Below, piece after piece: positions 1 through 64,000 of a DNA stretch of 64,000 nt; the first letter of the stretch is position 1, and each line of letters starts with the position of its first letter. The stretch is taken from contig NZ_DS999546.1 of assembly GCF_000159015.1 (NCBI RefSeq), forward strand, positions 1 through 64,000, written 5' to 3'. The notes under the pieces are model-generated. The model was not told the DNA's origin. It saw nothing but the letters and a program-made list of their open reading frames with translations, and made no database searches. Source of the DNA: Gleimia coleocanis DSM 15436. GTDB lineage: Bacteria > Actinomycetota > Actinomycetes > Actinomycetales > Actinomycetaceae. The position numbers and the translations under genes are program-made.

Positions 1-1
1 C

Positions 2-2032
2 TTCGAACGCCGTGACGACCGCGGTGGCCGTAAGTTTGACCGTCGCGATGACCGCCCACGTGTTGACTTCAACAAGGATGAACGACGCGCATTCTCTGCA
101 GAACGTGCAAACCACCTCAACGAACAGTTTGACGCCGAATTTGCAGCCCCTAATACTTCCACCATTGATGGCCTTTTCATGCCAGAAGGTGTAGAAGCTA
201 CTGAACTTGATACTCACGTACTTAAAGCTTTGGAAACTTTGGGCGCACGTGGACAAGAAGAAGTTGCGAAGCTTTTGGTAATGGCAGGTCAGCTGATCGA
301 TATTGATCCTGAACTTGGTTACAAGTACGCACAAGCTGCTGTAAAGCGTGCTGGTCGTATCGATATCGTACGCGAAGCCGCTGCCCTTACCGCTTACGCA
401 ACCGAACGCTACCAGGAAGCCCTGCGTGAAGTACGTGCAGTACGTCGTATGCGTGGTGATTTCGCTCTACGTGCAGTTGAAGCAGACTGTGAACGCGCGC
501 TCGGTAAGCCAGAAAAAGCCTTGGAATTGGTCGAAGACACCCCAATGGATCAGGTGTCCTTGGAAGAACAGGTTGAACTGGTAATCGTCGCAGCCGGCGC
601 TCGCGCTGATCTGGAAGAACACGAAACCGCTCTGTTACTGGTAGAAAACGCCCTCGAGAAAATCGGTACAAAGGCAGAAGAACACGTAATCTCCCGACTG
701 CTCCTGGCACAGGTAACGCACCTGCGCTCCCTGGGACGCAACCTGGAAGCAGACGAAATTGAAGCTTCCATCCCAGAAGAAGACGATGCAGAAATCATTG
801 ACTTCCTGGAACTCGCAGACGCTGATATTGACGATGTTCGTTCCGACCTCAAAGGCTCTGAAGAAGCTCCAGCAACCCGTTACGACACCCTGATTCTAGA
901 CCTCGACGGGGTATGCTACAAGGGTAAAGAACCTATCGCCCACGCAGCAGAAGGCGTAACTAAAGCAACCGAAACTGGCATTGTGCAGGTTTACGTAACC
1001 AACAACTCCTCCCGCAGCCCACAGGCAGTAGCTGAGCAGCTTTCCAGCCTTGGCTTCCCAGCAGACGAACACAATGTCTACACCTCTGCAATGGACGCAA
1101 TGGCAATCATGGGTGAAACTATTGAAGCCGGTTCCAAGGTATTCGTAATCGGTGGGGAAGGCCTACGCAAGGCAGTAGTTGAAGCTGGTTACGAACTGGT
1201 TGATTCCGCAGATGAACGCCCTGCAGCTGTCGTACAGGGCTTCGACCGCTCTGTAGACTGGGCAATGCTTTCTGAAGGCGCACTGGCAATCAACGCTGGA
1301 GCTAAGCACTTCGCAACCAACATGGACGGCTCCCTGCCAATCGAACGCGGTTTTGCACTGGGCAACGGCGCGTTAGTACGTGCAGTTCGCTACTCCACCG
1401 GCGTGAAGCCAGAAGTTGCGGGCAAGCCACTGGCTGGTATCTACCACCGCGCAATCCACTTGGTAAACGGCGAACGCGCACTGGCTGTTGGCGACCGTCT
1501 GGAAACTGACATTGCAGGTGCTCTTAACGCTGGCGTGCCAGTAATGCACGTTCTCACCGGCGTTCATTCTGCAAAGGATTTGATCCTGGCTGACCGCGGT
1601 CTGCGCCCACAGCTGGTACACCTAGATATGCGTGGTCTGAACGAACCACACCCACGCCCACGTCACCACCGTGACGGCACCTGGACTTGTGGTGTTGGCC
1701 AGGTTGCGAAGGTTGTAAACGGTAAGCTGACTTTGGACGGGGTAGCACTGGTCGAAGACACCACCATCACCCTGGACTCCTACCGCGCGCTGATTGCTGC
1801 AGCTTGGGAACAGGCAGCTAAGGGACCAAAGGTATTCTGCCCAGAACTAACTGTAGTTGAAAACGATGATCCAGCAGGTATCGTCAAAACTCCAGAAGTA
1901 GTTGAAACTGAAGTAGAAACCGTAGCGGTTGAAGCAACTGAAGCTGATGCAGTAGTTGACTTCCTACCAGGTGAAGAAGATCTGGAAGCCCTGCTTGCAG
2001 AAACCGCTCACTTGGAAGATGAAGCACACTGA
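2..2032 (+). CDS. HAD-IIA family hydrolase with long N-terminal extension, 5'-partial
   Basis: The reading frame is open from base 2, so the gene starts left of the window; the first in-frame ATG at 179 has no ribosome binding site and is internal. The first 60 visible residues are rich in Arg and Asp. About 180 helical, TPR-like residues follow. The catalytic HAD domain then begins: motif I DLDGV near residue 241 counted from that ATG, motif II TNNSSR about 37 residues later, a Lys in EVAGKPL, and motif IV GDRLETDIAGA. The large insert between motifs II and III is the C2 cap typical of the NagD/phosphoglycolate phosphatase branch. After the HAD core come about 130 residues ending in an acidic Glu/Ala/Val tail. 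Known family role: Mg-dependent phosphatase; the substrate cannot be told. The helical N-terminal half is an unusual fusion and may serve protein binding. Confidence 0.85.
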   Translation, partial: FERRDDRGGRKFDRRDDRPRVDFNKDERRAFSAERANHLNEQFDAEFAAPNTSTIDGLFMPEGVEATELDTHVLKALETLGARGQEEVAKLLVMAGQLIDIDPELGYKYAQAAVKRAGRIDIVREAAALTAYATERYQEALREVRAVRRMRGDFALRAVEADCERALGKPEKALELVEDTPMDQVSLEEQVELVIVAAGARADLEEHETALLLVENALEKIGTKAEEHVISRLLLAQVTHLRSLGRNLEADEIEASIPEEDDAEIIDFLELADADIDDVRSDLKGSEEAPATRYDTLILDLDGVCYKGKEPIAHAAEGVTKATETGIVQVYVTNNSSRSPQAVAEQLSSLGFPADEHNVYTSAMDAMAIMGETIEAGSKVFVIGGEGLRKAVVEAGYELVDSADERPAAVVQGFDRSVDWAMLSEGALAINAGAKHFATNMDGSLPIERGFALGNGALVRAVRYSTGVKPEVAGKPLAGIYHRAIHLVNGERALAVGDRLETDIAGALNAGVPVMHVLTGVHSAKDLILADRGLRPQLVHLDMRGLNEPHPRPRHHRDGTWTCGVGQVAKVVNGKLTLDGVALVEDTTITLDSYRALIAAAWEQAAKGPKVFCPELTVVENDDPAGIVKTPEVVETEVETVAVEATEADAVVDFLPGEEDLEALLAETAHLEDEAH

Positions 2033-2073
2033 TTAAACTAGACTGCGTAAACAGCAGTAGCTTAGTTTAAAAT

Positions 2074-2107
2074 GGCTGAGAGCCTGGAATTTTCTGGGCT
2101 CTCAGCC
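2074..2107 (+). terminator. Hairpin downstream of the HAD hydrolase
   Basis: The arms GGCTGAGAGCC and GGGCTCTCAGCC flank an 11-base loop. Only short T runs follow, so this may be a weak or partial terminator ahead of tlyA. Confidence 0.5.
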
Positions 2108-2131
2108 TAACTTATTTATGAGGGAGCAGAA

Positions 2132-3052
2132 ATGGCTAAATTACGCAGAATTGATGCTGAATTAGTGCGTCGTAAGCTGGCTCCCTCTCGCACTAAAGCC
2201 CAGGAAATGATTCAGGCTGGCTACGTGAAGTTAGACGGGGAAGTAGTTTATAAACCTGCCCGACAGATGGATCCTGCACAGGCGATTGTTGTGGATTTAA
2301 ACGACAGTCCTGACTATGCTTCTCGCGGCGCTTATAAACTTGCCGGTGCTTTAGAAATCCTGGGGGAGAAAGCACCCCAAATCAAAGATAAACGCTGTTT
2401 AGATGCCGGGGCATCAACTGGCGGATTTACTGACGTTTTATTACGTAATGGTGCTGCTAGTGTAGTGGCAGCTGACGTAGGCTATGGACAGCTGATTTGG
2501 CGTTTACAAAATGACCCACGGGTTGAAGTCCGTGACCGCACTAATGTGCGACAGTTACAAGCTGGAGACATCGAACCTGCCCCACAGGTGGTGGTTTCCG
2601 ACCTGTCTTTCATCTCATTAACCTTGGTTTTAGATGCGTTAAAAGATGTGGCAGCTTCGGATGCTGATTTCTTACTGATGGTAAAACCGCAGTTTGAGGT
2701 TGGGAAAGATAAGCTAGGCTCTGGCGGGGTAGTGCGTAACCTCGACCACCATCATGAGGCAGTTTCCGCGGTGGTGCGTTATGCGATGAAGATTGGTTTG
2801 CATCCCTATGGTTTAGCTGCCAGCCCACTTCCAGGGCCAGCTGGCAACGTAGAGTATTTTGTGGCGTTAAAAGCGGTCGCGCAAGATTTTTCCGAGGGCG
2901 CTACGCCAGCGGTAACCGTGGAAGCAGAAAATAACCGAGTCGTTGAGTTCATTAACGAGGCTGAACTAGATGTTCAGATTTGGGAAGCAATCAATGCCGG
3001 TCCTGCAAAAACCAATGGAAAAATCGCAGGAGGAGTTGAACATGACGCGTGA
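2132..3052 (+). CDS. tlyA: TlyA family 2'-O-ribose rRNA methyltransferase
   Basis: An S4 RNA-binding domain occupies roughly residues 1-60 and opens with the family-like RRIDAELVRRKL. A FtsJ/RrmJ-type Rossmann methyltransferase follows, with the SAM motif DAGASTGGFT at 91-100. The expected K-D-K-E catalytic set is present: the Lys of GAYKL, the Asp of VVSDLS, and the Lys and Glu of MVKPQFE. TlyA in actinobacteria 2'-O-methylates a cytidine in 23S rRNA and in some species also one in 16S rRNA, which sets capreomycin sensitivity. The length of 306 residues is somewhat longer than the mycobacterial protein because of a C-terminal tail. The start has a GAGGGAG binding site. The end overlaps nadK by 11 bases, indicating translational coupling. 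Confidence 0.93.
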   Translation: MAKLRRIDAELVRRKLAPSRTKAQEMIQAGYVKLDGEVVYKPARQMDPAQAIVVDLNDSPDYASRGAYKLAGALEILGEKAPQIKDKRCLDAGASTGGFTDVLLRNGAASVVAADVGYGQLIWRLQNDPRVEVRDRTNVRQLQAGDIEPAPQVVVSDLSFISLTLVLDALKDVAASDADFLLMVKPQFEVGKDKLGSGGVVRNLDHHHEAVSAVVRYAMKIGLHPYGLAASPLPGPAGNVEYFVALKAVAQDFSEGATPAVTVEAENNRVVEFINEAELDVQIWEAINAGPAKTNGKIAGGVEHDA

Positions 3053-3869
3053 AGTCCTGGCAATAATTAATCCTTTCCGCGCCGACGCAGCTACTACCGC
3101 AGAGCTTGTGAAAAAAGGACTTGCAGAGTACGGGATTACGCTTACTGAGGATTTAACCGCTACTGAAGTTGAGTTAGTTCTTGTATTTGGTGGAGACGGA
3201 ACCTTACTTAAAGCTGCTGAAACAGCGCGTAAAATCGATGTACCACTTCTAGGGGTAAACATCGGACATATGGGTTTTCTGGCAGAAGCAGAGTTGGATT
3301 CTTTAGAACAACTAATTGCCTGCGTAGCAGCGCAACAGTATCAGGTTGAAGAACGCATGACGTTGCAGATCGAAGTTAGCGCGCCAAACCAACCTAGTAT
3401 TTCAGATTGGGCTCTGAATGAAGTATCCATCATGCATACTGACTTAGCACACCCAGCGCACTTTGGTGTTGGTGTAGACGGCCACGGGGTATCAACCTAC
3501 GGTGCTGATGGTATTCTGGTGGCAACTCCAACTGGTTCTACCGCCTATAGTTTTTCTGCCGGGGGGCCGGTAATCTGGCCAGATGCTGAAGCTTTCCTGA
3601 TGGTTCCACTTGCTGCGCATGGTCTTTTCACTCGTCCACTGGTGTTGGGACCATCTGCAAAACTTGAAATCTCCGTTTTAGAAGAACAACGCGCAGACCT
3701 GGAAATCTGGTGTGATGGCATCCGCTCTTACACCGTTCCAGCGGGTACTGAAGTAGTCTGCACGAAATCAGAAACCCCCGTGAAACTAGCCCGTCTCAAC
3801 GACACTCCTTTCTCAGCCCGTCTAGTAGCGAAATTCAACCTACCAGTAGACGGCTGGCGGAATAGGTAG
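3042..3869 (+). CDS. nadK: NAD kinase
   Basis: This cytoplasmic enzyme phosphorylates NAD to NADP using ATP or polyphosphate. The ATP-site motif GGDGT is at residues 50-54, followed by NIGHMGFLAE and the NAD-binding TPTGSTAYSFSAGGP. The frame is open further upstream, but the ATG at 3042 is preceded by AGGAGGAG at good spacing and gives a 275-residue protein beginning at the first strand of the fold, so it is preferred to the ATG at 2970. It sits between tlyA and recN, the standard order in actinobacteria and firmicutes. Confidence 0.95.
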   Translation: MTREVLAIINPFRADAATTAELVKKGLAEYGITLTEDLTATEVELVLVFGGDGTLLKAAETARKIDVPLLGVNIGHMGFLAEAELDSLEQLIACVAAQQYQVEERMTLQIEVSAPNQPSISDWALNEVSIMHTDLAHPAHFGVGVDGHGVSTYGADGILVATPTGSTAYSFSAGGPVIWPDAEAFLMVPLAAHGLFTRPLVLGPSAKLEISVLEEQRADLEIWCDGIRSYTVPAGTEVVCTKSETPVKLARLNDTPFSARLVAKFNLPVDGWRNR

Positions 3870-3879
3870 GAAGCTGCCA

Positions 3880-5568
3880 ATGATTGAAGAACTGCATATT
3901 CGTAATCTGGGTGTAATAGCGCAGGCAAGTATCGAGTTCAAACCCGGTCTAACAGTACTTACCGGGGAAACCGGTGCAGGTAAAACAATGCTGCTAACTT
4001 CCTTACAACTATTGCTAGGGCAGCGTGCAGATACTGGAAAGATTCGTGCTGGCGAAGCCGAAGCCACCGTTGACGGGGTTTTCACGGTGGATGAAGATTT
4101 GCAAGCCGCCCTCGGGAAAAATGAAATTCAAGAATCCGAGGACGGAATACTCTTAATCGGGCGAAAAATTAGCCCCACCCGCTCTCGCAGCTATTTGGAT
4201 CGCCGTCCCGCCCCGCTTAACCTGCTGACGGACCTGGGACCAAACCTCGCAGTAATCCACGGTCAGGCAGAGCAACTTAACTTAAAGAATCTTGCCTATC
4301 AGCGGGAAATCTTAGATGAATTCGGTTCTAGTGAGCACCAGGAACTCGTCGCACAATACCAACAGGCGTGGAAAATTGCGGTAGCTGCAAAACGCGAAAA
4401 AGACGCCTTCGAAGCAAGCTTGGACGATGCAGAAGCAGAAATCCAAGAACTCACTCCGGTGCTACAAAAAATTCGCAAACTAAACCTTGAACCAGGTGAA
4501 GAAGACAGTCTACAAGCAGAAATAAAACGTATCGAGAATGCGGAAACTCTGCGCGGAGGACTGGCACAAGCTCACGGTTATCTGAGTGGAAACGCAGAAG
4601 AACTTGGGGTAGTGGAAGCAATGACACAAGCCCAGCAAGCCCTGCGCCGGATTGAAAACTATGATCCAGAACTAAATGAAATCAGCCAACGCCTGGCAGA
4701 AACCATCGCCCAAGCCCAAGTCATAAGAGACGACCTGGCATACGCGCTACATGAGATTAACGCCGACCCAGCGAGGTTAGATGCCCTACAGGGACGCCGG
4801 CGCAGTATTAACCAGCTACTCAGAGGCCGCGCAGTAGACATTACAGGTCTCTTAGAATGGGCAGAAACCGCAGAGCAGAAACTAGCCGGGCTAGAAAATA
4901 TTGATGATCGTTTAGCAGAACTCACCCAGAACCTTTTGGATGCCCAAGCTGAAGTTTTAGAAACCGGGGCAGCTCTTTCAGCTTCCCGGGCAGCGGTGGG
5001 TGCTAACTTGGAAAAACTAGTAGACACTGAATTACATGGCCTCGCCATGCCCAATGCACACTTCATTGTCGCGTTAAAAGAACGTATTCGCCCGGGACCG
5101 GATGGATTAGAGGATATCGAGATGCTGCTACAGCCTCACCCCGATTTGCATCCCGCGCCTTTAGCCGCAGGAGCTTCTGGTGGTGAACTCTCTCGTATCA
5201 TGTTGGCGTTAGAAGTGGTTCTTGCTGATCGGCAGGCGGGTGAAAATGCGGGTCTGACCTACATTTTTGATGAGATCGATGCAGGAATCGGCGGTAGTGC
5301 AGCCCGGGAAGTTGGGTATCGTCTGGCGCGGCTCGCGAAGCATCGGCAGGTGTTGGTAGTAACCCACTTAGCACAGGTAGCGGCCTGGGCAGATCAGCAG
5401 TTAGTAATCCATAAAGAGGGCTCTACCACAACTGTGAAACCAGTGGAAAACGGGGAAAGAGTACTTGAATTAGCTAGAATGTTATCAGGAGCCCAGCATT
5501 CAGAAACTGCGCAGGCTCACGCTGAAGAACTTTTAGCTGAAGCACAGCTTCGGAAATCAGAAAGGTAA
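3880..5568 (+). CDS. recN: DNA repair protein RecN
   Basis: This SMC-like ATPase acts in double-strand break repair. The Walker A motif GETGAGKT is at residues 29-36. A central Glu/Ala/Gln-rich coiled coil runs from about 150 to 370. The ABC-type signature SGGELSR and Walker B IFDEIDAGIGG lie near 430-470. The length of 562 is normal. An AGGAAG binding site precedes the ATG. There are only 10 bases after nadK and 6 before steA, so it belongs to one transcription unit. Confidence 0.95.
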   Translation: MIEELHIRNLGVIAQASIEFKPGLTVLTGETGAGKTMLLTSLQLLLGQRADTGKIRAGEAEATVDGVFTVDEDLQAALGKNEIQESEDGILLIGRKISPTRSRSYLDRRPAPLNLLTDLGPNLAVIHGQAEQLNLKNLAYQREILDEFGSSEHQELVAQYQQAWKIAVAAKREKDAFEASLDDAEAEIQELTPVLQKIRKLNLEPGEEDSLQAEIKRIENAETLRGGLAQAHGYLSGNAEELGVVEAMTQAQQALRRIENYDPELNEISQRLAETIAQAQVIRDDLAYALHEINADPARLDALQGRRRSINQLLRGRAVDITGLLEWAETAEQKLAGLENIDDRLAELTQNLLDAQAEVLETGAALSASRAAVGANLEKLVDTELHGLAMPNAHFIVALKERIRPGPDGLEDIEMLLQPHPDLHPAPLAAGASGGELSRIMLALEVVLADRQAGENAGLTYIFDEIDAGIGGSAAREVGYRLARLAKHRQVLVVTHLAQVAAWADQQLVIHKEGSTTTVKPVENGERVLELARMLSGAQHSETAQAHAEELLAEAQLRKSER

Positions 5569-5574
5569 AGTGCC

Positions 5575-6765
5575 GTGTGGAAACGCAAAAGCCCCACGAA
5601 TTCTGGGACTGACAGTGCGGTGGTACGCGTTGATCGGCGCACTAAACGACTAGCGATGCGTCTGGAATCCGGCGAAATCGCAGTTATTAACCACGCTGAT
5701 ATTGATCGTATCGCTGCTGAATCTTTGGTAGCAAAGCAACCTAAAGCGGTGCTTAACGCAGCTAAATCAACTACCGGACGCTATCCAAACCTTGGCCCAG
5801 AAATCCTGCTGGAAGCAGGCATTACTCTTATTGATGATTTGGGTACGGAAATCATGGAGCTGACAGAAGGTCAGTCCATCCAGATTCACGAAAATCAAAT
5901 ATTTGACGGCGATACCCTGATCGCTACCGGTAAACTTCAGACTTTGGAAACCAACGCTGAGGCTATGGAAGCTGCCCGGGTAGGCATGGCTGAAGAAATT
6001 GAAGCATTTGCAGCTAACACCATGGAATACATGGTTAAAGAACGCGATTTGCTGCTAAACAGCGTTGGTATTCCAGAAGTTAAAACAGATTTCCGAGGGC
6101 GGCATATGCTGGTAGTCGTGCGAGGCTACCACTATAAGGAAGATTTGGCTCTGCTGAAACCATATATTCGTGACTATCGCCCAGTGTTGGTAGGCGTAGA
6201 CGGCGGTGCAGATGCCATCATAGAAGCTGGGTTTAAGCCCGATATGATTTTGGGTGATATGGACTCAATTTCTGATGAAGCACTCACCTGTGGGGCAGAA
6301 ATCGTAGTTCATGCTTATCGCAATGGTAATGCTCCCGGTTTGGAACGTGTTAAACGTATTGGTGTAGAACACGTTGTATTCCCCGTTACCGGTACTTCTG
6401 AAGATGCTGCAATGCTACTAGGGGATGCTAAAGGTGCTTCCCTAATCGTTTCTTTAGGAACACACTCAACACTGGTAGAGTTCCTCGATAAAGGACGTGC
6501 AGGTATGTCTTCAACCTTCCTCACTCGTTTAGTAGTGGGTTCAAAACTGGTTGATGCTAAAGGCCTGTCCCAGATTTACCGCACCCGAATTTCTAACTGG
6601 CAACTTTTGATGCTGGCTCTAACCGGTATGCTTGCCATTATCCTAGCGATGGCAATGACACCTGCTGGACAAGCAGTCCTATCTATTATTGGCGTCCACT
6701 TGTGGGACCTGTTCAGTTCATTTAAGGAACTAATCGGTCTGGCCCCGCAAACCCCAACAAAATAA
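5575..6765 (+). CDS. steA: Cytokinetic ring protein SteA
   Basis: The middle of the protein resembles thiamin pyrophosphokinase, with VGVDGGADAIIEAGFKPD and ILGDMDSIS near residues 203-232. The C terminus carries a membrane segment around 343-370 and a short extracytoplasmic tail. This architecture and the following steB-like gene match the corynebacterial SteA-SteB pair, shown to control cell separation and peptidoglycan hydrolase activity; the mycobacterial homologue is Rv1697. A GTG start was chosen because the frame begins only there, with the stop of recN 6 bases upstream. It is probably not a thiamin enzyme, as the membrane anchor and context argue for division. Confidence 0.88.
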   Translation: MWKRKSPTNSGTDSAVVRVDRRTKRLAMRLESGEIAVINHADIDRIAAESLVAKQPKAVLNAAKSTTGRYPNLGPEILLEAGITLIDDLGTEIMELTEGQSIQIHENQIFDGDTLIATGKLQTLETNAEAMEAARVGMAEEIEAFAANTMEYMVKERDLLLNSVGIPEVKTDFRGRHMLVVVRGYHYKEDLALLKPYIRDYRPVLVGVDGGADAIIEAGFKPDMILGDMDSISDEALTCGAEIVVHAYRNGNAPGLERVKRIGVEHVVFPVTGTSEDAAMLLGDAKGASLIVSLGTHSTLVEFLDKGRAGMSSTFLTRLVVGSKLVDAKGLSQIYRTRISNWQLLMLALTGMLAIILAMAMTPAGQAVLSIIGVHLWDLFSSFKELIGLAPQTPTK

Positions 6766-6777
6766 ACGGAGACATAA

Positions 6778-7749
6778 ATGGTTGATTTTCGCTATCACCT
6801 GGTTTCACTTATCTCAGTCTTTATCGCCCTCGCTCTAGGCGTGGTGTTGGGTGCAGGACCCCTCCAGGAACCAATCGCTAACGGACTCACCGGACAAGTT
6901 GAAGCCCTGAAGGAAAACCAGGCGCAAAATATCCTGGAAATCGAAAAAGCTCACAGCGACATTGCACAGCGCAATGAATGGATTTTCGACACCGCTCGCG
7001 CAACGCTCGCGGGGAGCCTAAAAGACCGTAAGGTTGCTTTAGTTACTTTCCCAGGTGCACGTCAGACCGATATTGATGATTTACGTTCTCTGATTGAAAC
7101 CGCCGGTGGGGCAATCAACCAGCGGGCCACTTTAACCGCCGACTGGGCAAACAAGAAGCAAACTGAATACCGCATCGAACTTGCAAACACGTTAGCTCCA
7201 GAGCTGACGAATAAACTAGCAGATACTGCTAATAGCGGAGACGTTTTAGGACACGCCCTCGTAGAATCTCTCACCCTGGACACCCCGGAAGCTGTTGCCC
7301 TTCGTGAAAAACTAGCGGGAGCTGAAACCACCCTGGTGGAATTTGATCAGGCCAGCAACGTTACTTCTGACACTATCCTGGTTCTGGGTGCGCCTGCAGA
7401 AGCAGTGGTTAAGCCAGCTGAAAATGCAGTCACCCCACAGGATAAGAAAGCTAAAACTAACGCATCTGCAAAGGGAGCTGATATAGCGGCCCTCACTGGT
7501 TTAGCAAACGCAGTAGTATTGGCTCCAAACTGGGGCGTAGTGCTGGGTGATGGCGAATCAGAAAAAGGTCTTGTAGCAGTACTGCGCAATGCATCCGTGA
7601 AGGTAACCACTGTTGACTCTGCTGGAACCACTATGGGTAACACTTCAGCTATCTTGGCGCTGGTAAATGCAAAGGATAAGAACCTTAAGATCGGCTTCGC
7701 TCCTTCTGCGCAGCAGGTTATTCCAGAACTGCACACCCAGGCGAAATAA
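6778..7749 (+). CDS. steB: SteB / MctB-like membrane-anchored partner of SteA
   Basis: The N terminus MVDFRYHLVSLISVFIALAL is the hallmark of the family named copper transporter MctB in mycobacteria and SteB in corynebacteria. It includes a single membrane helix at about residues 8-27. A coiled coil follows at roughly 35-70. The rest is an extracytoplasmic alpha/beta domain with Ala/Lys-rich linkers. With SteA directly upstream, the cell-separation role is the better inference, and copper handling should be regarded as unproven here. It begins 12 bases after steA with a GGAG binding site and ends 1 base before the next start, so the three genes are co-transcribed. Confidence 0.87.
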   Translation: MVDFRYHLVSLISVFIALALGVVLGAGPLQEPIANGLTGQVEALKENQAQNILEIEKAHSDIAQRNEWIFDTARATLAGSLKDRKVALVTFPGARQTDIDDLRSLIETAGGAINQRATLTADWANKKQTEYRIELANTLAPELTNKLADTANSGDVLGHALVESLTLDTPEAVALREKLAGAETTLVEFDQASNVTSDTILVLGAPAEAVVKPAENAVTPQDKKAKTNASAKGADIAALTGLANAVVLAPNWGVVLGDGESEKGLVAVLRNASVKVTTVDSAGTTMGNTSAILALVNAKDKNLKIGFAPSAQQVIPELHTQAK

Positions 7750-7750
7750 A

Positions 7751-8563
7751 ATGAAAACAATCATGCGGGCTCTCGCCGCTACCGCTACAGCAGCGGTAAC
7801 TACCGTATTAGTACAGGAAAAACTCAGATTCCACCCAGCACTGCAACGCACTAATCACGCGGGTAATACAGTAACTTTAGCTACTGGTCCGGCATTATCA
7901 GCTGGACTAGTCGCAGGTAACCTAGTTGCGGGAAACTTCGCTGCCGCCAGCGCGTTAGCTGCCACCGGTACAGCAGGGCTTTACGATGATGTTGACCAAG
8001 GCGAACATGATGGCGAGCAAATCGCTAAAGGGCTGAAAGGCCACTTTAACGCTTTGCGCAACGGATATATCTCAACAGGGGTTTTGAAAGTTGCCGTGAT
8101 TGGCGCCAGCGCTGGAACTTACGCCCTGTATAGGGCTGTAAAAAGTAGCAAGCCGGTGCCTCAACGCGTAGTTGAATGCTTTGTTGATACGGCTCTTATC
8201 GCGGGGTGCGCAAACTTAGGTAATTTATTTGACCTGCGTCCCGGACGTGCTTTGAAAGTTGCCGTCATAGCATCAATCCTTAATGCTGGGGTGGCTGGGG
8301 CTCAAGTGTCTTTAACCCTGGCCACTATGGCAGTTGTTACAGAAGAAGACTTGGCTGGTAAAGCTATGCTCGGGGACGCCGGTGCAAACCCATTGGGCAT
8401 GATGGTGGGAATGCAGAGTGCAAATATTAAGTGTCTACCGGTGAAAACAGCTGTGTGTGGATTGGTCGTTGGACTTAATGTTCTCTCTGAGAAAGTTAGT
8501 TTCACTAAGGTAATCGAAAATACCCCGGTGCTCCATAAGCTGGATATGCTTGGCCGAAACTGA
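7751..8563 (+). CDS. Small MraY/WecA-like membrane protein (glycosyltransferase 4 family relative)
   Basis: The frame is open from 7667, but the ATG at 7751 directly after the steB stop gives 270 residues starting at a membrane helix. About six hydrophobic segments can be seen. Three motifs align with those of MraY in this window: LYDDVDQ with the DD of FADDF, NLGNLFDLRPGRAL with NAVNLTDGLDGLA, and LGDAGANPLG with MGDTGALALGG. The HHH-containing loop of MraY is absent, and a shorter HKLDMLGR end takes its place. The protein is about 90 residues shorter than MraY. The conserved acidic residues suggest a polyprenyl-phosphate sugar-1-phosphate transferase fold, but activity is not assured. It lies between steB and a MurJ-type flippase, which points to an envelope role. 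Confidence 0.7.
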   Translation: MKTIMRALAATATAAVTTVLVQEKLRFHPALQRTNHAGNTVTLATGPALSAGLVAGNLVAGNFAAASALAATGTAGLYDDVDQGEHDGEQIAKGLKGHFNALRNGYISTGVLKVAVIGASAGTYALYRAVKSSKPVPQRVVECFVDTALIAGCANLGNLFDLRPGRALKVAVIASILNAGVAGAQVSLTLATMAVVTEEDLAGKAMLGDAGANPLGMMVGMQSANIKCLPVKTAVCGLVVGLNVLSEKVSFTKVIENTPVLHKLDMLGRN

Positions 8564-8611
8564 CCGTTATTTTCAAACAGCCAAGTTTAATACCAGAAGG
8601 GAACTACACAG

Positions 8612-10117
8612 GTGAAGCGGATTTCTCTAGAAAAATTCACCCTTGGTAGCGTCGGTATCCTTGCAATCACGACGCTCCTATCCAGGCTGGTAGGCTTCGG
8701 TCGGTGGCTCACACAGGGGGCTTTTGTAGGCTCAGGTGAAGTCGCTGGCGCCTATGCGTTGGCAAACCAAGTTCCCAACATTATTGTCGAAATTGTCATT
8801 GGTGGAGCCCTAACGGGCATCATGATTCCGGTTCTAGCTGGCGCGGTAAGTGCAAAGCAAAAACAGGAAGTCAATGCGATTGCCTCTGCTCTGTTAACCT
8901 GGGTAACTCTTATTCTTAGCCTCCTGGCAGTTAGCGTCTTTTTCCTAGCTCCCCATATCGCAGGCTGGTTGCCTATCCCGGCAGGTGCGAATGTTGAGAA
9001 TCAGTTAAACCTAATCACGGTTTTTCTGCAGATTTTTGCCTGGCAGCTACCGCTTTATGGGGTGGCTTTAGTGTTGGGGGGAGTCCTCCAAGCACAAGAG
9101 AAATTCTTCTGGCCAGCTATTACTCCGCTATTTTCTTCGCTGGTGACGATTGCTAGCTTCTGGGCTTATCAGCAGCTGTTAGTTTCCGCTGACGCGACAG
9201 CTGCGGTACAGGGACTAGCATGGGGAACCACCGCGGGGGTTATGGCGCTTTCCATTCCACTGTTTATTCCCGTGTGGTTAAGTGGGGTACGGCTACGACC
9301 TAGCCTGGGGATATCTGCAGAAGTTCGCAAGCAGGCACTGCAACTTGGGGGAGCTGGCGTAGTAACTTTAATAGCACAGCAAGTCAGTGTCTTTGGTGGC
9401 TTATTGCTGATGCGTAAGTTTGGTGATCCAGGTACTGTGGCAATATTCCAGTACGGTCAGGCAATCTATATGTTGCCTTATGCACTTTTAATTTTCCCCG
9501 TAGTAACTGCTTTTTACCCGCGCATGGCTGCCCTGTATGCAGCGGGGGATTCTTTAGAACTTAGTGCGCAAGCAGAACAAACTCTTGAGAAAGTTTTGAA
9601 AGCGGGTGCTTTAGGGCGTGCTGGTTTATTGGCCGCAACCCCGGTTGCTGTAGCAGTGTTCAGCTTTTTAACTCCTGTGGTGGGGATGGGGCTGATGCTT
9701 TATGCCATGGCTTTTTCGCTGACTGGCTATGGTGTCATGTACTTTGGACAACGGGTTTTCTACGCCCTGGGGCAAGTGAGAATGGCAGCTGTAGTTGCAA
9801 TCCAAACTTGGGCTTTGGTTATACTTTTCCAAGTTATTTTTGTAGTTGGTTTGTCTTTCCCGCAGGTTTCGCACTTTACTTCTGTGACTGAGGTTGGTGC
9901 GCAGACTCTTTTAGGCATGGGGTTAGGTTTTGCAGTTGGCTTGGGAATGTCACAGTTTTTGTATATTCGGGTTTTGAGTAAGGTTTTGCCACAAAGTCAA
10001 CTACGTCAGGCTTTATCGCAGACGTGGAAGTTTTCTATGCTGACCTTGTTCGCAGGGATTATTTCAGCGTATTTGCTTAATCAAGTATTGGTATTGTTTG
10101 AAGGGGTTTTACGATGA
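8612..10117 (+). CDS. murJ: MurJ/MviN-type lipid flippase
   Basis: This is a polytopic membrane protein of the MOP superfamily with about 14 hydrophobic segments over 501 residues. The N-terminal TLLSRLVGFGRW and AYALANQVPN are typical of MurJ, which flips lipid II. It lacks the long cytoplasmic pseudokinase and extracellular domains of the mycobacterial MurJ, so it may be the core flippase or a paralogue serving another lipid-linked sugar. The start is GTG with AGAAGGGA upstream. Its last 4 bases overlap the NUDIX gene (ATGA). The adjacent MraY-like gene suggests a paired make-and-flip function, which is inference. Confidence 0.82.
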   Translation: MKRISLEKFTLGSVGILAITTLLSRLVGFGRWLTQGAFVGSGEVAGAYALANQVPNIIVEIVIGGALTGIMIPVLAGAVSAKQKQEVNAIASALLTWVTLILSLLAVSVFFLAPHIAGWLPIPAGANVENQLNLITVFLQIFAWQLPLYGVALVLGGVLQAQEKFFWPAITPLFSSLVTIASFWAYQQLLVSADATAAVQGLAWGTTAGVMALSIPLFIPVWLSGVRLRPSLGISAEVRKQALQLGGAGVVTLIAQQVSVFGGLLLMRKFGDPGTVAIFQYGQAIYMLPYALLIFPVVTAFYPRMAALYAAGDSLELSAQAEQTLEKVLKAGALGRAGLLAATPVAVAVFSFLTPVVGMGLMLYAMAFSLTGYGVMYFGQRVFYALGQVRMAAVVAIQTWALVILFQVIFVVGLSFPQVSHFTSVTEVGAQTLLGMGLGFAVGLGMSQFLYIRVLSKVLPQSQLRQALSQTWKFSMLTLFAGIISAYLLNQVLVLFEGVLR

Positions 10118-10749
10118 TTGCAGATGAGCGAAAGTCATATCCGGTTTTAGAACACCAACGGGTTTGGCATGGGGCAGTTTTTGATATGGATGAGGATTTG
10201 GTGCAGTTAGCGCCGGATTCAGATCCTGTACGGCGTCATTATGTGGCGCATACCGGAGCGGTTGCAGTGGTAGCTCTGCGTGGGGAGGCGGGGAGCGAAG
10301 AAATTGCTTTGGTTGATCAGTACCGGCATCCGGTGCAGGCTAAACTTTGGGAAATTCCTGCGGGTTTGTTGGATATCGCTGGTGAAGACCCACTGTTAGC
10401 GGCGCAGCGAGAGCTTTGGGAAGAAGCGGATTTGCGGGCGGACACTTGGCATGTGTTGGTGGATTATTTTACTTCTCCGGGTGGTTCTACTGAAGAATTG
10501 CGGATTTATTTGGCTCGCGATGTGGTGGAAGTTCCCGAGGGCGAGCGGCATGTACGGTGTGATGAAGAACAAACTATGGCTTTGCGGTGGGTAAATCTTA
10601 ATGAGGCTATAGATGCAGTGCATGCTGGGTTGATTCATAACCCTTCTGCAGTAGTTGGCATTTTGGCTGCGGGTAGTGCGCGGAGTCGAAATTGGGAGTC
10701 GTTGCGCAGTGTTGAGTCTCTTTGGTTTAAATCGCCGCTGGGCCGTTAA
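10114..10749 (+). CDS. NUDIX hydrolase, ADP-ribose pyrophosphatase type
   Basis: The NUDIX box lies at residues 84-107 (AGLLDIAGED, then QRELWEEADL), with one extra residue before the first Glu and Ala in place of the usual Gly after EE; this matches the ADP-ribose pyrophosphatase subgroup. The preceding DQYRHPV and IPAG are also typical of that subgroup. It probably hydrolyses ADP-ribose or a related nucleoside diphosphate sugar to AMP and a sugar phosphate. At 211 residues the length is normal. It is translationally coupled to murJ through an ATGA overlap and is the last gene of the rightward unit. Confidence 0.87.
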   Translation: MIADERKSYPVLEHQRVWHGAVFDMDEDLVQLAPDSDPVRRHYVAHTGAVAVVALRGEAGSEEIALVDQYRHPVQAKLWEIPAGLLDIAGEDPLLAAQRELWEEADLRADTWHVLVDYFTSPGGSTEELRIYLARDVVEVPEGERHVRCDEEQTMALRWVNLNEAIDAVHAGLIHNPSAVVGILAAGSARSRNWESLRSVESLWFKSPLGR

Positions 10750-10783
10750 ACAGGGGAGTAGTCGCTTTCTTGTAGTGAGTAGT

Positions 10784-10827
10784 AAAACTATTGGCGCCTC
10801 GAGTTTCCTTCGAGGCGCCAATAGTTT
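10784..10827. terminator. Bidirectional terminator
   Basis: A long, nearly perfect hairpin with 18-base arms (AAAACTATTGGCGCCTCG and its complement) lies between the rightward NUDIX gene and the leftward small gene. A-rich and T-rich flanks make it functional in both directions. Confidence 0.88.
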
Positions 10828-10834
10828 TATAAGG

Positions 10835-10954
10835 TTAACGTGGGCAAGTGCACCAATCTTCTGGAGCTACGACTGCTTTTACTGAGTCAATGTGTTCACC
10901 GCATCCTTGCCAGGTGGTTTTGTTGCATTTAGGGCAGGTTACTGGGTAGCACAT
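10835..10954 (-). CDS. 39-residue Cys-rich zinc-ribbon-like small protein
   Basis: On the minus strand an ATG with AAAGGA upstream opens a 39-codon frame beginning MCYPVTCPKCNKTTWQGCG and ending WCTCPR. It has six Cys, one CPxC knuckle, one CTC pair and a central GCGEHID. Short proteins beginning MCYPVTC are common in actinobacteria and are annotated only as hypothetical; I recognise the family, not its function. The Cys spacing suggests zinc or another metal. The stop lies just before a shared terminator. Confidence 0.75.
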   Translation of the reverse strand: MCYPVTCPKCNKTTWQGCGEHIDSVKAVVAPEDWCTCPR

Positions 10955-11252
10955 AATGGTCCTTTCCTTTTGAAAGTGCTATACAAACATCTTAGCAGAT
11001 TAGATTTCTGTTATGGATTAGATTGTAGCTTTTGATTTACGGGATGTGATTAGTTTTTTCTATGGATTGCTTTAGAGAATTTATATAGCTAGGCAAAGCG
11101 CCCTCGGAATCCGCTTTTTAAGTAATGAATACGTATCGTAAATCCGTTAAGATTAATACGGTAAGAAAAATCAGCGGGGTGGAAGGCCAAAGCCTCACAA
11201 AACGTGAGCTGACGCTGCCACCACCAAGGTGAAGCAGAGAGGAGCGTGACCA
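10955..11252. promoter_or_regulatory. Divergent regulatory region with structured sufR leader
   Basis: This AT-rich stretch separates the small minus-strand gene from sufR and must hold both promoters, though no strong -35/-10 pair stands out. A CGCCCTCG octamer sits at 11099-11106. Near the sufR start a hairpin CTCAC-AAAAC-GTGAG (11194-11208) is extended by TCAGC (11171-11175) pairing with GCTGA (11208-11212) across a bulge. No known riboswitch class was recognised. SufR binding here is expected from the family, but I could not identify the operator. Confidence 0.4.
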
Positions 11253-11942
11253 ATGGATGATCAAGGAACCAAAGAATCCGTACTGGACCTAGTCGTAGAA
11301 AAAGGACCAGTAACTGCTTCAGTAATCGCGAAAATCCTGGGTCTAACTACAGCTGCTGTACGTCGCCACATCGCCACGTTAGAAGAATCTGGACAGATTG
11401 TTGCTCACGACATTGCGCAAGTCTCTCCACGTGGGCGGGGGCGCCCCGCGCGCCACTACGTAGCAACCGACCTGGCACACCAGCGACTCCACGACTCCTA
11501 TGCCGAAATCGCTGGGAAAGCACTCACTTTCCTAGCGCAAACAGCCGGCACTGACGCAGTCGAGAGCTTCGCCGCCGTGCGATCAAGAGAAATTGAACGT
11601 AAATACGCACCCGTTATCCGCGCCGCCGGCACGGACCCGCGGGCACGCGCAACCGCTCTTTCAGACGCACTCACCCAAGACGGGTACGCGGCCAGCGTCC
11701 GTGAAATCGGAGGCGGAAAATTTGCCGTCCAACTCTGTCAAGGTCACTGCCCAATCCTGGCAGTAGCCGAAGAATTTCCACAGCTTTGCGAAGCCGAAAC
11801 ACAGGCATTCGCACGACTACTTGATGTGCACGTACAGCGCCTCGCCACCCTCGCCGGTGGAAAGCACGTCTGCACCACGCACATTCCGGTTGCGTCACTA
11901 TCCAAACGAACTGGATGGCGACACGATTCAAAACGAGCATAA
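11253..11942 (+). CDS. sufR: Fe-S-responsive transcriptional regulator SufR
   Basis: An N-terminal winged helix lies at about residues 10-60 (SVIAKILGLTTAAVRRHIA). The C-terminal Cys cluster has spacing C-x3-C-x12-C-x27-C (CQGHC, QLC, HVC), the arrangement of actinobacterial SufR, in which Cys residues hold an Fe-S cluster. SufR represses its own operon when cluster supply is sufficient. The gene is the first of the SUF unit, 21 bases ahead of sufB, with a GAGAGGAG binding site before the ATG. The 229-residue length is normal. Confidence 0.92.
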   Translation: MDDQGTKESVLDLVVEKGPVTASVIAKILGLTTAAVRRHIATLEESGQIVAHDIAQVSPRGRGRPARHYVATDLAHQRLHDSYAEIAGKALTFLAQTAGTDAVESFAAVRSREIERKYAPVIRAAGTDPRARATALSDALTQDGYAASVREIGGGKFAVQLCQGHCPILAVAEEFPQLCEAETQAFARLLDVHVQRLATLAGGKHVCTTHIPVASLSKRTGWRHDSKRA

Positions 11943-11963
11943 CGCTCATCTAGGAAGGAACAC

Positions 11964-13421
11964 ATGTCCGAAACAATGACGCCTGAAGCGCGGGAAGTGG
12001 AAGAAAAGAAGCCACAGACCGACGAAGAGATCATTAACTCTATCGGCGCATACGAATACGGCTGGCACGACACTGACCACTACGGTGCAAACGTCGAACG
12101 CGGTCTAACCGAAGAACTGGTTCGTGAAATCTCCGCGATTAAGAACGAACCAGAATGGATGCTCGAACGTCGTCTAAAGGGCTTCAAGGCATGGGAACGC
12201 AAACCACTTCCAAAGTGGGGTCCAGACTTGGACTACATCGACTTCGATGAATTCAAGTACTACGTGCGCCCAACCGACCGTGTCGCACAGTCCTGGGATG
12301 AACTGCCACCAGAAATTAAGGAAACCTACGACCGTTTAGGTATTCCAGAAGCAGAACGCAACCGCCTAGTCGCAGGTGTGGCAGCACAGTACGAATCTGA
12401 AGTTGTGTACCAGCAAATCCAGGAAGACCTGGAAAAGCAGGGTGTTATCTTCCTCGATACTGACTCTGGTCTGCGTGAATACCCAGAAATCTTCGAAAAG
12501 TACTTCGGTAAGGCCGTACCAGCAGGCGACAACAAGTTCGCAGCTCTGAACACTGCGGCTTGGTCCGGCGGTTCCTTCATCTACGTACCACCAGGCGTAC
12601 ACGTAGAAATCCCACTGCAGGCATACTTCCGTATTAACACCGAAGCAATGGGACAGTTCGAACGTACCCTGATTATCGCGGACGAAGGCTCCTACGTACA
12701 CTACGTAGAAGGCTGTACCGCACCAATCTATGACACTAATTCTCTGCACTCTGCAATCGTAGAAATCTTCGTACTCAAGGATGCTCGCGTTCGTTACACC
12801 ACCATTCAGAACTGGTCAACCAACGTTTTGAACCTGGTAACCCAGCGTGCAATCGTTGAAGAAGGCGGCACCATGGAATGGATCGATGGCAACATCGGTT
12901 CCGCAGTAACCATGAAGTACCCAGCCTGCTACCTGATGGGTGAACACGCACGTGGTGAAACCCTTTCCATCGGCTTCGCAGGAACCGGGCAGCACCAGGA
13001 CACCGGTGCAAAGATGGTTCACATGGCACCATACACTTCCTCTTCCATCACCTCTAAGTCCGTCTCCCGAGGCGGCGGTCGCGCATCCTACCGCGGTCTG
13101 GTAGAAATCGATGAAAAGGCACATCACTCAAAGTCCAACGTACTTTGTGACGCATTGCTAGTCGACAAGATTTCTCGTACCGACACCTACCCATACGTAG
13201 ATGTACGTACTGACGATGTAGAAATGGGACACGAAGCAACCGTATCCAAGGTGAGTGAAGACCAGCTGTTCTACCTGATGTCTCGTGGTCTAGAAGAAGA
13301 CGAAGCAATGGCGATGATTGTGCGTGGCTTCGTTGAACCAATCGCCCGCGAACTTCCAATGGAATACGCACTCGAACTTAACCGCCTGATCGAACTACAG
13401 ATGGAAGGATCCGTGGGATGA
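11964..13421 (+). CDS. sufB: Fe-S cluster assembly scaffold subunit SufB
   Basis: This subunit of the SufBC2D complex is where Fe-S clusters are assembled. The 485-residue protein has the right-handed beta-helix typical of SufB, with conserved stretches [25 protein letters not shown] and RTDTYPYVD. The C-terminal helical SufC-contact region ends near [19 protein letters not shown] precedes the ATG. The stop overlaps the sufD start by 4 bases (ATGA), consistent with stoichiometric coupling. Glu is almost entirely GAA, indicating high expression. Confidence 0.96.
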
Positions 13422-14608
13422 CCGTTTCAGAAACCATGTCACGCGCGCATTCGCACGGTCTGGTAAACGAACCAGTACACCACTCTCGTGCAACTAAGCT
13501 GACCTCATTCAACACCGCAGATTTTGCAATCCCAACTGGTCGTGAAGAAGAATGGCGTTTCACCCCAATGCCACGCATTAACTTCCTCTTCGACGATACC
13601 TCCTACGCAACTTCTGCGCCAGCAGTTGAAGTAACCCTATCTGACGAAGCTACCTACGAAGTAGTGCCAGCTACTGACGAACGCCTAGACCCAGTTCTAG
13701 CGCCAGTAGACCGCACTGCGGTAGTTTCTTGGAACCAGGCGCAGGAAGTTCACTTCATTGACATTCCCCGCCACGGTGAAGTAAACGAACCAATCTTCAT
13801 CAAGGTAAACGGCGATGCCACTGAAAACCAGGCGCAGCGTATTTACGTGCGTGCTGGTCAGAACTCCCATGCAGTAGTAGTACTGAGCCACACTGGTAAA
13901 GCAAACCTCAACCAAACCGTTGAAGTAAATGCCGCAGATGACGCTCAGATTACCTTCGTTTCCCTCCAGGAATGGGACGACACTGCAACCCACGCTTCAA
14001 ACCACCGCCTCCGCGCGGGTAAGAACACCAAACTGCGTCACATCGTGGTTACCCTCGGTGGTTCCCTGGTACGTCTGTCCGCAGACACCGAATTCAGCGC
14101 AGAACGCGGTCACATTGAAATGCTCGGTCTCTACTTCGTAGACAAGGGGCAGCACTTCGAACACCGCCCATACATTGCGCACACCGAGCCAAACTGCTAC
14201 TCTCGCGTAACTTACAAGGGTGCTTTGCAGGGTGAAGGCGCACATTCTGTCTGGGTTGGCGACTGCCTAATTGGTGAACGCGCAGACGGAACCGATACCT
14301 ACGAACTGAACCGTAACCTGGTTCTTACCGAAGGTACTCTAACCGACTCTGTTCCAAACCTGGAAATCGAAAACGGTGAAATCGAAGGTGCAGGTCACGC
14401 ATCCGCAACCGGTCGTTTCGATGACGAACAGCTCTTCTACCTAATGGCTCGTGGTATCCGCGAAGCAGACGCACGTCGCCTGGTAGTCCGTGGCTTCTTC
14501 GCTGAACTCATCAACGAAATCGGCATCCCAGCAGTTCAGGAACACCTGATGGAACTCATCGACGCTGAACTCGAAGCCGGTGGAGCCCTGCAGGGAGCAG
14601 GCGAATGA
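13418..14608 (+). CDS. sufD: Fe-S cluster assembly subunit SufD
   Basis: This is the paralogue of SufB that pairs with it in the SufBC2D complex and is needed for iron acquisition. The N-terminal helical part is followed by a beta-helix; family features include the [10 protein letters not shown] segment near residue 47 and [21 protein letters not shown] near the C terminus. The 396-residue length is typical. It overlaps sufB and the next gene by ATGA at both ends. Confidence 0.94.
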
Positions 14609-14928
14609 GCTTTCAGCTAGCTTGCCCAGCAGACCTAACTCCCGGAAGCGCCCGTGCAGTAAACCTAACCGACGCTTCGGGAACCAATCACCTGGTCGCC
14701 ATTGTCTGCGATACCGAGGGAGAATGGTTTGCAATCGATGACACCTGCACCCACGCGGATGTGCCTCTCTCAGAAGGCGACATCGGCGCAGGCTGCATCG
14801 AATGCTGGGCCCACAGTGCTGAATTCGATCTTCGTACCGGAGAAGGCAGCTTCCCAGCTCCAAAACCAGTACGCACTTATCCTCTGACCATCGAAAACCA
14901 GCAGGTGCTGGTAGACGTAGATAACTAA
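14605..14928 (+). CDS. Rieske-type [2Fe-2S] ferredoxin of the SUF operon
   Basis: At 107 residues this is a stand-alone Rieske domain. The ligand motifs C-T-H (about residues 48-50) and C-W-A-H (about 68-71) bind a [2Fe-2S] cluster through two Cys and two His. Family relatives act as electron carriers for non-heme oxygenases, and in actinobacterial SUF operons one is regularly found between sufD and sufC, where it probably supplies electrons for cluster assembly (inference). Translation is coupled to sufD by ATGA. Confidence 0.9.
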   Translation: MSFQLACPADLTPGSARAVNLTDASGTNHLVAIVCDTEGEWFAIDDTCTHADVPLSEGDIGAGCIECWAHSAEFDLRTGEGSFPAPKPVRTYPLTIENQQVLVDVDN

Positions 14929-14947
14929 GTAACGGAAGAAGTTCTCA

Positions 14948-15700
14948 ATGACCACTCTAGAAATCAAAGACCTGCACGTCAGCGTCGAAACCGGCGAAGG
15001 CATGAAGCAGATTCTGAAGGGTGTAAACCTAACCATTAAGTCAGGCGAAATCCATGCAATTATGGGTCCAAATGGCTCTGGTAAGTCCACCCTGGCATAC
15101 GCTCTGGCAGGACACCCAAAGTACATCATCGACTCTGGTGAAGCACTGCTTGACGGCGAAAACATCCTGGAAATGTCCGCAGACGAACGCGCTCGCGCAG
15201 GCGTATTCTTGGCAATGCAGTACCCAGTAGAAGTAGCTGGCGTAACCGTATCCAACTTCCTGCGTACCGCAAAGACTGCTGTAGACGGCGAAGCACCAAA
15301 GCTGCGTTCCTGGGTTAAGGAAGTACGCGAAGCCATGGATAACTTCCGTATGGACAACGCATTCGCAGAACGAGACGTAAACGTAGGCTTCTCCGGCGGC
15401 GAAAAGAAGCGCCTAGAAATCCTACAGCTGGAACTGCTTAAGCCTAAGATGGCAATCCTCGATGAAACCGACTCCGGTCTGGACGTTGACGCACTGCGCA
15501 TCGTATCCGAGGGCGTAAACCGCGCACACCAGGCAAACGACATGGGCGTTCTCTTGATCACCCACTACACTCGTATCCTGCGTTACATCAAGCCAGACTT
15601 CGTACACGTATTCGTAGCTGGCAAGATTGCAGACCAGGGCGGCCCAGAACTGGCTGACCGTCTGGAAGCAGAAGGCTACGACCGTTACCTCAACGCCTGA
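14948..15700 (+). CDS. sufC: Fe-S assembly ATPase SufC
   Basis: This ABC-type ATPase is the motor of SufBC2D. Walker A GPNGSGKST lies near residue 40, the signature FSGGEKKR near 150, and Walker B MAILDETDSGLD near 170, followed by the H-loop ITHYTR. It has no membrane domain. All Glu codons that I read in this gene are GAA except one, the GAG inside the CGAGGGCG octamer at 15508-15515. A hairpin follows the stop, so sufBDC may be transcribed in excess over sufS. Confidence 0.96.
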   Translation: MTTLEIKDLHVSVETGEGMKQILKGVNLTIKSGEIHAIMGPNGSGKSTLAYALAGHPKYIIDSGEALLDGENILEMSADERARAGVFLAMQYPVEVAGVTVSNFLRTAKTAVDGEAPKLRSWVKEVREAMDNFRMDNAFAERDVNVGFSGGEKKRLEILQLELLKPKMAILDETDSGLDVDALRIVSEGVNRAHQANDMGVLLITHYTRILRYIKPDFVHVFVAGKIADQGGPELADRLEAEGYDRYLNA

Positions 15701-15710
15701 TAATATTTCC

Positions 15711-15753
15711 CGAGGGCGCATCTGAAAACTAAGTTTAAACAGATGCGCCCTCG
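15711..15753. terminator. sufC-sufS intergenic hairpin built from an inverted CGAGGGCG pair
   Basis: The 14-base arms CGAGGGCGCATCTG and their exact complement enclose a 15-base AT-rich loop, with A/T-rich flanks on both sides. It can act as an attenuating terminator inside the SUF operon. Each arm begins with the over-represented octamer, the arrangement in which uptake sequences double as terminators in Neisseria and Haemophilus. Confidence 0.8.
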
Positions 15754-15794
15754 AAAATATATCCCACCACGAAACTAAACTCTGGACGAAAAGC

Positions 15795-17096
15795 ATGACA
15801 GTTGCGCAACCAACCCCGCTCACGGACGCAGAACTCAGCCAGCTACGCGAACAATTCCCAATCCTCTCCCGCACCGGCCGAGACGGACAAGCAATCGCCT
15901 ACCTGGACTCTGCTGCTACCGCGCAGAAACCACAACGCGTAATCGACACCGAAAAACGTTTCTACGAACTTTCAAATGCAGCGGTAAATCGTGGTACCCA
16001 TGAACTCGGGGATGAAGCAACCCAAGCCTTCGACGACGCTCGCACAACCGTCTCTGCCTTCATCGGAGGGCAAACCGACGAACTCGTGTGGACCAAAAAC
16101 GCTACCGAAGGGCTTAACCTCATCGCCTACGCCATGCAAAATGCGTCCCTCGACAAAACCTACGCCGGAAACGCACAAACCGAATGTTTCCGAATTGGCC
16201 CCGGAGACCGAATCGTCACCACCCGCGCCGAACACCACGCAAACCTACTCCCATGGCAGGAACTCTGCAAGCGCACCGGAGCAGAATTCGCCTACCTTGA
16301 CCTTACTCCCGAAGGCCGGATTGACCTTGAAACCCTCAGTGTCATCACTCCAAATACAAAACTCGTAGCCTTCACCCACATGTCCAACGTAACCGGAGCT
16401 ATCAGCCCGGTCGCAGAAATCGTGGCAGCAGCACGTGCAGTGGGAGCGCTCGTCGTCCTCGATACCTGCCAGTCGGCTGCCCACATGCCGGTAGACGTGC
16501 GCGCTCTCGACGTTGATTTTGCCGTCATGTCCTCTCACAAAATGTGCGGACCAACTGGCGTTGGTGCCCTCTGGGGACGCGCTGAACTACTCGACGCTAT
16601 GCCTCCCGTACTTTCCGGTGGCTCCATGATTGCCACCGTCAGCATGGAAGGTGCTCGTTACTTACCTGCACCACATCGCTTTGAAGCCGGCTCACAGCCC
16701 GTAGCACAGGCTGTAGCCTGGGCAGAAGCTGTTGAATTCTTGAAAACAGTCGGAATGGATAGGGTAGCGGCTACTGAAGAAATCTTGGCAGAAGCCATGG
16801 TGGCAGAAATAGCCGCAGTACCGGGACTCCGTATCCTCGGACCAGAAACTGCCGAAAACCGTGCCGCTGTTGTCTCGTTTGCAGTAGATGGCGTACACCC
16901 GCACGACGTCGGGCAGTTCCTGGATGCCTCATCTATTGCTGTGCGCGTTGGCCACCATTGCGCTATTCCGCTTCACACTTTCTTTGGCGTCCGCTCGTCG
17001 ACTCGTGCATCCGCGGGGTTGACCACTACAGTAGAAGAAGTACAACGATTAGGCGCTGCCCTTAGCGGCGTGCAGAAATTCTTCGGAGGATACTAA
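15795..17096 (+). CDS. sufS: Cysteine desulfurase SufS
   Basis: This PLP enzyme takes sulfur from L-Cys as a persulfide and donates it to SufU. The PLP lysine lies in SSHKMCGPTG near residue 248, and the catalytic Cys in RVGHHCAIP near 388, in the short-loop type II arrangement that needs a SufU or SufE partner. The length of 433 is normal. The stop overlaps the sufU start by one base (TAATG). It follows an intergenic hairpin and may be expressed below sufBDC. Confidence 0.95.
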   Translation: MTVAQPTPLTDAELSQLREQFPILSRTGRDGQAIAYLDSAATAQKPQRVIDTEKRFYELSNAAVNRGTHELGDEATQAFDDARTTVSAFIGGQTDELVWTKNATEGLNLIAYAMQNASLDKTYAGNAQTECFRIGPGDRIVTTRAEHHANLLPWQELCKRTGAEFAYLDLTPEGRIDLETLSVITPNTKLVAFTHMSNVTGAISPVAEIVAAARAVGALVVLDTCQSAAHMPVDVRALDVDFAVMSSHKMCGPTGVGALWGRAELLDAMPPVLSGGSMIATVSMEGARYLPAPHRFEAGSQPVAQAVAWAEAVEFLKTVGMDRVAATEEILAEAMVAEIAAVPGLRILGPETAENRAAVVSFAVDGVHPHDVGQFLDASSIAVRVGHHCAIPLHTFFGVRSSTRASAGLTTTVEEVQRLGAALSGVQKFFGGY

Positions 17097-17566
17097 TGTC
17101 TCAGTTAGATGTAATGTACCAGCAGGTTATCCTAGACCACTCTCGTGCTCGTTGTGGCTCCGGTACCCTGCCAGTAGACATTCAGACCTCTTCATACCAG
17201 GTAAACCCAACCTGCGGTGACGAAGTAACTTTGGGCTTAAACCTTGACGAAGCTGGCGAAATTACCCAACTCATTTGGGATGGTGACGGTTGCTCAATTT
17301 CGCAGGCGTCTTTGTCAATCATGAGCGAATTACTTGAAGGCAAGTCATTAGCAGAAATCGCGCAATTCTATGATGACTTCGAAACTATGATGCACTCCCG
17401 CGGACAAGGGGTAGACGATGACCTGTTGGACCGTATTGAAGATGGCGCTGCCCTGGAAGGTACTTCTAAGTTCCCAAACCGCATTAAATGCGCACTACTT
17501 GGTTGGTATGCTTTGAAAGACGCGCTGGCTAAAGCTGGAGTAGCTTTAGAAGAACATAAAGCTTGA
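17096..17566 (+). CDS. sufU: SufU sulfurtransferase
   Basis: This zinc-dependent protein accepts sulfur from SufS. Residues C40 and D42 (PTCGDE), C66 (DGCSIS) and C132 (IKCALLGW) form the expected Zn/persulfide site. The insertion that separates SufU from IscU scaffolds is present around residues 75-110. Length is 156. It is translationally coupled to sufS. Confidence 0.94.
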   Translation: MSQLDVMYQQVILDHSRARCGSGTLPVDIQTSSYQVNPTCGDEVTLGLNLDEAGEITQLIWDGDGCSISQASLSIMSELLEGKSLAEIAQFYDDFETMMHSRGQGVDDDLLDRIEDGAALEGTSKFPNRIKCALLGWYALKDALAKAGVALEEHKA

Positions 17567-17605
17567 AACTAACTGCTTAACTTAAAGCTCTAAGAGAGGA
17601 CAAAA

Positions 17606-18010
17606 ATGGATAACCCAATGGCGAATCCAGAACCGGTGGAACAGCGTTTCGCTGAAGTTCAGGATGAACGTTTGGAAGGCGTAGCAATGTCTTCTGCAGG
17701 TGACTTTGACGCTAGCCAGGTCGAAGAACTCCTGAAGGACGTAATCGACCCAGAACTCGGTATCAACATTGTTGACTTAGGTTTGGTTTATGGTATTGCC
17801 ATCGACGAAAATAACCGTATCAACATTGATATGACGCTGACCTCGGCGGCTTGCCCACTGACTGACGTTATTGAAAACCAAGCTCAGATGATTCTGGCAG
17901 AGCTTTCTTCCGACGTGGTTATTAACTGGGTGTGGTTGCCACCATGGGGCCCAGATCGCATTACCGAGGATGGGCGCGAACAGCTTCGTGCCTTGGGCTT
18001 CAACATCTGA
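17606..18010 (+). CDS. sufT: SufT-like MIP18/DUF59 metal-sulfur cluster assembly protein
   Basis: The 134-residue protein carries the DUF59 core: VIDPELGINIVDLGLVYG near residues 47-64, then TLTSAACPLTD with the conserved Cys, and a final WLPPWGPDRITEDGREQLR. Homologues help mature Fe-S proteins and are routinely the last gene in actinobacterial SUF operons. The first 30 residues are low in conservation, and an alternative ATG at 17621 exists; GAGAGGA precedes the chosen one. Confidence 0.9.
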   Translation: MDNPMANPEPVEQRFAEVQDERLEGVAMSSAGDFDASQVEELLKDVIDPELGINIVDLGLVYGIAIDENNRINIDMTLTSAACPLTDVIENQAQMILAELSSDVVINWVWLPPWGPDRITEDGREQLRALGFNI

Positions 18011-18022
18011 GAGGTGCTTATA

Positions 18023-18059
18023 AAAGAACCCCTGAGCCTTGTTGGTTCGGGGGTTCTTT
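18023..18059 (+). terminator. Terminator of the SUF operon
   Basis: AAAGAACCCC and GGGGGTTCTTT pair around a loop containing GAGCC/GGTTC, followed by TATAG. The strong GC core right after sufT fits an intrinsic terminator. Confidence 0.85.
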
Positions 18060-18114
18060 ATAGCGTTTCTGCCTTGTTGCTGCGTGGGAATCATAACTCC
18101 GGCGTTCTCTCTGC

Positions 18115-18197
18115 GCGTGAACTTGATTTCGCACGCAGAGAAAACGCGTGAACTTGATTTCGCACGCAGAGAAAACGCGTGAACTTGATTTCGCACG
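18115..18197. repeat. 31-bp tandem repeat, 2.7 copies
   Basis: The unit begins GCGTGAACTTGATTTCGCAC and continues GCAGAGAAAAC; copies start at 18115, 18146 and 18177, and the third is truncated after the shared GCGTGAACTTGATTTCGCACG. The two full copies are identical in the bases I compared. Each unit has GCGTG and CACGC ends that could pair. There is no spacer, so it is not a CRISPR. No reading frame is supported across it. Confidence 0.85.
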
Positions 18198-18255
18198 TTG
18201 GAGGTATCCACAGCCTGGGCAGTGCGATCGAGGGTCACTAGTAGTAGTTGAGGAA

Positions 18256-18390
18256 CGCAGTTAGTGCTGGAAGGAGGCATTTAGTGTATTGGCACGCACT
18301 AAACGCTGCCTTTAACTCTGTAGGGGAGGCGTTTAGTGTCAAAAACCAGCGTGAAGATTGCGTTCAGTGCCGGGAAGTAGCAGTTAGTGT
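18256..18390. repeat. Array of short GCRKTTAGTG sites
   Basis: TTAGTG preceded by GCAG, GCAT or GCGT occurs at 18261, 18281, 18333 and 18384, a one-base variant (TCAGTG) at 18364, and an inverted copy (CACTAA) at 18297. The second and inverted copies can form a hairpin. Downstream, to 18515, there is another loose near-repeat (ACACGCAA...GTTACT and ACACGCACAATTCGCTACT) and nothing that looks coding. Possible roles are a protein-binding array or a decayed repeat family. Confidence 0.6.
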
Positions 18391-18515
18391 GTAACTGAAC
18401 TTTTGGGTTGTACACGCAATCTGTTACTTACACGCACAATTCGCTACTGTCATCGCACCGTGACCGGCAGTTCCTAAATATGAAGCCGAGCATGAAGCAG
18501 GAATAGTGTCCAGAA

Positions 18516-18582
18516 ACTAAAAGCCCGACTTTCCCCCTATAACGTGGAAAGTCGGGTCCCAGCAACACCACACGTTGTATAG
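18516..18582. repeat. Dispersed hairpin repeat, copy 1
   Basis: The sequence contains the perfect 11-base arms CCCGACTTTCC and GGAAAGTCGGG, then CCCAGCAACACCACACG. It aligns along its length with 56851-56920, which shares the ACTAAAA start, the CCCGAC/GTCGGG stem and the CCCAGCAACACCA tail. Both copies lie in long non-coding regions beside a terminator. It may be a small RNA end, a terminator family or a miniature element. Confidence 0.7.
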
Positions 18583-18598
18583 CCTGTATTTTGACCAA

Positions 18599-18642
18599 AT
18601 AGCTTGTGCCCCGAGTAGAAATCTACTCAGGGCACAAGCTAT
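18599..18642. terminator. Terminator of the minus-strand CPBP gene
   Basis: Arms ATAGCTTGTGCCC and GGGCACAAGCTAT, extended inside by GAGTAG/CTACTC, form a long hairpin just after the leftward stop. It could work in both directions. Confidence 0.85.
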
Positions 18643-18648
18643 AGATTA

Positions 18649-19923
18649 TTAGAGGTTAGTCTGTGGATTTTCAGTGACCTCTGGGGATGGAACATCCTCG
18701 GTAGAATCTGCAGTTGCAACTGGAGCAGCTGGAACTGGCATAGCCATTTCCTGCGCTACTGGCTGTGCCACTGGCATTTCAACAGGTGCTGCTGCTCCTG
18801 CAGCTACTGGCATTTCAGCAGCTACAGCGGGCATTGCTGTTGGTGTTTGCTCTGGAACTACGCCTGGAACCAGGTATGCGTACTGCTGCTGTACGTGAGG
18901 TGGGTACAGGTTAAAGTACTCAGGGTAGAACTGGCCCTTTTCAAACTTGGAGCGCAGGTAGTCTGGTGTAGGAAGCGGACGCTGAGCAGGGTCAGTTAGG
19001 TGACGGCGTTCAGGCTTACGAGCCTCCCACTTACGGTAGATAACGTCGATGGTGAAGACTTGAATAACCATTACTACCAGAACTAGTACGGTCGCGTACC
19101 AAGGAGTAACCGTGTCTTCTCCGACTAGGGAGTCTGAAACCCCAGCGAACATTTCCTTCACGAAGATGGTTACGTTGTTCATTGCGTGGAGGCCAATTGC
19201 AGCTTCTAACCCACCGGTACGGTAGGTGAGAATCCAGGCTGCCACACCAAATCCGGCAAGCTGCAGGAAGGTAGCTGGATCGAAAGATCCATGTGCTGCA
19301 CCAAACAGGGCAGAAGAAACCACTACAGAAATAACCAGACCGACCTTACGCCATGGAATCACTGCTCCGATTACTTGTGGCAAGAAACCGCGGAAAATGT
19401 ATTCTTCACCGGCAGATTGCAGTGGAATCAAAGTCACTACCAGGAGAATCATGAGCCATAGACGTGGGTTAGGATTATAAGCTGGTAGTTCCCAGCTTAA
19501 GAGGGATTCAATACCGACAATGAGGGTGAAAGAAAAAGCAAAAGAAATTAGGGTAGATATTGCCAGCCATCCCCAGCGCATACGTCCCATCACAGAGTGT
19601 AAGAACCCAATCTTGGAACGGAATGCTATTAGTGAGGCTAGTTGGGAGGACGGAATAATTACCGCTAGGCTAAGCGCTAGGAATACTAAGACAAAGGGGT
19701 CTTGGAGGTCGATTTTTTCAGTGCTGACTTTTGCTAACATTTCACTTCCGTCAGAACCAGTAATGATGAATGGGGAGACAACCAGCATGATGCTGAGAAT
19801 CCCGAAGGTTGTAACCCCAGCTAGGATGCCTAGTAGGATTCTCCACCAGCGGGTTTCTGATCCTCGGAAGGTGCGTTGATATTCAACGGGTGTCGCAGAC
19901 ATAGTCTGTGGCAGGTAAAACAT
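18649..19923 (-). CDS. CPBP family intramembrane glutamic endopeptidase with low-complexity tail
   Basis: This membrane protein has about eight hydrophobic segments in the first 300 residues. The CPBP (CaaX protease/bacteriocin processing) motifs are present: EEYIFRGFL near residue 168, FGAAHGSF near 205, and HAMNN near 245; the paired Glu and the His are the catalytic set. The last 90 residues or so are cytoplasmic and rich in Pro, Ala, Met, Val and Glu, which is unusual. The substrate is unknown. It is third in the leftward operon, 1 base after the tgt stop, with AAGAAAGG upstream of the ATG. Confidence 0.82.
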   Translation of the reverse strand: MFYLPQTMSATPVEYQRTFRGSETRWWRILLGILAGVTTFGILSIMLVVSPFIITGSDGSEMLAKVSTEKIDLQDPFVLVFLALSLAVIIPSSQLASLIAFRSKIGFLHSVMGRMRWGWLAISTLISFAFSFTLIVGIESLLSWELPAYNPNPRLWLMILLVVTLIPLQSAGEEYIFRGFLPQVIGAVIPWRKVGLVISVVVSSALFGAAHGSFDPATFLQLAGFGVAAWILTYRTGGLEAAIGLHAMNNVTIFVKEMFAGVSDSLVGEDTVTPWYATVLVLVVMVIQVFTIDVIYRKWEARKPERRHLTDPAQRPLPTPDYLRSKFEKGQFYPEYFNLYPPHVQQQYAYLVPGVVPEQTPTAMPAVAAEMPVAAGAAAPVEMPVAQPVAQEMAMPVPAAPVATADSTEDVPSPEVTENPQTNL

Positions 19924-19924
19924 A

Positions 19925-21226
19925 TTAACCTTTCTTAGAGTAGAAGCGTCCTAACACTTCTTCTTTACAAGCCAAGTATTCCCTATTTTTAATGGCTTCG
20001 CGAATGGTATCTACCAGGTGTACGGTGAACCACTCATTGTGGATGGTTGCCAGGGTCGAGGCTAAGATTTCTTTGGTTTTGAACAGGTGGTGTACGTAGG
20101 CGGTAGTGTAGTGCGTACAGGTGTAGCAGCCACAGCCTGCCACCATTGGTTCGAATTTGCGTTTGAACCGTGCGTTAGTGATATTTACGCGCCCATCGGG
20201 AGTGTAGATAGCTGCGTTGCGTGCAACGCGGGATGGGTTTACGCAGTCAAAGGTATCGGCGCCTACTTCAATGGCGCGGAAGAAGTCGTCTGGTTCAGAG
20301 ATGCCCAGCAGGTGACGGGGTTTTTCTTCAGGTAGTTCAGAGGTGAGCCAGGAGACGATAGTTCCCAGATTTTCTTTTTCGAGGGCGCCGCCTAATCCAT
20401 ATCCGTCAAACCCTTGGCCTTCGAATTCCATTTCGCGTAGGGTTCGTGCGGTTTCGCGACGTAGGTTTTCAAATTGGGCACCCTGCAGTACGCCGAAAAG
20501 TTGCTGGTAGGGGCGTTCTGGTTGTTCTGCAGTGAGTTTCCAGTGTGCGTCGAGTGAACGCTGTGCCCAGCGGTGTGTACGTGCGAGGGATTCTACCTGG
20601 TAATCGTAGGGGTGTAGTAGTGAGGTGAGTTCGTCAAAGGCGAACATAATGTCAGCACCCAGTTGATGCTGGATTTTCAGTGAAATTTCTGGGTTGAAGC
20701 GGTGTTTTGTGCCGTCGTGGTGGGAACGGAATACTACGCCGTCTTCGTCTACGGACTTGCGTGAGCGTTTGACGGCTTCTTTGGCTTCTTGTTCTGCGGT
20801 TGGTTTTTGTCCGGAGAATTCTTGGGAGAGAACTTTTTTGTAGCCAGATCCTAAGGATAATACTTGGAAACCCCCAGAGTCTGTGTAGGTAGGTTTTTCC
20901 CAGTTCATGAATTTGCCCAGGCCGCCTGCTTCATCGACGATATCTGCGCCGGGAGTTAAGTATAGGTGGTAGGCGTTGGCGAGCAACGCTTGTGCTCCCA
21001 GGTCTTCCATCATTTCTGGAAGTACACCTTTAACGTTTGCAAGGGTGCCAACGGGAATGAAAGCTGGGGTTTCAATCTGTCCGTGAGCGGTAGTAAGAAT
21101 GCCGGTTCGCCCTAGTGGTTTATCACCGTAGGGGGTTTCGATTGGTACTTCATCTACGCGCGCGGTGATTTCAAAACCGCGTTGTGCGTCGATGCGTTCA
21201 AAATCTAGGTTGTCGGTAACGCCCAT
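19925..21226 (-). CDS. tgt: tRNA-guanine(34) transglycosylase
   Basis: It exchanges G34 of GUN anticodons for a 7-deazaguanine base, the key step of queuosine formation. Visible motifs are TDSGGFQVLSLG with the catalytic Asp, the second Asp region DTFDCVNPSR, and the zinc site CGCYTCTHYTTAYVHHL. The protein is 433 residues, with about 25 extra residues at the N terminus compared with the E. coli enzyme. It starts overlapping the stop of the transporter gene by one base (TAATG), so import and use of the base are coupled. Confidence 0.95.
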   Translation of the reverse strand: MGVTDNLDFERIDAQRGFEITARVDEVPIETPYGDKPLGRTGILTTAHGQIETPAFIPVGTLANVKGVLPEMMEDLGAQALLANAYHLYLTPGADIVDEAGGLGKFMNWEKPTYTDSGGFQVLSLGSGYKKVLSQEFSGQKPTAEQEAKEAVKRSRKSVDEDGVVFRSHHDGTKHRFNPEISLKIQHQLGADIMFAFDELTSLLHPYDYQVESLARTHRWAQRSLDAHWKLTAEQPERPYQQLFGVLQGAQFENLRRETARTLREMEFEGQGFDGYGLGGALEKENLGTIVSWLTSELPEEKPRHLLGISEPDDFFRAIEVGADTFDCVNPSRVARNAAIYTPDGRVNITNARFKRKFEPMVAGCGCYTCTHYTTAYVHHLFKTKEILASTLATIHNEWFTVHLVDTIREAIKNREYLACKEEVLGRFYSKKG

Positions 21227-21933
21227 TAGTTATCAGCCTTTTCTGCTACGGGGGTAGCTTCCAAAATGGTGCTGCCCTTGATACCTTCGATACGTTTTAC
21301 TAGGTGGATGGTTGGGTAAGTGATGGGGAGCATCACGATTTCTACAGTGACTTTGTAGACGTAACCCAGGATTAGGTAGTTGAGGAAGTCTGCTCCGGTG
21401 AGTTCGCCGTAGAAGGCAACGGTGCAGAAGATAAGTGTGTCAGCGAATTCACCTACCAGGGTGGAGCCTAAGAGGCGTGCCCAGAGGTGTTTTTCACCCC
21501 ACTTGCGTTTAATAGTGACTAATACCCAGGAGTTGAGTAGTTGCCCAACAAAGTAGGCTAATAGAGATGCCGCAACGATGCGGGGGACGAAGCCAAGGAC
21601 TGCTTCGAAAGCAGCTTGGTGTTCGTATGCGGATGCTGGTGGTGCGGCGGCTACTAGTAAGAACACTAGGGAAGCCAGGATTGAGTAGAAGAATCCGAGC
21701 AAGATAGCGCGTCGTGCTTTCTTTAATCCGTAGACTTCTGAAAGTACGTCACCCAGGATATAGGTCATTGGGAACAGTATTGCGCCACCGTCAAAAATCA
21801 GGGTGGTGAAGCCAAGATCTACGCCGATGAGTTTGGTAGCTGCGATATTGGAGAGTAGCAGCAGGCTTACGAATGCGATTGCGATGACGTCATAGAGTCT
21901 GTTCTTTGGAGGGGTCGTACTAAAATTATCCAT
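21226..21933 (-). CDS. YhhQ-type queuosine precursor transporter
   Basis: The 235-residue protein has six hydrophobic segments and the DUF165 hallmarks LLLLSNIAATKLI, FPMTYILGDVLSEVYG and the QLLNSWV segment. E. coli YhhQ imports preQ0/preQ1. Its coupling to tgt supports the same role here, with the salvaged base passed on to tgt. The start is very close to the predicted transcription start, implying a nearly leaderless mRNA. Confidence 0.9.
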   Translation of the reverse strand: MDNFSTTPPKNRLYDVIAIAFVSLLLLSNIAATKLIGVDLGFTTLIFDGGAILFPMTYILGDVLSEVYGLKKARRAILLGFFYSILASLVFLLVAAAPPASAYEHQAAFEAVLGFVPRIVAASLLAYFVGQLLNSWVLVTIKRKWGEKHLWARLLGSTLVGEFADTLIFCTVAFYGELTGADFLNYLILGYVYKVTVEIVMLPITYPTIHLVKRIEGIKGSTILEATPVAEKADN

Positions 21934-21977
21934 ACTAAGAAATTACTATATTGCGGGAACGTACTACACTTAGGACT
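21934..21977. promoter_or_regulatory. Compact divergent promoter between yhhQ-type and ABC-F genes
   Basis: Only 44 bases separate the two starts. TACTATA (21944-21950) reads as a -10 element on both strands (TACTAT rightward, TATAGT leftward). Either mRNA would then begin within about 20 bases of its start codon, the -35 regions lie inside the opposing gene, and the two promoters should interfere. This is inferred from sequence only. Confidence 0.45.
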
Positions 21978-23588
21978 GTGATTAATGTTCAGGATTTTTC
22001 AGTACGTATTGGCCCTCGTGTACTTGTTAAGCAGGCTTCTTTCCGTTTAGATAAGGGTATTCGAATTGGTTTAGTTGGGCGTAATGGTGCGGGTAAGACC
22101 ACTACTATGCGTATGCTCGCTGGGGAGGCAGACCACGGGCAGGCTGAGTATGGGGGTGTGGTTTCTGTAAAAGGAAGCGTGGGCTACCTCTCACAGGATC
22201 CGCGGGTGGGTGACCCGCAGCAGCTGGCTTTAGATAGGATTCTTAGCGTTCGCGGGATTGATGAACTGTTGGCTCGGATCAAGAAGGCTGAGGAAATCAT
22301 GTCTTCTTCTGAGGGGGATAAGCAGGTTAAGGCTATGGAACGCTATGTGCGTTTAGATCAGGAGTTCACAAATCAGGGTGGGTACGCAGCTAAGGCAAAA
22401 GCCGCACAGATTGCAGCTTCGTTGAGAATTGATGAACGTCTTTTAGGTCAGCCTTTGCAGACTCTTTCTGGTGGTCAGCGTCGTCGCGTGGAGTTAGCTC
22501 GAGTCTTGTTTTCTGAGGCTGAGGTGCTGCTTCTTGATGAGCCTACTAACCACTTGGATCATGATTCGATTTTGTGGTTGCGTGACTATCTGAAGTCTTA
22601 TGCGGGTGGTTACATGATTATTTCTCACGATGTGAATTTGATTCGTGAGACGGTTAATCAGGTGATTCATTTGGATGCGGATCGGGCCGAAATGGATATT
22701 TACCATATGGGCTGGGATTTGTATTTGAAACAGCGGGAAGAGGATGAGCGTCGCCGCCGGAAGGAACGCGCGGTAGCTTTGAAGAAGGCTGAGACTTTGC
22801 GGGCGCAGGGTGAGAAGATGCGTGCTAAGGCGACTAAGGCGGTGGCTGCTCAACAAATGTTGCGTCGTGCTGAGGAGCTTGAGGCTTCGGTGGCTCCGAC
22901 TCGGCAGGTTGAGAAGGTGGCACGTTTGCGTTTTCCTGAGCCTGCGGCCTGTGGCAAGGTGCCGTTGACGGCGTCGGGGCTTTCGAAGTGCTATGGGTCT
23001 TTGGAGGTTTTCACGGGTGTTGATTTAGCGATTGACCGCGGCTCGAAGGTTGTGGTTTTGGGGTTGAATGGTGCTGGTAAGACTACTTTGCTACGTATTT
23101 TGGCTGGGGTTATGCAGTCAGATAGTGGGGAAGTGGTTCCTGGGCATGGTTTGAAGCTGGGGTATTACGCACAGGAACACGAAAATCTCGATTTAGAGAA
23201 GACTGTTCTGGAAAATATGGTGTATGCGGCTCCGGCTTTGGATGATACGCATGTGCGTAATGCGCTGGGGCAGTTCCTTTTCTCTGGTGATGATGTGGAT
23301 AAGCCGGCGGGGGTGCTTTCGGGCGGTGAGCGGACGCGTTTGTCGTTGGCGATGCTGGTAGTGAGCGCTGCGAATGTGCTGTTGTTGGATGAGCCTACGA
23401 ATAACTTGGATCCGGCTTCGCGTGAGGAGATTTTACATGCTCTGCGGGTTTATGAGGGGACAGTGGTTTTGGTTACTCACGATCCGGGGGCGGTGACGGC
23501 GTTGAATCCTGATCGGGTGTTGATTTTGCCTGATGGGGATGAGGATCTGTGGGATGACGAGTATCTTGAGCTGGTTACTTTAACCTGA
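21978..23588 (+). CDS. ABC-F family ribosome-associated ATPase
   Basis: Two ABC domains lie in one soluble chain of 536 residues: Walker A GRNGAGKTTT then LSGGQRRRVELA and DEPTNHLDHDS; then GLNGAGKTTLL, LSGGERTRLSLA and DEPTNNLDPAS. A charged linker of about 80 residues between them is the P-site tRNA interaction motif region. There are no membrane segments. The frame extends to a TTG at 21951, but the GTG at 21978 starts the family-typical MINVQDFSVRIG and is preferred. Family members act on stalled ribosomes or protect against antibiotics; which applies here cannot be decided. Confidence 0.9.
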   Translation: MINVQDFSVRIGPRVLVKQASFRLDKGIRIGLVGRNGAGKTTTMRMLAGEADHGQAEYGGVVSVKGSVGYLSQDPRVGDPQQLALDRILSVRGIDELLARIKKAEEIMSSSEGDKQVKAMERYVRLDQEFTNQGGYAAKAKAAQIAASLRIDERLLGQPLQTLSGGQRRRVELARVLFSEAEVLLLDEPTNHLDHDSILWLRDYLKSYAGGYMIISHDVNLIRETVNQVIHLDADRAEMDIYHMGWDLYLKQREEDERRRRKERAVALKKAETLRAQGEKMRAKATKAVAAQQMLRRAEELEASVAPTRQVEKVARLRFPEPAACGKVPLTASGLSKCYGSLEVFTGVDLAIDRGSKVVVLGLNGAGKTTLLRILAGVMQSDSGEVVPGHGLKLGYYAQEHENLDLEKTVLENMVYAAPALDDTHVRNALGQFLFSGDDVDKPAGVLSGGERTRLSLAMLVVSAANVLLLDEPTNNLDPASREEILHALRVYEGTVVLVTHDPGAVTALNPDRVLILPDGDEDLWDDEYLELVTLT

Positions 23589-23597
23589 GGTGGTTTG

Positions 23598-23891
23598 ATG
23601 GCTTTAAGTAGAGTGAGTGGTTTTCATGTTTGTTCGGCGCGTCAGTGTACTGAGGTGGCGCGTTGGGCGGTGATTTGGCGTAATCCGCGGATTCATCAGG
23701 CGCGTGAGAAAACTTGGTTGGCTTGTGAGGGACATAAGGAGTTTTTGGCTGAGTTTGTAGCGTTGCGGGGGTTTCCTTATCGGATTGTTCCGGTTTCTGA
23801 GTTGGGGGAGCCTGTGGGGCAGAGTGCGAAGCAGGTTGATCCGCGTTCTTTGACGGCTGAGGAACGGAAGATTTTCGAGGGCGGTGTCTGA
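23598..23891 (+). CDS. Small conserved actinobacterial protein, probable zinc binder
   Basis: The 97-residue protein has C-x4-C near the start (VCSARQCTEVA), then a W-rich core WAVIWRNPRIH and ACEGHKEF, giving three Cys and a His that could bind a metal. Similar proteins sit after ABC-F genes in other actinobacteria and are sometimes mislabelled acetone carboxylase; it has no resemblance to that enzyme's catalytic parts. The ATG at 23598 follows TGAGG. The gene ends inside a CGAGGGCG octamer that encodes its last Glu-Gly-Gly. Confidence 0.75.
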   Translation: MALSRVSGFHVCSARQCTEVARWAVIWRNPRIHQAREKTWLACEGHKEFLAEFVALRGFPYRIVPVSELGEPVGQSAKQVDPRSLTAEERKIFEGGV

Positions 23892-23948
23892 CTCTAAAAC
23901 TCATATGTGAGTCCTCTTTGGGATGTGACTTTTTAGGCTTTTGATTTG

Positions 23949-23986
23949 AAAACTCATATGCGAATACGGATTCGCATATGAGTTTT
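23949..23986. terminator. Terminator after the small protein gene
   Basis: A perfect 16-base inverted repeat, AAAACTCATATGCGAA with its complement, has a 6-base loop and A and T runs at its edges. An imperfect relative of one arm (AACTCATATGTGAG) sits just upstream at about 23898-23911. Confidence 0.88.
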
Positions 23987-24039
23987 CTGCTTTTGGTGTC
24001 TTAGCGTGCTGATTTTCGGTATATTTCTGGATTTTCCCT

Positions 24040-24149
24040 CCACTTTCCACCACCGTGGTTTTTCATTGAAAAACCACGGTTTTTTAATTTGTTTTTATGA
24101 AAACACTTCGGAAAAGTGTGGACTTGTGGTGGAAAGTGGCGTAAAGTGG
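24040..24149 (+). promoter_or_regulatory. MraZ operator with inverted duplicate
   Basis: GTGG occurs at 24126, 24136 and 24146, an exact 10-bp period on one DNA face, within GTGGTGGAAAGTGGCGTAAAG. This is the layout of the direct repeats bound by the MraZ repressor in other bacteria. An inverted copy of GTGGTGGAAAGTGG lies at 24040-24053, so the two form arms around the terminator-like hairpin below. Autoregulation of the cluster by MraZ is expected from the family; the inverted copy is unusual. Confidence 0.7.
24053..24086 (+). terminator. Intrinsic terminator in front of mraZ
   Basis: Twelve-base arms CCGTGGTTTTTC and GAAAAACCACGG enclose a 3-base loop, followed by six T. It lies inside the region between the two GTGG clusters and may insulate or attenuate transcription entering the division cluster. 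Confidence 0.75.
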
Positions 24150-24192
24150 AGGACGTAGGGTTGGGAGTGGAATTTATCCAAGGAGGTGTGTC

Positions 24193-24624
24193 ATGTTCAT
24201 GGGAACCCACGAGCCGAAGCTCGATGCCAAAGGACGTGTCATTCTTCCAGCTAAATTTCGCGATCAACTCGCAGACGGTCTGGTGGTGACTAGGGGGCAG
24301 GATCGCTGTCTCTACATCTTCACCAAAGCTGAGTTTGAAAATATTTACGATCAGCTCAGCAAAGCACCAATCACTTCAAAAAACGCTCGCGACTTCCTGC
24401 GTGTGCTGATGGCTGGCGCCTCTGATGAGCTCCTTGATAAACAAGGACGTCTCACGATTCCACAAACCTTACGCCGCTACGCGCAACTGGAAAGAGACGT
24501 AGTAGTTACCGGTGTAGGTGCTCGTCTAGAAGTCTGGGATGCCCAGCGCTGGGATGAATACCTCAGCGTTACGGAAGATGTCTTCTCAGACGCGGTGGAA
24601 GAAATCATTCCTGGTCTCTTCTAA
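24193..24624 (+). CDS. mraZ: MraZ, transcriptional regulator of the division/cell-wall cluster
   Basis: The 143-residue protein has two SpoVT/AbrB-like repeats, each with the DxxGR core: KLDAKGRVILPAKFRD near residue 9 and LLDKQGRLTIPQTLR near 80. MraZ forms a ring and binds spaced direct repeats upstream of its own gene, repressing it. The start follows an ideal AAGGAGGTG. It heads the cluster ending at ftsZ. Confidence 0.96.
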   Translation: MFMGTHEPKLDAKGRVILPAKFRDQLADGLVVTRGQDRCLYIFTKAEFENIYDQLSKAPITSKNARDFLRVLMAGASDELLDKQGRLTIPQTLRRYAQLERDVVVTGVGARLEVWDAQRWDEYLSVTEDVFSDAVEEIIPGLF

Positions 24625-24641
24625 AAATAACGAAATATGCC

Positions 24642-24717
24642 TCAGACCTGTTGGTCTCTTAGTAGCTCCGAGATCACTTCCCCGATAGCGGAACTGTTGA
24701 GAGTCCAACTGGTCTGA
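24642..24717 (+). ncRNA. mraW-type structured RNA in the rsmH leader
   Basis: Outer arms TCAGACC-t-GTTGG and CCAAC-t-GGTCTGA enclose an inner hairpin: TCCG/CGGA, an AG/AG internal loop, ATC/GAT, and a terminal loop containing CTTCCCC (24677-24683). A hairpin with a conserved CUUCCCC loop upstream of mraW (rsmH) is the published mraW RNA motif of actinobacteria; its function is unknown. The match rests on loop sequence, position and phylum. The 126-base mraZ-rsmH gap holds nothing else visible. Confidence 0.75.
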
Positions 24718-24750
24718 ATCTACAAAACAACTGGAAGGAGGGGAGTAACC

Positions 24751-25785
24751 GTGACGAACCCAGAAAACCACGCTGAAGCAGCGGAGCTAACTCGTGATGA
24801 GATTGCTTCCCTGCACGAACCAGTATTAATCGACGAAGTTCTGGACCTCCTAGCTCCCGCATTTACCGGTGTAGAAATCGCGACGATGATTGACGCGACG
24901 CTGGGAATGGGTGGACACACTGAAGCTGTCATCACAGCTTTCCCAAACGTTCGGGTAATCGGTATTGACCGCGATCCAAACGCAATCCGCTTAGCATCTA
25001 AACGTCTAGAAAGCTTTGGGGAACGATTTAAAGCAGTCCACGCCACCTACGATAGTGTCTATGAAGTAGCCGAAGAAAACGGTTTAGCGGGGAAAATCGA
25101 CGCGGTGCTAATGGACTTAGGGGTTTCTTCCCTGCAGTTAGATGACGATGAGCGTGGCTTCGCATACTCACGTAACACCTATCTGGATATGCGCATGGAT
25201 CCTACTCAGGGAATCACTGCTGCAGAACTCTTAGCTACCGCCTCAGCAGCTGAATTGACTCGCATTCTGCGCACATTCGGAGAAGAAAAATTTGCCTCGC
25301 GAATTGCTCGCAACATTGAAAAGCAGCGCGAAACGAAGCCAATCGAAACTTCTCTGGAACTAACTGAGATCGTACGCGCTTCCATCCCGGCGGCTGCTCG
25401 TCGTCAGGGTGGCAACCCAGCGAAGCGAACTTTCCAAGCTCTGCGAGTAGCAGTGAACGAAGAGCTAGACATTCTAGCTGATGCTGTACCTGCCGCCCTC
25501 GAAAGCCTCAAAGTAGGCGGGCGTTTAGTAGTGGAATCCTACCAATCTTTAGAAGACCGCATCGTTAAAAACGTTATTAAAGACGGTTCGGAAATCAATA
25601 TTCCGCCTGGTCTGCCAGTTATCCCAGACCATCTGAAGCCCAGCCTGGAAAACGTCACTCGCAAAGCGATTCAAGCAACTGAAGAACAAATCGCAGACAA
25701 TCCGAGAGCTGCCTCAGTAAGACTCCGCGCAGCCACCATCATTAGACCATATGAAGCACCAACAAGAATCAGGAGAAAGCGATGA
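24751..25785 (+). CDS. rsmH: 16S rRNA (cytosine(1402)-N4)-methyltransferase
   Basis: RsmH (MraW) N4-methylates C1402 in the decoding centre. Visible motifs are HEPVLIDEVLDLL at the N terminus, the SAM site DATLGMGGHTEA, GIDRDPNAI, DLGVSSLQLDD, and the C-terminal NPAKRTFQALRVAVNEEL. The start is GTG after GGAAGGAGGGG. The length of 344 is normal. The stop overlaps ftsL by 4 bases (ATGA). Confidence 0.96.
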   Translation: MTNPENHAEAAELTRDEIASLHEPVLIDEVLDLLAPAFTGVEIATMIDATLGMGGHTEAVITAFPNVRVIGIDRDPNAIRLASKRLESFGERFKAVHATYDSVYEVAEENGLAGKIDAVLMDLGVSSLQLDDDERGFAYSRNTYLDMRMDPTQGITAAELLATASAAELTRILRTFGEEKFASRIARNIEKQRETKPIETSLELTEIVRASIPAAARRQGGNPAKRTFQALRVAVNEELDILADAVPAALESLKVGGRLVVESYQSLEDRIVKNVIKDGSEINIPPGLPVIPDHLKPSLENVTRKAIQATEEQIADNPRAASVRLRAATIIRPYEAPTRIRRKR

Positions 25786-26174
25786 GCACAGCAACCGCAC
25801 GCGTACGCCCGCAGCAACACGCTCCTAAAGCTACTCCTGAACTAGTACAACTTCGCGTCATTGAAACTGTAAAAGCTGGCACCTCTCCTGCGAAGCTACT
25901 GTTAATCCTGGTAATCCCAGTGATCCTGATAGTTTTAGCGAACCTATACATCAACACGCAGATGGCCCAGACTGCCTACGAACTGCGTGAAAAGCAGGTG
26001 GAACTTATTCGCTTAACTGAAAAGAACGAAGCATTAGAACAGCAGTTGCAGGTTGTTTCATCTCCTGCCACTCTGGAAGAGAATGCAAAACGCCTGGGAA
26101 TGGTACCAGCCCCGGATGCGTTGTTCATCAGTATCAAAAAGAACTCTATCCAGAAGAACTTGAGCGACTTCTAA
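25782..26174 (+). CDS. ftsL: FtsL-like cell division protein
   Basis: This small bitopic protein of 130 residues has a cytoplasmic N terminus of about 35 residues, one membrane helix (LLLILVIPVILIVLANLYI) and a short coiled coil rich in Glu, Leu and Gln to about residue 90. It ends with ENAKRLGMVPAPD, the FtsL/DivIC-family signature. It bridges FtsQ and FtsI/FtsW at the septum. Identity rests on position and architecture, since FtsL sequence is poorly conserved. Confidence 0.87.
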   Translation: MSTATARVRPQQHAPKATPELVQLRVIETVKAGTSPAKLLLILVIPVILIVLANLYINTQMAQTAYELREKQVELIRLTEKNEALEQQLQVVSSPATLEENAKRLGMVPAPDALFISIKKNSIQKNLSDF

Positions 26175-26196
26175 TTCAACTGCTGAAAGGGCTGAA

Positions 26197-27954
26197 ATGG
26201 CACCTCAAACGCTTGTACAGGGTAATCGTTCACTCAAATTCATCTGGGGAGCCTTCGTCACCGCACTGGCACTAATTTCACTATCACTGGTTAACATCCA
26301 GCTTATTCGAGGTTCAGAACTAGCTGCCGAAGCCGCTTCTATACGCACCTTCACGAACACCCTGCACGCCAAGCGCGGTGACATTGTAGATGCTAAAGGA
26401 ACCGTTTTAGCAACTACCGTGCAGACCTACGATATCGCCGTTAACCAGCAGAAAATCAAACTGGCTACCGTCACCATCACCGATGAAAAAGGTGAAGTAG
26501 TTGAAGTTAAAAAAGGTATGTCCGCCGTAGCTGAACACCTAGCTCCACTTCTAGGAAAAAACGAAGCAGAGCTAGGTGGGCAGCTGATTGGCGACTCTAC
26601 CTACCATTACTTAGCACGTAAAGTTCCGGTAGAAACCTGGCGTAAGATTCGCGCCCTCAAAATCTATGGCATTGAATGGGAAGAATCCTTCCAACGCCTT
26701 TATCCATCTAAATCCGTAGCCGCTACCGTAATTGGTTCAATTGATGCTGAAGGAGTAGGTAACTCCGGGATTGAACTCACCCAAGAAGACCTTTTAAAAG
26801 GTAAAGACGGTAGTATCACCAATGAGTACTCTCCGCAGGGTGAAGTACTTCCCGGTGGTAAAAATGAGTACCAGAGCCCACAAAACGGGCAAACCGTACA
26901 CCTTACCATTGACGTTGACTTACAACACCGGATTGAAGAGTACCTTAACGCATTAGCAAAACAGCATAATGCACAAGCCGCTTCCGTAGTTATCACAGAA
27001 GTTAAGACGGGGAATATTTTAGTGTTGGCGGATGCCTACAACCGTCCGATTAATAACCAACCACAAACCTCTAAAGCCATCCAATATGCGGCAGAACCAG
27101 GCTCCGTTGGCAAGGTCTATACCATGGCATCCGGTCTTGAAAAAGGTGTGATTACTCCGCTTACTCCAGTTCCCGTGCCTGACACTCTTACTGTGTCCAA
27201 CGGACAAAGCTTTAAAGATGCTGACCCACACGGCTACCAGATTCTTACCGCTGCTGGGGTGCTAGCAAACTCCTCTAATACCGGTACGATCTTTATCGGA
27301 GAGAAAGTAAAACCAGATGACCGCTGGGATTTGCAGAAGCGCTTAGGCTTAGGGAAACCCACCAATATCGGCCTGCCCGGTGAAACAGCGGGTACTCTAC
27401 CAGCACCCGATAAATGGGACGGTCGCCAAAAATACGTAAATATGTTTGGACAAGCCTACTCGGTGAATCAGCTGCAGCTAGTGAACTCTTTTGCCACTAT
27501 TGGTAACGGTGGAGCTTATCTGCCGCTACGCCTGATTGACGGCTACACGTTACCAGATGGCACCTACCAAAAAGCGCCGCTGGAAAAAGCTGAACGTGCT
27601 CTCAGCCCAGAAGTTTCTACAGAACTTCTTAAAATGATGGAAACCGTTTCCGCATCAGGCTCAGGCAAACACTTCCAAGTACCCGGCTACCGAACTGCCT
27701 TAAAGACAGGTACTGCAGAAGTTATCGAAAACGGCGTTTATGTCGGTAACTCGCTAAATATTGTCGGAGTGGTGCCAACTCAGGATCCGCAGCTGGCAAT
27801 CTCAGTGCATATGTATCGTCCAAGTACTAATAACTACGCTTCCATTCTGTTAGCAGACTTGTTTAAACAGGTTGTGACTGATGCGGTCCGCGCCCGTAAT
27901 ATTCCGGCTTCTGATGTTCCTCCGCAGCCTTATCCTGTGGTAGCTGGCGGATAG
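26197..27954 (+). CDS. ftsI: Septal peptidoglycan transpeptidase FtsI (PBP3)
   Basis: This class B penicillin-binding protein has an N-terminal membrane helix (residues about 18-37), a pedestal domain, and a transpeptidase domain. The active-site motifs are S303-V-G-K306 (in EPGSVGKV), SSN at 359-361 and KTGTAE from 503. There are no PASTA domains. The Ser-Val-Gly-Lys form of the first motif differs from the common Ser-Thr-Phe-Lys, but the catalytic residues are kept. Length is 585. The next gene is murF rather than murE. Confidence 0.95.
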   Translation: MAPQTLVQGNRSLKFIWGAFVTALALISLSLVNIQLIRGSELAAEAASIRTFTNTLHAKRGDIVDAKGTVLATTVQTYDIAVNQQKIKLATVTITDEKGEVVEVKKGMSAVAEHLAPLLGKNEAELGGQLIGDSTYHYLARKVPVETWRKIRALKIYGIEWEESFQRLYPSKSVAATVIGSIDAEGVGNSGIELTQEDLLKGKDGSITNEYSPQGEVLPGGKNEYQSPQNGQTVHLTIDVDLQHRIEEYLNALAKQHNAQAASVVITEVKTGNILVLADAYNRPINNQPQTSKAIQYAAEPGSVGKVYTMASGLEKGVITPLTPVPVPDTLTVSNGQSFKDADPHGYQILTAAGVLANSSNTGTIFIGEKVKPDDRWDLQKRLGLGKPTNIGLPGETAGTLPAPDKWDGRQKYVNMFGQAYSVNQLQLVNSFATIGNGGAYLPLRLIDGYTLPDGTYQKAPLEKAERALSPEVSTELLKMMETVSASGSGKHFQVPGYRTALKTGTAEVIENGVYVGNSLNIVGVVPTQDPQLAISVHMYRPSTNNYASILLADLFKQVVTDAVRARNIPASDVPPQPYPVVAGG

Positions 27955-28112
27955 TAGGATCCTAAAACTGGTACCAGGGAAGTTATGTAGCCAAGTAAAC
28001 AAGAAAAGCGCAGACAGATTCATAAGAAAACGCTTTAAATATGGGAAGATTGTAAAGCATCAAAATGCGAGCAAACTGAGTTTCCCAGCGGAAAAGCAGA
28101 GGAGAACAAAGC
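27955..28112 (+). other. ftsI-murF gap where murE is normally found
   Basis: The 158-base spacer has no reading frame of note and no remnant of a Mur ligase that I could see. It is AT-rich and ends with CAGAGGAG before murF. It probably holds a promoter, but no clear -35/-10 pair was found. Confidence 0.5.
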
Positions 28113-29495
28113 ATGAACTATCAGGCGTCGTGGATTGCTCAAGCAGTTAACGGAAAACTGCTGGGCGCAGACGTAGTGGTCTCAGGAAGTGTGGAAACTG
28201 ATTCCCGAGAATGTGGTTCCGGTTCCCTCTACGTTGCTCGCGTAGGTGAAGCAACTGATGGACATAATTTCATTGACTCCGCTATTGCCAACGGCGCGGT
28301 GTGTGCAATCGTTACAAACCCAAGCATTGGTAATCCAGAACATACGCGTATCCTGGTTGAAGATGCGACCTATGCGTTGGGACTTTTAGCTAAAGTCCAT
28401 ATTGAGCGTTTGCGTGCTACTGGAGATTTGCGAATCGTGGGTATTACCGGTTCGGTTGGCAAAACCACTACTAAGGATTTAACTGCTGGGATTCTGGCAA
28501 AGTTTGCGCCCACCGTCGCTCCTGTAGCATCCTTTAACAACGAAGTCGGAATGCCACTAACTGCCTTGAAAGCTGATGAAAACACCCGTTACCTGGTATT
28601 GGAAATGGGAGCTTCCGGGATCGGGCATTTGGAATACTTGACTGGGCTGGTGAGCCCAGATTTAGGCGTGGAATTATCCGTAGGGCGGGCACACCTGGGC
28701 GGTTTCGGCTCCGTAGCAGGCTTGGCGCGTGCAAAAGCAGAATTAGTCGAGGGCGTTAAAGAAAACGGCTTAGTTATTCTGAACCTTGACGACCCTAATG
28801 TAGCGGCAATGGAAACAGTTGCACATACACCGGTGGTTTATTTCTCCGCCCTCGGGAATGAAAAAGCAGATATCTACGCACGCAACGTAACTCTTGATGA
28901 ATTCTCCCATGCCAGCTTCGAGGCAGTAACCACTGGTGAAGTTATTCCGGTCCACCTGGGGCTGGTAGGAGCCCACCAGGTGAATAATGCTCTGGCAGCA
29001 ATCAGTATCTGCCAAGGATTTGGACTGGAACTGCCTGAAATCGTCGCGGCTCTAAACGGAATGAAAGCAGCCAGCCCCCACCGTATGTCCATCGTTGAAT
29101 CTCGGGGCGCAACTTTCATTGATGACTCTTACAACGCGAACCCAGATTCAATGAAAGCTGGACTTGCAGTACTCGCAAAACAAGGGGAGCATGCTAACCA
29201 GCGAATCGCAGTGCTAGGCGAAATGATGGAGTTGGGAGAAACCTCCGCACAACTACACCAAGAAGTTGGTGAAATGGTAGTAGCTACCCAGGTGGATTTG
29301 CTAATCACTCTTGGAGAAGGCGCTAAAGAAATCGCTGTTCCACTGACGGAAAAAACCACGCACTTCCATGCTGGAAGTGTTGCAGAAGCAGTTAAACTGC
29401 TAGAAGAAAAAGTCGTTGCCGGCGATGTCGTTTTCCTCAAAGGATCAAACGGCTCAGGCGTATGGAAAGTTGCGGACAAGTTCGTAGCTGAGTGA
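28113..29495 (+). CDS. murF: UDP-MurNAc-tripeptide--D-Ala-D-Ala ligase
   Basis: This cytoplasmic ATP-dependent ligase adds D-Ala-D-Ala to the tripeptide precursor. The P-loop is GITGSVGKTTTKDL near residue 111, the metal/ATP region is LEMGASGIGHLEYL near 166, and the C-terminal ligase motif is DDSYNANPDSM near 336. The 460-residue length is typical of MurF. There is no DNPR motif, which MurE would have, so this is not the missing murE. The start has AGAGGAG upstream. Confidence 0.94.
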   Translation: MNYQASWIAQAVNGKLLGADVVVSGSVETDSRECGSGSLYVARVGEATDGHNFIDSAIANGAVCAIVTNPSIGNPEHTRILVEDATYALGLLAKVHIERLRATGDLRIVGITGSVGKTTTKDLTAGILAKFAPTVAPVASFNNEVGMPLTALKADENTRYLVLEMGASGIGHLEYLTGLVSPDLGVELSVGRAHLGGFGSVAGLARAKAELVEGVKENGLVILNLDDPNVAAMETVAHTPVVYFSALGNEKADIYARNVTLDEFSHASFEAVTTGEVIPVHLGLVGAHQVNNALAAISICQGFGLELPEIVAALNGMKAASPHRMSIVESRGATFIDDSYNANPDSMKAGLAVLAKQGEHANQRIAVLGEMMELGETSAQLHQEVGEMVVATQVDLLITLGEGAKEIAVPLTEKTTHFHAGSVAEAVKLLEEKVVAGDVVFLKGSNGSGVWKVADKFVAE

Positions 29496-29534
29496 GCTAT
29501 TTTGTAGGAAAGACAAAATAGGAGAGGAAAGACA

Positions 29535-30620
29535 GTGCTAGCTCTGGTAATCGGAACCGCAGTATCGCTGGTAGTGACCTTATTCGGTACAAAGCTACTA
29601 ATCAGCATCCTGATTAAACGGCAGTACGGGCAGTTCATCCGCCAAGACGGTCCAACTGCACACCACGTTAAACGCGGTACCCCCACCATGGGTGGGATTG
29701 TCATCATCCTCGCTAGTGTAATCGGCTGGCTGGTTGGTCACCTGGCCATCGGCCAACTCCCAGATTACTCTTCAACACTGTTAATGTTCCTATTCGTCGG
29801 TACTGGCGCGGTAGGATTTGCAGACGACTTTATCAAAATCAGCCGGCAGCGTTCGCTGGGATTGAGCCCGCGCGCAAAAATCATCGGACAGCTGGCAGTC
29901 GGCACTATTTTCGCAGTGGCTGCGCTGTCGTTCCCAAATAAGCAGGGACTTACCCCAGCTTCCACAGCGGTATCGATCATTCGTGATACCTCTTTTGATT
30001 TTGCTATTGCAGGCGTCGGTGTGGGCGTAGTTTTATTCGTAATCTGGGCTAACTTTATGGTTTCTGCTTGGTCAAATGCCGTGAATCTCACCGATGGATT
30101 AGACGGTTTAGCTACTGGCGCATCCATGGTTACATTTGCGGGTTACACGTTGGTAAGCCTCTGGCAGTTCTATCAAAGCTGTACCCATCCAGAAGCTTTA
30201 GTAACCATCTGTTATAACGTGCGTGACCCATTTGGTCTGGCGGTAGCTTCTGCCGCTATTGTCGGGGCCTGCTTTGGCTTCCTCTGGTGGAATGCTGCTC
30301 CAGCACAGATTTTCATGGGGGATACCGGCGCGCTGGCTCTCGGTGGTGCCCTGGCAGGTCTGTCCATCCTGACACGTACCGAATTCCTAGGTATTATTAT
30401 TGGCGGCCTGTTCGTAGTCATCCTCATGTCTGACGTAATTCAGATTGGGGTATTCAAACTTACCCGCAAACGTGTATTCCGCATGGCTCCACTGCATCAC
30501 CACTTTGAACTTAAAGGCTGGCAAGAAATCACCATCGTAATCCGCTTTTGGATTATCGCAGGTCTTTTTGCAATCGCAGGCGTCTCACTCTTCTATGGGG
30601 AATGGGTATATAAGCTATGA
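29535..30620 (+). CDS. mraY: Phospho-MurNAc-pentapeptide transferase MraY
   Basis: This ten-helix membrane enzyme makes lipid I from UDP-MurNAc-pentapeptide and undecaprenyl phosphate. Motifs are GTPTMGG near residue 50, the acidic pair in FADDFIKI near 98, NLTDGLDGLATG near 183, MGDTGALALGG near 263, and MAPLHHHFELKGW near 317. The start is GTG with GAGAGGAAAG upstream. It overlaps murD by 4 bases. Confidence 0.97.
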   Translation: MLALVIGTAVSLVVTLFGTKLLISILIKRQYGQFIRQDGPTAHHVKRGTPTMGGIVIILASVIGWLVGHLAIGQLPDYSSTLLMFLFVGTGAVGFADDFIKISRQRSLGLSPRAKIIGQLAVGTIFAVAALSFPNKQGLTPASTAVSIIRDTSFDFAIAGVGVGVVLFVIWANFMVSAWSNAVNLTDGLDGLATGASMVTFAGYTLVSLWQFYQSCTHPEALVTICYNVRDPFGLAVASAAIVGACFGFLWWNAAPAQIFMGDTGALALGGALAGLSILTRTEFLGIIIGGLFVVILMSDVIQIGVFKLTRKRVFRMAPLHHHFELKGWQEITIVIRFWIIAGLFAIAGVSLFYGEWVYKL

Positions 30621-32101
30621 GCATCACAACTCCACTAACAGCACATGACTGGACTAATTTAACCTGCGGGGTCTTTGGCTTAGGCAAAAGTGGGTTAGCC
30701 GCAGTAGAAGCCCTTTTAGAATTTGGCGCCGACGTTAAAGTCTATGACTCACGCTCAGCAGAGCAACTCGCTAATGTAGTCAGTGAACTAGGTGAATCTG
30801 TTTCCTGGCACTTGGAAAACAGCGGTTTAGATAATCTAGCTAGCCTTGATTTAGCCGTCGTTTCCCCCGGAATCCCTCCACATTCGGCTAGTTTCAGCGG
30901 TTTAACCGCAGCTAATGTGCCGGTCTGGAGTGAAGTTGAACTAGCCTGGCAAATCCAGCACACTCTGGGGAAAGATATTAAATGGCTTGCCATTACTGGC
31001 ACTAACGGCAAAACCACTACCGTTGGACTAGTTGGCTCCATCTTGGAAGCAGCAGGCGCAAAATACGCTGTGGTTGGAAACGTTGGGGAACCAATCGTTA
31101 CCACCGTCCTCAAAGCAGACGTTGAAGTTCTTGCCGTGGAACTCTCAAGCTTCCAGCTTGAAACCACGCATACGCTTTCCCCCTTGGCAGCGGTTTGTCT
31201 AAATGTTGATGCCGACCACCTGGACTGGCATGGCAGCGTTGAAAACTACCGGGATGCGAAAGCCCGCATCTACGAAAACACCCAAGTTGGTTGTGTCTAC
31301 GATGTCACTGACCGAACTGTTGAAAATATGGTTGCAGGAGCAGAAGTTATCGAGGGCGCTCGCGCAATCGGTTACACTTTAGGTTCCCCAGCTCCATCAC
31401 AAATCGGACTTGTTGAAAAGCTACTGGTAGACCGAGCTTTCGTGGAAAACCGCCACCATCAGGCGGAAGCAGTCGCGGAAATCAGCGACATTTTTGGCTT
31501 CGCCTCTGAACATCCATCCATCGCCCTCGTGAAAGATACTTTAGCTGCCATCGCACTTACGCGCGCCTACGGGGTAAGTGGGGAAGCAGTAGCAGCCGGT
31601 CTACGGAACTTCAAATCCGCTAAGCACCGTCGTGCGGTTATTGGGAAAACGGCCGACGTCGTATGGATTGACGACTCCAAAGCCACCAACACCCACGCGG
31701 CCAAAGCCTCCCTGGCAGGTTTCCCACCCCAAAGCGTTGTTTGGATTGCCGGGGGCGATACTAAAGGACAGGAACTGCATAGCCTGGTCGCAGATATTAA
31801 AGACTGTCTGCGAGGCGTCGTTGTAATCGGTGCCGACCCAACCCCAGTTGTCGAAGCCCTACAAACAAATGCCGCAGAGATTCCATACGTAGTAGTAGAC
31901 GGTCACGAAGACATGATGTTCTCTGTCGTGAATGAAGCAGTTGCACTATCTCTACCAGGTAACACCGTGGTACTCGCACCCGCCTGTGCATCCTGGGACC
32001 AGTTCGAAAATTACGGTCAGCGTGGGGATCTTTTCGCTGAAGCCGTCGGACGCCTAGATGAGGCCTGGCAACAACAGTACGGGCAGGGAGTAGGAAAGTG
32101 A
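30617..32101 (+). CDS. murD: UDP-MurNAc-L-Ala--D-Glu ligase
   Basis: It adds D-Glu to UDP-MurNAc-L-Ala. The N-terminal Rossmann part (GVFGLGKSGLAAVEAL) binds the uracil nucleotide, the ATP loop is AITGTNGKTTTVGL near residue 124, followed by ELSSFQLETT and NVDADHLDWH, and the ligase motif is DDSKATNTHA near 353. At 494 residues it is slightly longer than E. coli MurD. It overlaps its neighbours on both sides by 4 bases. Confidence 0.96.
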   Translation: MSITTPLTAHDWTNLTCGVFGLGKSGLAAVEALLEFGADVKVYDSRSAEQLANVVSELGESVSWHLENSGLDNLASLDLAVVSPGIPPHSASFSGLTAANVPVWSEVELAWQIQHTLGKDIKWLAITGTNGKTTTVGLVGSILEAAGAKYAVVGNVGEPIVTTVLKADVEVLAVELSSFQLETTHTLSPLAAVCLNVDADHLDWHGSVENYRDAKARIYENTQVGCVYDVTDRTVENMVAGAEVIEGARAIGYTLGSPAPSQIGLVEKLLVDRAFVENRHHQAEAVAEISDIFGFASEHPSIALVKDTLAAIALTRAYGVSGEAVAAGLRNFKSAKHRRAVIGKTADVVWIDDSKATNTHAAKASLAGFPPQSVVWIAGGDTKGQELHSLVADIKDCLRGVVVIGADPTPVVEALQTNAAEIPYVVVDGHEDMMFSVVNEAVALSLPGNTVVLAPACASWDQFENYGQRGDLFAEAVGRLDEAWQQQYGQGVGK

Positions 32102-33333
32102 CTTTCCTAGAAACCGCACAGAGGAAACTTAAACAGCTGGCGAAGCGGGTTCCGAAAATCAAACTTGATTTAGACCCAAACCCCTCAGCTGTCACTATCT
32201 ACTACATTATTCTGATAGCTTCCTTTGTGCTTATCGCTGCGGGTCTGATTATGGTATTTTCAGCCTCCACGATTCGCGCTATCAGCGCAGGTGAAAGTCC
32301 TTACGCAGCCTATCTAAAGAACCTCGGGATTATGATTATCGGGGTACTGCTGATGATTTTTGTTTCCCGTATTTCGGTGACTTGGCTTAAAAAAAGTGCT
32401 GTACTGTTACTGGGAATAAGTCTAACGTTGCAGTCTCTAATCTTTACAGGATTAGCAGTTTCTGAAGGTGGCAACACTAACTGGGTGAAAATTCCAGGCG
32501 TTCCCTTCCTCTTTCAGCCATCTGAAACTTTGAAACTTACCCTGGCGGTCTACCTGGCCTGGGCATTTTCCACCCAGTTGAAAAATCGGCGTGATTTAAA
32601 GGCCCTGGGCTTGTGGATCGGCTTACCGGTAGTGGCATCCCTAGCCATGATCATGTGGGGGTCTGACTTAGGCACTACCATGATTATTGCTACAATGGTG
32701 TTGGGAATGCTGATGGTTGCCGGTATCCCATCAAAATACTACGTTTATACGGGGGCAACAGCAGTTTTCCTCGTAACGTTGGCAGTTGCATCTAAACCAT
32801 CGCGATTGGAACGTATCATCTCAGTTATTCCGGGTCAGGGACCAGAGCGAAATCTGGCTGCCCCGGAACAGATTGACCACGCCCTTTGGGCACTTGGTAG
32901 CGGTGGTTTAAGTGGCGTTGGTCCAGGTGCTTCCAAAGAAAAATGGAACTACTTGGCAGCAGCTCACACGGACTTCATATTTGCTGTACTTGGGGAAGAA
33001 TTAGGATTCTTCGGGGCAATTAGTATTATTTTAGCTTTCGCTTGCCTGCTCTATGGAATCTACCGTTTAGCTCTTTCCCAGACGACTGTGTTTGAACGTC
33101 TGGTTGTAACCGGTATGTTTTCGTGGATTGGTGCCCAGACTTTGGTTAATCTTGGTGCGGTTGTAAATCTAACTCCTATTATTGGTGTGCCATTACCACT
33201 GATTTCAACTGGTGGTACAGCTTTCTTAGCGACTACTTTTTGCTTAGGGGTAGTCCTTAGCATTGCCCGACAGAACGTGGGTGATGGACATAGTTTCGGT
33301 ATCCGTGGAATCTTCCGTAGCTTCCTAAGTTAG
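32098..33333 (+). CDS. ftsW: Septal peptidoglycan polymerase FtsW
   Basis: This SEDS-family glycosyltransferase polymerises lipid II with FtsI as partner. A cytoplasmic N terminus of about 35 residues is followed by ten membrane segments. Conserved residues include NWVKIPG and FQPSETLKL near 130-145, AHTDFIFAVLGEELGF with the catalytic Asp region near 285, and the C-terminal GVPLPLISTGGTA. The GTG start overlaps the murD stop (GTGA). Confidence 0.95.
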   Translation: MTFLETAQRKLKQLAKRVPKIKLDLDPNPSAVTIYYIILIASFVLIAAGLIMVFSASTIRAISAGESPYAAYLKNLGIMIIGVLLMIFVSRISVTWLKKSAVLLLGISLTLQSLIFTGLAVSEGGNTNWVKIPGVPFLFQPSETLKLTLAVYLAWAFSTQLKNRRDLKALGLWIGLPVVASLAMIMWGSDLGTTMIIATMVLGMLMVAGIPSKYYVYTGATAVFLVTLAVASKPSRLERIISVIPGQGPERNLAAPEQIDHALWALGSGGLSGVGPGASKEKWNYLAAAHTDFIFAVLGEELGFFGAISIILAFACLLYGIYRLALSQTTVFERLVVTGMFSWIGAQTLVNLGAVVNLTPIIGVPLPLISTGGTAFLATTFCLGVVLSIARQNVGDGHSFGIRGIFRSFLS

Positions 33334-33423
33334 TTAAAGAAGCCAGGCTAGCTAAAGAAACCCATTGAGAAGCGGTAGACTTAAAAGGTTAAGGTACTAA
33401 TCACCTTTCAGAAAGAGGAATAC

Positions 33424-34563
33424 ATGACTTCTCAGATGGAACCTAAGAAAGTTCTTTTAGCAGGCGGTGGCTCCGCCGGGCACGTGAATCCTCTTTTAGC
33501 CGTAGGGAAAAAACTACGTGAGCGTGGCATTCACGCGGAAGCCTTGGGAACTTCATACGGGTTGGAAAAGGATCTAGTTCCGGGAGCTGACTTTACTTTA
33601 CACACGATTGATAAAGTACCTGCACCTCGGCGTATTAACGGTGATTTAGTCCGATTTTTACCGCGCTTGCGTAAGGTTTATAAGCAGACTAAACAGATTA
33701 TTAAGACTGGCGATTTCGACGCTGTGGTCGGCTTTGGGGGCTATGTTTCCGCACCTGCCTACTTGGCTGCCCGTAGTCTGGGGCTACCGGTTATTATCCA
33801 CGAACAGAACATGCATCCCGGAATGGCTAATAAGCTAGGAGCAGGTTGGGCTAAACTGGTGGGCATCACTTTTGCTGATACTCCGCTACGTGCTAAAACT
33901 GGTGAAACTAAGCATGTGGGCTTACCACTACGTCCAGAGGTTGAAGATTTAGCAGGAAAATTAGCTGACCCAGCTGGGAAACAGAAATTACGCGTGAAGG
34001 TAGCTGCAGAGCTTGGATTTGATCCTGAGAAGACAACGGTTTTAGTTACCGGAGGTTCTTTAGGGGCTGTTAAGCTGAATCGGGTTTTAGCTGAAGCTGC
34101 CGGGTTGTTCCCTGAGACGGTGCAGGTGTTGCACTTAACTGGTAAGGGTAAATCCGCAGCAGTTATGGAAATCTTAGAGCAACAGAAGTGTGTTTCTACC
34201 TGGCAGGTACATGAGTATTTTGTTGATATGACGGCAGCTTTTGCTATGGCAGATTTTGTGATTTGTCGTTCCGGTGCAGGAATTGTTGCAGAGCTTACGG
34301 CTTTGGGAATCCCTGCTTTGTATGTGCCACTTCCAATTGGTAATGGTGAGCAGAAGCTAAACGCTCAAGCAGTGGTTGCTGCTGGGGGTGCTCTTTTAGT
34401 AGAGGACGCGGTTTTAAACATGGATACGATTAAGCACCAGGTTCTGCCGTTTTTAGAAAACCCCGTACAGCTGGCTGAAATGGGACGTGTAAGCAAAGAG
34501 TATGGGCGTTTAGATGCTGCTGACACAATGGCTGAGTTAGTTAAAGAAATTATCGGAGCATAA
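33424..34563 (+). CDS. murG: Lipid II synthase MurG
   Basis: This GT28 enzyme adds GlcNAc to lipid I on the inner face of the membrane. The N-terminal GGGSAGHVNPLLAV loop near residue 13, HEQNMHPG near 125, TGGSLGAVKLN near 208 and CRSGAGIVAELTALGIPALYVPLP near 277-300 are all characteristic. GAAAGAGGAA precedes the ATG. The 90-base gap from ftsW is the longest spacer between murF and ftsQ and could hold a promoter. From here to ftsQ third positions become T/G-rich with more GAG and TTG codons. Confidence 0.96.
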   Translation: MTSQMEPKKVLLAGGGSAGHVNPLLAVGKKLRERGIHAEALGTSYGLEKDLVPGADFTLHTIDKVPAPRRINGDLVRFLPRLRKVYKQTKQIIKTGDFDAVVGFGGYVSAPAYLAARSLGLPVIIHEQNMHPGMANKLGAGWAKLVGITFADTPLRAKTGETKHVGLPLRPEVEDLAGKLADPAGKQKLRVKVAAELGFDPEKTTVLVTGGSLGAVKLNRVLAEAAGLFPETVQVLHLTGKGKSAAVMEILEQQKCVSTWQVHEYFVDMTAAFAMADFVICRSGAGIVAELTALGIPALYVPLPIGNGEQKLNAQAVVAAGGALLVEDAVLNMDTIKHQVLPFLENPVQLAEMGRVSKEYGRLDAADTMAELVKEIIGA

Positions 34564-34565
34564 TC

Positions 34566-35933
34566 ATGACTGAGATTTTTCATTTGATTGGTGTCGGCGG
34601 TGCCGGTATGTCTGTTGTGGCAGAGTTGTTGCTGTCGCGTGGGTTTAAGGTAAGTGGTTCCGATCAGGCTGACTCTGCGGGGTTGCAACGTTTGCGTTCC
34701 TTAGGAATTGAAGCTTTTGTTGGGCATGATGCGGGGCAGGTTCCGGTTGATGCTACTGTGGTGGTTTCGACTGCAGTGCGTGAGACTAACCCAGAGTTAG
34801 CTTTTGCGCGTGAACATAATCTACCGGTTATTCACCGGTCTCAGGCGTTAGCAATCGCAGCGCAGGGTTTAGATTTTGTGGCTGTGGCGGGGGCGCATGG
34901 TAAGACTACGACTTCAGGGATGCTCGCGGCCGCGTTGTCTGCAGCCGGTATGGATCCTTCTTTTGCTGTTGGTGGGGTAGTAGCTGGTTTTGGTACTGGC
35001 GCGCATCTGGGGCAGGGGCGTTTCTTTGTTGCGGAAGCGGATGAGTCGGATGGTTCTTTCTTGAATTACACGCCTCGGGTTGCTTTGGTTACTAACGTGG
35101 AGCCTGACCATTTGGATCATTATGGGTCTCGCGAGGCTTTTGAAGCTGTTTTTGATGAGTTTGTAACCCGTATAACAGCTGATGGGGCGTTGGTAGTTTG
35201 CGCGGATGATCCGGGGGCGTCTGCTTTGGGACAGCGAGTGTTGGCAACTGGGCGTCGCGTTTGGTCTTATGGTTTGGATTCTTCTGTCGAGGGCGCTCAG
35301 CATCTGCAGATTTCTGAGGTGGAGCTACACGCTAGTGGATCTTCATTCTTGGTGTCTTATGGGGATGAGACGGTTGCGGTGCACTTAAATGTGAGCGGTT
35401 TGCATAACGTCTTAAATGCTACTGGCGCTTTGGCAGTAGCGTTGGATTTGGGAATCAGCCTGTCGGTGATGGCTGAGGCATTGAAAGCGTTTACGGGAAC
35501 TGGTCGCCGTTTTGAGTTTAAGGGTGAGGTAGCTGGAAAACGTCTCTTTGATGATTATGCACATCATCCTTCAGAGGTGGCTGCTGCCTTGAAGCAGGCT
35601 CGTGTAGTTGTTGGTGAAGGCAAGGTTGTGGTTTTGTTCCAGCCGCATTTGTATTCACGTACGCGAAATTTTGCGGCGGAGTTTGCGGCTTCTTTGGCAT
35701 TGGCTGATCAGGTTGTTTTAGCTGATATTTATGGGGCGCGTGAAGATCCGATGCCGGGGATTACTTCGGCACTTATTGGGGACAAGCTTGTTGAGGTTGC
35801 TTTCGTAGGTCCTTTGGAAACTGCTGCTGAGGTTGCTGCAGAACTTACTGAAGCGGGAGATATTTGCATTACCATGGGAGCTGGTAATGTTACTTCTGTT
35901 GGCAACCAGATTATTAACTACTGGCAGAACTGA
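34566..35933 (+). CDS. murC: UDP-MurNAc--L-Ala ligase
   Basis: It carries out the first peptide addition to UDP-MurNAc. Motifs are the N-terminal IGVGGAGMSVVAELLL, the ATP loop VAGAHGKTTTSGML near residue 110, EADESDGSFLNYTP near 158, NVEPDHLDHYG near 177 and DDYAHHPSEVAAAL near 323. At 455 residues the length is normal. It starts 2 bases after the murG stop. Confidence 0.96.
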   Translation: MTEIFHLIGVGGAGMSVVAELLLSRGFKVSGSDQADSAGLQRLRSLGIEAFVGHDAGQVPVDATVVVSTAVRETNPELAFAREHNLPVIHRSQALAIAAQGLDFVAVAGAHGKTTTSGMLAAALSAAGMDPSFAVGGVVAGFGTGAHLGQGRFFVAEADESDGSFLNYTPRVALVTNVEPDHLDHYGSREAFEAVFDEFVTRITADGALVVCADDPGASALGQRVLATGRRVWSYGLDSSVEGAQHLQISEVELHASGSSFLVSYGDETVAVHLNVSGLHNVLNATGALAVALDLGISLSVMAEALKAFTGTGRRFEFKGEVAGKRLFDDYAHHPSEVAAALKQARVVVGEGKVVVLFQPHLYSRTRNFAAEFAASLALADQVVLADIYGAREDPMPGITSALIGDKLVEVAFVGPLETAAEVAAELTEAGDICITMGAGNVTSVGNQIINYWQN

Positions 35934-35948
35934 TAGAAAGCTGATTAG

Positions 35949-37019
35949 TTGAAGAAGCCGAATCTTCCACGGAATCATTCTCGTAGTGAGGGGGGTTCAC
36001 CGGCAGGTGAAGCCCCGCGTGGTGTGCCTAGGCACCCTCGGGAAAATGAAGAGGAAGTGGTTTCTGTTTGTCGTCCGCAACCGAGCCGTAGAGTGGCTAT
36101 GTTGTCGGCACGAGAGAGCGCTCTAAGTGTGGGGTTAGGACGTAAAACCACGGCCACAGGTGAAGTGACGCTTGTAGAGGAGCTTAAGCTTTCTCAGCCA
36201 GTAGGTAGTAAGCCTAGCGTGGCTTCAAAGTTGCGTGGCTACGTGGCTGCCGCAACGGCTGCTAGCACTTTTAAGTCGAAGAATCATCAGAGTTCTGAGC
36301 TGGAGGAACGACGCTTGGAAGTGCGTCGGGCTAAGTTGCGTAGTTATTCCTGGTTGGGGATTAGCGTAGTTGCTGGTCTGCTGGTTGTTGGCGGACTAGT
36401 TTGGGCGGTTTTCTTTTCTACGTTATTTGCGTTGAATGCCCAGCAGATTACGGTTGTGAAGGGGAGTGAGAAGGTTTCTCCTGCCCAGGTACAGACTATC
36501 TTACGGAAGTGGGATGGGGTTCCTCTGCCGCGTGTATCTACGGGGAATATGGAAGCTGAGTTGGCAAGTATTCCGCTGGTGAAATCTGCTGAGGTTAGTC
36601 GCAGTTGGCCGAACGGTTTAGAGATTTCTTTGGATTTGCGTGTGCCGGTTTTTTCAGTTGAGGAAGCGGGACAGTGGCAGATTTATGATACCGAGGGCGT
36701 GCAGATTGAAACTTCTCCGGTGATTGCTGAGGGGACTTTACGAGCTGAACTGACTGCTACTGACCCGCAGAAGCGGGTGCAGGCTTTGCAACTGATGGCA
36801 CAGGTGCGGTCGCAGTTGGATGTGGAGCTGTTGGAGGAAGTAGCGGTTTTGCGTTCTGAGGGCTCGCTGTTGGAAATAGTGTTGAATTCTGGAGCGGTAG
36901 TTAAGTGGGGAGATGCTAGCGATACCCCATTTAAGTTGAAGGTTTTGAAGGTTTTACTGGGCCAGGTTCCCGCTAAACTCTATGATGTTTCGGTGCCGGC
37001 GAAGCCAGTAACTGCCTAA
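35949..37019 (+). CDS. ftsQ: Cell division protein FtsQ
   Basis: This bitopic divisome protein has a long basic and acidic cytoplasmic N terminus of about 135 residues, a membrane helix (about 136-162) and an extracytoplasmic POTRA domain beginning LNAQQITVVKGS with the later SRSWPNGLEISL. The only start that keeps the whole frame is TTG after GAAAG; an internal ATG at residue 51 is possible. Length is 356, with the extra length in the cytoplasmic tail, as is common in actinobacteria. Confidence 0.88.
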   Translation: MKKPNLPRNHSRSEGGSPAGEAPRGVPRHPRENEEEVVSVCRPQPSRRVAMLSARESALSVGLGRKTTATGEVTLVEELKLSQPVGSKPSVASKLRGYVAAATAASTFKSKNHQSSELEERRLEVRRAKLRSYSWLGISVVAGLLVVGGLVWAVFFSTLFALNAQQITVVKGSEKVSPAQVQTILRKWDGVPLPRVSTGNMEAELASIPLVKSAEVSRSWPNGLEISLDLRVPVFSVEEAGQWQIYDTEGVQIETSPVIAEGTLRAELTATDPQKRVQALQLMAQVRSQLDVELLEEVAVLRSEGSLLEIVLNSGAVVKWGDASDTPFKLKVLKVLLGQVPAKLYDVSVPAKPVTA

Positions 37020-37047
37020 TCATTTGTGCAGTTTTAGATGCAATTTT

Positions 37048-37106
37048 TTGCTTATTTAGACACGCCTAGATATATAGTTGATTCCCCCTGGTCTGTGGCA
37101 TATTTT
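37048..37106 (+). promoter_or_regulatory. Two putative tandem promoters of ftsZ
   Basis: TTGCTT and TATATA are separated by exactly 17 bases (37048-37076), and TTGATT and TATTTT also by 17 (37078-37106). Each hexamer matches the housekeeping consensus at three or four positions. Extra ftsZ transcription from its own promoter is common in other bacteria. Confidence 0.45.
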
Positions 37107-37131
37107 CAGCAGGCAACGATGAAGATAAACT

Positions 37132-37160
37132 AATACCTTCAAGTAGAGGTTGAAGGTATT
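37132..37160 (+). promoter_or_regulatory. Leader hairpin upstream of ftsZ
   Basis: Ten-base arms AATACCTTCA and TGAAGGTATT enclose a 9-base loop about 21 bases ahead of the GTG start. No T run follows, so it is more likely an mRNA stability or control hairpin, or an operator, than a terminator. Confidence 0.55.
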
Positions 37161-37181
37161 ACGAGATTTTAGGGGAACGCA

Positions 37182-38402
37182 GTGTTTGCAACAAACTACC
37201 TGGCTGTGATTAAAGTTGTCGGCGTCGGCGGCGGCGGCGGTAACGCAGTAAACCGCATGATTCGCTCCGGCCTCAGCGGCGTTGAATTCATTGCGATGAA
37301 CACTGACTCTCAGGCACTTCTGCGCTCCGAAGCAGAAGTGAAGATTGACTTGGGCGTAGACCTCACCCGCGGACTCGGTGCAGGTGCCGATCCAAACGTA
37401 GGTCGCCAGGCAGCAGAGTCTAATGAAGAAGCAATTCGCGACGTTCTGCAAGGCGCTGACATGGTATTCGTAACCGCAGGTGAAGGCGGTGGTACCGGTA
37501 CCGGTGCAGCTCCAGTAGTAGCCCGTATTGCTCGCGAACTAGGCGCACTCACCGTCGGCGTAGTTACCCGTCCGTTCAGTTTCGAAGGTGACCGTCGAGC
37601 CACCCAGGCAACCGCAGGTATCCAAGCGCTTAGCGACGAAGTAGACACCCTCATCGTTATTCCAAACGACCGACTTCTGCAGATTTCTGACGCAAATGTA
37701 ACCTACAACCAGGCCTACGGCATGGCAGATGAGGTTCTGCGCAACGGCGTACAAGGCATCACCGACATGATTACCACCACCGGTGACGTAAACGTTGACT
37801 TCGCAGACGTGCGCTCCGTCATGAAGGACGCTGGTTCTGCGCTCATGGGTATCGGTCAGGCATCTGGTGAAGACCGCGCTATCAAGGCAGCTGAAGCAGC
37901 AGTTTCCTCACCACTTCTGGAAGCATCCATTACCGGGGCACACGGTGTACTCTGGTTCCTACGTGCCGGCTCAGACCTTGGTCTGCAGGAACTCTACGGC
38001 GCTGCAAACCTGATTAAGGAAAGCGTAAAGCCAGGTGCAAACATTATCTTCGGTACCGTTACCGATGATTCCCTGGGCGACGAAGTAATGATTACGGTTA
38101 TTGCCGCTGGCTTCGATGAAAAGAATGAAGCGGACGAAGCAGAAATCGAAAATGCCTTCCTGCCACCAGCAACCCCAGCAGTAGCGGAAACCCCAGCACC
38201 AGCAGCACGTCCACTGTCCAGCCTCCCAAAGACTGAGCCAGCTCACCGCGCGCCGATTCAGGCACCAACCCGTCCAAACACTAGCTTCCCAGCTGCGGAG
38301 CCACAGTTTGATGATGCAACCGGTTCACACTTCGCAGTGCCACGAGTATTCGATGAAGAACCAGCTGTAGATGGCTTGGATCTGCCAGATTTCCTGCGCT
38401 GA
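37182..38402 (+). CDS. ftsZ: Cell division GTPase FtsZ
   Basis: This tubulin-like protein forms the Z-ring. It begins with the actinobacterial [21 protein letters not shown], has the GTP signature [13 protein letters not shown] near residue 103 and the T7-loop NVDFADVR near 205. An Ala/Pro-rich linker of about 70 residues follows. It ends with the conserved peptide [10 protein letters not shown], which binds SepF and other partners. The start is GTG after AGGGGAA. Length is 406. Confidence 0.97.
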
Positions 38403-38414
38403 TTTAAAACACAA

Positions 38415-39155
38415 ATGACCGTTGAAATGGCAGTGAGCGGAGCCCTGGTAGGTTTTACCAGGTGTACCTCCACTGCCATTTCTGCATCCAACCCACTGGA
38501 TGCTAATAATATCGCTCCAAACTACGGGCTGAATACTCCTGACGAAGCACAGCGGGTGAAAGATTTTCGGGAAACTCTTTCCAAAAAGTTAGGTAGCCCC
38601 GCTGTGTGGATGCAACAAACCCACTCAGATGTGGTCGCAACTGTTCCAAATGCTACATATAATACTGATAATAGTGTCGCCGCAGATGCCGTAATTGTTC
38701 CTGCCGGTGTCATTGCCACTGTGCAAGTAGCAGACTGCGTTCCCGTAATCATCGTAGACTCTCGCCTTAAAATTGCCGCTGCGGCACATGCCGGACGTGC
38801 TGGCATAGAAAAAGAAATCCTTGCTGAGACGATTCAGCAAATGCAACAAATGGGTTCACAAATTAATGACTTAGCAGCTGCAGTGGGGCCATGTATTTGC
38901 GAAAAATGCTATGAAGTTGGTCCAGATGTGTACGAAAAATACGTGGGGTTGTTCCCCCAAGGGGCATCGGAAACAAGCTGGGGAACGCCCTCGATAAATC
39001 TGCGCAAAGTAGTAACCGACCAGCTAATGGAACAGGGAATCACCGAAATAATCCAAGATGAAACCTGCACTTTGGAAGCCGACGATTTAAATTCGTACCG
39101 ACAAAATCCGCACTGTGGTAGACAAATCGGCTGGGTACTATTTCCAAACCCATAA
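38415..39155 (+). CDS. pgeF: Polyphenol oxidase family protein (YfiH/PgeF type)
   Basis: The DUF152 family has purine nucleoside phosphorylase/adenosine deaminase-like activity in several species, and E. coli PgeF edits mis-incorporated L-Ser in peptidoglycan precursors. Key residues are present: QQTHSDVV near residue 64, VADCVPVII near 103, AAHAGRAGIEKEI near 123, GPCICEKCYEVG near 157. A Cys and two His form the metal site. The protein is 246 residues and follows ftsZ as usual. The commonly adjacent yggS gene is not present after it. Confidence 0.87.
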   Translation: MTVEMAVSGALVGFTRCTSTAISASNPLDANNIAPNYGLNTPDEAQRVKDFRETLSKKLGSPAVWMQQTHSDVVATVPNATYNTDNSVAADAVIVPAGVIATVQVADCVPVIIVDSRLKIAAAAHAGRAGIEKEILAETIQQMQQMGSQINDLAAAVGPCICEKCYEVGPDVYEKYVGLFPQGASETSWGTPSINLRKVVTDQLMEQGITEIIQDETCTLEADDLNSYRQNPHCGRQIGWVLFPNP

Positions 39156-39243
39156 GTCAGACACGCCGAAACGAGCCAGCGCATCGCCGTATAAAATCAA
39201 CTACTTTTGTTGTAACTGACTAAAACAATCTTGAGGGGGAACA

Positions 39244-39687
39244 ATGCTAGGTGGACTAAACCACATGGCTGAAAAGATGGGCTGGATTGGCTCTGAAAAT
39301 CCTGAGGATGAAGAATTCTATGACGACGACGTCGACTACGAGTACGAAGACGACGAATACCAGCCAGAGCAAAACTACCTTCCTACCAGTAGCCGTTTCC
39401 GAAACGAAGAAGAAAACATGGATATTTCCCGTATCGTCACTGTTCGTCCAACAAGTTACGCAGAAGTACAACTGATTGGTGACTCATTCCGCGAAGGTAC
39501 ACCAGTAATTGTGAATCTCACCGACACTGCTGATCACCGTCGCATCATCGACTTCTGCGCCGGACTAATTTATGGTCTGCACGGCACCATTGAAGAAATC
39601 ACCCCGCAGGTAATCTTGCTTTCTCCTGAAACTGTTAAGGTACAGGGCAAAGTAGGCGGATCTGTACGACGCGGAGACTTCTTCTAA
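39244..39687 (+). CDS. sepF: Cell division protein SepF
   Basis: SepF anchors FtsZ to the membrane. A short amphipathic start (MLGGLNHMAEKMGWIG) is the membrane-binding helix, followed by an acidic Asp/Glu/Tyr-rich linker and a conserved core from about residue 60 with VTVRPTSYAEVQLIGDSFREG and ending SPETVKVQGK. Length is 147. TTGAGGGGGAACA precedes the ATG. In actinobacteria without FtsA this is the essential Z-ring tether. Confidence 0.94.
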   Translation: MLGGLNHMAEKMGWIGSENPEDEEFYDDDVDYEYEDDEYQPEQNYLPTSSRFRNEEENMDISRIVTVRPTSYAEVQLIGDSFREGTPVIVNLTDTADHRRIIDFCAGLIYGLHGTIEEITPQVILLSPETVKVQGKVGGSVRRGDFF

Positions 39688-39691
39688 ATAA

Positions 39692-39997
39692 ATGACGGTA
39701 CTTATCCACCTGGCCGGGTATATTCTGGTTTTCTTTGCACAGCTTGGCATTATTCTTTTAGCACTTAGACTCTGCTTTGATTGGGGACAGATACTGGCAC
39801 CCAACTGGGAGATTAAACCACCGCTTAGCACCCTAGTGAAATATCTTTATGGAATCACTGAACCAGTGCTGGCATACCTTAGGAAATACCTACCTCCACT
39901 GCGGTTTAATGAATTTTCTGTAGATATGGGATTTTTAATTGCGCTAGTGGCATTTATAGTGCTAAAAAGAATTGCGAGTTTCCTCATATCTGTGTAA
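39692..39997 (+). CDS. YggT family membrane protein
   Basis: This small membrane protein of 101 residues has two to three hydrophobic segments, an RLCFDWG stretch and TEPVLAYLRKYLPPLRFNEF, the YggT signature region (P-hL-h-R-hhPP). It is always found next to sepF and divIVA in actinobacteria; its function is not established. It starts 4 bases after the sepF stop. Confidence 0.87.
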   Translation: MTVLIHLAGYILVFFAQLGIILLALRLCFDWGQILAPNWEIKPPLSTLVKYLYGITEPVLAYLRKYLPPLRFNEFSVDMGFLIALVAFIVLKRIASFLISV

Positions 39998-40040
39998 TAG
40001 TAAGGTAGATAGAGGTAACCTAGGAGTAACCTAAATCCTG

Positions 40041-40103
40041 CGTCTGCCTAGCAAGACGTAAAGGTCGGCAGCTTCAATCTGAAGATTGATCGACCTGCTG
40101 ACC
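40041..40103 (+). promoter_or_regulatory. Structured 5' leader of divIVA
   Basis: A first hairpin CGTCT/AGACG (40041-40058) is followed by a larger one with arms GGTCGGCAG (40063-40071) and CTGCTGACC (40095-40103, one G-U pair) that encloses CTTCAATCTGAAG. No T run follows. The structures suggest leader-mediated control or mRNA stability of this highly expressed gene. Confidence 0.5.
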
Positions 40104-40137
40104 AAAAATAAACTTAAAGTAAATCTGAGGTGAAAAA

Positions 40138-40752
40138 ATGGCACTGCTCACTACTGAAGAGGTCTTGAACAAGACTTTCGGCTCTGTGAAGTTCCGCGAA
40201 GGCTACGATCAGGCTGAAGTTGACGAATTCCTTGATGAAGTTGTTGAGACCATCTACGCTCTGCAGATGGAAAATAATGACCTGAAGCAGAAGCTGGAAG
40301 CAGCAGAACGTCGCGTAGCAGAACTCGAAGCTGGCGCACCAGTAGTAGTTGAAGCCCCAGTAGTCGAAGCACCTGCTGTTGAAGAACCAGTAGTTGCTCC
40401 AGCACCAGTTGTTGAACCTGCTCCAGTAGCTCCTGTAGCACCAGTTGCAGAACCAGCTCCAGTAGCACACACCGTTCCAGAAGACGCCACCTCCATGCTG
40501 GCACTGGCACAGCGCGTACACGATGAACACGTACGTGAAGGTCGTGAACAGGGCGAACGCATCGTTGCTGAAGCACAGGCACAGGGCGAAAACATCGTTC
40601 GCGAAGCAGAACAGAAGCGCAACGACATTCTGGCTCAGCTGGAATCCGACCGTAACCTGCTCGAAGGTAAGATTAACGAACTCAAGAGCTTCGAAGCAGA
40701 CTACCGCAACCGTATGCGCGAACACCTGCAGCACCTGCTGGGCGAACTGTGA
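40138..40752 (+). CDS. divIVA: Polar growth and division protein DivIVA (Wag31)
   Basis: The N-terminal lipid-binding DivIVA domain runs over residues 1-65 (TFGSVKFREGYDQAEVDEFLDEV), followed by a linker of about 50 residues built from repeated Val/Pro/Ala/Glu units, then a C-terminal coiled coil (residues about 120-204) rich in Glu, Gln and Arg. DivIVA/Wag31 localises to poles and septa and steers wall synthesis. AGGTG precedes the ATG. The repeated linker makes long spurious frames on the opposite strand. Confidence 0.95.
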   Translation: MALLTTEEVLNKTFGSVKFREGYDQAEVDEFLDEVVETIYALQMENNDLKQKLEAAERRVAELEAGAPVVVEAPVVEAPAVEEPVVAPAPVVEPAPVAPVAPVAEPAPVAHTVPEDATSMLALAQRVHDEHVREGREQGERIVAEAQAQGENIVREAEQKRNDILAQLESDRNLLEGKINELKSFEADYRNRMREHLQHLLGEL

Positions 40753-40788
40753 GTCTAACCTCCAGTTGTTAATCGCATAAAGATTAGT

Positions 40789-40827
40789 AGAAAAGCGGCG
40801 ATACCCGAATGGAATCGCCGCTTTTCT
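40789..40827 (+). terminator. Terminator of divIVA
   Basis: Fourteen-base perfect arms AGAAAAGCGGCGAT and ATCGCCGCTTTTCT flank an 11-base loop, with a TTTT run in the descending arm. A-rich and T-rich edges allow function in both directions. Confidence 0.88.
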
Positions 40828-40857
40828 GCGATTGAAGTCTAAAACCCGGAGTACCCA

Positions 40858-41385
40858 ATGACTGAGAGCCGAAAAAAACTATCCCTCATTCTTTTCACCC
40901 TCATCTCAATCATCAGCTTTATCACTGACTACGCCTCTAAACAGTGGGCACTAAAAACACTAACTCCGGGAGCTGAACAACCTTTCCTCGGTGACTTCAT
41001 CACCCTGAAACTCCACTTCAACCCAGGTGCAGCCTTCTCATTCCTGGTAAACTCCACCTGGATATTCACCATCTTTGCACTGGTAATCATCCTGGGAATC
41101 GCGGTTTCAATCCGAAAACTAAACTCCCCAGGCTGGGCAGTAGCACTTGGGCTAATGTTCGGCGGAGCAATCGGTAATTTCATTGACCGTCTCACCCAAC
41201 CACCCGCATTCGGCATCGGCCACGTAGTTGACTTCCTCAACTGGAACAACTGGTTTATCGGTAACGTCGCCGATATTTGGATCGTCGTAGCTGCTGGCTT
41301 AATCTTCGTACTCGTTCTCTTAAACGAGCCATTCAACGGCATTAAAGAAACCACTGGAAGCGAAAAGGAAAAGGCAGATGAGTGA
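40858..41385 (+). CDS. lspA: Lipoprotein signal peptidase
   Basis: Four membrane segments occur in 175 residues. The two catalytic Asp lie in GAIGNFIDRL near residue 106 and NVADIWIVVAAG near 137, and FNPGAAFSFL near 56 is also conserved. The enzyme cleaves the signal peptide of diacylglyceryl-modified prolipoproteins. It overlaps the next gene by 8 bases. Confidence 0.95.
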   Translation: MTESRKKLSLILFTLISIISFITDYASKQWALKTLTPGAEQPFLGDFITLKLHFNPGAAFSFLVNSTWIFTIFALVIILGIAVSIRKLNSPGWAVALGLMFGGAIGNFIDRLTQPPAFGIGHVVDFLNWNNWFIGNVADIWIVVAAGLIFVLVLLNEPFNGIKETTGSEKEKADE

Positions 41386-42292
41386 TATCCGCTATCTGCC
41401 CGTTCCAGACGGATTAGCAAACGAACGTATTGATTCAGCCCTCTCACGTATGCTGGGCTTATCCCGTAGCGCTGCAGGAAAACTCATCGATGACGAAAAA
41501 GTCCGCGTAAATGGGGTAGTGGTCGCTAAAAGCCATCGTCTCTCCATCAACGAAATCATCGAAGCAGACTTGGAACCACCAGCGCTGAAACCAGCACCAA
41601 TCGTCGGCATGGACATTGTCTACGAAGATGAAGACCTAGTAGTAGTAAATAAACCCGTCGGCGTAGCTGCCCACGGTGGCCCAGGTTGGGATGGTCCCAC
41701 CGTCATTGACAACCTCGAAGCCGCCGGCTTCCGTATTTCCACTTCAGGTCCACCAGAACGTAAAGGTATCGTTCACCGCCTGGACGTTGGTACCTCAGGG
41801 GCAATGGCAGTAGCTAAATCAGAACTTGCCTACACTAAACTAAAACACGCCTTTAAAGAACGCCGGGTACATAAAACCTATCACGCCCTCGTGAGCGGAC
41901 ACCCCGACCCCGCCAAAGGAACTATTGACGCGCCCATTGCCCGCCACCCATCCAAAGAATGGCGCATGGCCGTTGTCGCCGGAGGACGCCCCGCGATCAC
42001 CCACTACCAGACGCAGGAACTCCTGCCAGGTGCGGCACTATTGGATATCACCCTCGAAACTGGACGCACGCACCAAATCCGCGTGCATTTCTCAGCCATC
42101 GGGCACCCCTGTGTGGGCGATACTTTCTATGGCGCAGACCAAAAACAAGCCGATCAGCTTGGTCTCACCCGTCAGTGGCTACACTCAGTGGAACTGCAGT
42201 TCGTACACCCCCGCACAAACGCGCTTACCACTGTGAAAGCACCCTATACGGAAGACCTCTCAAAGGCTTTAGAGCAGCTTCGTAACTGGTAG
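41378..42292 (+). CDS. RluA/RluD family pseudouridine synthase
   Basis: An S4 domain (about residues 15-65) precedes the catalytic domain. The catalytic Asp lies in HRLDVGTSGAMAVAK near residue 130, and GRTHQIRVHFSAIGHP follows near 228. Family members isomerise uridines in 23S rRNA helix 69 or other sites; the S4 domain and length of 304 fit the RluD branch. The position directly after lspA is standard in actinobacteria. Confidence 0.92.
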   Translation: MSDIRYLPVPDGLANERIDSALSRMLGLSRSAAGKLIDDEKVRVNGVVVAKSHRLSINEIIEADLEPPALKPAPIVGMDIVYEDEDLVVVNKPVGVAAHGGPGWDGPTVIDNLEAAGFRISTSGPPERKGIVHRLDVGTSGAMAVAKSELAYTKLKHAFKERRVHKTYHALVSGHPDPAKGTIDAPIARHPSKEWRMAVVAGGRPAITHYQTQELLPGAALLDITLETGRTHQIRVHFSAIGHPCVGDTFYGADQKQADQLGLTRQWLHSVELQFVHPRTNALTTVKAPYTEDLSKALEQLRNW

Positions 42293-42346
42293 AACTAACT
42301 TCTAATCCGGTTCTACATAGAGAGCGAAAATCGGTAAACTAGTTCT

Positions 42347-45300
42347 ATGGCTGTTACTGATCCTTTTGTTCACCTTCACAATCACACCGAATACTCCATG
42401 CTGGACGGTGCTTCAAAGATTGCGCCAATGGTGAAAGAAGCAGCTCGCCTGGAACAGCCAGCCTTGGCAATTACCGACCACGGTTACCTCTTCGGTGCCT
42501 ACGAATTCTACTCAGAAGCTCGTAAAGCCGGCATTAAACCGATCATTGGCTTAGAAGCTTACGTAACTCCAGGTACCTCCCGTTTCGACCGTACGCGTGT
42601 ACGCTGGGGTGAAGAATGGCAAGCCAGTGACGATGTTTCCGCACGCGGTGCCTACACTCACCTGACCTTGTTGGCAGAAACTACCGAGGGTATGCATAAC
42701 CTTTTCCGCCTGGGGTCCATGGCGTCTTTGGACGGGCAGTGGGGCAAATGGCCACGCGCTGACATGGAACTGTTGGAGCAGTATTCTAAAGGCTTGATTG
42801 CTTTCACAGGCTGTCCTTCTTCGGAAGTGCAGACGCGTATGCGTTTGGGACAGTGGGACAAAGCCGTTGAAGCTGCCGGGCGCCTGCAGGATGTTTTTGG
42901 CAAAGAAAACGTTTTTGTCGAGTTCATGGATCATGGTATCGACATTGAAAAACGTACTCGTGCAGATTTGATTAAGCTTTCTAATCAGCTGAATATTCCG
43001 ATGGTGGTTACTAATGACGCTCACTACGTGACCGCTGACGACCGGGATATTCAGGACGCTTTGCTATGTATTAACTCTGGCGTGACTCTGGATACTCCGG
43101 ATCGTTTTAAGTTTGATGGCTCTGGTTATTACATTCGTTCCTCTGAATCCATGCGTCGCGACTGGGAAGATATTCCCCAGGCTTGCGATAACACGCTACT
43201 GATTGCAGAGCGTTGCAATGTGGAGTTTACCGAGGGCGTCTCATACATGCCTCGTTTCCCCGTTCCCGAGGGCGAAGATGAAACCTCCTGGTTCATTAAA
43301 GAAGTAGAACGTGGTCTGCACATTCGTTTCCCGCAAGGCATCCCAGATAATGTGCGTAAACAAGCCGACTATGAAGTTGGCATTATTAACCAGATGAAGT
43401 TCCCAGGATACTTCCTGGTCGTGTCTGACTTCATTCGCTGGGCTAAAAAACAGGGGATTCGTGTTGGCCCTGGACGTGGCTCCGGTGCAGGCTCCATGGT
43501 GGCTTACGCCATGCAGATTACTGACTTGAATCCACTTGATCACGGTTTGCTTTTCGAACGATTCCTAAACCCCGAACGTGTGTCCATGCCGGACTTCGAC
43601 GTGGACTTTGACGAACGTAGACGCGGGGAAGTAATCGAATACGTGACTCGTAAATACGGTGATGACCGGGTTGCGCAGGTGGTTACCTACGGAAAGATTA
43701 AAGCTAAGCAGGCTCTTAAAGACTCCTGTCGCGTTTTGGGACGCCCATATGCGCTGGGCGAACAACTTACTAAAGCAATGCCGCCCTCTGTTATGGGTAA
43801 GGACATTCCAGTTTCTGGCATCTTCGATAAAGAACACAAACGCTATGAGGAAGCGGCTGAATTCCGTCGCTACTACAATGAAAACCCAGAAACTCATCCG
43901 ATTGTAGACATGGCGAAAGGCCTGGAGGGGCTAACCCGCCAGTGGGGTGTACACGCTTGTGCGGTTATCATGTCCTCTGTTCCGCTACAGCAGGTTATCC
44001 CACTGATGCAGCGTCCACAAGATGGGGCAACCATCACTCAGTTCGACTACCCAACCTGTGAATCCTTGGGCTTGTTGAAAATGGACTTCCTGGGCCTGCG
44101 TAACCTAACAGTTATTTCGGACGCCCTCGATAATATCGAACGCAATGGGAAAGAACGCCCAGATATTGACCATGTCGAGCTTAACGACCCGAAAACCTAC
44201 CAGCTGCTCTCTGCCGGGGAAACCCTGGGAGTATTCCAGCTTGATGGCGACGGCATGCAAAAGCTACTTAAACGCATGGCGCCTGACAACTTCGAAGACA
44301 TTTCTGCAGTGGGCGCGTTGTATCGACCTGGTCCGATGGGTGCGGACTCGCATAATAAGTATGCGGACCGTAAAAATGGTCGCGCCGAGATTGAGCCAAT
44401 CCATCCTGAACTTGCCGAACCGCTTAAAGAAATCCTGGGGACCACCTACGGCCTGATTGTTTACCAGGAACAGGTTATGGCAATCGCTCAGAAAGTTGCG
44501 GGTTACTCTCTGGGGCAAGCAGACTTGCTGCGCCGTGCAATGGGTAAAAAGAAGAAAGAAATCCTTGATAAGGAATACGTCCCATTCCACGCCGGTATGA
44601 TTGAGCGAGGTTACTCAGAAGACTGTATTAAGACGCTTTGGGAAATTCTCGTTCCATTCTCGAACTATGCGTTCAACAAGTCTCACTCTGCGGCGTATGG
44701 ACTTGTCTCTTATATGACTGCGTGGCTGAAAGCCAACTATCCAGTTGAATACATGGCATCCTTGTTGACCTCTCAGAAAGACAATAAGGATAAACTGGCG
44801 CTTTACCTATCTGAATGTCGTCGTATGGGCATTACCGTGCTCCCACCCGATGTGAACGTTTCAGAAGCAAACTTCACCGCGGTAGGCAATGACATCCGCT
44901 TCGGTCTGGCAGCTATCCGTAACGTTGGTATCAACGTCGTTGAAGGAATCGTTGAAGCCCGTAAAGAAAAAGGCAAGTATGATTCATTTGCTAGCTTCCT
45001 CGATAAAGTACCCGTTGCGGTCTGTAACAAACGCACCATTGAATCCCTCATTAAATCAGGGGCTTTTGACTCAGTCGCTGACTGTCGTCGTGCACTGGTC
45101 GCTGTCCACGAAGAAGCTGTTGAATCTGCTGTAAAGCTGAAGCGTAATGAAGCAGCTGGACAGTTTGACCTATTTGGAGCAATGTTTGACTCCGCAGAAG
45201 TGCAGATGATGACAGTTGATGTGCCTAATATGCCTGACTGGCCAAAGCATGAGAAGCTTTCGCATGAACGTGACATGCTTGGTCTGTATGTCTCTGACCA

Positions 45301-45877
45301 TCCGCTTTCTGGTATTCAGAAAGCCCTGGAACGTTACCAGGATGAGCAGATTGCGCAGATTCTGACTTCAGAAACTTCTCGTGATCGTCAAATGGTGAAA
45401 GTTGCCGGTTTGATTACGGCAGTGACTATTAAGACCACCCGAAAAGGTGAACTCTGGGCCATTGCAACTTTAGAAGACCTCTCTGGTTCTATTGACCTGT
45501 TATTCTTCCCACGAAACTATGCTTCCATTTCGCATGCGTTGGCAACTGACCTGGTTGTTCAAGTTGAAGCACGTGTGCAAGAACGTGATGAGGAAGTAGC
45601 CCTGACTGGTCAGTCGATGACTATTCTGGATTTGCGTGAAGATGGAACTGTGCCGATGGTTTTAGCGTTGCCATGGCATAAATGCACGGAAGAGAATATG
45701 CAGGATTTAGCGCAGATTCTTTCAAATCATAAGGGTGAGTCACCGGTGTATTTGCGTGTAAATCGACCAGGTTTAGGTACTACTGTGCTGGATTTAAAGA
45801 CCGTAGTAAAAACTTCCAGTGCATTATTTGCTGAGATTAAAGCACTGCTTGGTTCGGACGCTATTTACAGCCAGTAG
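42347..45877 (+). CDS. dnaE: DNA polymerase III alpha subunit
   Basis: This is the replicative polymerase. The PHP domain begins HLHNHTEYSMLDGASK near residue 9, the catalytic acidic cluster PDFDVDFDE is near 414, the helix-hairpin-helix region near 840-930, and the OB fold near 1025-1100 (GLITAVTIKTTRKGELWAIATL). At 1176 residues it is the DnaE1 type. Two CGAGGGCG octamers fall within 45 bases of each other at 43231 and 43267, and a third at 44122. Confidence 0.97.
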   Translation: MAVTDPFVHLHNHTEYSMLDGASKIAPMVKEAARLEQPALAITDHGYLFGAYEFYSEARKAGIKPIIGLEAYVTPGTSRFDRTRVRWGEEWQASDDVSARGAYTHLTLLAETTEGMHNLFRLGSMASLDGQWGKWPRADMELLEQYSKGLIAFTGCPSSEVQTRMRLGQWDKAVEAAGRLQDVFGKENVFVEFMDHGIDIEKRTRADLIKLSNQLNIPMVVTNDAHYVTADDRDIQDALLCINSGVTLDTPDRFKFDGSGYYIRSSESMRRDWEDIPQACDNTLLIAERCNVEFTEGVSYMPRFPVPEGEDETSWFIKEVERGLHIRFPQGIPDNVRKQADYEVGIINQMKFPGYFLVVSDFIRWAKKQGIRVGPGRGSGAGSMVAYAMQITDLNPLDHGLLFERFLNPERVSMPDFDVDFDERRRGEVIEYVTRKYGDDRVAQVVTYGKIKAKQALKDSCRVLGRPYALGEQLTKAMPPSVMGKDIPVSGIFDKEHKRYEEAAEFRRYYNENPETHPIVDMAKGLEGLTRQWGVHACAVIMSSVPLQQVIPLMQRPQDGATITQFDYPTCESLGLLKMDFLGLRNLTVISDALDNIERNGKERPDIDHVELNDPKTYQLLSAGETLGVFQLDGDGMQKLLKRMAPDNFEDISAVGALYRPGPMGADSHNKYADRKNGRAEIEPIHPELAEPLKEILGTTYGLIVYQEQVMAIAQKVAGYSLGQADLLRRAMGKKKKEILDKEYVPFHAGMIERGYSEDCIKTLWEILVPFSNYAFNKSHSAAYGLVSYMTAWLKANYPVEYMASLLTSQKDNKDKLALYLSECRRMGITVLPPDVNVSEANFTAVGNDIRFGLAAIRNVGINVVEGIVEARKEKGKYDSFASFLDKVPVAVCNKRTIESLIKSGAFDSVADCRRALVAVHEEAVESAVKLKRNEAAGQFDLFGAMFDSAEVQMMTVDVPNMPDWPKHEKLSHERDMLGLYVSDHPLSGIQKALERYQDEQIAQILTSETSRDRQMVKVAGLITAVTIKTTRKGELWAIATLEDLSGSIDLLFFPRNYASISHALATDLVVQVEARVQERDEEVALTGQSMTILDLREDGTVPMVLALPWHKCTEENMQDLAQILSNHKGESPVYLRVNRPGLGTTVLDLKTVVKTSSALFAEIKALLGSDAIYSQ

Positions 45878-45912
45878 TCGTTTAGCCTGAGGAGGCACCC
45901 TCGGATAAAGCA

Positions 45913-45950
45913 AAAGCTCACATGCGAAGTCACTTTCACATGTGAGCTTT
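45913..45950. terminator. Bidirectional terminator after dnaE
   Basis: Twelve-base arms AAAGCTCACATG and CATGTGAGCTTT enclose a 14-base loop. The hairpin lies between convergent dnaE and the minus-strand S4 gene. Confidence 0.85.
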
Positions 45951-45961
45951 AGTCTAAGCAG

Positions 45962-46204
45962 TTACTCAGGGAGAATTTCTACTTGGACCGATTCTAAGTA
46001 ATCTTCGAAGTCTAGGCTGACGATCTGCCCGTCCTGTAGTTGTTTGCCGCGTTGTGTGCACTGTTCGTCGTCGATGTAGACAAAACCACCTTGAATCGCA
46101 GCGCGGGCTTCACCACCATCTTCTACTAAGTTTGCGAGTTTAAGTAGCTGTCCCAGGCGAATGGTGCCGGTTACGGTGATTACAGGGATCTCTTCATTGT
46201 CCAT
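45962..46204 (-). CDS. Stand-alone S4-domain RNA-binding protein
   Basis: The 80-residue protein is one S4 domain of the YaaA/YbcJ type: IRLGQLLKLANLVEDGGEA, then GGFVYIDDEQCTQRGKQL. Homologues bind structured RNA, possibly in ribosome assembly; the exact role is unknown. It lies 14 bases downstream of the VanZ-like gene on the same strand and is probably co-transcribed. Confidence 0.87.
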   Translation of the reverse strand: MDNEEIPVITVTGTIRLGQLLKLANLVEDGGEARAAIQGGFVYIDDEQCTQRGKQLQDGQIVSLDFEDYLESVQVEILPE

Positions 46205-46218
46205 TTTCTAACCTCGAA

Positions 46219-46659
46219 TCAGATACGACGTCGATACCAGTATAAGAATACTGCCAGGCTGAAACAGATGCCCAATAGGTCGGCCACTAAATCAATGAAA
46301 CTACCAGTGCGATAGTAAAGCAAGTATTCTTGGATGATTTCAGTAAGAGCTGCGTACGCACCAAAAGTGAGTAGTACGAATCCTGGGCGTAGTCGGGCTA
46401 AGAGTAAACAGACTGTGATTAGCGCGAATGAAGAAAAATGCACTACCAAGTCAAAGCCGGGTTCGCCCGGGGCGGTTGCACCGGGCAGGGGTTTCAGAAA
46501 GCTGATGATGGCGGTTAGCCAAGCTGCCGGTTCAGATGGGGGAGAATCGTTAAAGAGCACGTACCCCTGCACGATGAGAAGTAATAAAGCAAAGACGAGC
46601 CAACGGTTGCGGGGCTTAACTTCGCGGTTGAAATAGTCAGAGGTAGTGTATGGATTCAT
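46219..46659 (-). CDS. VanZ-like membrane protein
   Basis: Four hydrophobic segments lie in 146 residues. The VanZ features are VVHFSSFALITVCLL, ALTEIIQEYLLYYRTGSFIDLVADLLG and the preceding lumenal loop with LPGATAPGEPGFD. VanZ raises teicoplanin resistance in enterococci; most homologues have no known function. The frame extends upstream to 46767, but the added 36 residues are Lys/Phe-rich and unlike the family, so the internal ATG is preferred although its binding site is weak. Confidence 0.72.
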   Translation of the reverse strand: MNPYTTSDYFNREVKPRNRWLVFALLLLIVQGYVLFNDSPPSEPAAWLTAIISFLKPLPGATAPGEPGFDLVVHFSSFALITVCLLLARLRPGFVLLTFGAYAALTEIIQEYLLYYRTGSFIDLVADLLGICFSLAVFLYWYRRRI

Positions 46660-46856
46660 GTGGTTAATTTTCAAGGGTTGCTTGGTTTGGTGCAAGCGGA
46701 AAACATGAAAGTAAAGAATTGGTAAAAAGAACTTATTTTTTGTCCAAATAATAAAACGGGGTTTCAATCAGTTTAAATACATCTATAGCATTAACCCATA
46801 CGCGTAAGAGTTATCTTTCGTCCGGAAAGTAACCGCGTATCACAGAAGGAAAAATT

Positions 46857-48074
46857 GTGAATCTAAAGAAAGTCCCACTCTTTGCGTGGGTATTGCTAGC
46901 TATCCTACTGGCGATCCTCGCCGGCCAGTTTATGCCAATCGCGGTAGCCCGCGTATTCTTCACCTTCAGCTCTCTCTTCGGAGCCTTCCTGGGCTTTGTA
47001 ATTCCGCTGATTATTATCGGCTTGGTAACTCCTGCCATTGCCGAACTTGGGTCCGGTTCCGGACGCTGGATTGCCCTCACAGCGGGGATTGCATACGTAT
47101 CTACCATGATTGCAGGCTTCGGAACTTGGGGCGTAAGCCAGTTTGTGCTTCCTTCCATTCTGACTCCAGGCTCTAAGACCGATATTGCAGGTGAAACCGT
47201 AGAGGGGCTGACCCCATATTTTAACGTTTCAAACTCCGCCTCAGGCGAAGGCGTTGAAATCGTCGTAACCCCACTGATGGGCGTCATGACCGCACTGGTA
47301 CTCGCATTCATTCTGGGGCTGGGTCTTTCTTTAGTACAGGGTGACGTAGTCCGTCGTGGCTTCCAAGAATTCCGCATCATTATCGTCGCAATGGTGGAAA
47401 AGATCCTAATCCCACTGCTTCCAGTACATATTTTCGGTATCTTCCTTAACCTCACCATGAGTGGCGAAGCCGTCCGCGTAGTCACCACCTTCCTAGCTGT
47501 AGTGGTAATGACCTTCTCTTTGACCCTGGTTTACCTGTTGCTACAGTACACCGTAGCCGGCGCATTCTCTGGCCGTAACCCACTGAAAGCACTGTGGACG
47601 ATGAAGGATGCCTACCTGACAGCACTGGGTACTTCCTCTTCCGCAGCTACCATTCCAGTCACCTTAAAGTGTACTGAAGCAAATGGGGTTTCCAAACCAG
47701 TTGCTGCTTTCACCGTGCCACTGTGCGCAACTATTCACCTGTCAGGCTCAACTATTAAGATTGTGGGCTTCTCACTGGCAATCATCTTCTTAGCTGGTGG
47801 CGATATGTCTCTCGCAGCTTACGCACCATTTATTTTCATGCTGGGCGTAATGATGGTTGCAGCCCCAGGTGTACCAGGTGGCGCAATCGCAGCTGCAGCT
47901 GGTCTACTTTCCTCTATGCTCGGCTTTACCGAAGCGCAGGTAGGTTTGATGTTCGCAACCTACATTGCTCTGGATTCCTTCGGTACTGCAACGAATGTTA
48001 CCGGTGACGGTGCAATCGCAATGATTATGGACCGCATTGCTGGAAAGAAACTTGCTGAGTCTCAGGTTAAGTAA
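46857..48074 (+). CDS. Dicarboxylate/amino acid:cation symporter (DAACS/SstT type)
   Basis: The eight-helix GltPh-fold transporter has the Ser-rich HP1 hairpin LGTSSSAATIPVTLKC near residue 259, followed by the TM7 region and HP2 (APGVPGGAIAAAAGLL near 345). The TSSSAATIP and VPLCATIHLSG segments are typical of the branch that transports Ser/Thr or dicarboxylates with Na+. Substrate is not certain. GTG is the start, after AGAAGGA. Upstream, 46660-46856 is AT-rich spacer with no feature I can support. Confidence 0.9.
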   Translation: MNLKKVPLFAWVLLAILLAILAGQFMPIAVARVFFTFSSLFGAFLGFVIPLIIIGLVTPAIAELGSGSGRWIALTAGIAYVSTMIAGFGTWGVSQFVLPSILTPGSKTDIAGETVEGLTPYFNVSNSASGEGVEIVVTPLMGVMTALVLAFILGLGLSLVQGDVVRRGFQEFRIIIVAMVEKILIPLLPVHIFGIFLNLTMSGEAVRVVTTFLAVVVMTFSLTLVYLLLQYTVAGAFSGRNPLKALWTMKDAYLTALGTSSSAATIPVTLKCTEANGVSKPVAAFTVPLCATIHLSGSTIKIVGFSLAIIFLAGGDMSLAAYAPFIFMLGVMMVAAPGVPGGAIAAAAGLLSSMLGFTEAQVGLMFATYIALDSFGTATNVTGDGAIAMIMDRIAGKKLAESQVK

Positions 48075-48086
48075 GCTCAGACTATT

Positions 48087-48122
48087 AGTGATGCCCGTGG
48101 AGAATGTTCCGCGGGCATCACT
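48087..48122 (+). terminator. Terminator of the symporter gene
   Basis: Arms AGTGATGCCCG and CGGGCATCACT enclose a 14-base loop and are followed by TTTATG. Confidence 0.87.
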
Positions 48123-48172
48123 TTATGTTTAATATAGATACTAGGTTTTGTTGACAGCTCGAAAGGCATACC

Positions 48173-48781
48173 GTGAGCGATATTGATGAAGAATTTCAGC
48201 GGATTATCTCAGGTTTTTCTGCTGAAGATTTGCCCACGGAAGACCTTTCCGAAGCGCCGTTTGAAGCTGAGTCTAAGCTGGAAGTTGATCCTTTGGACTT
48301 GCCTGAGGATGAGAGCTTACATTTAGAAAATGGCTCACAGACCGTAGGGTTTGTAATTGCGCCTTTTACTTCTGCCGTGCAGATTGCAAATATTCTTGGC
48401 GTGTATGGGATTGAACGCTGGGTAGTGCAGTTGGAAGATCAGATTGCACTTTGGTGTGAGTTAGAAACAGAAGACACTACTGACGTGGAACGTCTGCTGG
48501 GGGATGAACGCCCCCTGCCAGAAGAATGTGATGCTTTTGCGCGGATACTGTCTCGCCTTAGCCCAATTGGTGTGATTGCGGTGGTTTCCACCCTGCGTGA
48601 AGAAGACGGGGAAGTCAGCGGTGACGTGCGGGCACGCCGTTATTTAGCTGGCGAACCAGAATCGGTGATTCCCGGCGGGTTGTTGCTTAATGGTATGGAA
48701 AATAAAGTTGAGGATCTGCTTTTAGGGCGTTCTCATCCGCAGGATTTTGGGGATTCTGTGTGGGCGAAAGCCGGCCACTAA
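48173..48781 (+). CDS. Conserved actinobacterial protein of unknown function
   Basis: I do not recognise a named domain. The 202-residue protein starts with an acidic stretch of about 60 residues (many Asp, Glu, Leu and Pro), then a compact hydrophobic/acidic domain containing TVGFVIAPFTSAVQIANILG, ERWVVQLEDQIALWCE and SPIGVIAVVSTL. There is no signal peptide or membrane segment. It lies 14 bases upstream of the SseB-like gene, and the pair precedes infC. The start is GTG after CGAAAGG. Confidence 0.75.
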   Translation: MSDIDEEFQRIISGFSAEDLPTEDLSEAPFEAESKLEVDPLDLPEDESLHLENGSQTVGFVIAPFTSAVQIANILGVYGIERWVVQLEDQIALWCELETEDTTDVERLLGDERPLPEECDAFARILSRLSPIGVIAVVSTLREEDGEVSGDVRARRYLAGEPESVIPGGLLLNGMENKVEDLLLGRSHPQDFGDSVWAKAGH

Positions 48782-48795
48782 ATAGGGAGTAAATC

Positions 48796-49530
48796 ATGGG
48801 TGAGCATAATTTCGCATCATTGCAGGCTCGTTTGCAACGTTCTGTAGATTCAGCTGACCGTGGGCAAGTTATGCCACTTACAGCTGCGGCTTTGGTGGAG
48901 TTTGATCCGATTACTCGGTTAGAGAAGTTAGTTGCCGCCCTGGAGAGTGAACGTTTGCTGGCACCTGCGCTGGTGGAATCTGGCGAGGAATGCATAACTG
49001 CTGCGACGCGAATTCCTTCCCCTTATGGTGAAGTGACGGTTGCTTTTACTGATTATGAGGCTTTGCGTCGCTGGGCTCCGCAGGCTCGGCCAGTGCCGAT
49101 TGCGGGTCGGCAGCAGGCGTTAATGGCAATGGCTGAAACTGGAGGACGCCTGCTCATTAACCCAGTTCCAGATTCCGAGGGCGGCTCATCTGAGCTTTCC
49201 GGAATTCGCTTACCACGCCCAGCTGTGCAGGCTTTAGCACATGGCGATTCTTGGTTACCGCCTTGGCGGGATGACGACCTGCGTACAGAACTGCAGGTGA
49301 AAGCTGATGCGTTGCAGGCTGGTTTGAATTTGACTGTCTCGGTTTTGGCTGATGTAGATCCTACTTTGAAAGTGCTTTTGGAGTTTAGTGTTCCTTACGG
49401 GGTTAGTGGGTTTGAAGTGAAAGCTGAGTTGGCTCGTTTTCATCAAGACCTGTCACAGGTGCCTCGTTTGCAAACGGCGGGGGAGCGTATTGAGTTTATT
49501 CCACTTTTAGTGGGAACTCACGCAGAGTAG
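48796..49530 (+). CDS. SseB-like domain protein
   Basis: The 244-residue protein has an N-terminal SseB-like fold: LEKLVAALESERLLAPALVE near residue 38, then GEVTVAFTDYEALRRWAP and LLINPVPD. The C-terminal half is similar to the SseB C-terminal region (LPPWRDDDLRTELQVKADAL). SseB is a type III secretion translocon component in Salmonella, but in actinobacteria such proteins are cytoplasmic and uncharacterised. There is no secretion system here. Confidence 0.82.
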   Translation: MGEHNFASLQARLQRSVDSADRGQVMPLTAAALVEFDPITRLEKLVAALESERLLAPALVESGEECITAATRIPSPYGEVTVAFTDYEALRRWAPQARPVPIAGRQQALMAMAETGGRLLINPVPDSEGGSSELSGIRLPRPAVQALAHGDSWLPPWRDDDLRTELQVKADALQAGLNLTVSVLADVDPTLKVLLEFSVPYGVSGFEVKAELARFHQDLSQVPRLQTAGERIEFIPLLVGTHAE

Positions 49531-49568
49531 TTTGTGGCTGACTTCACTGTTGTTGGTGGAGGTTGGTT

Positions 49569-49855
49569 TTCAAAAACGCAGAAAATCCTGGTAATATTGA
49601 ATACGAATGTTCGGGCTTCACGCTCGAAATGTAGAAGCTTTAGGTTTCTACCTAAGCAAGCGGAGAAATCCCACCTTGGATTCCGACCTTGAAAAAGGGC
49701 CTTAAGATAAGGGGTTTAGAACGTGATTCTAAACTAAACGGGAATCGGGTTCATATTCAGCCACTCGTGTGGTTGTTATGTTTTGTGGACCTTCGCATGC
49801 TTAGATGCGAGGGTCTTCTTCGTATCTGAATAAAAACGAGAGTTAGGAGCAGCTC
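49569..49855 (+). promoter_or_regulatory. Promoter and long leader of the infC-rpmI-rplT operon
   Basis: TTCAAA (49569) and TAATAT (49592) are separated by 17 bases and form a plausible promoter. The transcript would have a leader of about 250 bases with several hairpins. The last, GACCTTCGCAT/ATGCGAGGGTC (near 49788-49815) followed by TTCTTCG, can act as an attenuator. Leaders of this operon bind ribosomal protein bL20 or are otherwise attenuated in other bacteria; which mechanism applies cannot be seen. Confidence 0.5.
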
Positions 49856-50488
49856 ATCAACGAGCCTCGGGTAAATGACCGAATCCGCGTCCCAGAAGTT
49901 CGCCTTGTCGGACCAGAAGGGGAGCAGGTAGGTGTAGTTCGCGTAGAAGACGCTCTGCGCCTTGCTGAAGAAGCAGGTTTAGACCTGGTTGAAGTAGCAC
50001 CAGGTGCGCGACCACCAGTAGCTAAGCTAATGGATTACGGCAAGTTCAAGTATGAAGCAGCCCAGAAGGCACGCGATGCGCGTCGTAACCAGGCCAACAC
50101 TGTTCTGAAGGAAATTCGTTTCCGTCTGAAGATTGATGACCATGACTACGAAACCAAGAAGGGACACGTAGAACGTTTCCTTAACGGTGGCGACAAGGTT
50201 AAGGTCATGATTATGTTCCGCGGACGCGAACAGTCCCGACCAGAAATGGGTATTCGTCTGCTGCAGCGTTTAGCTGAAGACGTATCCGAACTGGCAACCG
50301 TGGAATCTGCACCACGTCAGGATGGACGCAACATGGTTATGGTTCTTGCACCTACCCGTAAGAAGTCAGATGCAAAGAACGAACAACGCAAACGCCGTGA
50401 AGCCGAACGGGCTGCTAAGCGTGACCGTAAGGCCGAAAGATCAGCAAAGGAAAGCAAAGTTAAAGCTGACGAAGCTGAACTGGCTTGA
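49856..50488 (+). CDS. infC: Translation initiation factor IF-3 (AUC start)
   Basis: IF-3 keeps the 30S subunit free and checks the start codon. The frame reads [19 protein letters not shown] at its N terminus, and the linker region [15 protein letters not shown] and the C-terminal [15 protein letters not shown] match the family. A TAG stop lies 12 bases upstream and no ATG, GTG or TTG occurs before residue 59, so the start must be non-canonical. ATC at 49856 has AGGAG six bases upstream. Rare AUU/AUC/AUA starts are the known device by which IF-3 limits its own synthesis. The C terminus carries about 35 extra charged residues. Total length is 210. Confidence 0.93.
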
Positions 50489-50522
50489 GATTACTGATTG
50501 TAGAGATGGAATAGAGGATAAA

Positions 50523-50717
50523 ATGCCTAAGAACAAGACGCACTCTGGTGCTAAGAAGCGTTTCCGCGTAACCGGAAGTGGCAAGCTTATGCGCGAAAAG
50601 GCAAACAAGCGCCACCTGCTGGAAGTTAAGTCTTCCACCCGTACCCGTCGCCTTTCCCGCGACCAGGTTGTTGCACCAGCTGACCAGAAGAACGTTCGTC
50701 GCCTGCTGGGCATCTGA
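50523..50717 (+). CDS. rpmI: Ribosomal protein bL35
   Basis: This 64-residue basic protein of the large subunit has the family start [20 protein letters not shown] and [18 protein letters not shown]. The frame is open upstream, but the ATG with AGAGGA before it is the correct start. It is the middle gene of infC-rpmI-rplT. Confidence 0.97.
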
Positions 50718-50748
50718 TTCCCAGGCGAATAAAGAGGAGATTTAAAGA

Positions 50749-51129
50749 ATGGCACGTGTTAAGCGGGCGGTTAACGCCCAGAAGAAGCGTCGCGTAGTAC
50801 TCGAACGCGCATCCGGCTACCGTGGTCAGCGTTCCCGCCTTTACCGTAAGGCAAAGGAACAGGTTACCCACTCAATGGTTTACTCTTACCGTGACCGTCG
50901 CGTCCGTAAGCGTGAAATGCGTAAGCTGTGGATTACCCGTATCAACGCAGCAGTACGCGAAAACGGCATGACCTACAACCGCTTCATCCAGGGTCTGGCT
51001 CTGGCAGGCATTGAAGTTGACCGACGTATGCTGTCCGAACTGGCTATTTCCGATCCTGCTGCATTCACCGCTCTGGTTGAAGCTGCACGCAAGGCTCTGC
51101 CAGCAGACGTAAACGCACCACAGAACTGA
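50749..51129 (+). CDS. rplT: Ribosomal protein bL20
   Basis: The 126-residue basic protein has [20 protein letters not shown] at the N terminus and [20 protein letters not shown] in the globular part. It binds 23S rRNA early in assembly and in several bacteria represses this operon. AGAGGAG precedes the ATG. Confidence 0.97.
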
Positions 51130-51136
51130 AATAAAC

Positions 51137-51985
51137 ATGTCGGCTGAGAATCAGCCGCGTGAGCATCGCCCGGCTATGCTAAGCAATCCAAATGCAGACC
51201 GCATTAAAGAGGTTGCTGCGCTGGCCGGGCGTTCTGCACGCCGGCGTAGTGGACGAGTATTAGTTGAAGGTCCTCAAGCTGTACGCGAAGCTCTGCGCTT
51301 CTGTGGCAAGGACCTTTTAGACGTGTATATTTCTGAAGAGGCATGGGAACGCTATCCTGAACTTGTGCAGGAAGCTAAGGCAGCAACCCGCTGGGTACAT
51401 CAGGTAACGAATGAGGTATCAAAGGCCATATCAACTGATTCCCAGGGGATCACAGCGGTAGTTAAAGACTTCCGCACTGATGGTCTGCCTAAGGTTGATT
51501 GGGATTTCATTGTCGTCCTGGCACAAACCCAGGATCCAGGTAACGCCGGTACGATGATTCGTATCGCCGATGCAGCGGGAGCAGACGCAGTCTTCATTTG
51601 TTCCGGCTCTGTTGATGTTACTTCCCCTAAGGTAGTGCGTTCTTCTGCAGGTTCAGTATTCCATCTGCCATCCATCGTAAATGTTGGTCTTCCAGAAGTT
51701 CTGGAATGGGCGCGTGCTCGCGGCATGCAATTACTGGGTGCTGATGGCAATGGCTCTGTTGATCTTTTTGATGCGGCAGACTGCATGGTTGATGTTGATT
51801 TAGCTGAACCAACTGCATGGATTTTCGGTAATGAAGCGCATGGTTTCGCACAGTTTGATACGTCTGAGATTGAGCATTTTGTGTCTATTCCATTGGGCGG
51901 TCATGCTGAGTCTTTAAACGTTTCTGCAGCTGCTGCTGTGTGCCTGTTTGCTTCTGCAAAGGCAAGGCGTTTCAACGAGCTTTAA
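51137..51985 (+). CDS. TrmH/SpoU family RNA 2'-O-methyltransferase
   Basis: A substrate-binding N-terminal domain (residues about 20-100) is followed by the SPOUT knot. Motif 1 is DPGNAGTMIRIADAAG near residue 135, motif 2 is WIFGNEAHGF near 230 and motif 3 is IPLGGHAESLNVSAAAAVCLF near 252. It probably methylates 23S rRNA. It starts 7 bases after rplT, which is a conserved arrangement. Which nucleotide is modified is not known, so no specific symbol is given. Confidence 0.91.
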   Translation: MSAENQPREHRPAMLSNPNADRIKEVAALAGRSARRRSGRVLVEGPQAVREALRFCGKDLLDVYISEEAWERYPELVQEAKAATRWVHQVTNEVSKAISTDSQGITAVVKDFRTDGLPKVDWDFIVVLAQTQDPGNAGTMIRIADAAGADAVFICSGSVDVTSPKVVRSSAGSVFHLPSIVNVGLPEVLEWARARGMQLLGADGNGSVDLFDAADCMVDVDLAEPTAWIFGNEAHGFAQFDTSEIEHFVSIPLGGHAESLNVSAAAAVCLFASAKARRFNEL

Positions 51986-52017
51986 ACGGCTTTAGTATTT
52001 ATTAGGAGCAAGAGTCA

Positions 52018-52959
52018 GTGGGTGAGGATAAGCTAATCGCAAAAATGCGGGAGGTTCTTCCTGTTGGTGGGAATACTCTGGTTTGGTCAGGTGATGACTG
52101 TGCTGAGATTGCTACTACCACTGGCTCTTTCCTGATTTCTACGGATGTTTTAGTTGAGGACGTGCATTTTCGTATTGACTGGTCGAGTGCCTTTGAAGTT
52201 GGTGTACGTGCGGCTCAGCAGAATATGGCTGACATTATGGGACAAGGCGGGATAGTTACCGCACTGGTGGTGTCATTGGTGATTCCACCTTATTTGTCTG
52301 AGGACTGGTTGTGTGATCTGGTAGCGGGTTTCGCCGCTGCTGTGGCTCCTACGGGAGCTGGTGTTGTTGGTGGGGATTTGTCGCGTGGTGCGCAGTTAGT
52401 TATTTCTGTAACGGTTTGTGGTGAGAGCGTTAAGACGCCACTTCCGGGTTCGATATTGCGGTCCGGTGCGCGTCCGGGGGATGTGGTGGCGGTGGCTGGT
52501 ACTTTGGGTTATTCTTACGCGGGTTTGCAGCTTTTACAGCGGGGGAATGAACAGCCTGAGTTCGCTTTATTTAAGCAGATTTTTAAGACGCCGCAACCGC
52601 CTTTAGAGATGGGGCCGTTGGCGGCTTTAGCAGGGGCAACGGCGTTGATGGATGTTTCGGATGGATTGTCGTCTGATTTGGCTCGGCTTGCGAAAGCGTC
52701 GCAGGTGAGTGTGTTGCTTTCAAAAACAGCGCTTTCTGCTTTTACGGCACCTTTAGAGGCGGTGGCAGTTTCTCTAGGACGGTCTGCTTTGGATCTGGTT
52801 TTGAATGGAGGAGAAGACCACGCGTTGCTGGCGTGTTTCCCTGCTGGTATTGAGGTGCCCTCTGGCTTTACTGTAATCGGTAGTGTTGAAGCTGGTGGGG
52901 CAGAAGTTTGGCTGGATAGTGAAAAACTTAGTGAGTCAGGTTGGGATCACTTCGCTTAG
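52018..52959 (+). CDS. thiL: Thiamine-phosphate kinase
   Basis: ThiL phosphorylates thiamine monophosphate to thiamine pyrophosphate. Motifs are SGDDCAEIA near residue 24, TDVLVEDVHFR near 42, the nucleotide region QNMADIMGQGG near 69, GGDLSRG near 119 and MDVSDGLSSDLARLA near 211. The length of 313 is typical. The start is GTG after TAGGAGCAAG. From about 52280 on, codon third positions shift to T/G. Confidence 0.93.
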   Translation: MGEDKLIAKMREVLPVGGNTLVWSGDDCAEIATTTGSFLISTDVLVEDVHFRIDWSSAFEVGVRAAQQNMADIMGQGGIVTALVVSLVIPPYLSEDWLCDLVAGFAAAVAPTGAGVVGGDLSRGAQLVISVTVCGESVKTPLPGSILRSGARPGDVVAVAGTLGYSYAGLQLLQRGNEQPEFALFKQIFKTPQPPLEMGPLAALAGATALMDVSDGLSSDLARLAKASQVSVLLSKTALSAFTAPLEAVAVSLGRSALDLVLNGGEDHALLACFPAGIEVPSGFTVIGSVEAGGAEVWLDSEKLSESGWDHFA

Positions 52960-53062
52960 TTTAGTTTCATTTCGTTATCTTTTTGTATTTGTATCTACCG
53001 TATCTATGGTAAATCTGCTAGCATACACGTTTGTACGAGTTATTCGTTAAAGGACGTGAGTT

Positions 53063-55111
53063 ATGCAAAAGAATATAACTACTAAACTAATTACTGGTTT
53101 AATTGCTACCGGCTTACTCTTCCCAACGGTATCAACGACTGCAGCTTTTAGTGCTGTCCTTCCAAGGACAGAAAACACAACCGCTACCGCGCCAGCTGCG
53201 GGTACTTGGAGTGGTTCTATCACTTTTAAACTGGTATTGAATGGTGCTGACGCTCAGAACGAAAACGACTATACCGAAAAAGTCGTTGTGTTTGATAACG
53301 CGCCACTAGACACTCCACTTGGGCTACAGGGAACTCTTCCAAATACTATGGAAGGGCTTTACTGGTCTCGTCCATTTGCGGGTTGGTCTGATCAACCTAA
53401 AGCGAACCGCTACACCTCAGAAAATGTAAAACTTTACTCTGCTAATAACACTTTGGGAGATGTTCTGAAAGATTTCCCAGATGGCAAAGTAGTCTTGCAC
53501 GCAATCTATGATGGTCCATTCGACGGAAAAACCTCATTTTTTGGGATTACGGTACCGCGCTCACACGAAGGGCTAAGCAAACATAACCGTCTGCGAATCC
53601 ACCAGGGGTTAACTAAAGAAACAGTTCTGACTGATTTTATTTCTAACCCTAACTTCGTATTGAAAGACTACATCGCTACCGAGCGTACTAATCCTGCTTC
53701 AGCTACTCCTGGTGTAGACCAGATGGGCTTTGCAGATACTGACCTCGGCCACACCTACACTGACCATAAGGTGGTTGGTTTCTACCACCCTTCCTTAGGT
53801 GAAACAGCTCTAAAATACACCTCAAACTTCAACTTTAATAAGGGCGTAGCTACCGTTGTTCGCAACAATCCTTGGATTTACGGAGTTGGCGCGTTAAGTG
53901 AATCTGAAGTACTACTCACCTACAAAGTAGATCCAAATACTACGGTTGCTGAAAAACTTACGGGATTTACTTTAGACGCAGCGATTTTCCGCCTTAAGCG
54001 AGCTGAAGTTAAAACCACTGCAGGGGTTAAGGATATTACCGTTGAAAATCGTCAGCCAGCTGTAGATACCGGAGACATTCACGAAACCACCTTTGATCTT
54101 TCAATCCCAGCAGATATTGATCGGACTACTATCACCGAAATTCGCTTGATTGCAGAACCTCGCCAACGCCAGGGCGTAGGTGATACTGAAGAAGCCAAAA
54201 CCGCTCAGGCGAAAATCGATGAAAAACTACGTGCCCTGCCTGCAACTGTTTACACTCGCGATATGACCCTGTCTAACCAACAAGGCATTAGTATCACTGC
54301 TGAGCAGGCTAAGAATCTGGCTACTAATGCAGCAGATGGAACTGACCTAGTAGCGACTATTGCAGGTACCGTTGACGGTACAGTGACATTTAAACCATTC
54401 CCACGTCTAGGAAAGTACGATTTAAGTATTCCACGGGTTGCTTCAAACGTTTTAATGGTTGACTTCGTTTACCCTAAAGTTAACTTCGATTTGAACTCGG
54501 TAACCCTTGGTGATACTCGCGATCAGGTAGCTAAGGCAGCTTTTGAGCCAAAGACAGAAATCGAAAAAGACGGTGCAAAGCTACTTGTAGTTGCTGAAAA
54601 CGAATTCCCACAGGTAGAAAACTTCACCGTAAACGATAAGACCTATCGTTTCCTCGGCTGGACTACTGATGCTGCAGGCACTCAACCTTTTGATGCCACT
54701 ACTGATATCCGTCAGGATACTACGGTTTACGCTAAGTGGGCACAGGAAGTTTACCCGGTAGAACCAAACCTGCTACCAGCAGAAAAATGCGGGGTAGAAC
54801 CAACCCTGATGGTACCTGAGGTTACAGGGATTAAATATGAAAAGACCATGGAAGGAAAAGTAGCTACCGTCGTGGCAACACCACTTCCAGGGTATGTATT
54901 CACTACCGGTAATCAAACGGAAACCTGGACCTACACTATTAAAGCTGTGGAGTGTAAGGTGATAACTCCTAAGAAGGATAAGACTAAGACTCCTAAAGCA
55001 CCAGCAAAACCTAAGCTTGCGCAAACCGGTACGAATGTAACTGGAGTAGGCGTAATTGCCTTGCTGACTCTCTTTGGTGGTATTGCCGTGGTACGCCGAG
55101 CACGCCGCTAG
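53063..55111 (+). CDS. LAxTG-anchored cell-surface protein
   Basis: A signal peptide (about residues 1-30) opens the 682-residue protein. The bulk is beta-rich, with many Thr, Asp and Lys. Near residue 530-555 FLGWTTDAAGTQPFD and TTVYAKW match the Flg_new (Listeria-Bacteroides) repeat of Gram-positive surface proteins. A Lys/Pro-rich wall-spanning stretch precedes the sorting signal: LAQTG, a hydrophobic helix and a final RRARR. LAxTG is the motif used by class E sortases of actinobacteria rather than the LPxTG of class A. Ligand unknown; adhesion is inferred. AAAGGACGTG precedes the ATG, and the gene stands alone. Confidence 0.87.
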   Translation: MQKNITTKLITGLIATGLLFPTVSTTAAFSAVLPRTENTTATAPAAGTWSGSITFKLVLNGADAQNENDYTEKVVVFDNAPLDTPLGLQGTLPNTMEGLYWSRPFAGWSDQPKANRYTSENVKLYSANNTLGDVLKDFPDGKVVLHAIYDGPFDGKTSFFGITVPRSHEGLSKHNRLRIHQGLTKETVLTDFISNPNFVLKDYIATERTNPASATPGVDQMGFADTDLGHTYTDHKVVGFYHPSLGETALKYTSNFNFNKGVATVVRNNPWIYGVGALSESEVLLTYKVDPNTTVAEKLTGFTLDAAIFRLKRAEVKTTAGVKDITVENRQPAVDTGDIHETTFDLSIPADIDRTTITEIRLIAEPRQRQGVGDTEEAKTAQAKIDEKLRALPATVYTRDMTLSNQQGISITAEQAKNLATNAADGTDLVATIAGTVDGTVTFKPFPRLGKYDLSIPRVASNVLMVDFVYPKVNFDLNSVTLGDTRDQVAKAAFEPKTEIEKDGAKLLVVAENEFPQVENFTVNDKTYRFLGWTTDAAGTQPFDATTDIRQDTTVYAKWAQEVYPVEPNLLPAEKCGVEPTLMVPEVTGIKYEKTMEGKVATVVATPLPGYVFTTGNQTETWTYTIKAVECKVITPKKDKTKTPKAPAKPKLAQTGTNVTGVGVIALLTLFGGIAVVRRARR

Positions 55112-55133
55112 TAGAAACTAAGCACTAAAACCT

Positions 55134-55185
55134 AATTGTGGTTGTGGGCGGGGAATCACTAGATTCTCCGCCCACAACCACAATT
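55134..55185. terminator. Bidirectional terminator between the surface protein and mutarotase genes
   Basis: A perfect 18-base inverted repeat (AATTGTGGTTGTGGGCGG and complement) with a 16-base loop lies between convergent genes. Confidence 0.92.
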
Positions 55186-55193
55186 AGTACATG

Positions 55194-55973
55194 TTAGTTA
55201 ACGCTGAAAATCACGGATAGCTGTAAGTCCTCACTAGGTTGTAAAACAGCATTTGGATTGCGGTAGAGTTGCTCAACGCAAACAAAATCCAAAGCCTGAA
55301 AATCAGGTAAGTCGCCGATTCCGGGGTTCTCGCCAGGATTCCAAACTACCGTATGCGTGTAACCACTGGGAGTAATCTGCAACCCATCTAAAACAGCTGG
55401 GAAAGCGCCCTCGTAAACGCGATTAATACCCGCTGGAACTGGATTTAAATCCGTATCTGTGTGAGCAGAAACCGGCTCACCAGACGCATAATCTAAATAG
55501 TTGCCACGCACCCCATGCAAAATAGCCTGACCTGCATTAGCGCGGAAGTAACCATGTAGGCCCAACTCAACTGGTTTTGCCTCATCACTGAGGTTCTCAA
55601 TCTGAGCATCCAAACGCAACGACACTGGTGTAAGCGTAAAAGTAAGCCTCATGCGACCTGCGGAAAGAAACTCAGGAACCACCGGGTAATCGCAAGCATC
55701 AAACTCAAAAGTGAAAACAGCTTGAGAATCAGAGGACTCAACTAGCTTCCACTCATTATTTCGGCCAAAACCGTGGAAAGGTTTCGCAGCGCCACCAAAC
55801 CAAGGGAAACACAAGGGAATTCCACCGCGTAGTGGGCCCCGGCAGTCGTGGTCTGCTAAATCAGAGAGGAAAAACTGCTCTACACCATTTACCTGCCAGG
55901 AAAAAATCTGCGCTCCGAAGTGGTTAATCTGTGCGCGGGAAGATCCACAAGTTAAGGTAGTAATACTAGCCAC
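55194..55973 (-). CDS. D-hexose-6-phosphate mutarotase / aldose 1-epimerase family protein
   Basis: This beta-sandwich enzyme interconverts alpha and beta anomers of glucose-6-phosphate or related sugars. It shows GGIPLCFPWFGGAAKPFHGFGR near residue 53, GLHGYFRA near 138 with the catalytic His, and CVEQ near the end. The frame extends upstream, but GTG at 55973 has GAAGGAG at the right distance and starts at the first strand, giving 259 residues. Substrate specificity (YeaD-like) is inferred. Confidence 0.87.
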   Translation of the reverse strand: MASITTLTCGSSRAQINHFGAQIFSWQVNGVEQFFLSDLADHDCRGPLRGGIPLCFPWFGGAAKPFHGFGRNNEWKLVESSDSQAVFTFEFDACDYPVVPEFLSAGRMRLTFTLTPVSLRLDAQIENLSDEAKPVELGLHGYFRANAGQAILHGVRGNYLDYASGEPVSAHTDTDLNPVPAGINRVYEGAFPAVLDGLQITPSGYTHTVVWNPGENPGIGDLPDFQALDFVCVEQLYRNPNAVLQPSEDLQLSVIFSVN

Positions 55974-56056
55974 GGTTTGCTCCTTCGCATGAATGTATAC
56001 AACCTTTACTATTCTAGGAGTAACCAAACGTTGATAAGAGAGTTTTGGAAAACGAC

Positions 56057-56557
56057 ATGTACTATGCCCACCTGATGCCTAGCCCACTGGGAGAAATCCT
56101 TTTAGAAAGCGACGCAACAGCGTTGACCGGCGTGTGGTTTTCCGGCACCTATCCCAAGGACGTTGATTTAAAAGCCGTCGCCAATAGCGAACCCCCCGAA
56201 ATCTTACAGCGGGCAGAAGCCTGGTTAACAGCATATTTTGCGGGTGAAAACCCCGCGCTTGATCTTCCATTAAAGCCACAGGGAACGCCTTTTCAACACG
56301 AGGTATGGAAGTACCTGTTAGAGATTCCGTACGGGCGTACAGTTACCTACGGTTGGATTGCGAAGCAGATTGCGACAGAGCGTAATATAGCGCGGATGTC
56401 TGCCCAAGCTGTAGGCGGTGCGGTAGGAAGCAACCCTATTTCTATTCTGGTGCCTTGTCACCGCGTAGTGGGAGCGAATGGGAAGCTAACTGGCTATGCT
56501 AGCGGTTTAGAACGCAAAGAGTTTCTTTTAGCCTTAGAATCTGCAGGGAATAGCTGA
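56057..56557 (+). CDS. ogt: Methylated-DNA--[protein]-cysteine S-methyltransferase
   Basis: This suicide repair protein removes O6-alkyl groups from guanine. The acceptor Cys lies in ILVPCHRVVGANG, preceded by RMSAQAVGGAVGSNP and the DNA-binding helix start TFQHEVWKYLLEIPYG-like segment (PFQHEVWKYLLEIPYGRTVT). The length is about 167. An in-frame TTG four codons upstream (56045) is an alternative start; neither has a strong binding site. Confidence 0.92.
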   Translation: MYYAHLMPSPLGEILLESDATALTGVWFSGTYPKDVDLKAVANSEPPEILQRAEAWLTAYFAGENPALDLPLKPQGTPFQHEVWKYLLEIPYGRTVTYGWIAKQIATERNIARMSAQAVGGAVGSNPISILVPCHRVVGANGKLTGYASGLERKEFLLALESAGNS

Positions 56558-56850
56558 CCTCCAGTGGAATGGGGGTAGGGTAGGTATTCTTAATAGGATT
56601 CCCCATACCTTAGATAAGGTGGGAAAAGACAAACTCCTACCTTTACTCCTAATGAACTTGTGCGGGAGCATTTTTTCAAAAAATGCTCCCGTAGCCTAAC
56701 GAAAACGCTGTTTTTTAACTTCTGCGGGAGGGAAAACCAAAAAATGCTCCCGCCGGCTTCTAAGTCATGCTTTCGTTTTGGCGTGACTGGGCATATGCGT
56801 ATTGCAAGTAGAGGTTGGGTTTATTCATGCCCTCAGCGTGAATTCAACAA
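56558..56850 (+). repeat. Intergenic region with palindromes sharing TGCGGGAG and AATGCTCCCG
   Basis: A perfect 14-base inverted repeat with a one-base centre (CGGGAGCATTTTTT, 56663-56691) is followed by an imperfect relative at about 56723-56753 that repeats both TGCGGGAG and AAAAAATGCTCCCG. The first can act as the ogt terminator. Upstream, a weaker hairpin lies around 56600-56630 (CCATACCTTAGATAAGGTGGG). An 86-codon frame crossing the region has no plausible product. Between 56754 and 56850 I see nothing more. Confidence 0.65.
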
Positions 56851-56920
56851 ACTAAAAACCCGACCTATCCCCATGACACTAGGAAAAGTCGGGTCCCCAG
56901 CAACACCAAATGTCGTATAA
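56851..56920. repeat. Dispersed hairpin repeat, copy 2
   Basis: This copy matches 18516-18582 over its whole length: ACTAAAA, a CCCGAC/GTCGGG hairpin, GGTCCCCAGCAACACCA and a GTATAA end. The stem here is interrupted while copy 1 is perfect, and the loop sequences differ, which suggests selection on the stem ends and on the tail. Confidence 0.7.
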
Positions 56921-56959
56921 CCCTATAACCCCCGCTTTCCAGGAACTAAGTGAAAACAA

Positions 56960-56987
56960 AAGGACCACTACCGAAGTAGTGGTCCTT
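56960..56987. terminator. Terminator of rpmB
   Basis: Arms AAGGACCACTA and TAGTGGTCCTT enclose a 6-base loop, with an A-rich left flank that becomes a U run in the leftward transcript. Confidence 0.85.
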
Positions 56988-57002
56988 GAAAGCTTATTGC
57001 AA

Positions 57003-57194
57003 TCAGATGTTGCGTTCTACACGCTCACTCTTAATGCAGGTGGTGCAAACGTTCAGACGCTTTGGAGCGCCCTTAACAATCGCACGAATACGCTGAATGT
57101 TTGGGTTCCAACGGCGGTTGGTTCGCACGTGGGAGTGCGAAACGCTCTTGCCGAAGCCGGGTCCCTTGCCACAGACGTCGCACTTAGAAGCCAC
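57003..57194 (-). CDS. rpmB: Ribosomal protein bL28, zinc-binding form
   Basis: This 63-residue large-subunit protein begins [20 protein letters not shown]. Cys pairs at residues 5/8 and 50/53 (CDVC and CTTC) make the zinc-containing C+ form. A Cys-less paralogue, where present in actinobacteria, is usually zinc-regulated; none lies in this window. The start is GTG with CGGAGAT upstream. It diverges from the DAK2-recG operon, a common arrangement. Confidence 0.95.
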
Positions 57195-57404
57195 GGTTGT
57201 ATCTCCGAATCTCGATTAAAACATTTTACCTACGCCAGTTTAGCGCGAAATAGTTCAACACCAAAGTCCAGCGGGTCTGAATGATAGGTATTTCACTTCC
57301 ATATCAGACAACTTAACCAGAATATACGAGTTTCTAAGATATTCCAACTATTGACGCCCCGGTGTGAGTGTCAGGTGAGACACAATTTATGAGAAACTAG
57401 GTTT

Positions 57405-59018
57405 ATGGAGCCTAAAAACACTGCAATTCAGCTGGAAATCGCTGACGTTTCTGACTTACTTCGCCTGTTGGATTTAACTATCGGCAGCTTAGAGACAGTC
57501 GCGCCTCTGCTGGATGATTTAAATGCGTTAGCGGGCGCTGATTTCGACACCGGCTCTAACGCGCTCCACACTTTCCGCACGATAAGACACCTGCTACGTG
57601 AGACGCCCACAGGTTTTGACTCAGCTCCCGCCTTTCTCAACGCCTGTACGATTTATGCGCGCAGCAGCGGCCGGGGGCATATCGGTATTTTAATAGCGAA
57701 CCTATTTGAAAGTTTGGCGAAGTCCGCGCACGCCCAAAAACTGCGTCCAATTGACGTGCGTCGTTTCTTTAAATCCCTTCCAGCTACTTTAGAGCAGTGT
57801 TTTAAAACCCCGGACCTAAGCTTACAGGCGATTGCGGTGGCAGCAGCAGAGGTAGCTGATAATACTGAGGACCCGATTACCAGCATTCACATGATGGTGG
57901 GTGAAGCTTCAATGGAGATTCAAGGGACGTTGATTGAGTCCACTGAGGGTTGGATTAACCCGGGGGCAGCTGTGCTGGCATTATTCATCGCGTCCCTGCA
58001 TTCCCTCTACGATGGTCACGAGGGCGCTTTGGAAGTTGCTCTCGCAATGATTTCAAGTTTGGCGCAGACTGCCTCGCGTAGACCTCTGCCGGCTAATCAG
58101 CCTCGTGAAGGAGCCGAGTACTCCGTAGACTTACAGCTAGACGGCATGGTTGAAGATTTCCAAAACTACTGTGCTTCACTAGATTCCCTGCAAGTGAGGT
58201 ACTCGAAGCAGGGAAGCACTGATCTGCTGGGGATGGGATCATGGCGTTTCCACATAGATACTTCCACGCCATTAAGTGTCATTCCACGTTTCGGATGGGT
58301 ACGTAACATCGTCGTGAAAGACGCTCGCTACGGTGAACTAATCGGCCAAGATGAACTGGCAGTTCAACAGGAAGAATCCGGCGTACTCTACCTTTCACGG
58401 CCAACTTGGCAGCGCCCAGACACAGTACGCGTCATTGCGTTAGTTCGACACCTTGAGTTTTTAGAAGAAATCGCTTCAACTGGCGCATGGGTGGTATTCA
58501 ACCCCTCGTTAGAAGATACTCCAGTGGTAGCATCACTTTTAGCTGACGCACCAGGTAATACAGCACTACTGCTTCCCGCAGATGAACAAGCCCTGCAGAT
58601 AGCTCAACGAGCACAAAAAATCGTTGAAAACCGAGGGAATAACCTGCAGGTAATCTATCCAACTTACCCGTATTCAGACGTGCTAACTAGCGTTTGCGCG
58701 GCCACTGCAGCTCCAATTTTCATGCCCCAAGTTGGCGAACGTACCCCAGAAGTCACCCGACAACTCTTACAGTCAGCAGCTGACGGAAGCGTCCGACGTT
58801 GCGCCCTCGTGAATGACACAAACCCACTGGTGATTAAAGACCAACTCAACCAGCTCATCGGCTACGGATTAAGCCGCCTGGTACTTTTCTGCCCAGAAAA
58901 TGATCAGCAACTCTTGCAAGACACCGTCAATGATGCGTTAGAAGAACGCGGGCAACTGGGACACTACGTGGAAATCATTCACTCTGAAACCACACAGATC
59001 GTCTTAGTAAACGGATAA
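57405..59018 (+). CDS. DAK2-domain (YloV/FakA-like) protein
   Basis: The N-terminal half resembles the DhaL/DAK2 kinase domain, with GADFDTGSNALHTF near residue 43 in place of the usual DGDTGTNM and GRGHIGILIANLFESL near 92 in place of GNSGVIL. The C-terminal half matches the YloV C-terminal region. In firmicutes FakA phosphorylates fatty acids bound to DegV-type FakB. Two Asp of the Mg site are kept, but the first Asp-Gly and the Ser-Gly loop are changed, so kinase activity is doubtful. It lies 3 bases before recG, the conserved neighbour, and opposite rpmB. Confidence 0.8.
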   Translation: MEPKNTAIQLEIADVSDLLRLLDLTIGSLETVAPLLDDLNALAGADFDTGSNALHTFRTIRHLLRETPTGFDSAPAFLNACTIYARSSGRGHIGILIANLFESLAKSAHAQKLRPIDVRRFFKSLPATLEQCFKTPDLSLQAIAVAAAEVADNTEDPITSIHMMVGEASMEIQGTLIESTEGWINPGAAVLALFIASLHSLYDGHEGALEVALAMISSLAQTASRRPLPANQPREGAEYSVDLQLDGMVEDFQNYCASLDSLQVRYSKQGSTDLLGMGSWRFHIDTSTPLSVIPRFGWVRNIVVKDARYGELIGQDELAVQQEESGVLYLSRPTWQRPDTVRVIALVRHLEFLEEIASTGAWVVFNPSLEDTPVVASLLADAPGNTALLLPADEQALQIAQRAQKIVENRGNNLQVIYPTYPYSDVLTSVCAATAAPIFMPQVGERTPEVTRQLLQSAADGSVRRCALVNDTNPLVIKDQLNQLIGYGLSRLVLFCPENDQQLLQDTVNDALEERGQLGHYVEIIHSETTQIVLVNG

Positions 59019-59021
59019 GCC

Positions 59022-61115
59022 ATGGATAAACCAACCTGGCTGAATACGCCACTTGAACGCCTTTTGGGGAGTCGTACGGCAAAGAAACTAGCCCCACTAG
59101 GCTTAGAAAACACCGCAGACTTGCTGCATTTCTACCCACGACGCTACCTGCACTGGGGAAAACTCACCCCACTGTACAGCCTCCACCCAAATGAGGACGC
59201 AACCATCCTCGCATCGGTACAAAGCCAGCAGCTGCACGCCAACCGAAACGGGGGAGTCCGCCTAAATGTGGAACTCACCGACGGACACTCGACTATAACC
59301 GCCACCTTCTTCGCCACCCACCCCGCGAAACTTAGCGTCCACCAAGGACTCTTAAAACCCGGCACCCAGCACCTCTTTGCTGGAACAATCAGCCAGTACC
59401 GAGGACAACTACAACTCACACACCCAAGTTTCGAAGAAGCCGGAGAAGACGTCGAACGCATCCTCACTAAACCAATTCCGGTTTACCCCGCCAGCAGCAA
59501 GTGCCCAACCTGGTTCACCGCTAAAGCCGTGGGCATCATACTTGACCAAATGCGACAAGAAGACTTACTAGACCCCTTCACCGCCAGCGAAAAAGAAAAA
59601 TATGGGCTACTGGACTTAATCGAGGCAATCGAAAAAATCCACCGCCCCAACACGGATACTGACATTCCTAAAGCAAAACACACGCTGAAATGGGTGGAAG
59701 CCTTTGAACTACAGGCAGCTTTCGCGCAACAACGCCACACAAACGCCCAAGCGCGCGCAAAAACTATACCCGCAACCGCCACCGAAATCATTCCAGAAGT
59801 AATCGAAAACTTCGGATACGAACTAACCGGCGGGCAACAAACCGCCATTGCAGAAGTCCTTGCAGATATGAGCCGTGAAGTTCCCATGCAACGCCTGCTC
59901 CAAGCCGATGTAGGCGCAGGTAAAACCATTGTTGCTGGCATTTTGATGAGCGTTGTCGTTAATGCCGGATACCAGGCTGCGCTGCTTGCCCCCACGGAAG
60001 TTCTAGCACAACAACACGCCCTGAACTTACGTAGACTACTACCCGTCCCCGTAGAACTACTGACCGGGTCAAGTAAAGCCGGAACCCGCAAACACATTGC
60101 TGAAATCACTGGCAGTGGACAGCCTGCCGTTTTAGTAGGCACTCACGCGCTACTCCAAGACTCCTTAACCTTTAAGAACTTAGCGCTGGTAGTAATCGAT
60201 GAACAGCACCGTTTCGGAGTCGCACAACGAGAAAAACTCCGTGAAAACCAAGATTTTGTGCCACACCTGCTTTCCATGACAGCTACGCCGATTCCCCGCA
60301 CAATCGCTATGACCGTGTTCGGAGACTTGGATATTACCGAAATCCGAGAGCTTCCAAAAGGGCGTATCCCCGTGAAGACACACACGGTTAATGAGTGCAA
60401 TCACGCCTGGATGCAACGACTGTGGGTGCGCTCGCGGGAAGAAATCGAAGCTGGTGGACGCGTATTCGTCGTAGCCCCACGCATCGGCGACGAAGAATCA
60501 GATTCTGAGTTAGCGTCGGTTACTCAAACCGCGCAGCGTCTGCGAAACCTACCAGCCCTGCAGGGGATTAAGGTCGGGGAACTACACGGTAAACTAACGC
60601 CAGAAGAAAAAGCTCAGATTATTAGTGACTTTAACACGGGCCAGTTATCTCTGCTGGTGACCACTACAGTGATTGAAGTGGGCGTCGATATTAAAGACGC
60701 GTCGCTAATGGTGATTCTAGATGCCCAACAGTTCGGGCTGTCGCAGCTGCATCAGCTGCGTGGGCGCGTGGGGCGTGGCGGGCAAGCAGCTACCTGCATT
60801 GCGGTTTATAGTGCGGAAGCAAATCCTGATTCTATTGAGCGTTTAGAGGCTTTTGCTTCTACTAATAGCGGGTTTGAGTTAGCTGAGTATGATTTGAAAC
60901 TGCGTTGCGAGGGCAACGTTTTAGGACAGTCTCAGTCAGGAAAAACAACTTCGTTAAAAGCCCTGCGAGTGCTACGCGACGCAGATATTATTGCCTCTGC
61001 ACGGGATCTGGCGCTCGCGGTGGTGGCAGAAGATCCGCAGTTAGAGAAGCGCCCTGAGTTGGCTGCGCGAGTCGGCTTGGCGCGTCAAGATGCCGTTTGG
61101 ATGGACCGGGTTTAA
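59022..61115 (+). CDS. recG: ATP-dependent DNA helicase RecG
   Basis: RecG remodels stalled forks and Holliday junctions. An N-terminal wedge/OB domain (residues about 50-150) precedes the helicase core: LLQADVGAGKTIVAG near residue 295, DEQHRFGVAQR near 391, MTATPIPRT near 419 and the TRG region HQLRGRVGRG near 577. At 697 residues it is normal in size. The first three quarters use A/C-ending codons and the last quarter T/G-ending ones, with a visible change around 60640-60700. Confidence 0.95.
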   Translation: MDKPTWLNTPLERLLGSRTAKKLAPLGLENTADLLHFYPRRYLHWGKLTPLYSLHPNEDATILASVQSQQLHANRNGGVRLNVELTDGHSTITATFFATHPAKLSVHQGLLKPGTQHLFAGTISQYRGQLQLTHPSFEEAGEDVERILTKPIPVYPASSKCPTWFTAKAVGIILDQMRQEDLLDPFTASEKEKYGLLDLIEAIEKIHRPNTDTDIPKAKHTLKWVEAFELQAAFAQQRHTNAQARAKTIPATATEIIPEVIENFGYELTGGQQTAIAEVLADMSREVPMQRLLQADVGAGKTIVAGILMSVVVNAGYQAALLAPTEVLAQQHALNLRRLLPVPVELLTGSSKAGTRKHIAEITGSGQPAVLVGTHALLQDSLTFKNLALVVIDEQHRFGVAQREKLRENQDFVPHLLSMTATPIPRTIAMTVFGDLDITEIRELPKGRIPVKTHTVNECNHAWMQRLWVRSREEIEAGGRVFVVAPRIGDEESDSELASVTQTAQRLRNLPALQGIKVGELHGKLTPEEKAQIISDFNTGQLSLLVTTTVIEVGVDIKDASLMVILDAQQFGLSQLHQLRGRVGRGGQAATCIAVYSAEANPDSIERLEAFASTNSGFELAEYDLKLRCEGNVLGQSQSGKTTSLKALRVLRDADIIASARDLALAVVAEDPQLEKRPELAARVGLARQDAVWMDRV

Positions 61116-61129
61116 GGTAGGCTGGTTTT

Positions 61130-61711
61130 ATGACTAGGATTGTTGCGGGAAATTTTCGAGGGCGGAAATTAAGCGTCCCAGCAAGCGGTACACGCCCAAC
61201 TTCAGAACGTGTTAGAGAAGCACTGTTTTCACGGTTAGAGACTTGGGATGAGCTGCAGGACGCAAAGGTTTTAGATCTTTTTGCGGGTTCTGGAGCTTTA
61301 GGGATTGAAGCTGTTTCGCGGGGTGCTGCGCAGGCTACGCTGGTGGATTTCGGAGCAGCTGCGGTTACTTGTTGCAAGGCTAATGTGGCGGCGACCGGTA
61401 AACCTGCGCAGTTTCAAGTCTTGCGTGCGGATGCTGTGAAGTTTGCAAATAATCCGGGAATGGGAAACTATACGCTGGTATTTTTAGATCCTCCGTATGA
61501 TTTCCCTGCAAAACAAATGATTCAAGTGCTAGAAGGATTGCGTTCACACCTGGTGGATAATGCTCTGCTGGTAGTGGAAACTTCCACTCGCACTGCAGAA
61601 CCAACCTGGCCGGCGGATTATGTTTTGGAATCCTCTCGTGATTGGGGAGAAACCCGCGCCTGGTTCGTAACCTATGCGCCGAATGGTCTTTTGGAAGATG
61701 AGGAGGAATAG
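61130..61711 (+). CDS. rsmD: 16S rRNA (guanine(966)-N2)-methyltransferase
   Basis: N-terminal MTRIVAGNFRGRKLSVPASG and RPTSERVREALFSRL, the SAM motif VLDLFAGSGALGIEAVSRG near residue 45, and the catalytic LDPPYDFP near 120 define RsmD. It has 193 residues and overlaps no neighbour; coaD follows one base after its stop. A CGAGGGCG octamer lies near the start and encodes part of RGR. Confidence 0.94.
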   Translation: MTRIVAGNFRGRKLSVPASGTRPTSERVREALFSRLETWDELQDAKVLDLFAGSGALGIEAVSRGAAQATLVDFGAAAVTCCKANVAATGKPAQFQVLRADAVKFANNPGMGNYTLVFLDPPYDFPAKQMIQVLEGLRSHLVDNALLVVETSTRTAEPTWPADYVLESSRDWGETRAWFVTYAPNGLLEDEEE

Positions 61712-61712
61712 G

Positions 61713-62198
61713 ATGGTTACTGCAGTAATCCCAGGTTCTTTTGACCCCGTGACGGTGGGACATTTAGATGTGGTTAAACGCTGTGCGCAGCTATTTCCAG
61801 AAGTTGTAGTGCTAGTAGCTTCAAATAGTGCTAAACAGTATTGGTTTGACAGTTCACAACGTGTTTCCTTGATTGAAGCATCAGTAGTAGAGTTTGAAAA
61901 CGTCCGGGTCGAGGCTACTAATGGTCTTTTAATGGACTGGTGTCAGGCGAATCTCGACGGGGAAGTGGTTTTAATCAAAGGCATTCGTAGTGCAACTGAC
62001 TTCGACTATGAAACTGTGCAAGCAGTTGCAAACCGCGCCCTCGGGAAAATAGAAACTCTGTTCCTGCCAGCCGAGCCCACCCACGCACATATTTCTTCAT
62101 CCCTGGTGAAAGAGCTGGCGAAACACCACGGAAATATTGAAAACCTAGTGTCTAAACCAGTTTTTAAAGCGATTAACCGTAGACTAGAAACAAACTAG
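61713..62198 (+). CDS. coaD: Pantetheine-phosphate adenylyltransferase
   Basis: This is the penultimate enzyme of coenzyme A synthesis. PGSFDPVTVGHLDV near residue 8 includes the nucleotidyl-transfer T-x-G-H motif, IKGIRSATDFDYE is near 87 and ISSSLVKEL near 127. The frame is open from 61674, but the ATG at 61713 gives the standard 161 residues and follows AGGAGG. Confidence 0.96.
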   Translation: MVTAVIPGSFDPVTVGHLDVVKRCAQLFPEVVVLVASNSAKQYWFDSSQRVSLIEASVVEFENVRVEATNGLLMDWCQANLDGEVVLIKGIRSATDFDYETVQAVANRALGKIETLFLPAEPTHAHISSSLVKELAKHHGNIENLVSKPVFKAINRRLETN

Positions 62199-62221
62199 GT
62201 CCACCCCAGATTGAGGTAGTC

Positions 62222-62923
62222 ATGTCACACGAAGAACTAGATGCAGAAGTCTACGAAGACGAATATTACGACGAAGGTGATGAATACCGTTCATCAACCG
62301 TAATCGCCATCCTCGACCAGATTGAAAACATGGTTGAGATTGCTCGTGCTCTGCCAATGAGTGCTTCCGTTTTAGTAAACAAAGCAGACATCATTGAACT
62401 GCTTGCACAAGCACGCGAATCCCTGCCAGATGACCTGCAGGAAGCAAACGGCGTACTCGCAGACGCAGATGACTTAATGACCCGCGCAGATCAGCAGGCA
62501 GAAAGCACCATCATGGAAGCTAATCTGCGTGCAGATACCCTGGTTAAAGAAGCTGAAGAAAAAGCTATTGCCATGGTTGATCGCGCCCGCAAAGAAGCTG
62601 AAGATCTGCGTAACCGCGCACAAGAAGAAGTAGCTTCCCTGAAAGAAAAAACTGCCAATGAAATTGAAACGCAGCTTCAGGATGCACAAAACCACGCTGA
62701 CTACCTGATTAGTCAGGAAGCTGTCTCACAGGCTGCACTGGCACGTGCCGAAGAAATCGTTGCAAAAGCTAATGATCACGCTGTGAAGCTAGCTGATGGT
62801 GCTGACCGCTACTGTTCAGAATCCCTTAACAACCTACTGGACGCGGTAGAAAAGATTTACAACCAGACCGTAGCTGGTGTGGAAACTATCGAAGCGCGAC
62901 GTGAAGCTCGTCGCGGTGAATGA
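62222..62923 (+). CDS. sepIVA: SepIVA-type coiled-coil division protein
   Basis: The 233-residue protein has an acidic start, then a DivIVA-like segment (STVIAILDQIENMVEIAR near residue 25), then a continuous coiled coil rich in Ala, Glu, Gln and Lys from about 60 to 225. Its place between coaD and the DUF177 gene matches mycobacterial SepIVA (Rv2927c), a septal protein that regulates wall synthesis. Earlier annotations call such proteins ATP synthase F0-like because of the coiled coil; context supports division. Confidence 0.85.
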   Translation: MSHEELDAEVYEDEYYDEGDEYRSSTVIAILDQIENMVEIARALPMSASVLVNKADIIELLAQARESLPDDLQEANGVLADADDLMTRADQQAESTIMEANLRADTLVKEAEEKAIAMVDRARKEAEDLRNRAQEEVASLKEKTANEIETQLQDAQNHADYLISQEAVSQAALARAEEIVAKANDHAVKLADGADRYCSESLNNLLDAVEKIYNQTVAGVETIEARREARRGE

Positions 62924-62941
62924 AACTAAAAGGAGTTTAGT

Positions 62942-63505
62942 TTGACTACGCATGACTTCAACGGTGCGAAACTTTCAATCGTTGACTTGCCTACCCGCCC
63001 CGATCACTTCCGTGACTACGAGATGGACCTGGTAGTAGGGGATGACCTTGGCACTTCCGTAATGCGAGTCGAACCAGGCACTGTGCTACACGTAAATGCG
63101 ACTGCTCAGTCAATGACTGACGGTGTTCTGCTTCGCATCAGCACTCAGGTCCCAGTGACTTCCGCTTGTGTGCGTTGCCTGGACGAATTCACTGAAGACG
63201 TAGATTTGCAGCTTGATGAACTTTACTTCACCCCCGAGGCAATTAAACGCATGGTTGCTGACGAAGGTGAAGAAGCTGTTGAAGACCTGCAGATTCTGGA
63301 AGCAGATGAAATCGAACTGGAACCACTCTTGCGTGACGCTATCATCGCGGATATGGAGTTTTCTCCGCTGTGTTCTGATGACTGTGAGGGACTGTGCGAG
63401 ACTTGTGGTGAGCCACTGCGTGACCTGCCTGCAGACCACGCGCATGAACTGCTTGATCCACGTTTTTCAAAGTTGGCAGCACTATTAGCAGATGCTGAAA
63501 AATAA
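62942..63505 (+). CDS. DUF177 (YceD) family protein
   Basis: The 187-residue acidic protein has the family Cys motifs: CVRCLDEFTEDVDLQLDEL near residue 76 and CSDDCEGLCETCGEPL near 142, which probably bind zinc. In other bacteria it is paired with rpmF and affects 23S rRNA processing. The start is TTG after AAGGAG; no ATG or GTG fits. The stop overlaps the rnc start by one base. The rpmF gene that often lies between them is absent. Confidence 0.87.
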   Translation: MTTHDFNGAKLSIVDLPTRPDHFRDYEMDLVVGDDLGTSVMRVEPGTVLHVNATAQSMTDGVLLRISTQVPVTSACVRCLDEFTEDVDLQLDELYFTPEAIKRMVADEGEEAVEDLQILEADEIELEPLLRDAIIADMEFSPLCSDDCEGLCETCGEPLRDLPADHAHELLDPRFSKLAALLADAEK

Positions 63506-64000
63506 TGGCTGTGCGTAAGCGTAAAAAACAGGCAGCTCCACCTGCCGCACTTAATACTAATCTGGCTGATCTTTTTGGAGTTTGGCAGATTAGCTTTGAT
63601 CCAGAACTACTCATTTTGGCTCTTACGCATCGTTCTTTCGCTTTTGAAGTCGGCAACATTGAGCCGAATGAACGCTTGGAATTCTTGGGCGACTCAGTTT
63701 TATCAATTATCGTTACTGAGTACCTGTATAAGAATTACCCGCAGTCTTCTGAAGCAAACTTGTCACGGATGCGTGGAGCAATCGTTTCGGAAAAGACCCT
63801 CTCTCAAGTGGCGCGTAACATTCGCTTGGGTGACTTCATTCTGCTAGGTAAGGGCGAAAACCTCACTGGGGGACGGGATCGTGATTCCATCCTTTGTGAC
63901 ATGACGGAAGCTATGATTGGCGCTACCTATTTAAGCCACGGTTTAGAAGCTACGCGTCGGATTGTTGAATACCACTTGCGTCCATTCTTAGAACGCGCAG
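63505..64000 (+). CDS. rnc: Ribonuclease III, 3'-partial
   Basis: The endonuclease processes rRNA precursors and double-stranded RNA. The visible 165 codons contain LALTHRSFAFE, the signature NERLEFLGDSVLS near residue 52 and CDMTEAMIGATYL near 130, which carry the catalytic Glu and Asp residues. The double-stranded RNA-binding domain lies beyond the right edge. The start ATG overlaps the DUF177 stop (TAATG) and the N terminus is MAVRKRKKQAAPP, an unusually basic extension of about 15 residues. Confidence 0.92.
   Translation, partial: MAVRKRKKQAAPPAALNTNLADLFGVWQISFDPELLILALTHRSFAFEVGNIEPNERLEFLGDSVLSIIVTEYLYKNYPQSSEANLSRMRGAIVSEKTLSQVARNIRLGDFILLGKGENLTGGRDRDSILCDMTEAMIGATYLSHGLEATRRIVEYHLRPFLERA

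Follow-up and report, generated by a model that had tools for sequence, protein, structure and literature searches.

The 64,000-nucleotide stretch of Gleimia coleocanis DNA analysed here (the window) encodes a 270-aa membrane protein of the MraY/WecA fold, the mini-PNPT. The protein belongs to a known superfamily but to a new subfamily within it, one that is not curated, comes with a dedicated flippase and is closely tied to SteA in evolution. The family is conserved across Actinomycetota and is captured by no Pfam or NCBIfam model. It is probable that the mini-PNPT is an active, divergent polyprenyl-phosphate sugar-1-phosphate transferase with its own flippase, MurJ2, and that SteA is functionally coupled to their pathway. 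Most SteA-bearing actinobacteria carry this third PNPT together with MurJ2; the two are missing in Mycobacterium and track three SteA residues. In many actinobacterial orders, the enzyme family named here probably starts a lipid-linked glycan at the division site or close to it.

The mini-PNPT gene and its fold

The mini-PNPT gene (7751..8563, + strand) lies in an operon, with its ATG start 1 nt past the steB stop and its end 48 nt short of murJ2 (8612..10117, +), which encodes a 501-aa divergent MurJ-family flippase (Pfam MurJ, E = 1.2e-40). The genes upstream are packed equally tightly. They are recN (3880..5568, +), a conserved neighbour with RecN found in 74 of 80 loci; steA (5575..6765, +), encoding a cytokinetic-ring protein with a TPK-like domain (NF040608, E = 6.6e-145); and steB of the MctB family (6778..7749, +; PF11382, E = 1.1e-54). 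The SteA and SteB proteins that the earlier note had named as neighbours were recovered over the NCBIfam and Pfam cut-offs, respectively. Downstream, the gene of a conserved NUDIX hydrolase (10114..10749, +; Pfam NUDIX, E = 2.1e-16) shares a 4-nt overlap with murJ2. A promoter and terminator scan gave no signal above chance.

The window mini-PNPT had no Pfam or NCBIfam match of weight, so its naming needed comparison. AlphaFold2, supplied with an alignment of 69 orthologues, returned a model with a mean pLDDT of 94.7 and a pTM of 0.91, made up of nine long helices and three short ones. MraY has 10 transmembrane helices and the model has fewer, as the earlier note had read from the sequence. 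The model showed the MraY-type multi-helix membrane fold of the PNPT superfamily: the top 13 Foldseek matches in the PDB were all MraY or human DPAGT1 (probability 0.99-1.00), and no other fold exceeded 8% probability among the matches listed.

The family profile aligned with 29 actinobacterial MraY and WecA rows at E = 4e-7 (hhalign), and with only two PNPTs at 5.6% probability. The best single-family profile match was of the WecA/TagO type (E = 1.7e-6), and HMMER against PDB chains matched E. coli MraY (E = 1.2e-4). PF00953 matched 12 of 27 family members (best 2.2e-5), left the window protein unmatched and gave orthologues 20-26 bits in whole-genome scans, below its curated cut-off of 27 bits. 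We class the mini-PNPT as a distant PNPT homologue: it shares the fold and the catalytic set but lies outside the curated Pfam model.

The mini-PNPT resembles MraY in structure (8g01, 8cxr, 4j72; Foldseek probability 1.00, TM about 0.56-0.59 by query length) and in its DD pair, the Lys after DD, NxxNxxD and GDxG. However, it has 270 residues against about 360, is 15% identical, lacks the HHH loop, whose His motif is important in MraY, and has the second Asp of DGLDG replaced. Nor is it the sole MraY of the genome, which sets it further apart from MraY proper: the full MraY announced by the earlier note was confirmed outside the module, as the canonical enzyme of the dcw cluster (29535..30620, +; PF00953, E = 1.1e-31, over the cut-off). 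With the WecA/TagO-type PNPTs it shares the catalytic core, but at 270 aa it is shorter and has no loop-E His motif, and a separate WecA-like enzyme, the third PNPT of the genome, is encoded on another contig (C31:286821). It has the PNPT fold of human DPAGT1 (GPT; 6bw6, 9znn, probability 1.00), but is bacterial, much shorter and different in its loops. Full-length PNPTs over the Pfam cut-off accompanied a mini-PNPT in 15 of 15 genomes tested. In the dcw cluster (window 24751-38402), no murE was present between ftsI and murF among the listed open reading frames.

Catalytic residues and the proposed reaction

The earlier note had recognised DD, NxxNxxD-type and GDxGA motifs in the 270-residue protein. 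They are D79-D80, then N155, N158 and D161, and G208-D209-x-G211-A212, all invariant in the 69 orthologues. Highly conserved residues of B. subtilis MraY are D98, D99, K116, N171, D174, D231, H289 and H290 (PMC5039524). In MraY, WecA and combined alignments, the first six corresponded to D79, D80, K113, N158, D161 and D209 of the mini-PNPT, with D79-D80 paired with DD, K113 with the Lys of RAKxxGQ, N158/D161 with NxxD and D209 with the Mg aspartate. These six positions are invariant in the 69 orthologues, fall among 35 invariant columns of 270 (hypergeometric p = 3e-6) and are kept in every deep-branching homologue checked, including degenerate Streptomyces-like copies.

Counterparts of H289/H290 were missing, and the HHH motif of loop E (PxHHHxExxG) was absent both from the window protein, as the earlier note had seen, and from the conserved columns of the 69 orthologues. 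The second Asp of DGLDG is P164 in the mini-PNPT. Novel features invariant in the 69 orthologues were G94xxGH98, R166, K169 and a C-terminal E247..SF251...I255. In place of the MraY/WecA sugar-recognition loop, the family has a K/R-G-x-x-G-H...G....G..K segment of its own, in which H98 is invariant. The degenerate Streptomyces-like PNPTs (L144:7798-8556 and L145:7319-8107) adjoin recN and GT4 at loci where SteA, SteB and MurJ2 are lost. In them His replaces N155 and N213 and the C-terminal motif is absent, but they still carry DD, K113, N158, D161 and D209.

The earlier note had offered as an alternative that the protein is a regulatory pseudoenzyme tied to SteAB-controlled cell separation. 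In this reading the mini-PNPT would bind a lipid or nucleotide without catalysis and adjust cell separation through SteAB. Such a role would agree with the reduced size, the absence of loop E, the replaced second Asp of DGLDG, and the strict linkage to SteA/SteB. However, the six catalytic-equivalent residues are invariant across the whole phylum, MurJs of a separate clade accompany the mini-PNPT and are lost with it, glycosyltransferases are also among its neighbours, and Streptomyces-like genomes keep the PNPT beside GT4 after the loss of SteAB. We disfavour the pseudoenzyme because the catalytic residues are invariant, and consider it quite unlikely.

An active enzyme of PNPT fold could also carry out another reaction, using a polyprenyl or other lipid phosphate and a non-sugar phosphate donor, or running in reverse or in recycling, with MurJ2 moving a carrier intermediate. 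The replaced sugar-recognition loop with its invariant H98, the invariant R166/K169 and C-terminal E..SF...I motif, and an alkaline-phosphatase-like protein in the cluster at 15 of the 80 named loci are points in favour of this. It is nevertheless unlikely in our judgement, as glycosyltransferases are the commonest extra neighbours and, to our knowledge, every characterised PNPT uses a nucleotide sugar.

We prefer a sugar-1-phosphate transferase. The DD pair and D209 would hold Mg2+, and the mini-PNPT would take a sugar-1-phosphate from a donor nucleotide sugar, which is probably UDP-linked, and attach it to polyprenyl phosphate at the inner membrane face. The product may be extended by a neighbouring GT4 or GT2 enzyme, where present, and MurJ2, as a dedicated MurJ-type flippase, would then turn it outward. 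The proposal of the earlier note that a distinct lipid-linked sugar may be made and flipped gains support from the complete and invariant catalytic set, the separate MurJ clade, the glycosyltransferases present alongside in most lineages, and the loss of PNPT and MurJ2 together.

MurJ2 and the distribution of the gene block

The flippase had been described as a core MurJ without the mycobacterial pseudokinase. The 501-aa protein at 8612-10117 indeed has no such extension, but the label "core" was wrong, because a search of the genome found, on another contig, the canonical MurJ, which carries a long C-terminal extension; the neighbour of the mini-PNPT is a second, divergent MurJ. MurJ2 belongs to the MurJ/MOP family like the MurJ lipid II flippase, with a Pfam MurJ score of 140 bits against a cut-off of 27.4 bits. 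Against the NCBIfam equivalog TIGR01695, however, it reached 144.5 bits, under the cut-off of 235.55, and in a tree of 45 MurJs the cluster-linked and canonical proteins were split by one branch with 99/98 support. Residue E59 of MurJ2 sits where E. coli MurJ has Arg, and is E or D in 22 of 22 sequences; we rejected it as a MurJ2 diagnostic because canonical actinobacterial MurJs are also without that Arg. In one deep-branching genome (locus L138, G181:C1:830000-846000), a single MurJ was found; it is encoded within the SteAB-PNPT cluster but on the other strand (about 9045-11066, +), and it groups with the canonical MurJs on a long branch.

Orthologues of the mini-PNPT were present in 41 of 59 relatives and at no fewer than 570 genome loci. 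The usual order is recN-steA-steB-miniPNPT-murJ2-(GT4)-pyrG; SteA, PNPT and MurJ occurred together in 76 of the 80 named loci, and GT4 followed in 63. Deep lineages add further glycosyltransferases to the block, with GT2, GT4, PMT_2 and alkaline-phosphatase-like genes between SteB and PNPT. Several of them keep the PNPT with SteA but without MurJ2 and can thus do without the flippase. GT4 is absent next to the mini-PNPT and murJ2 genes in the subgroup to which the window belongs. The Phycicoccus elongatus locus (L063) reads PNPT-MurJ2-GT4-pyrG, and recN, steA and steB are not upstream of it. A 720-780-aa alkaline-phosphatase-like membrane protein travels with the cluster, sometimes in tandem (L146:6650-8953, L136:9095-11422, L113:13507-17933); it is recognised by neither Pfam nor NCBIfam models and had no PDB match of weight.

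Among 149 genomes of the phylum, PNPT was found in 67, SteA in 69 and both in 64 (Fisher p = 4e-32, uncorrected for kinship). Apart from one fragment, the exceptions were of two kinds: Mycobacteriaceae-like genomes that carry SteA but no PNPT, and two Streptomyces-like ones that lack SteAB and have a degenerate PNPT next to GT4. These group names are our assignments from genome size and gene content.

SteA residues and loss of the block

The window SteA scored 482.6 bits with NF040608 (cut-off 150 bits), and TPK_catalytic matched its residues 203-238. Its GDMDS motif is intact (D228, D230, S231), as are K306 and G330, and by sequence this motif is the predicted GDxDS nucleotide/metal motif of TPK-type enzymes.

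None of the 19 block-less loci had PNPT or MurJ2 between SteB and PyrG or NUDIX; the order there was recN-steA-steB-(pyrG)-NUDIX, and GT4 was also gone in all but one. Every PNPT-bearing genome among the 59 relatives had a SteA of 456-527 bits, whereas the PNPT-lacking relatives had either no SteA over the cut-off or a divergent one at 283-395 bits, bar two broken loci. The two (G047 and G051) had a normal SteA and no PNPT; we rejected them as exceptions because their contigs end inside or just after steB, which marks assembly gaps. In Mycobacteriales, SteA scored 513-545 bits with the block and 413-500 bits without it.

SteA Ser231, Lys306 and Gly330 were present in 36-37 of 37 block-bearing sequences (S231 in 37/37) and in none of the 19 block-less ones. 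In a larger SteA set, the corresponding counts were 55-56 of 56 (S231 in 56/56) and 0 of 26. The tie to SteAB that the earlier note had raised is thus well supported, as absence of the block always goes with changes at the same three positions of SteA. On the RecN tree, which served as the reference for gain and loss, the block state changed 8 times, at least 4 of them on supported branches. Four of four supported independent pairs agreed for Ser231 and Gly330, and Lys306 agreed nearly always. With four well-supported contrasts (8 counting weak branches) the sign test gave p = 0.125; four pairs are unable to reach significance alone, and the covariation is therefore strong pattern evidence and not proof. 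We do not claim that only the pocket is lost in block-less SteAs: those from Actinomycetales losses diverge broadly, with 59% of near-invariant columns kept, so the claim is limited to the three positions lost in all 26. R183 and D230 were rejected as signature residues, being kept by some block-less SteAs.

The association could be one of synteny only, with PNPT and MurJ2 forming an independent surface-glycan pathway in a stable recN-pyrG region beside steAB. The recN, pyrG, NUDIX and xerD genes of this region are unrelated housekeeping genes, and the P. elongatus locus carries its PNPT-MurJ2-GT4 genes with no SteA nearby, both of which are in keeping with this explanation. However, the presence of PNPT and SteA coincides genome-wide, and the changes at fixed SteA positions upon block loss point to more than mere proximity; we consider synteny alone very improbable.

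In our preferred reading, SteA would be a working partner of the mini-PNPT and MurJ2, either as a pathway enzyme or as a sensor of a nucleotide or sugar intermediate. Its TPK-like domain keeps an intact GDxDS only in block-bearing organisms, and through the partnership the pathway may be coupled to SteB and to cleavage of the septal wall. That SteA tracks the block suggests that an undescribed lipid-linked sugar pathway was once its partner or is still sensed by it.

The window SteA and SteB are orthologous to the SteAB of Corynebacterium and Mycobacterium and occupy the same recN-pyrG locus (PMC6705760, PMC12977500). Unlike the window, the Mycobacterium loci examined have no PNPT-MurJ2 block, and unlike the window SteA, the solved SteAs of the two genera have lost S231, K306 and G330. 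Both are of the block-less type, with GDPDQIS in M. tuberculosis (9HMY) and GNPTGIG in C. glutamicum (9HMZ). This suggests that work on SteA to date has been confined to lineages from which the partner pathway had gone. SteA has been shown to have a conserved pocket and to bind UDP and GDP; CgSteA was stabilised by both and not by ADP or triphosphates, and its ligand was described as unknown (PMC12977500). The PNPT and second flippase adjoining steAB are candidate chemistry for this pocket; an adjoining PNPT or MurJ2 is nowhere mentioned in the open-access papers found. We tentatively suggest, as a possibility, that SteA was ancestrally an enzyme or obligate sensor of a mini-PNPT-GT4/GT2-MurJ2 glycan pathway, and that the SteAB switch of Mycobacterium and Corynebacterium is a remnant after loss of the pathway and decay of the TPK-type site. 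If so, the nucleotide or lipid intermediate of the pathway would supply the missing cytoplasmic signal that permits cleavage of septal peptidoglycan. Clostridial SteAB loci have been reported near spo0A (PMC12977500).
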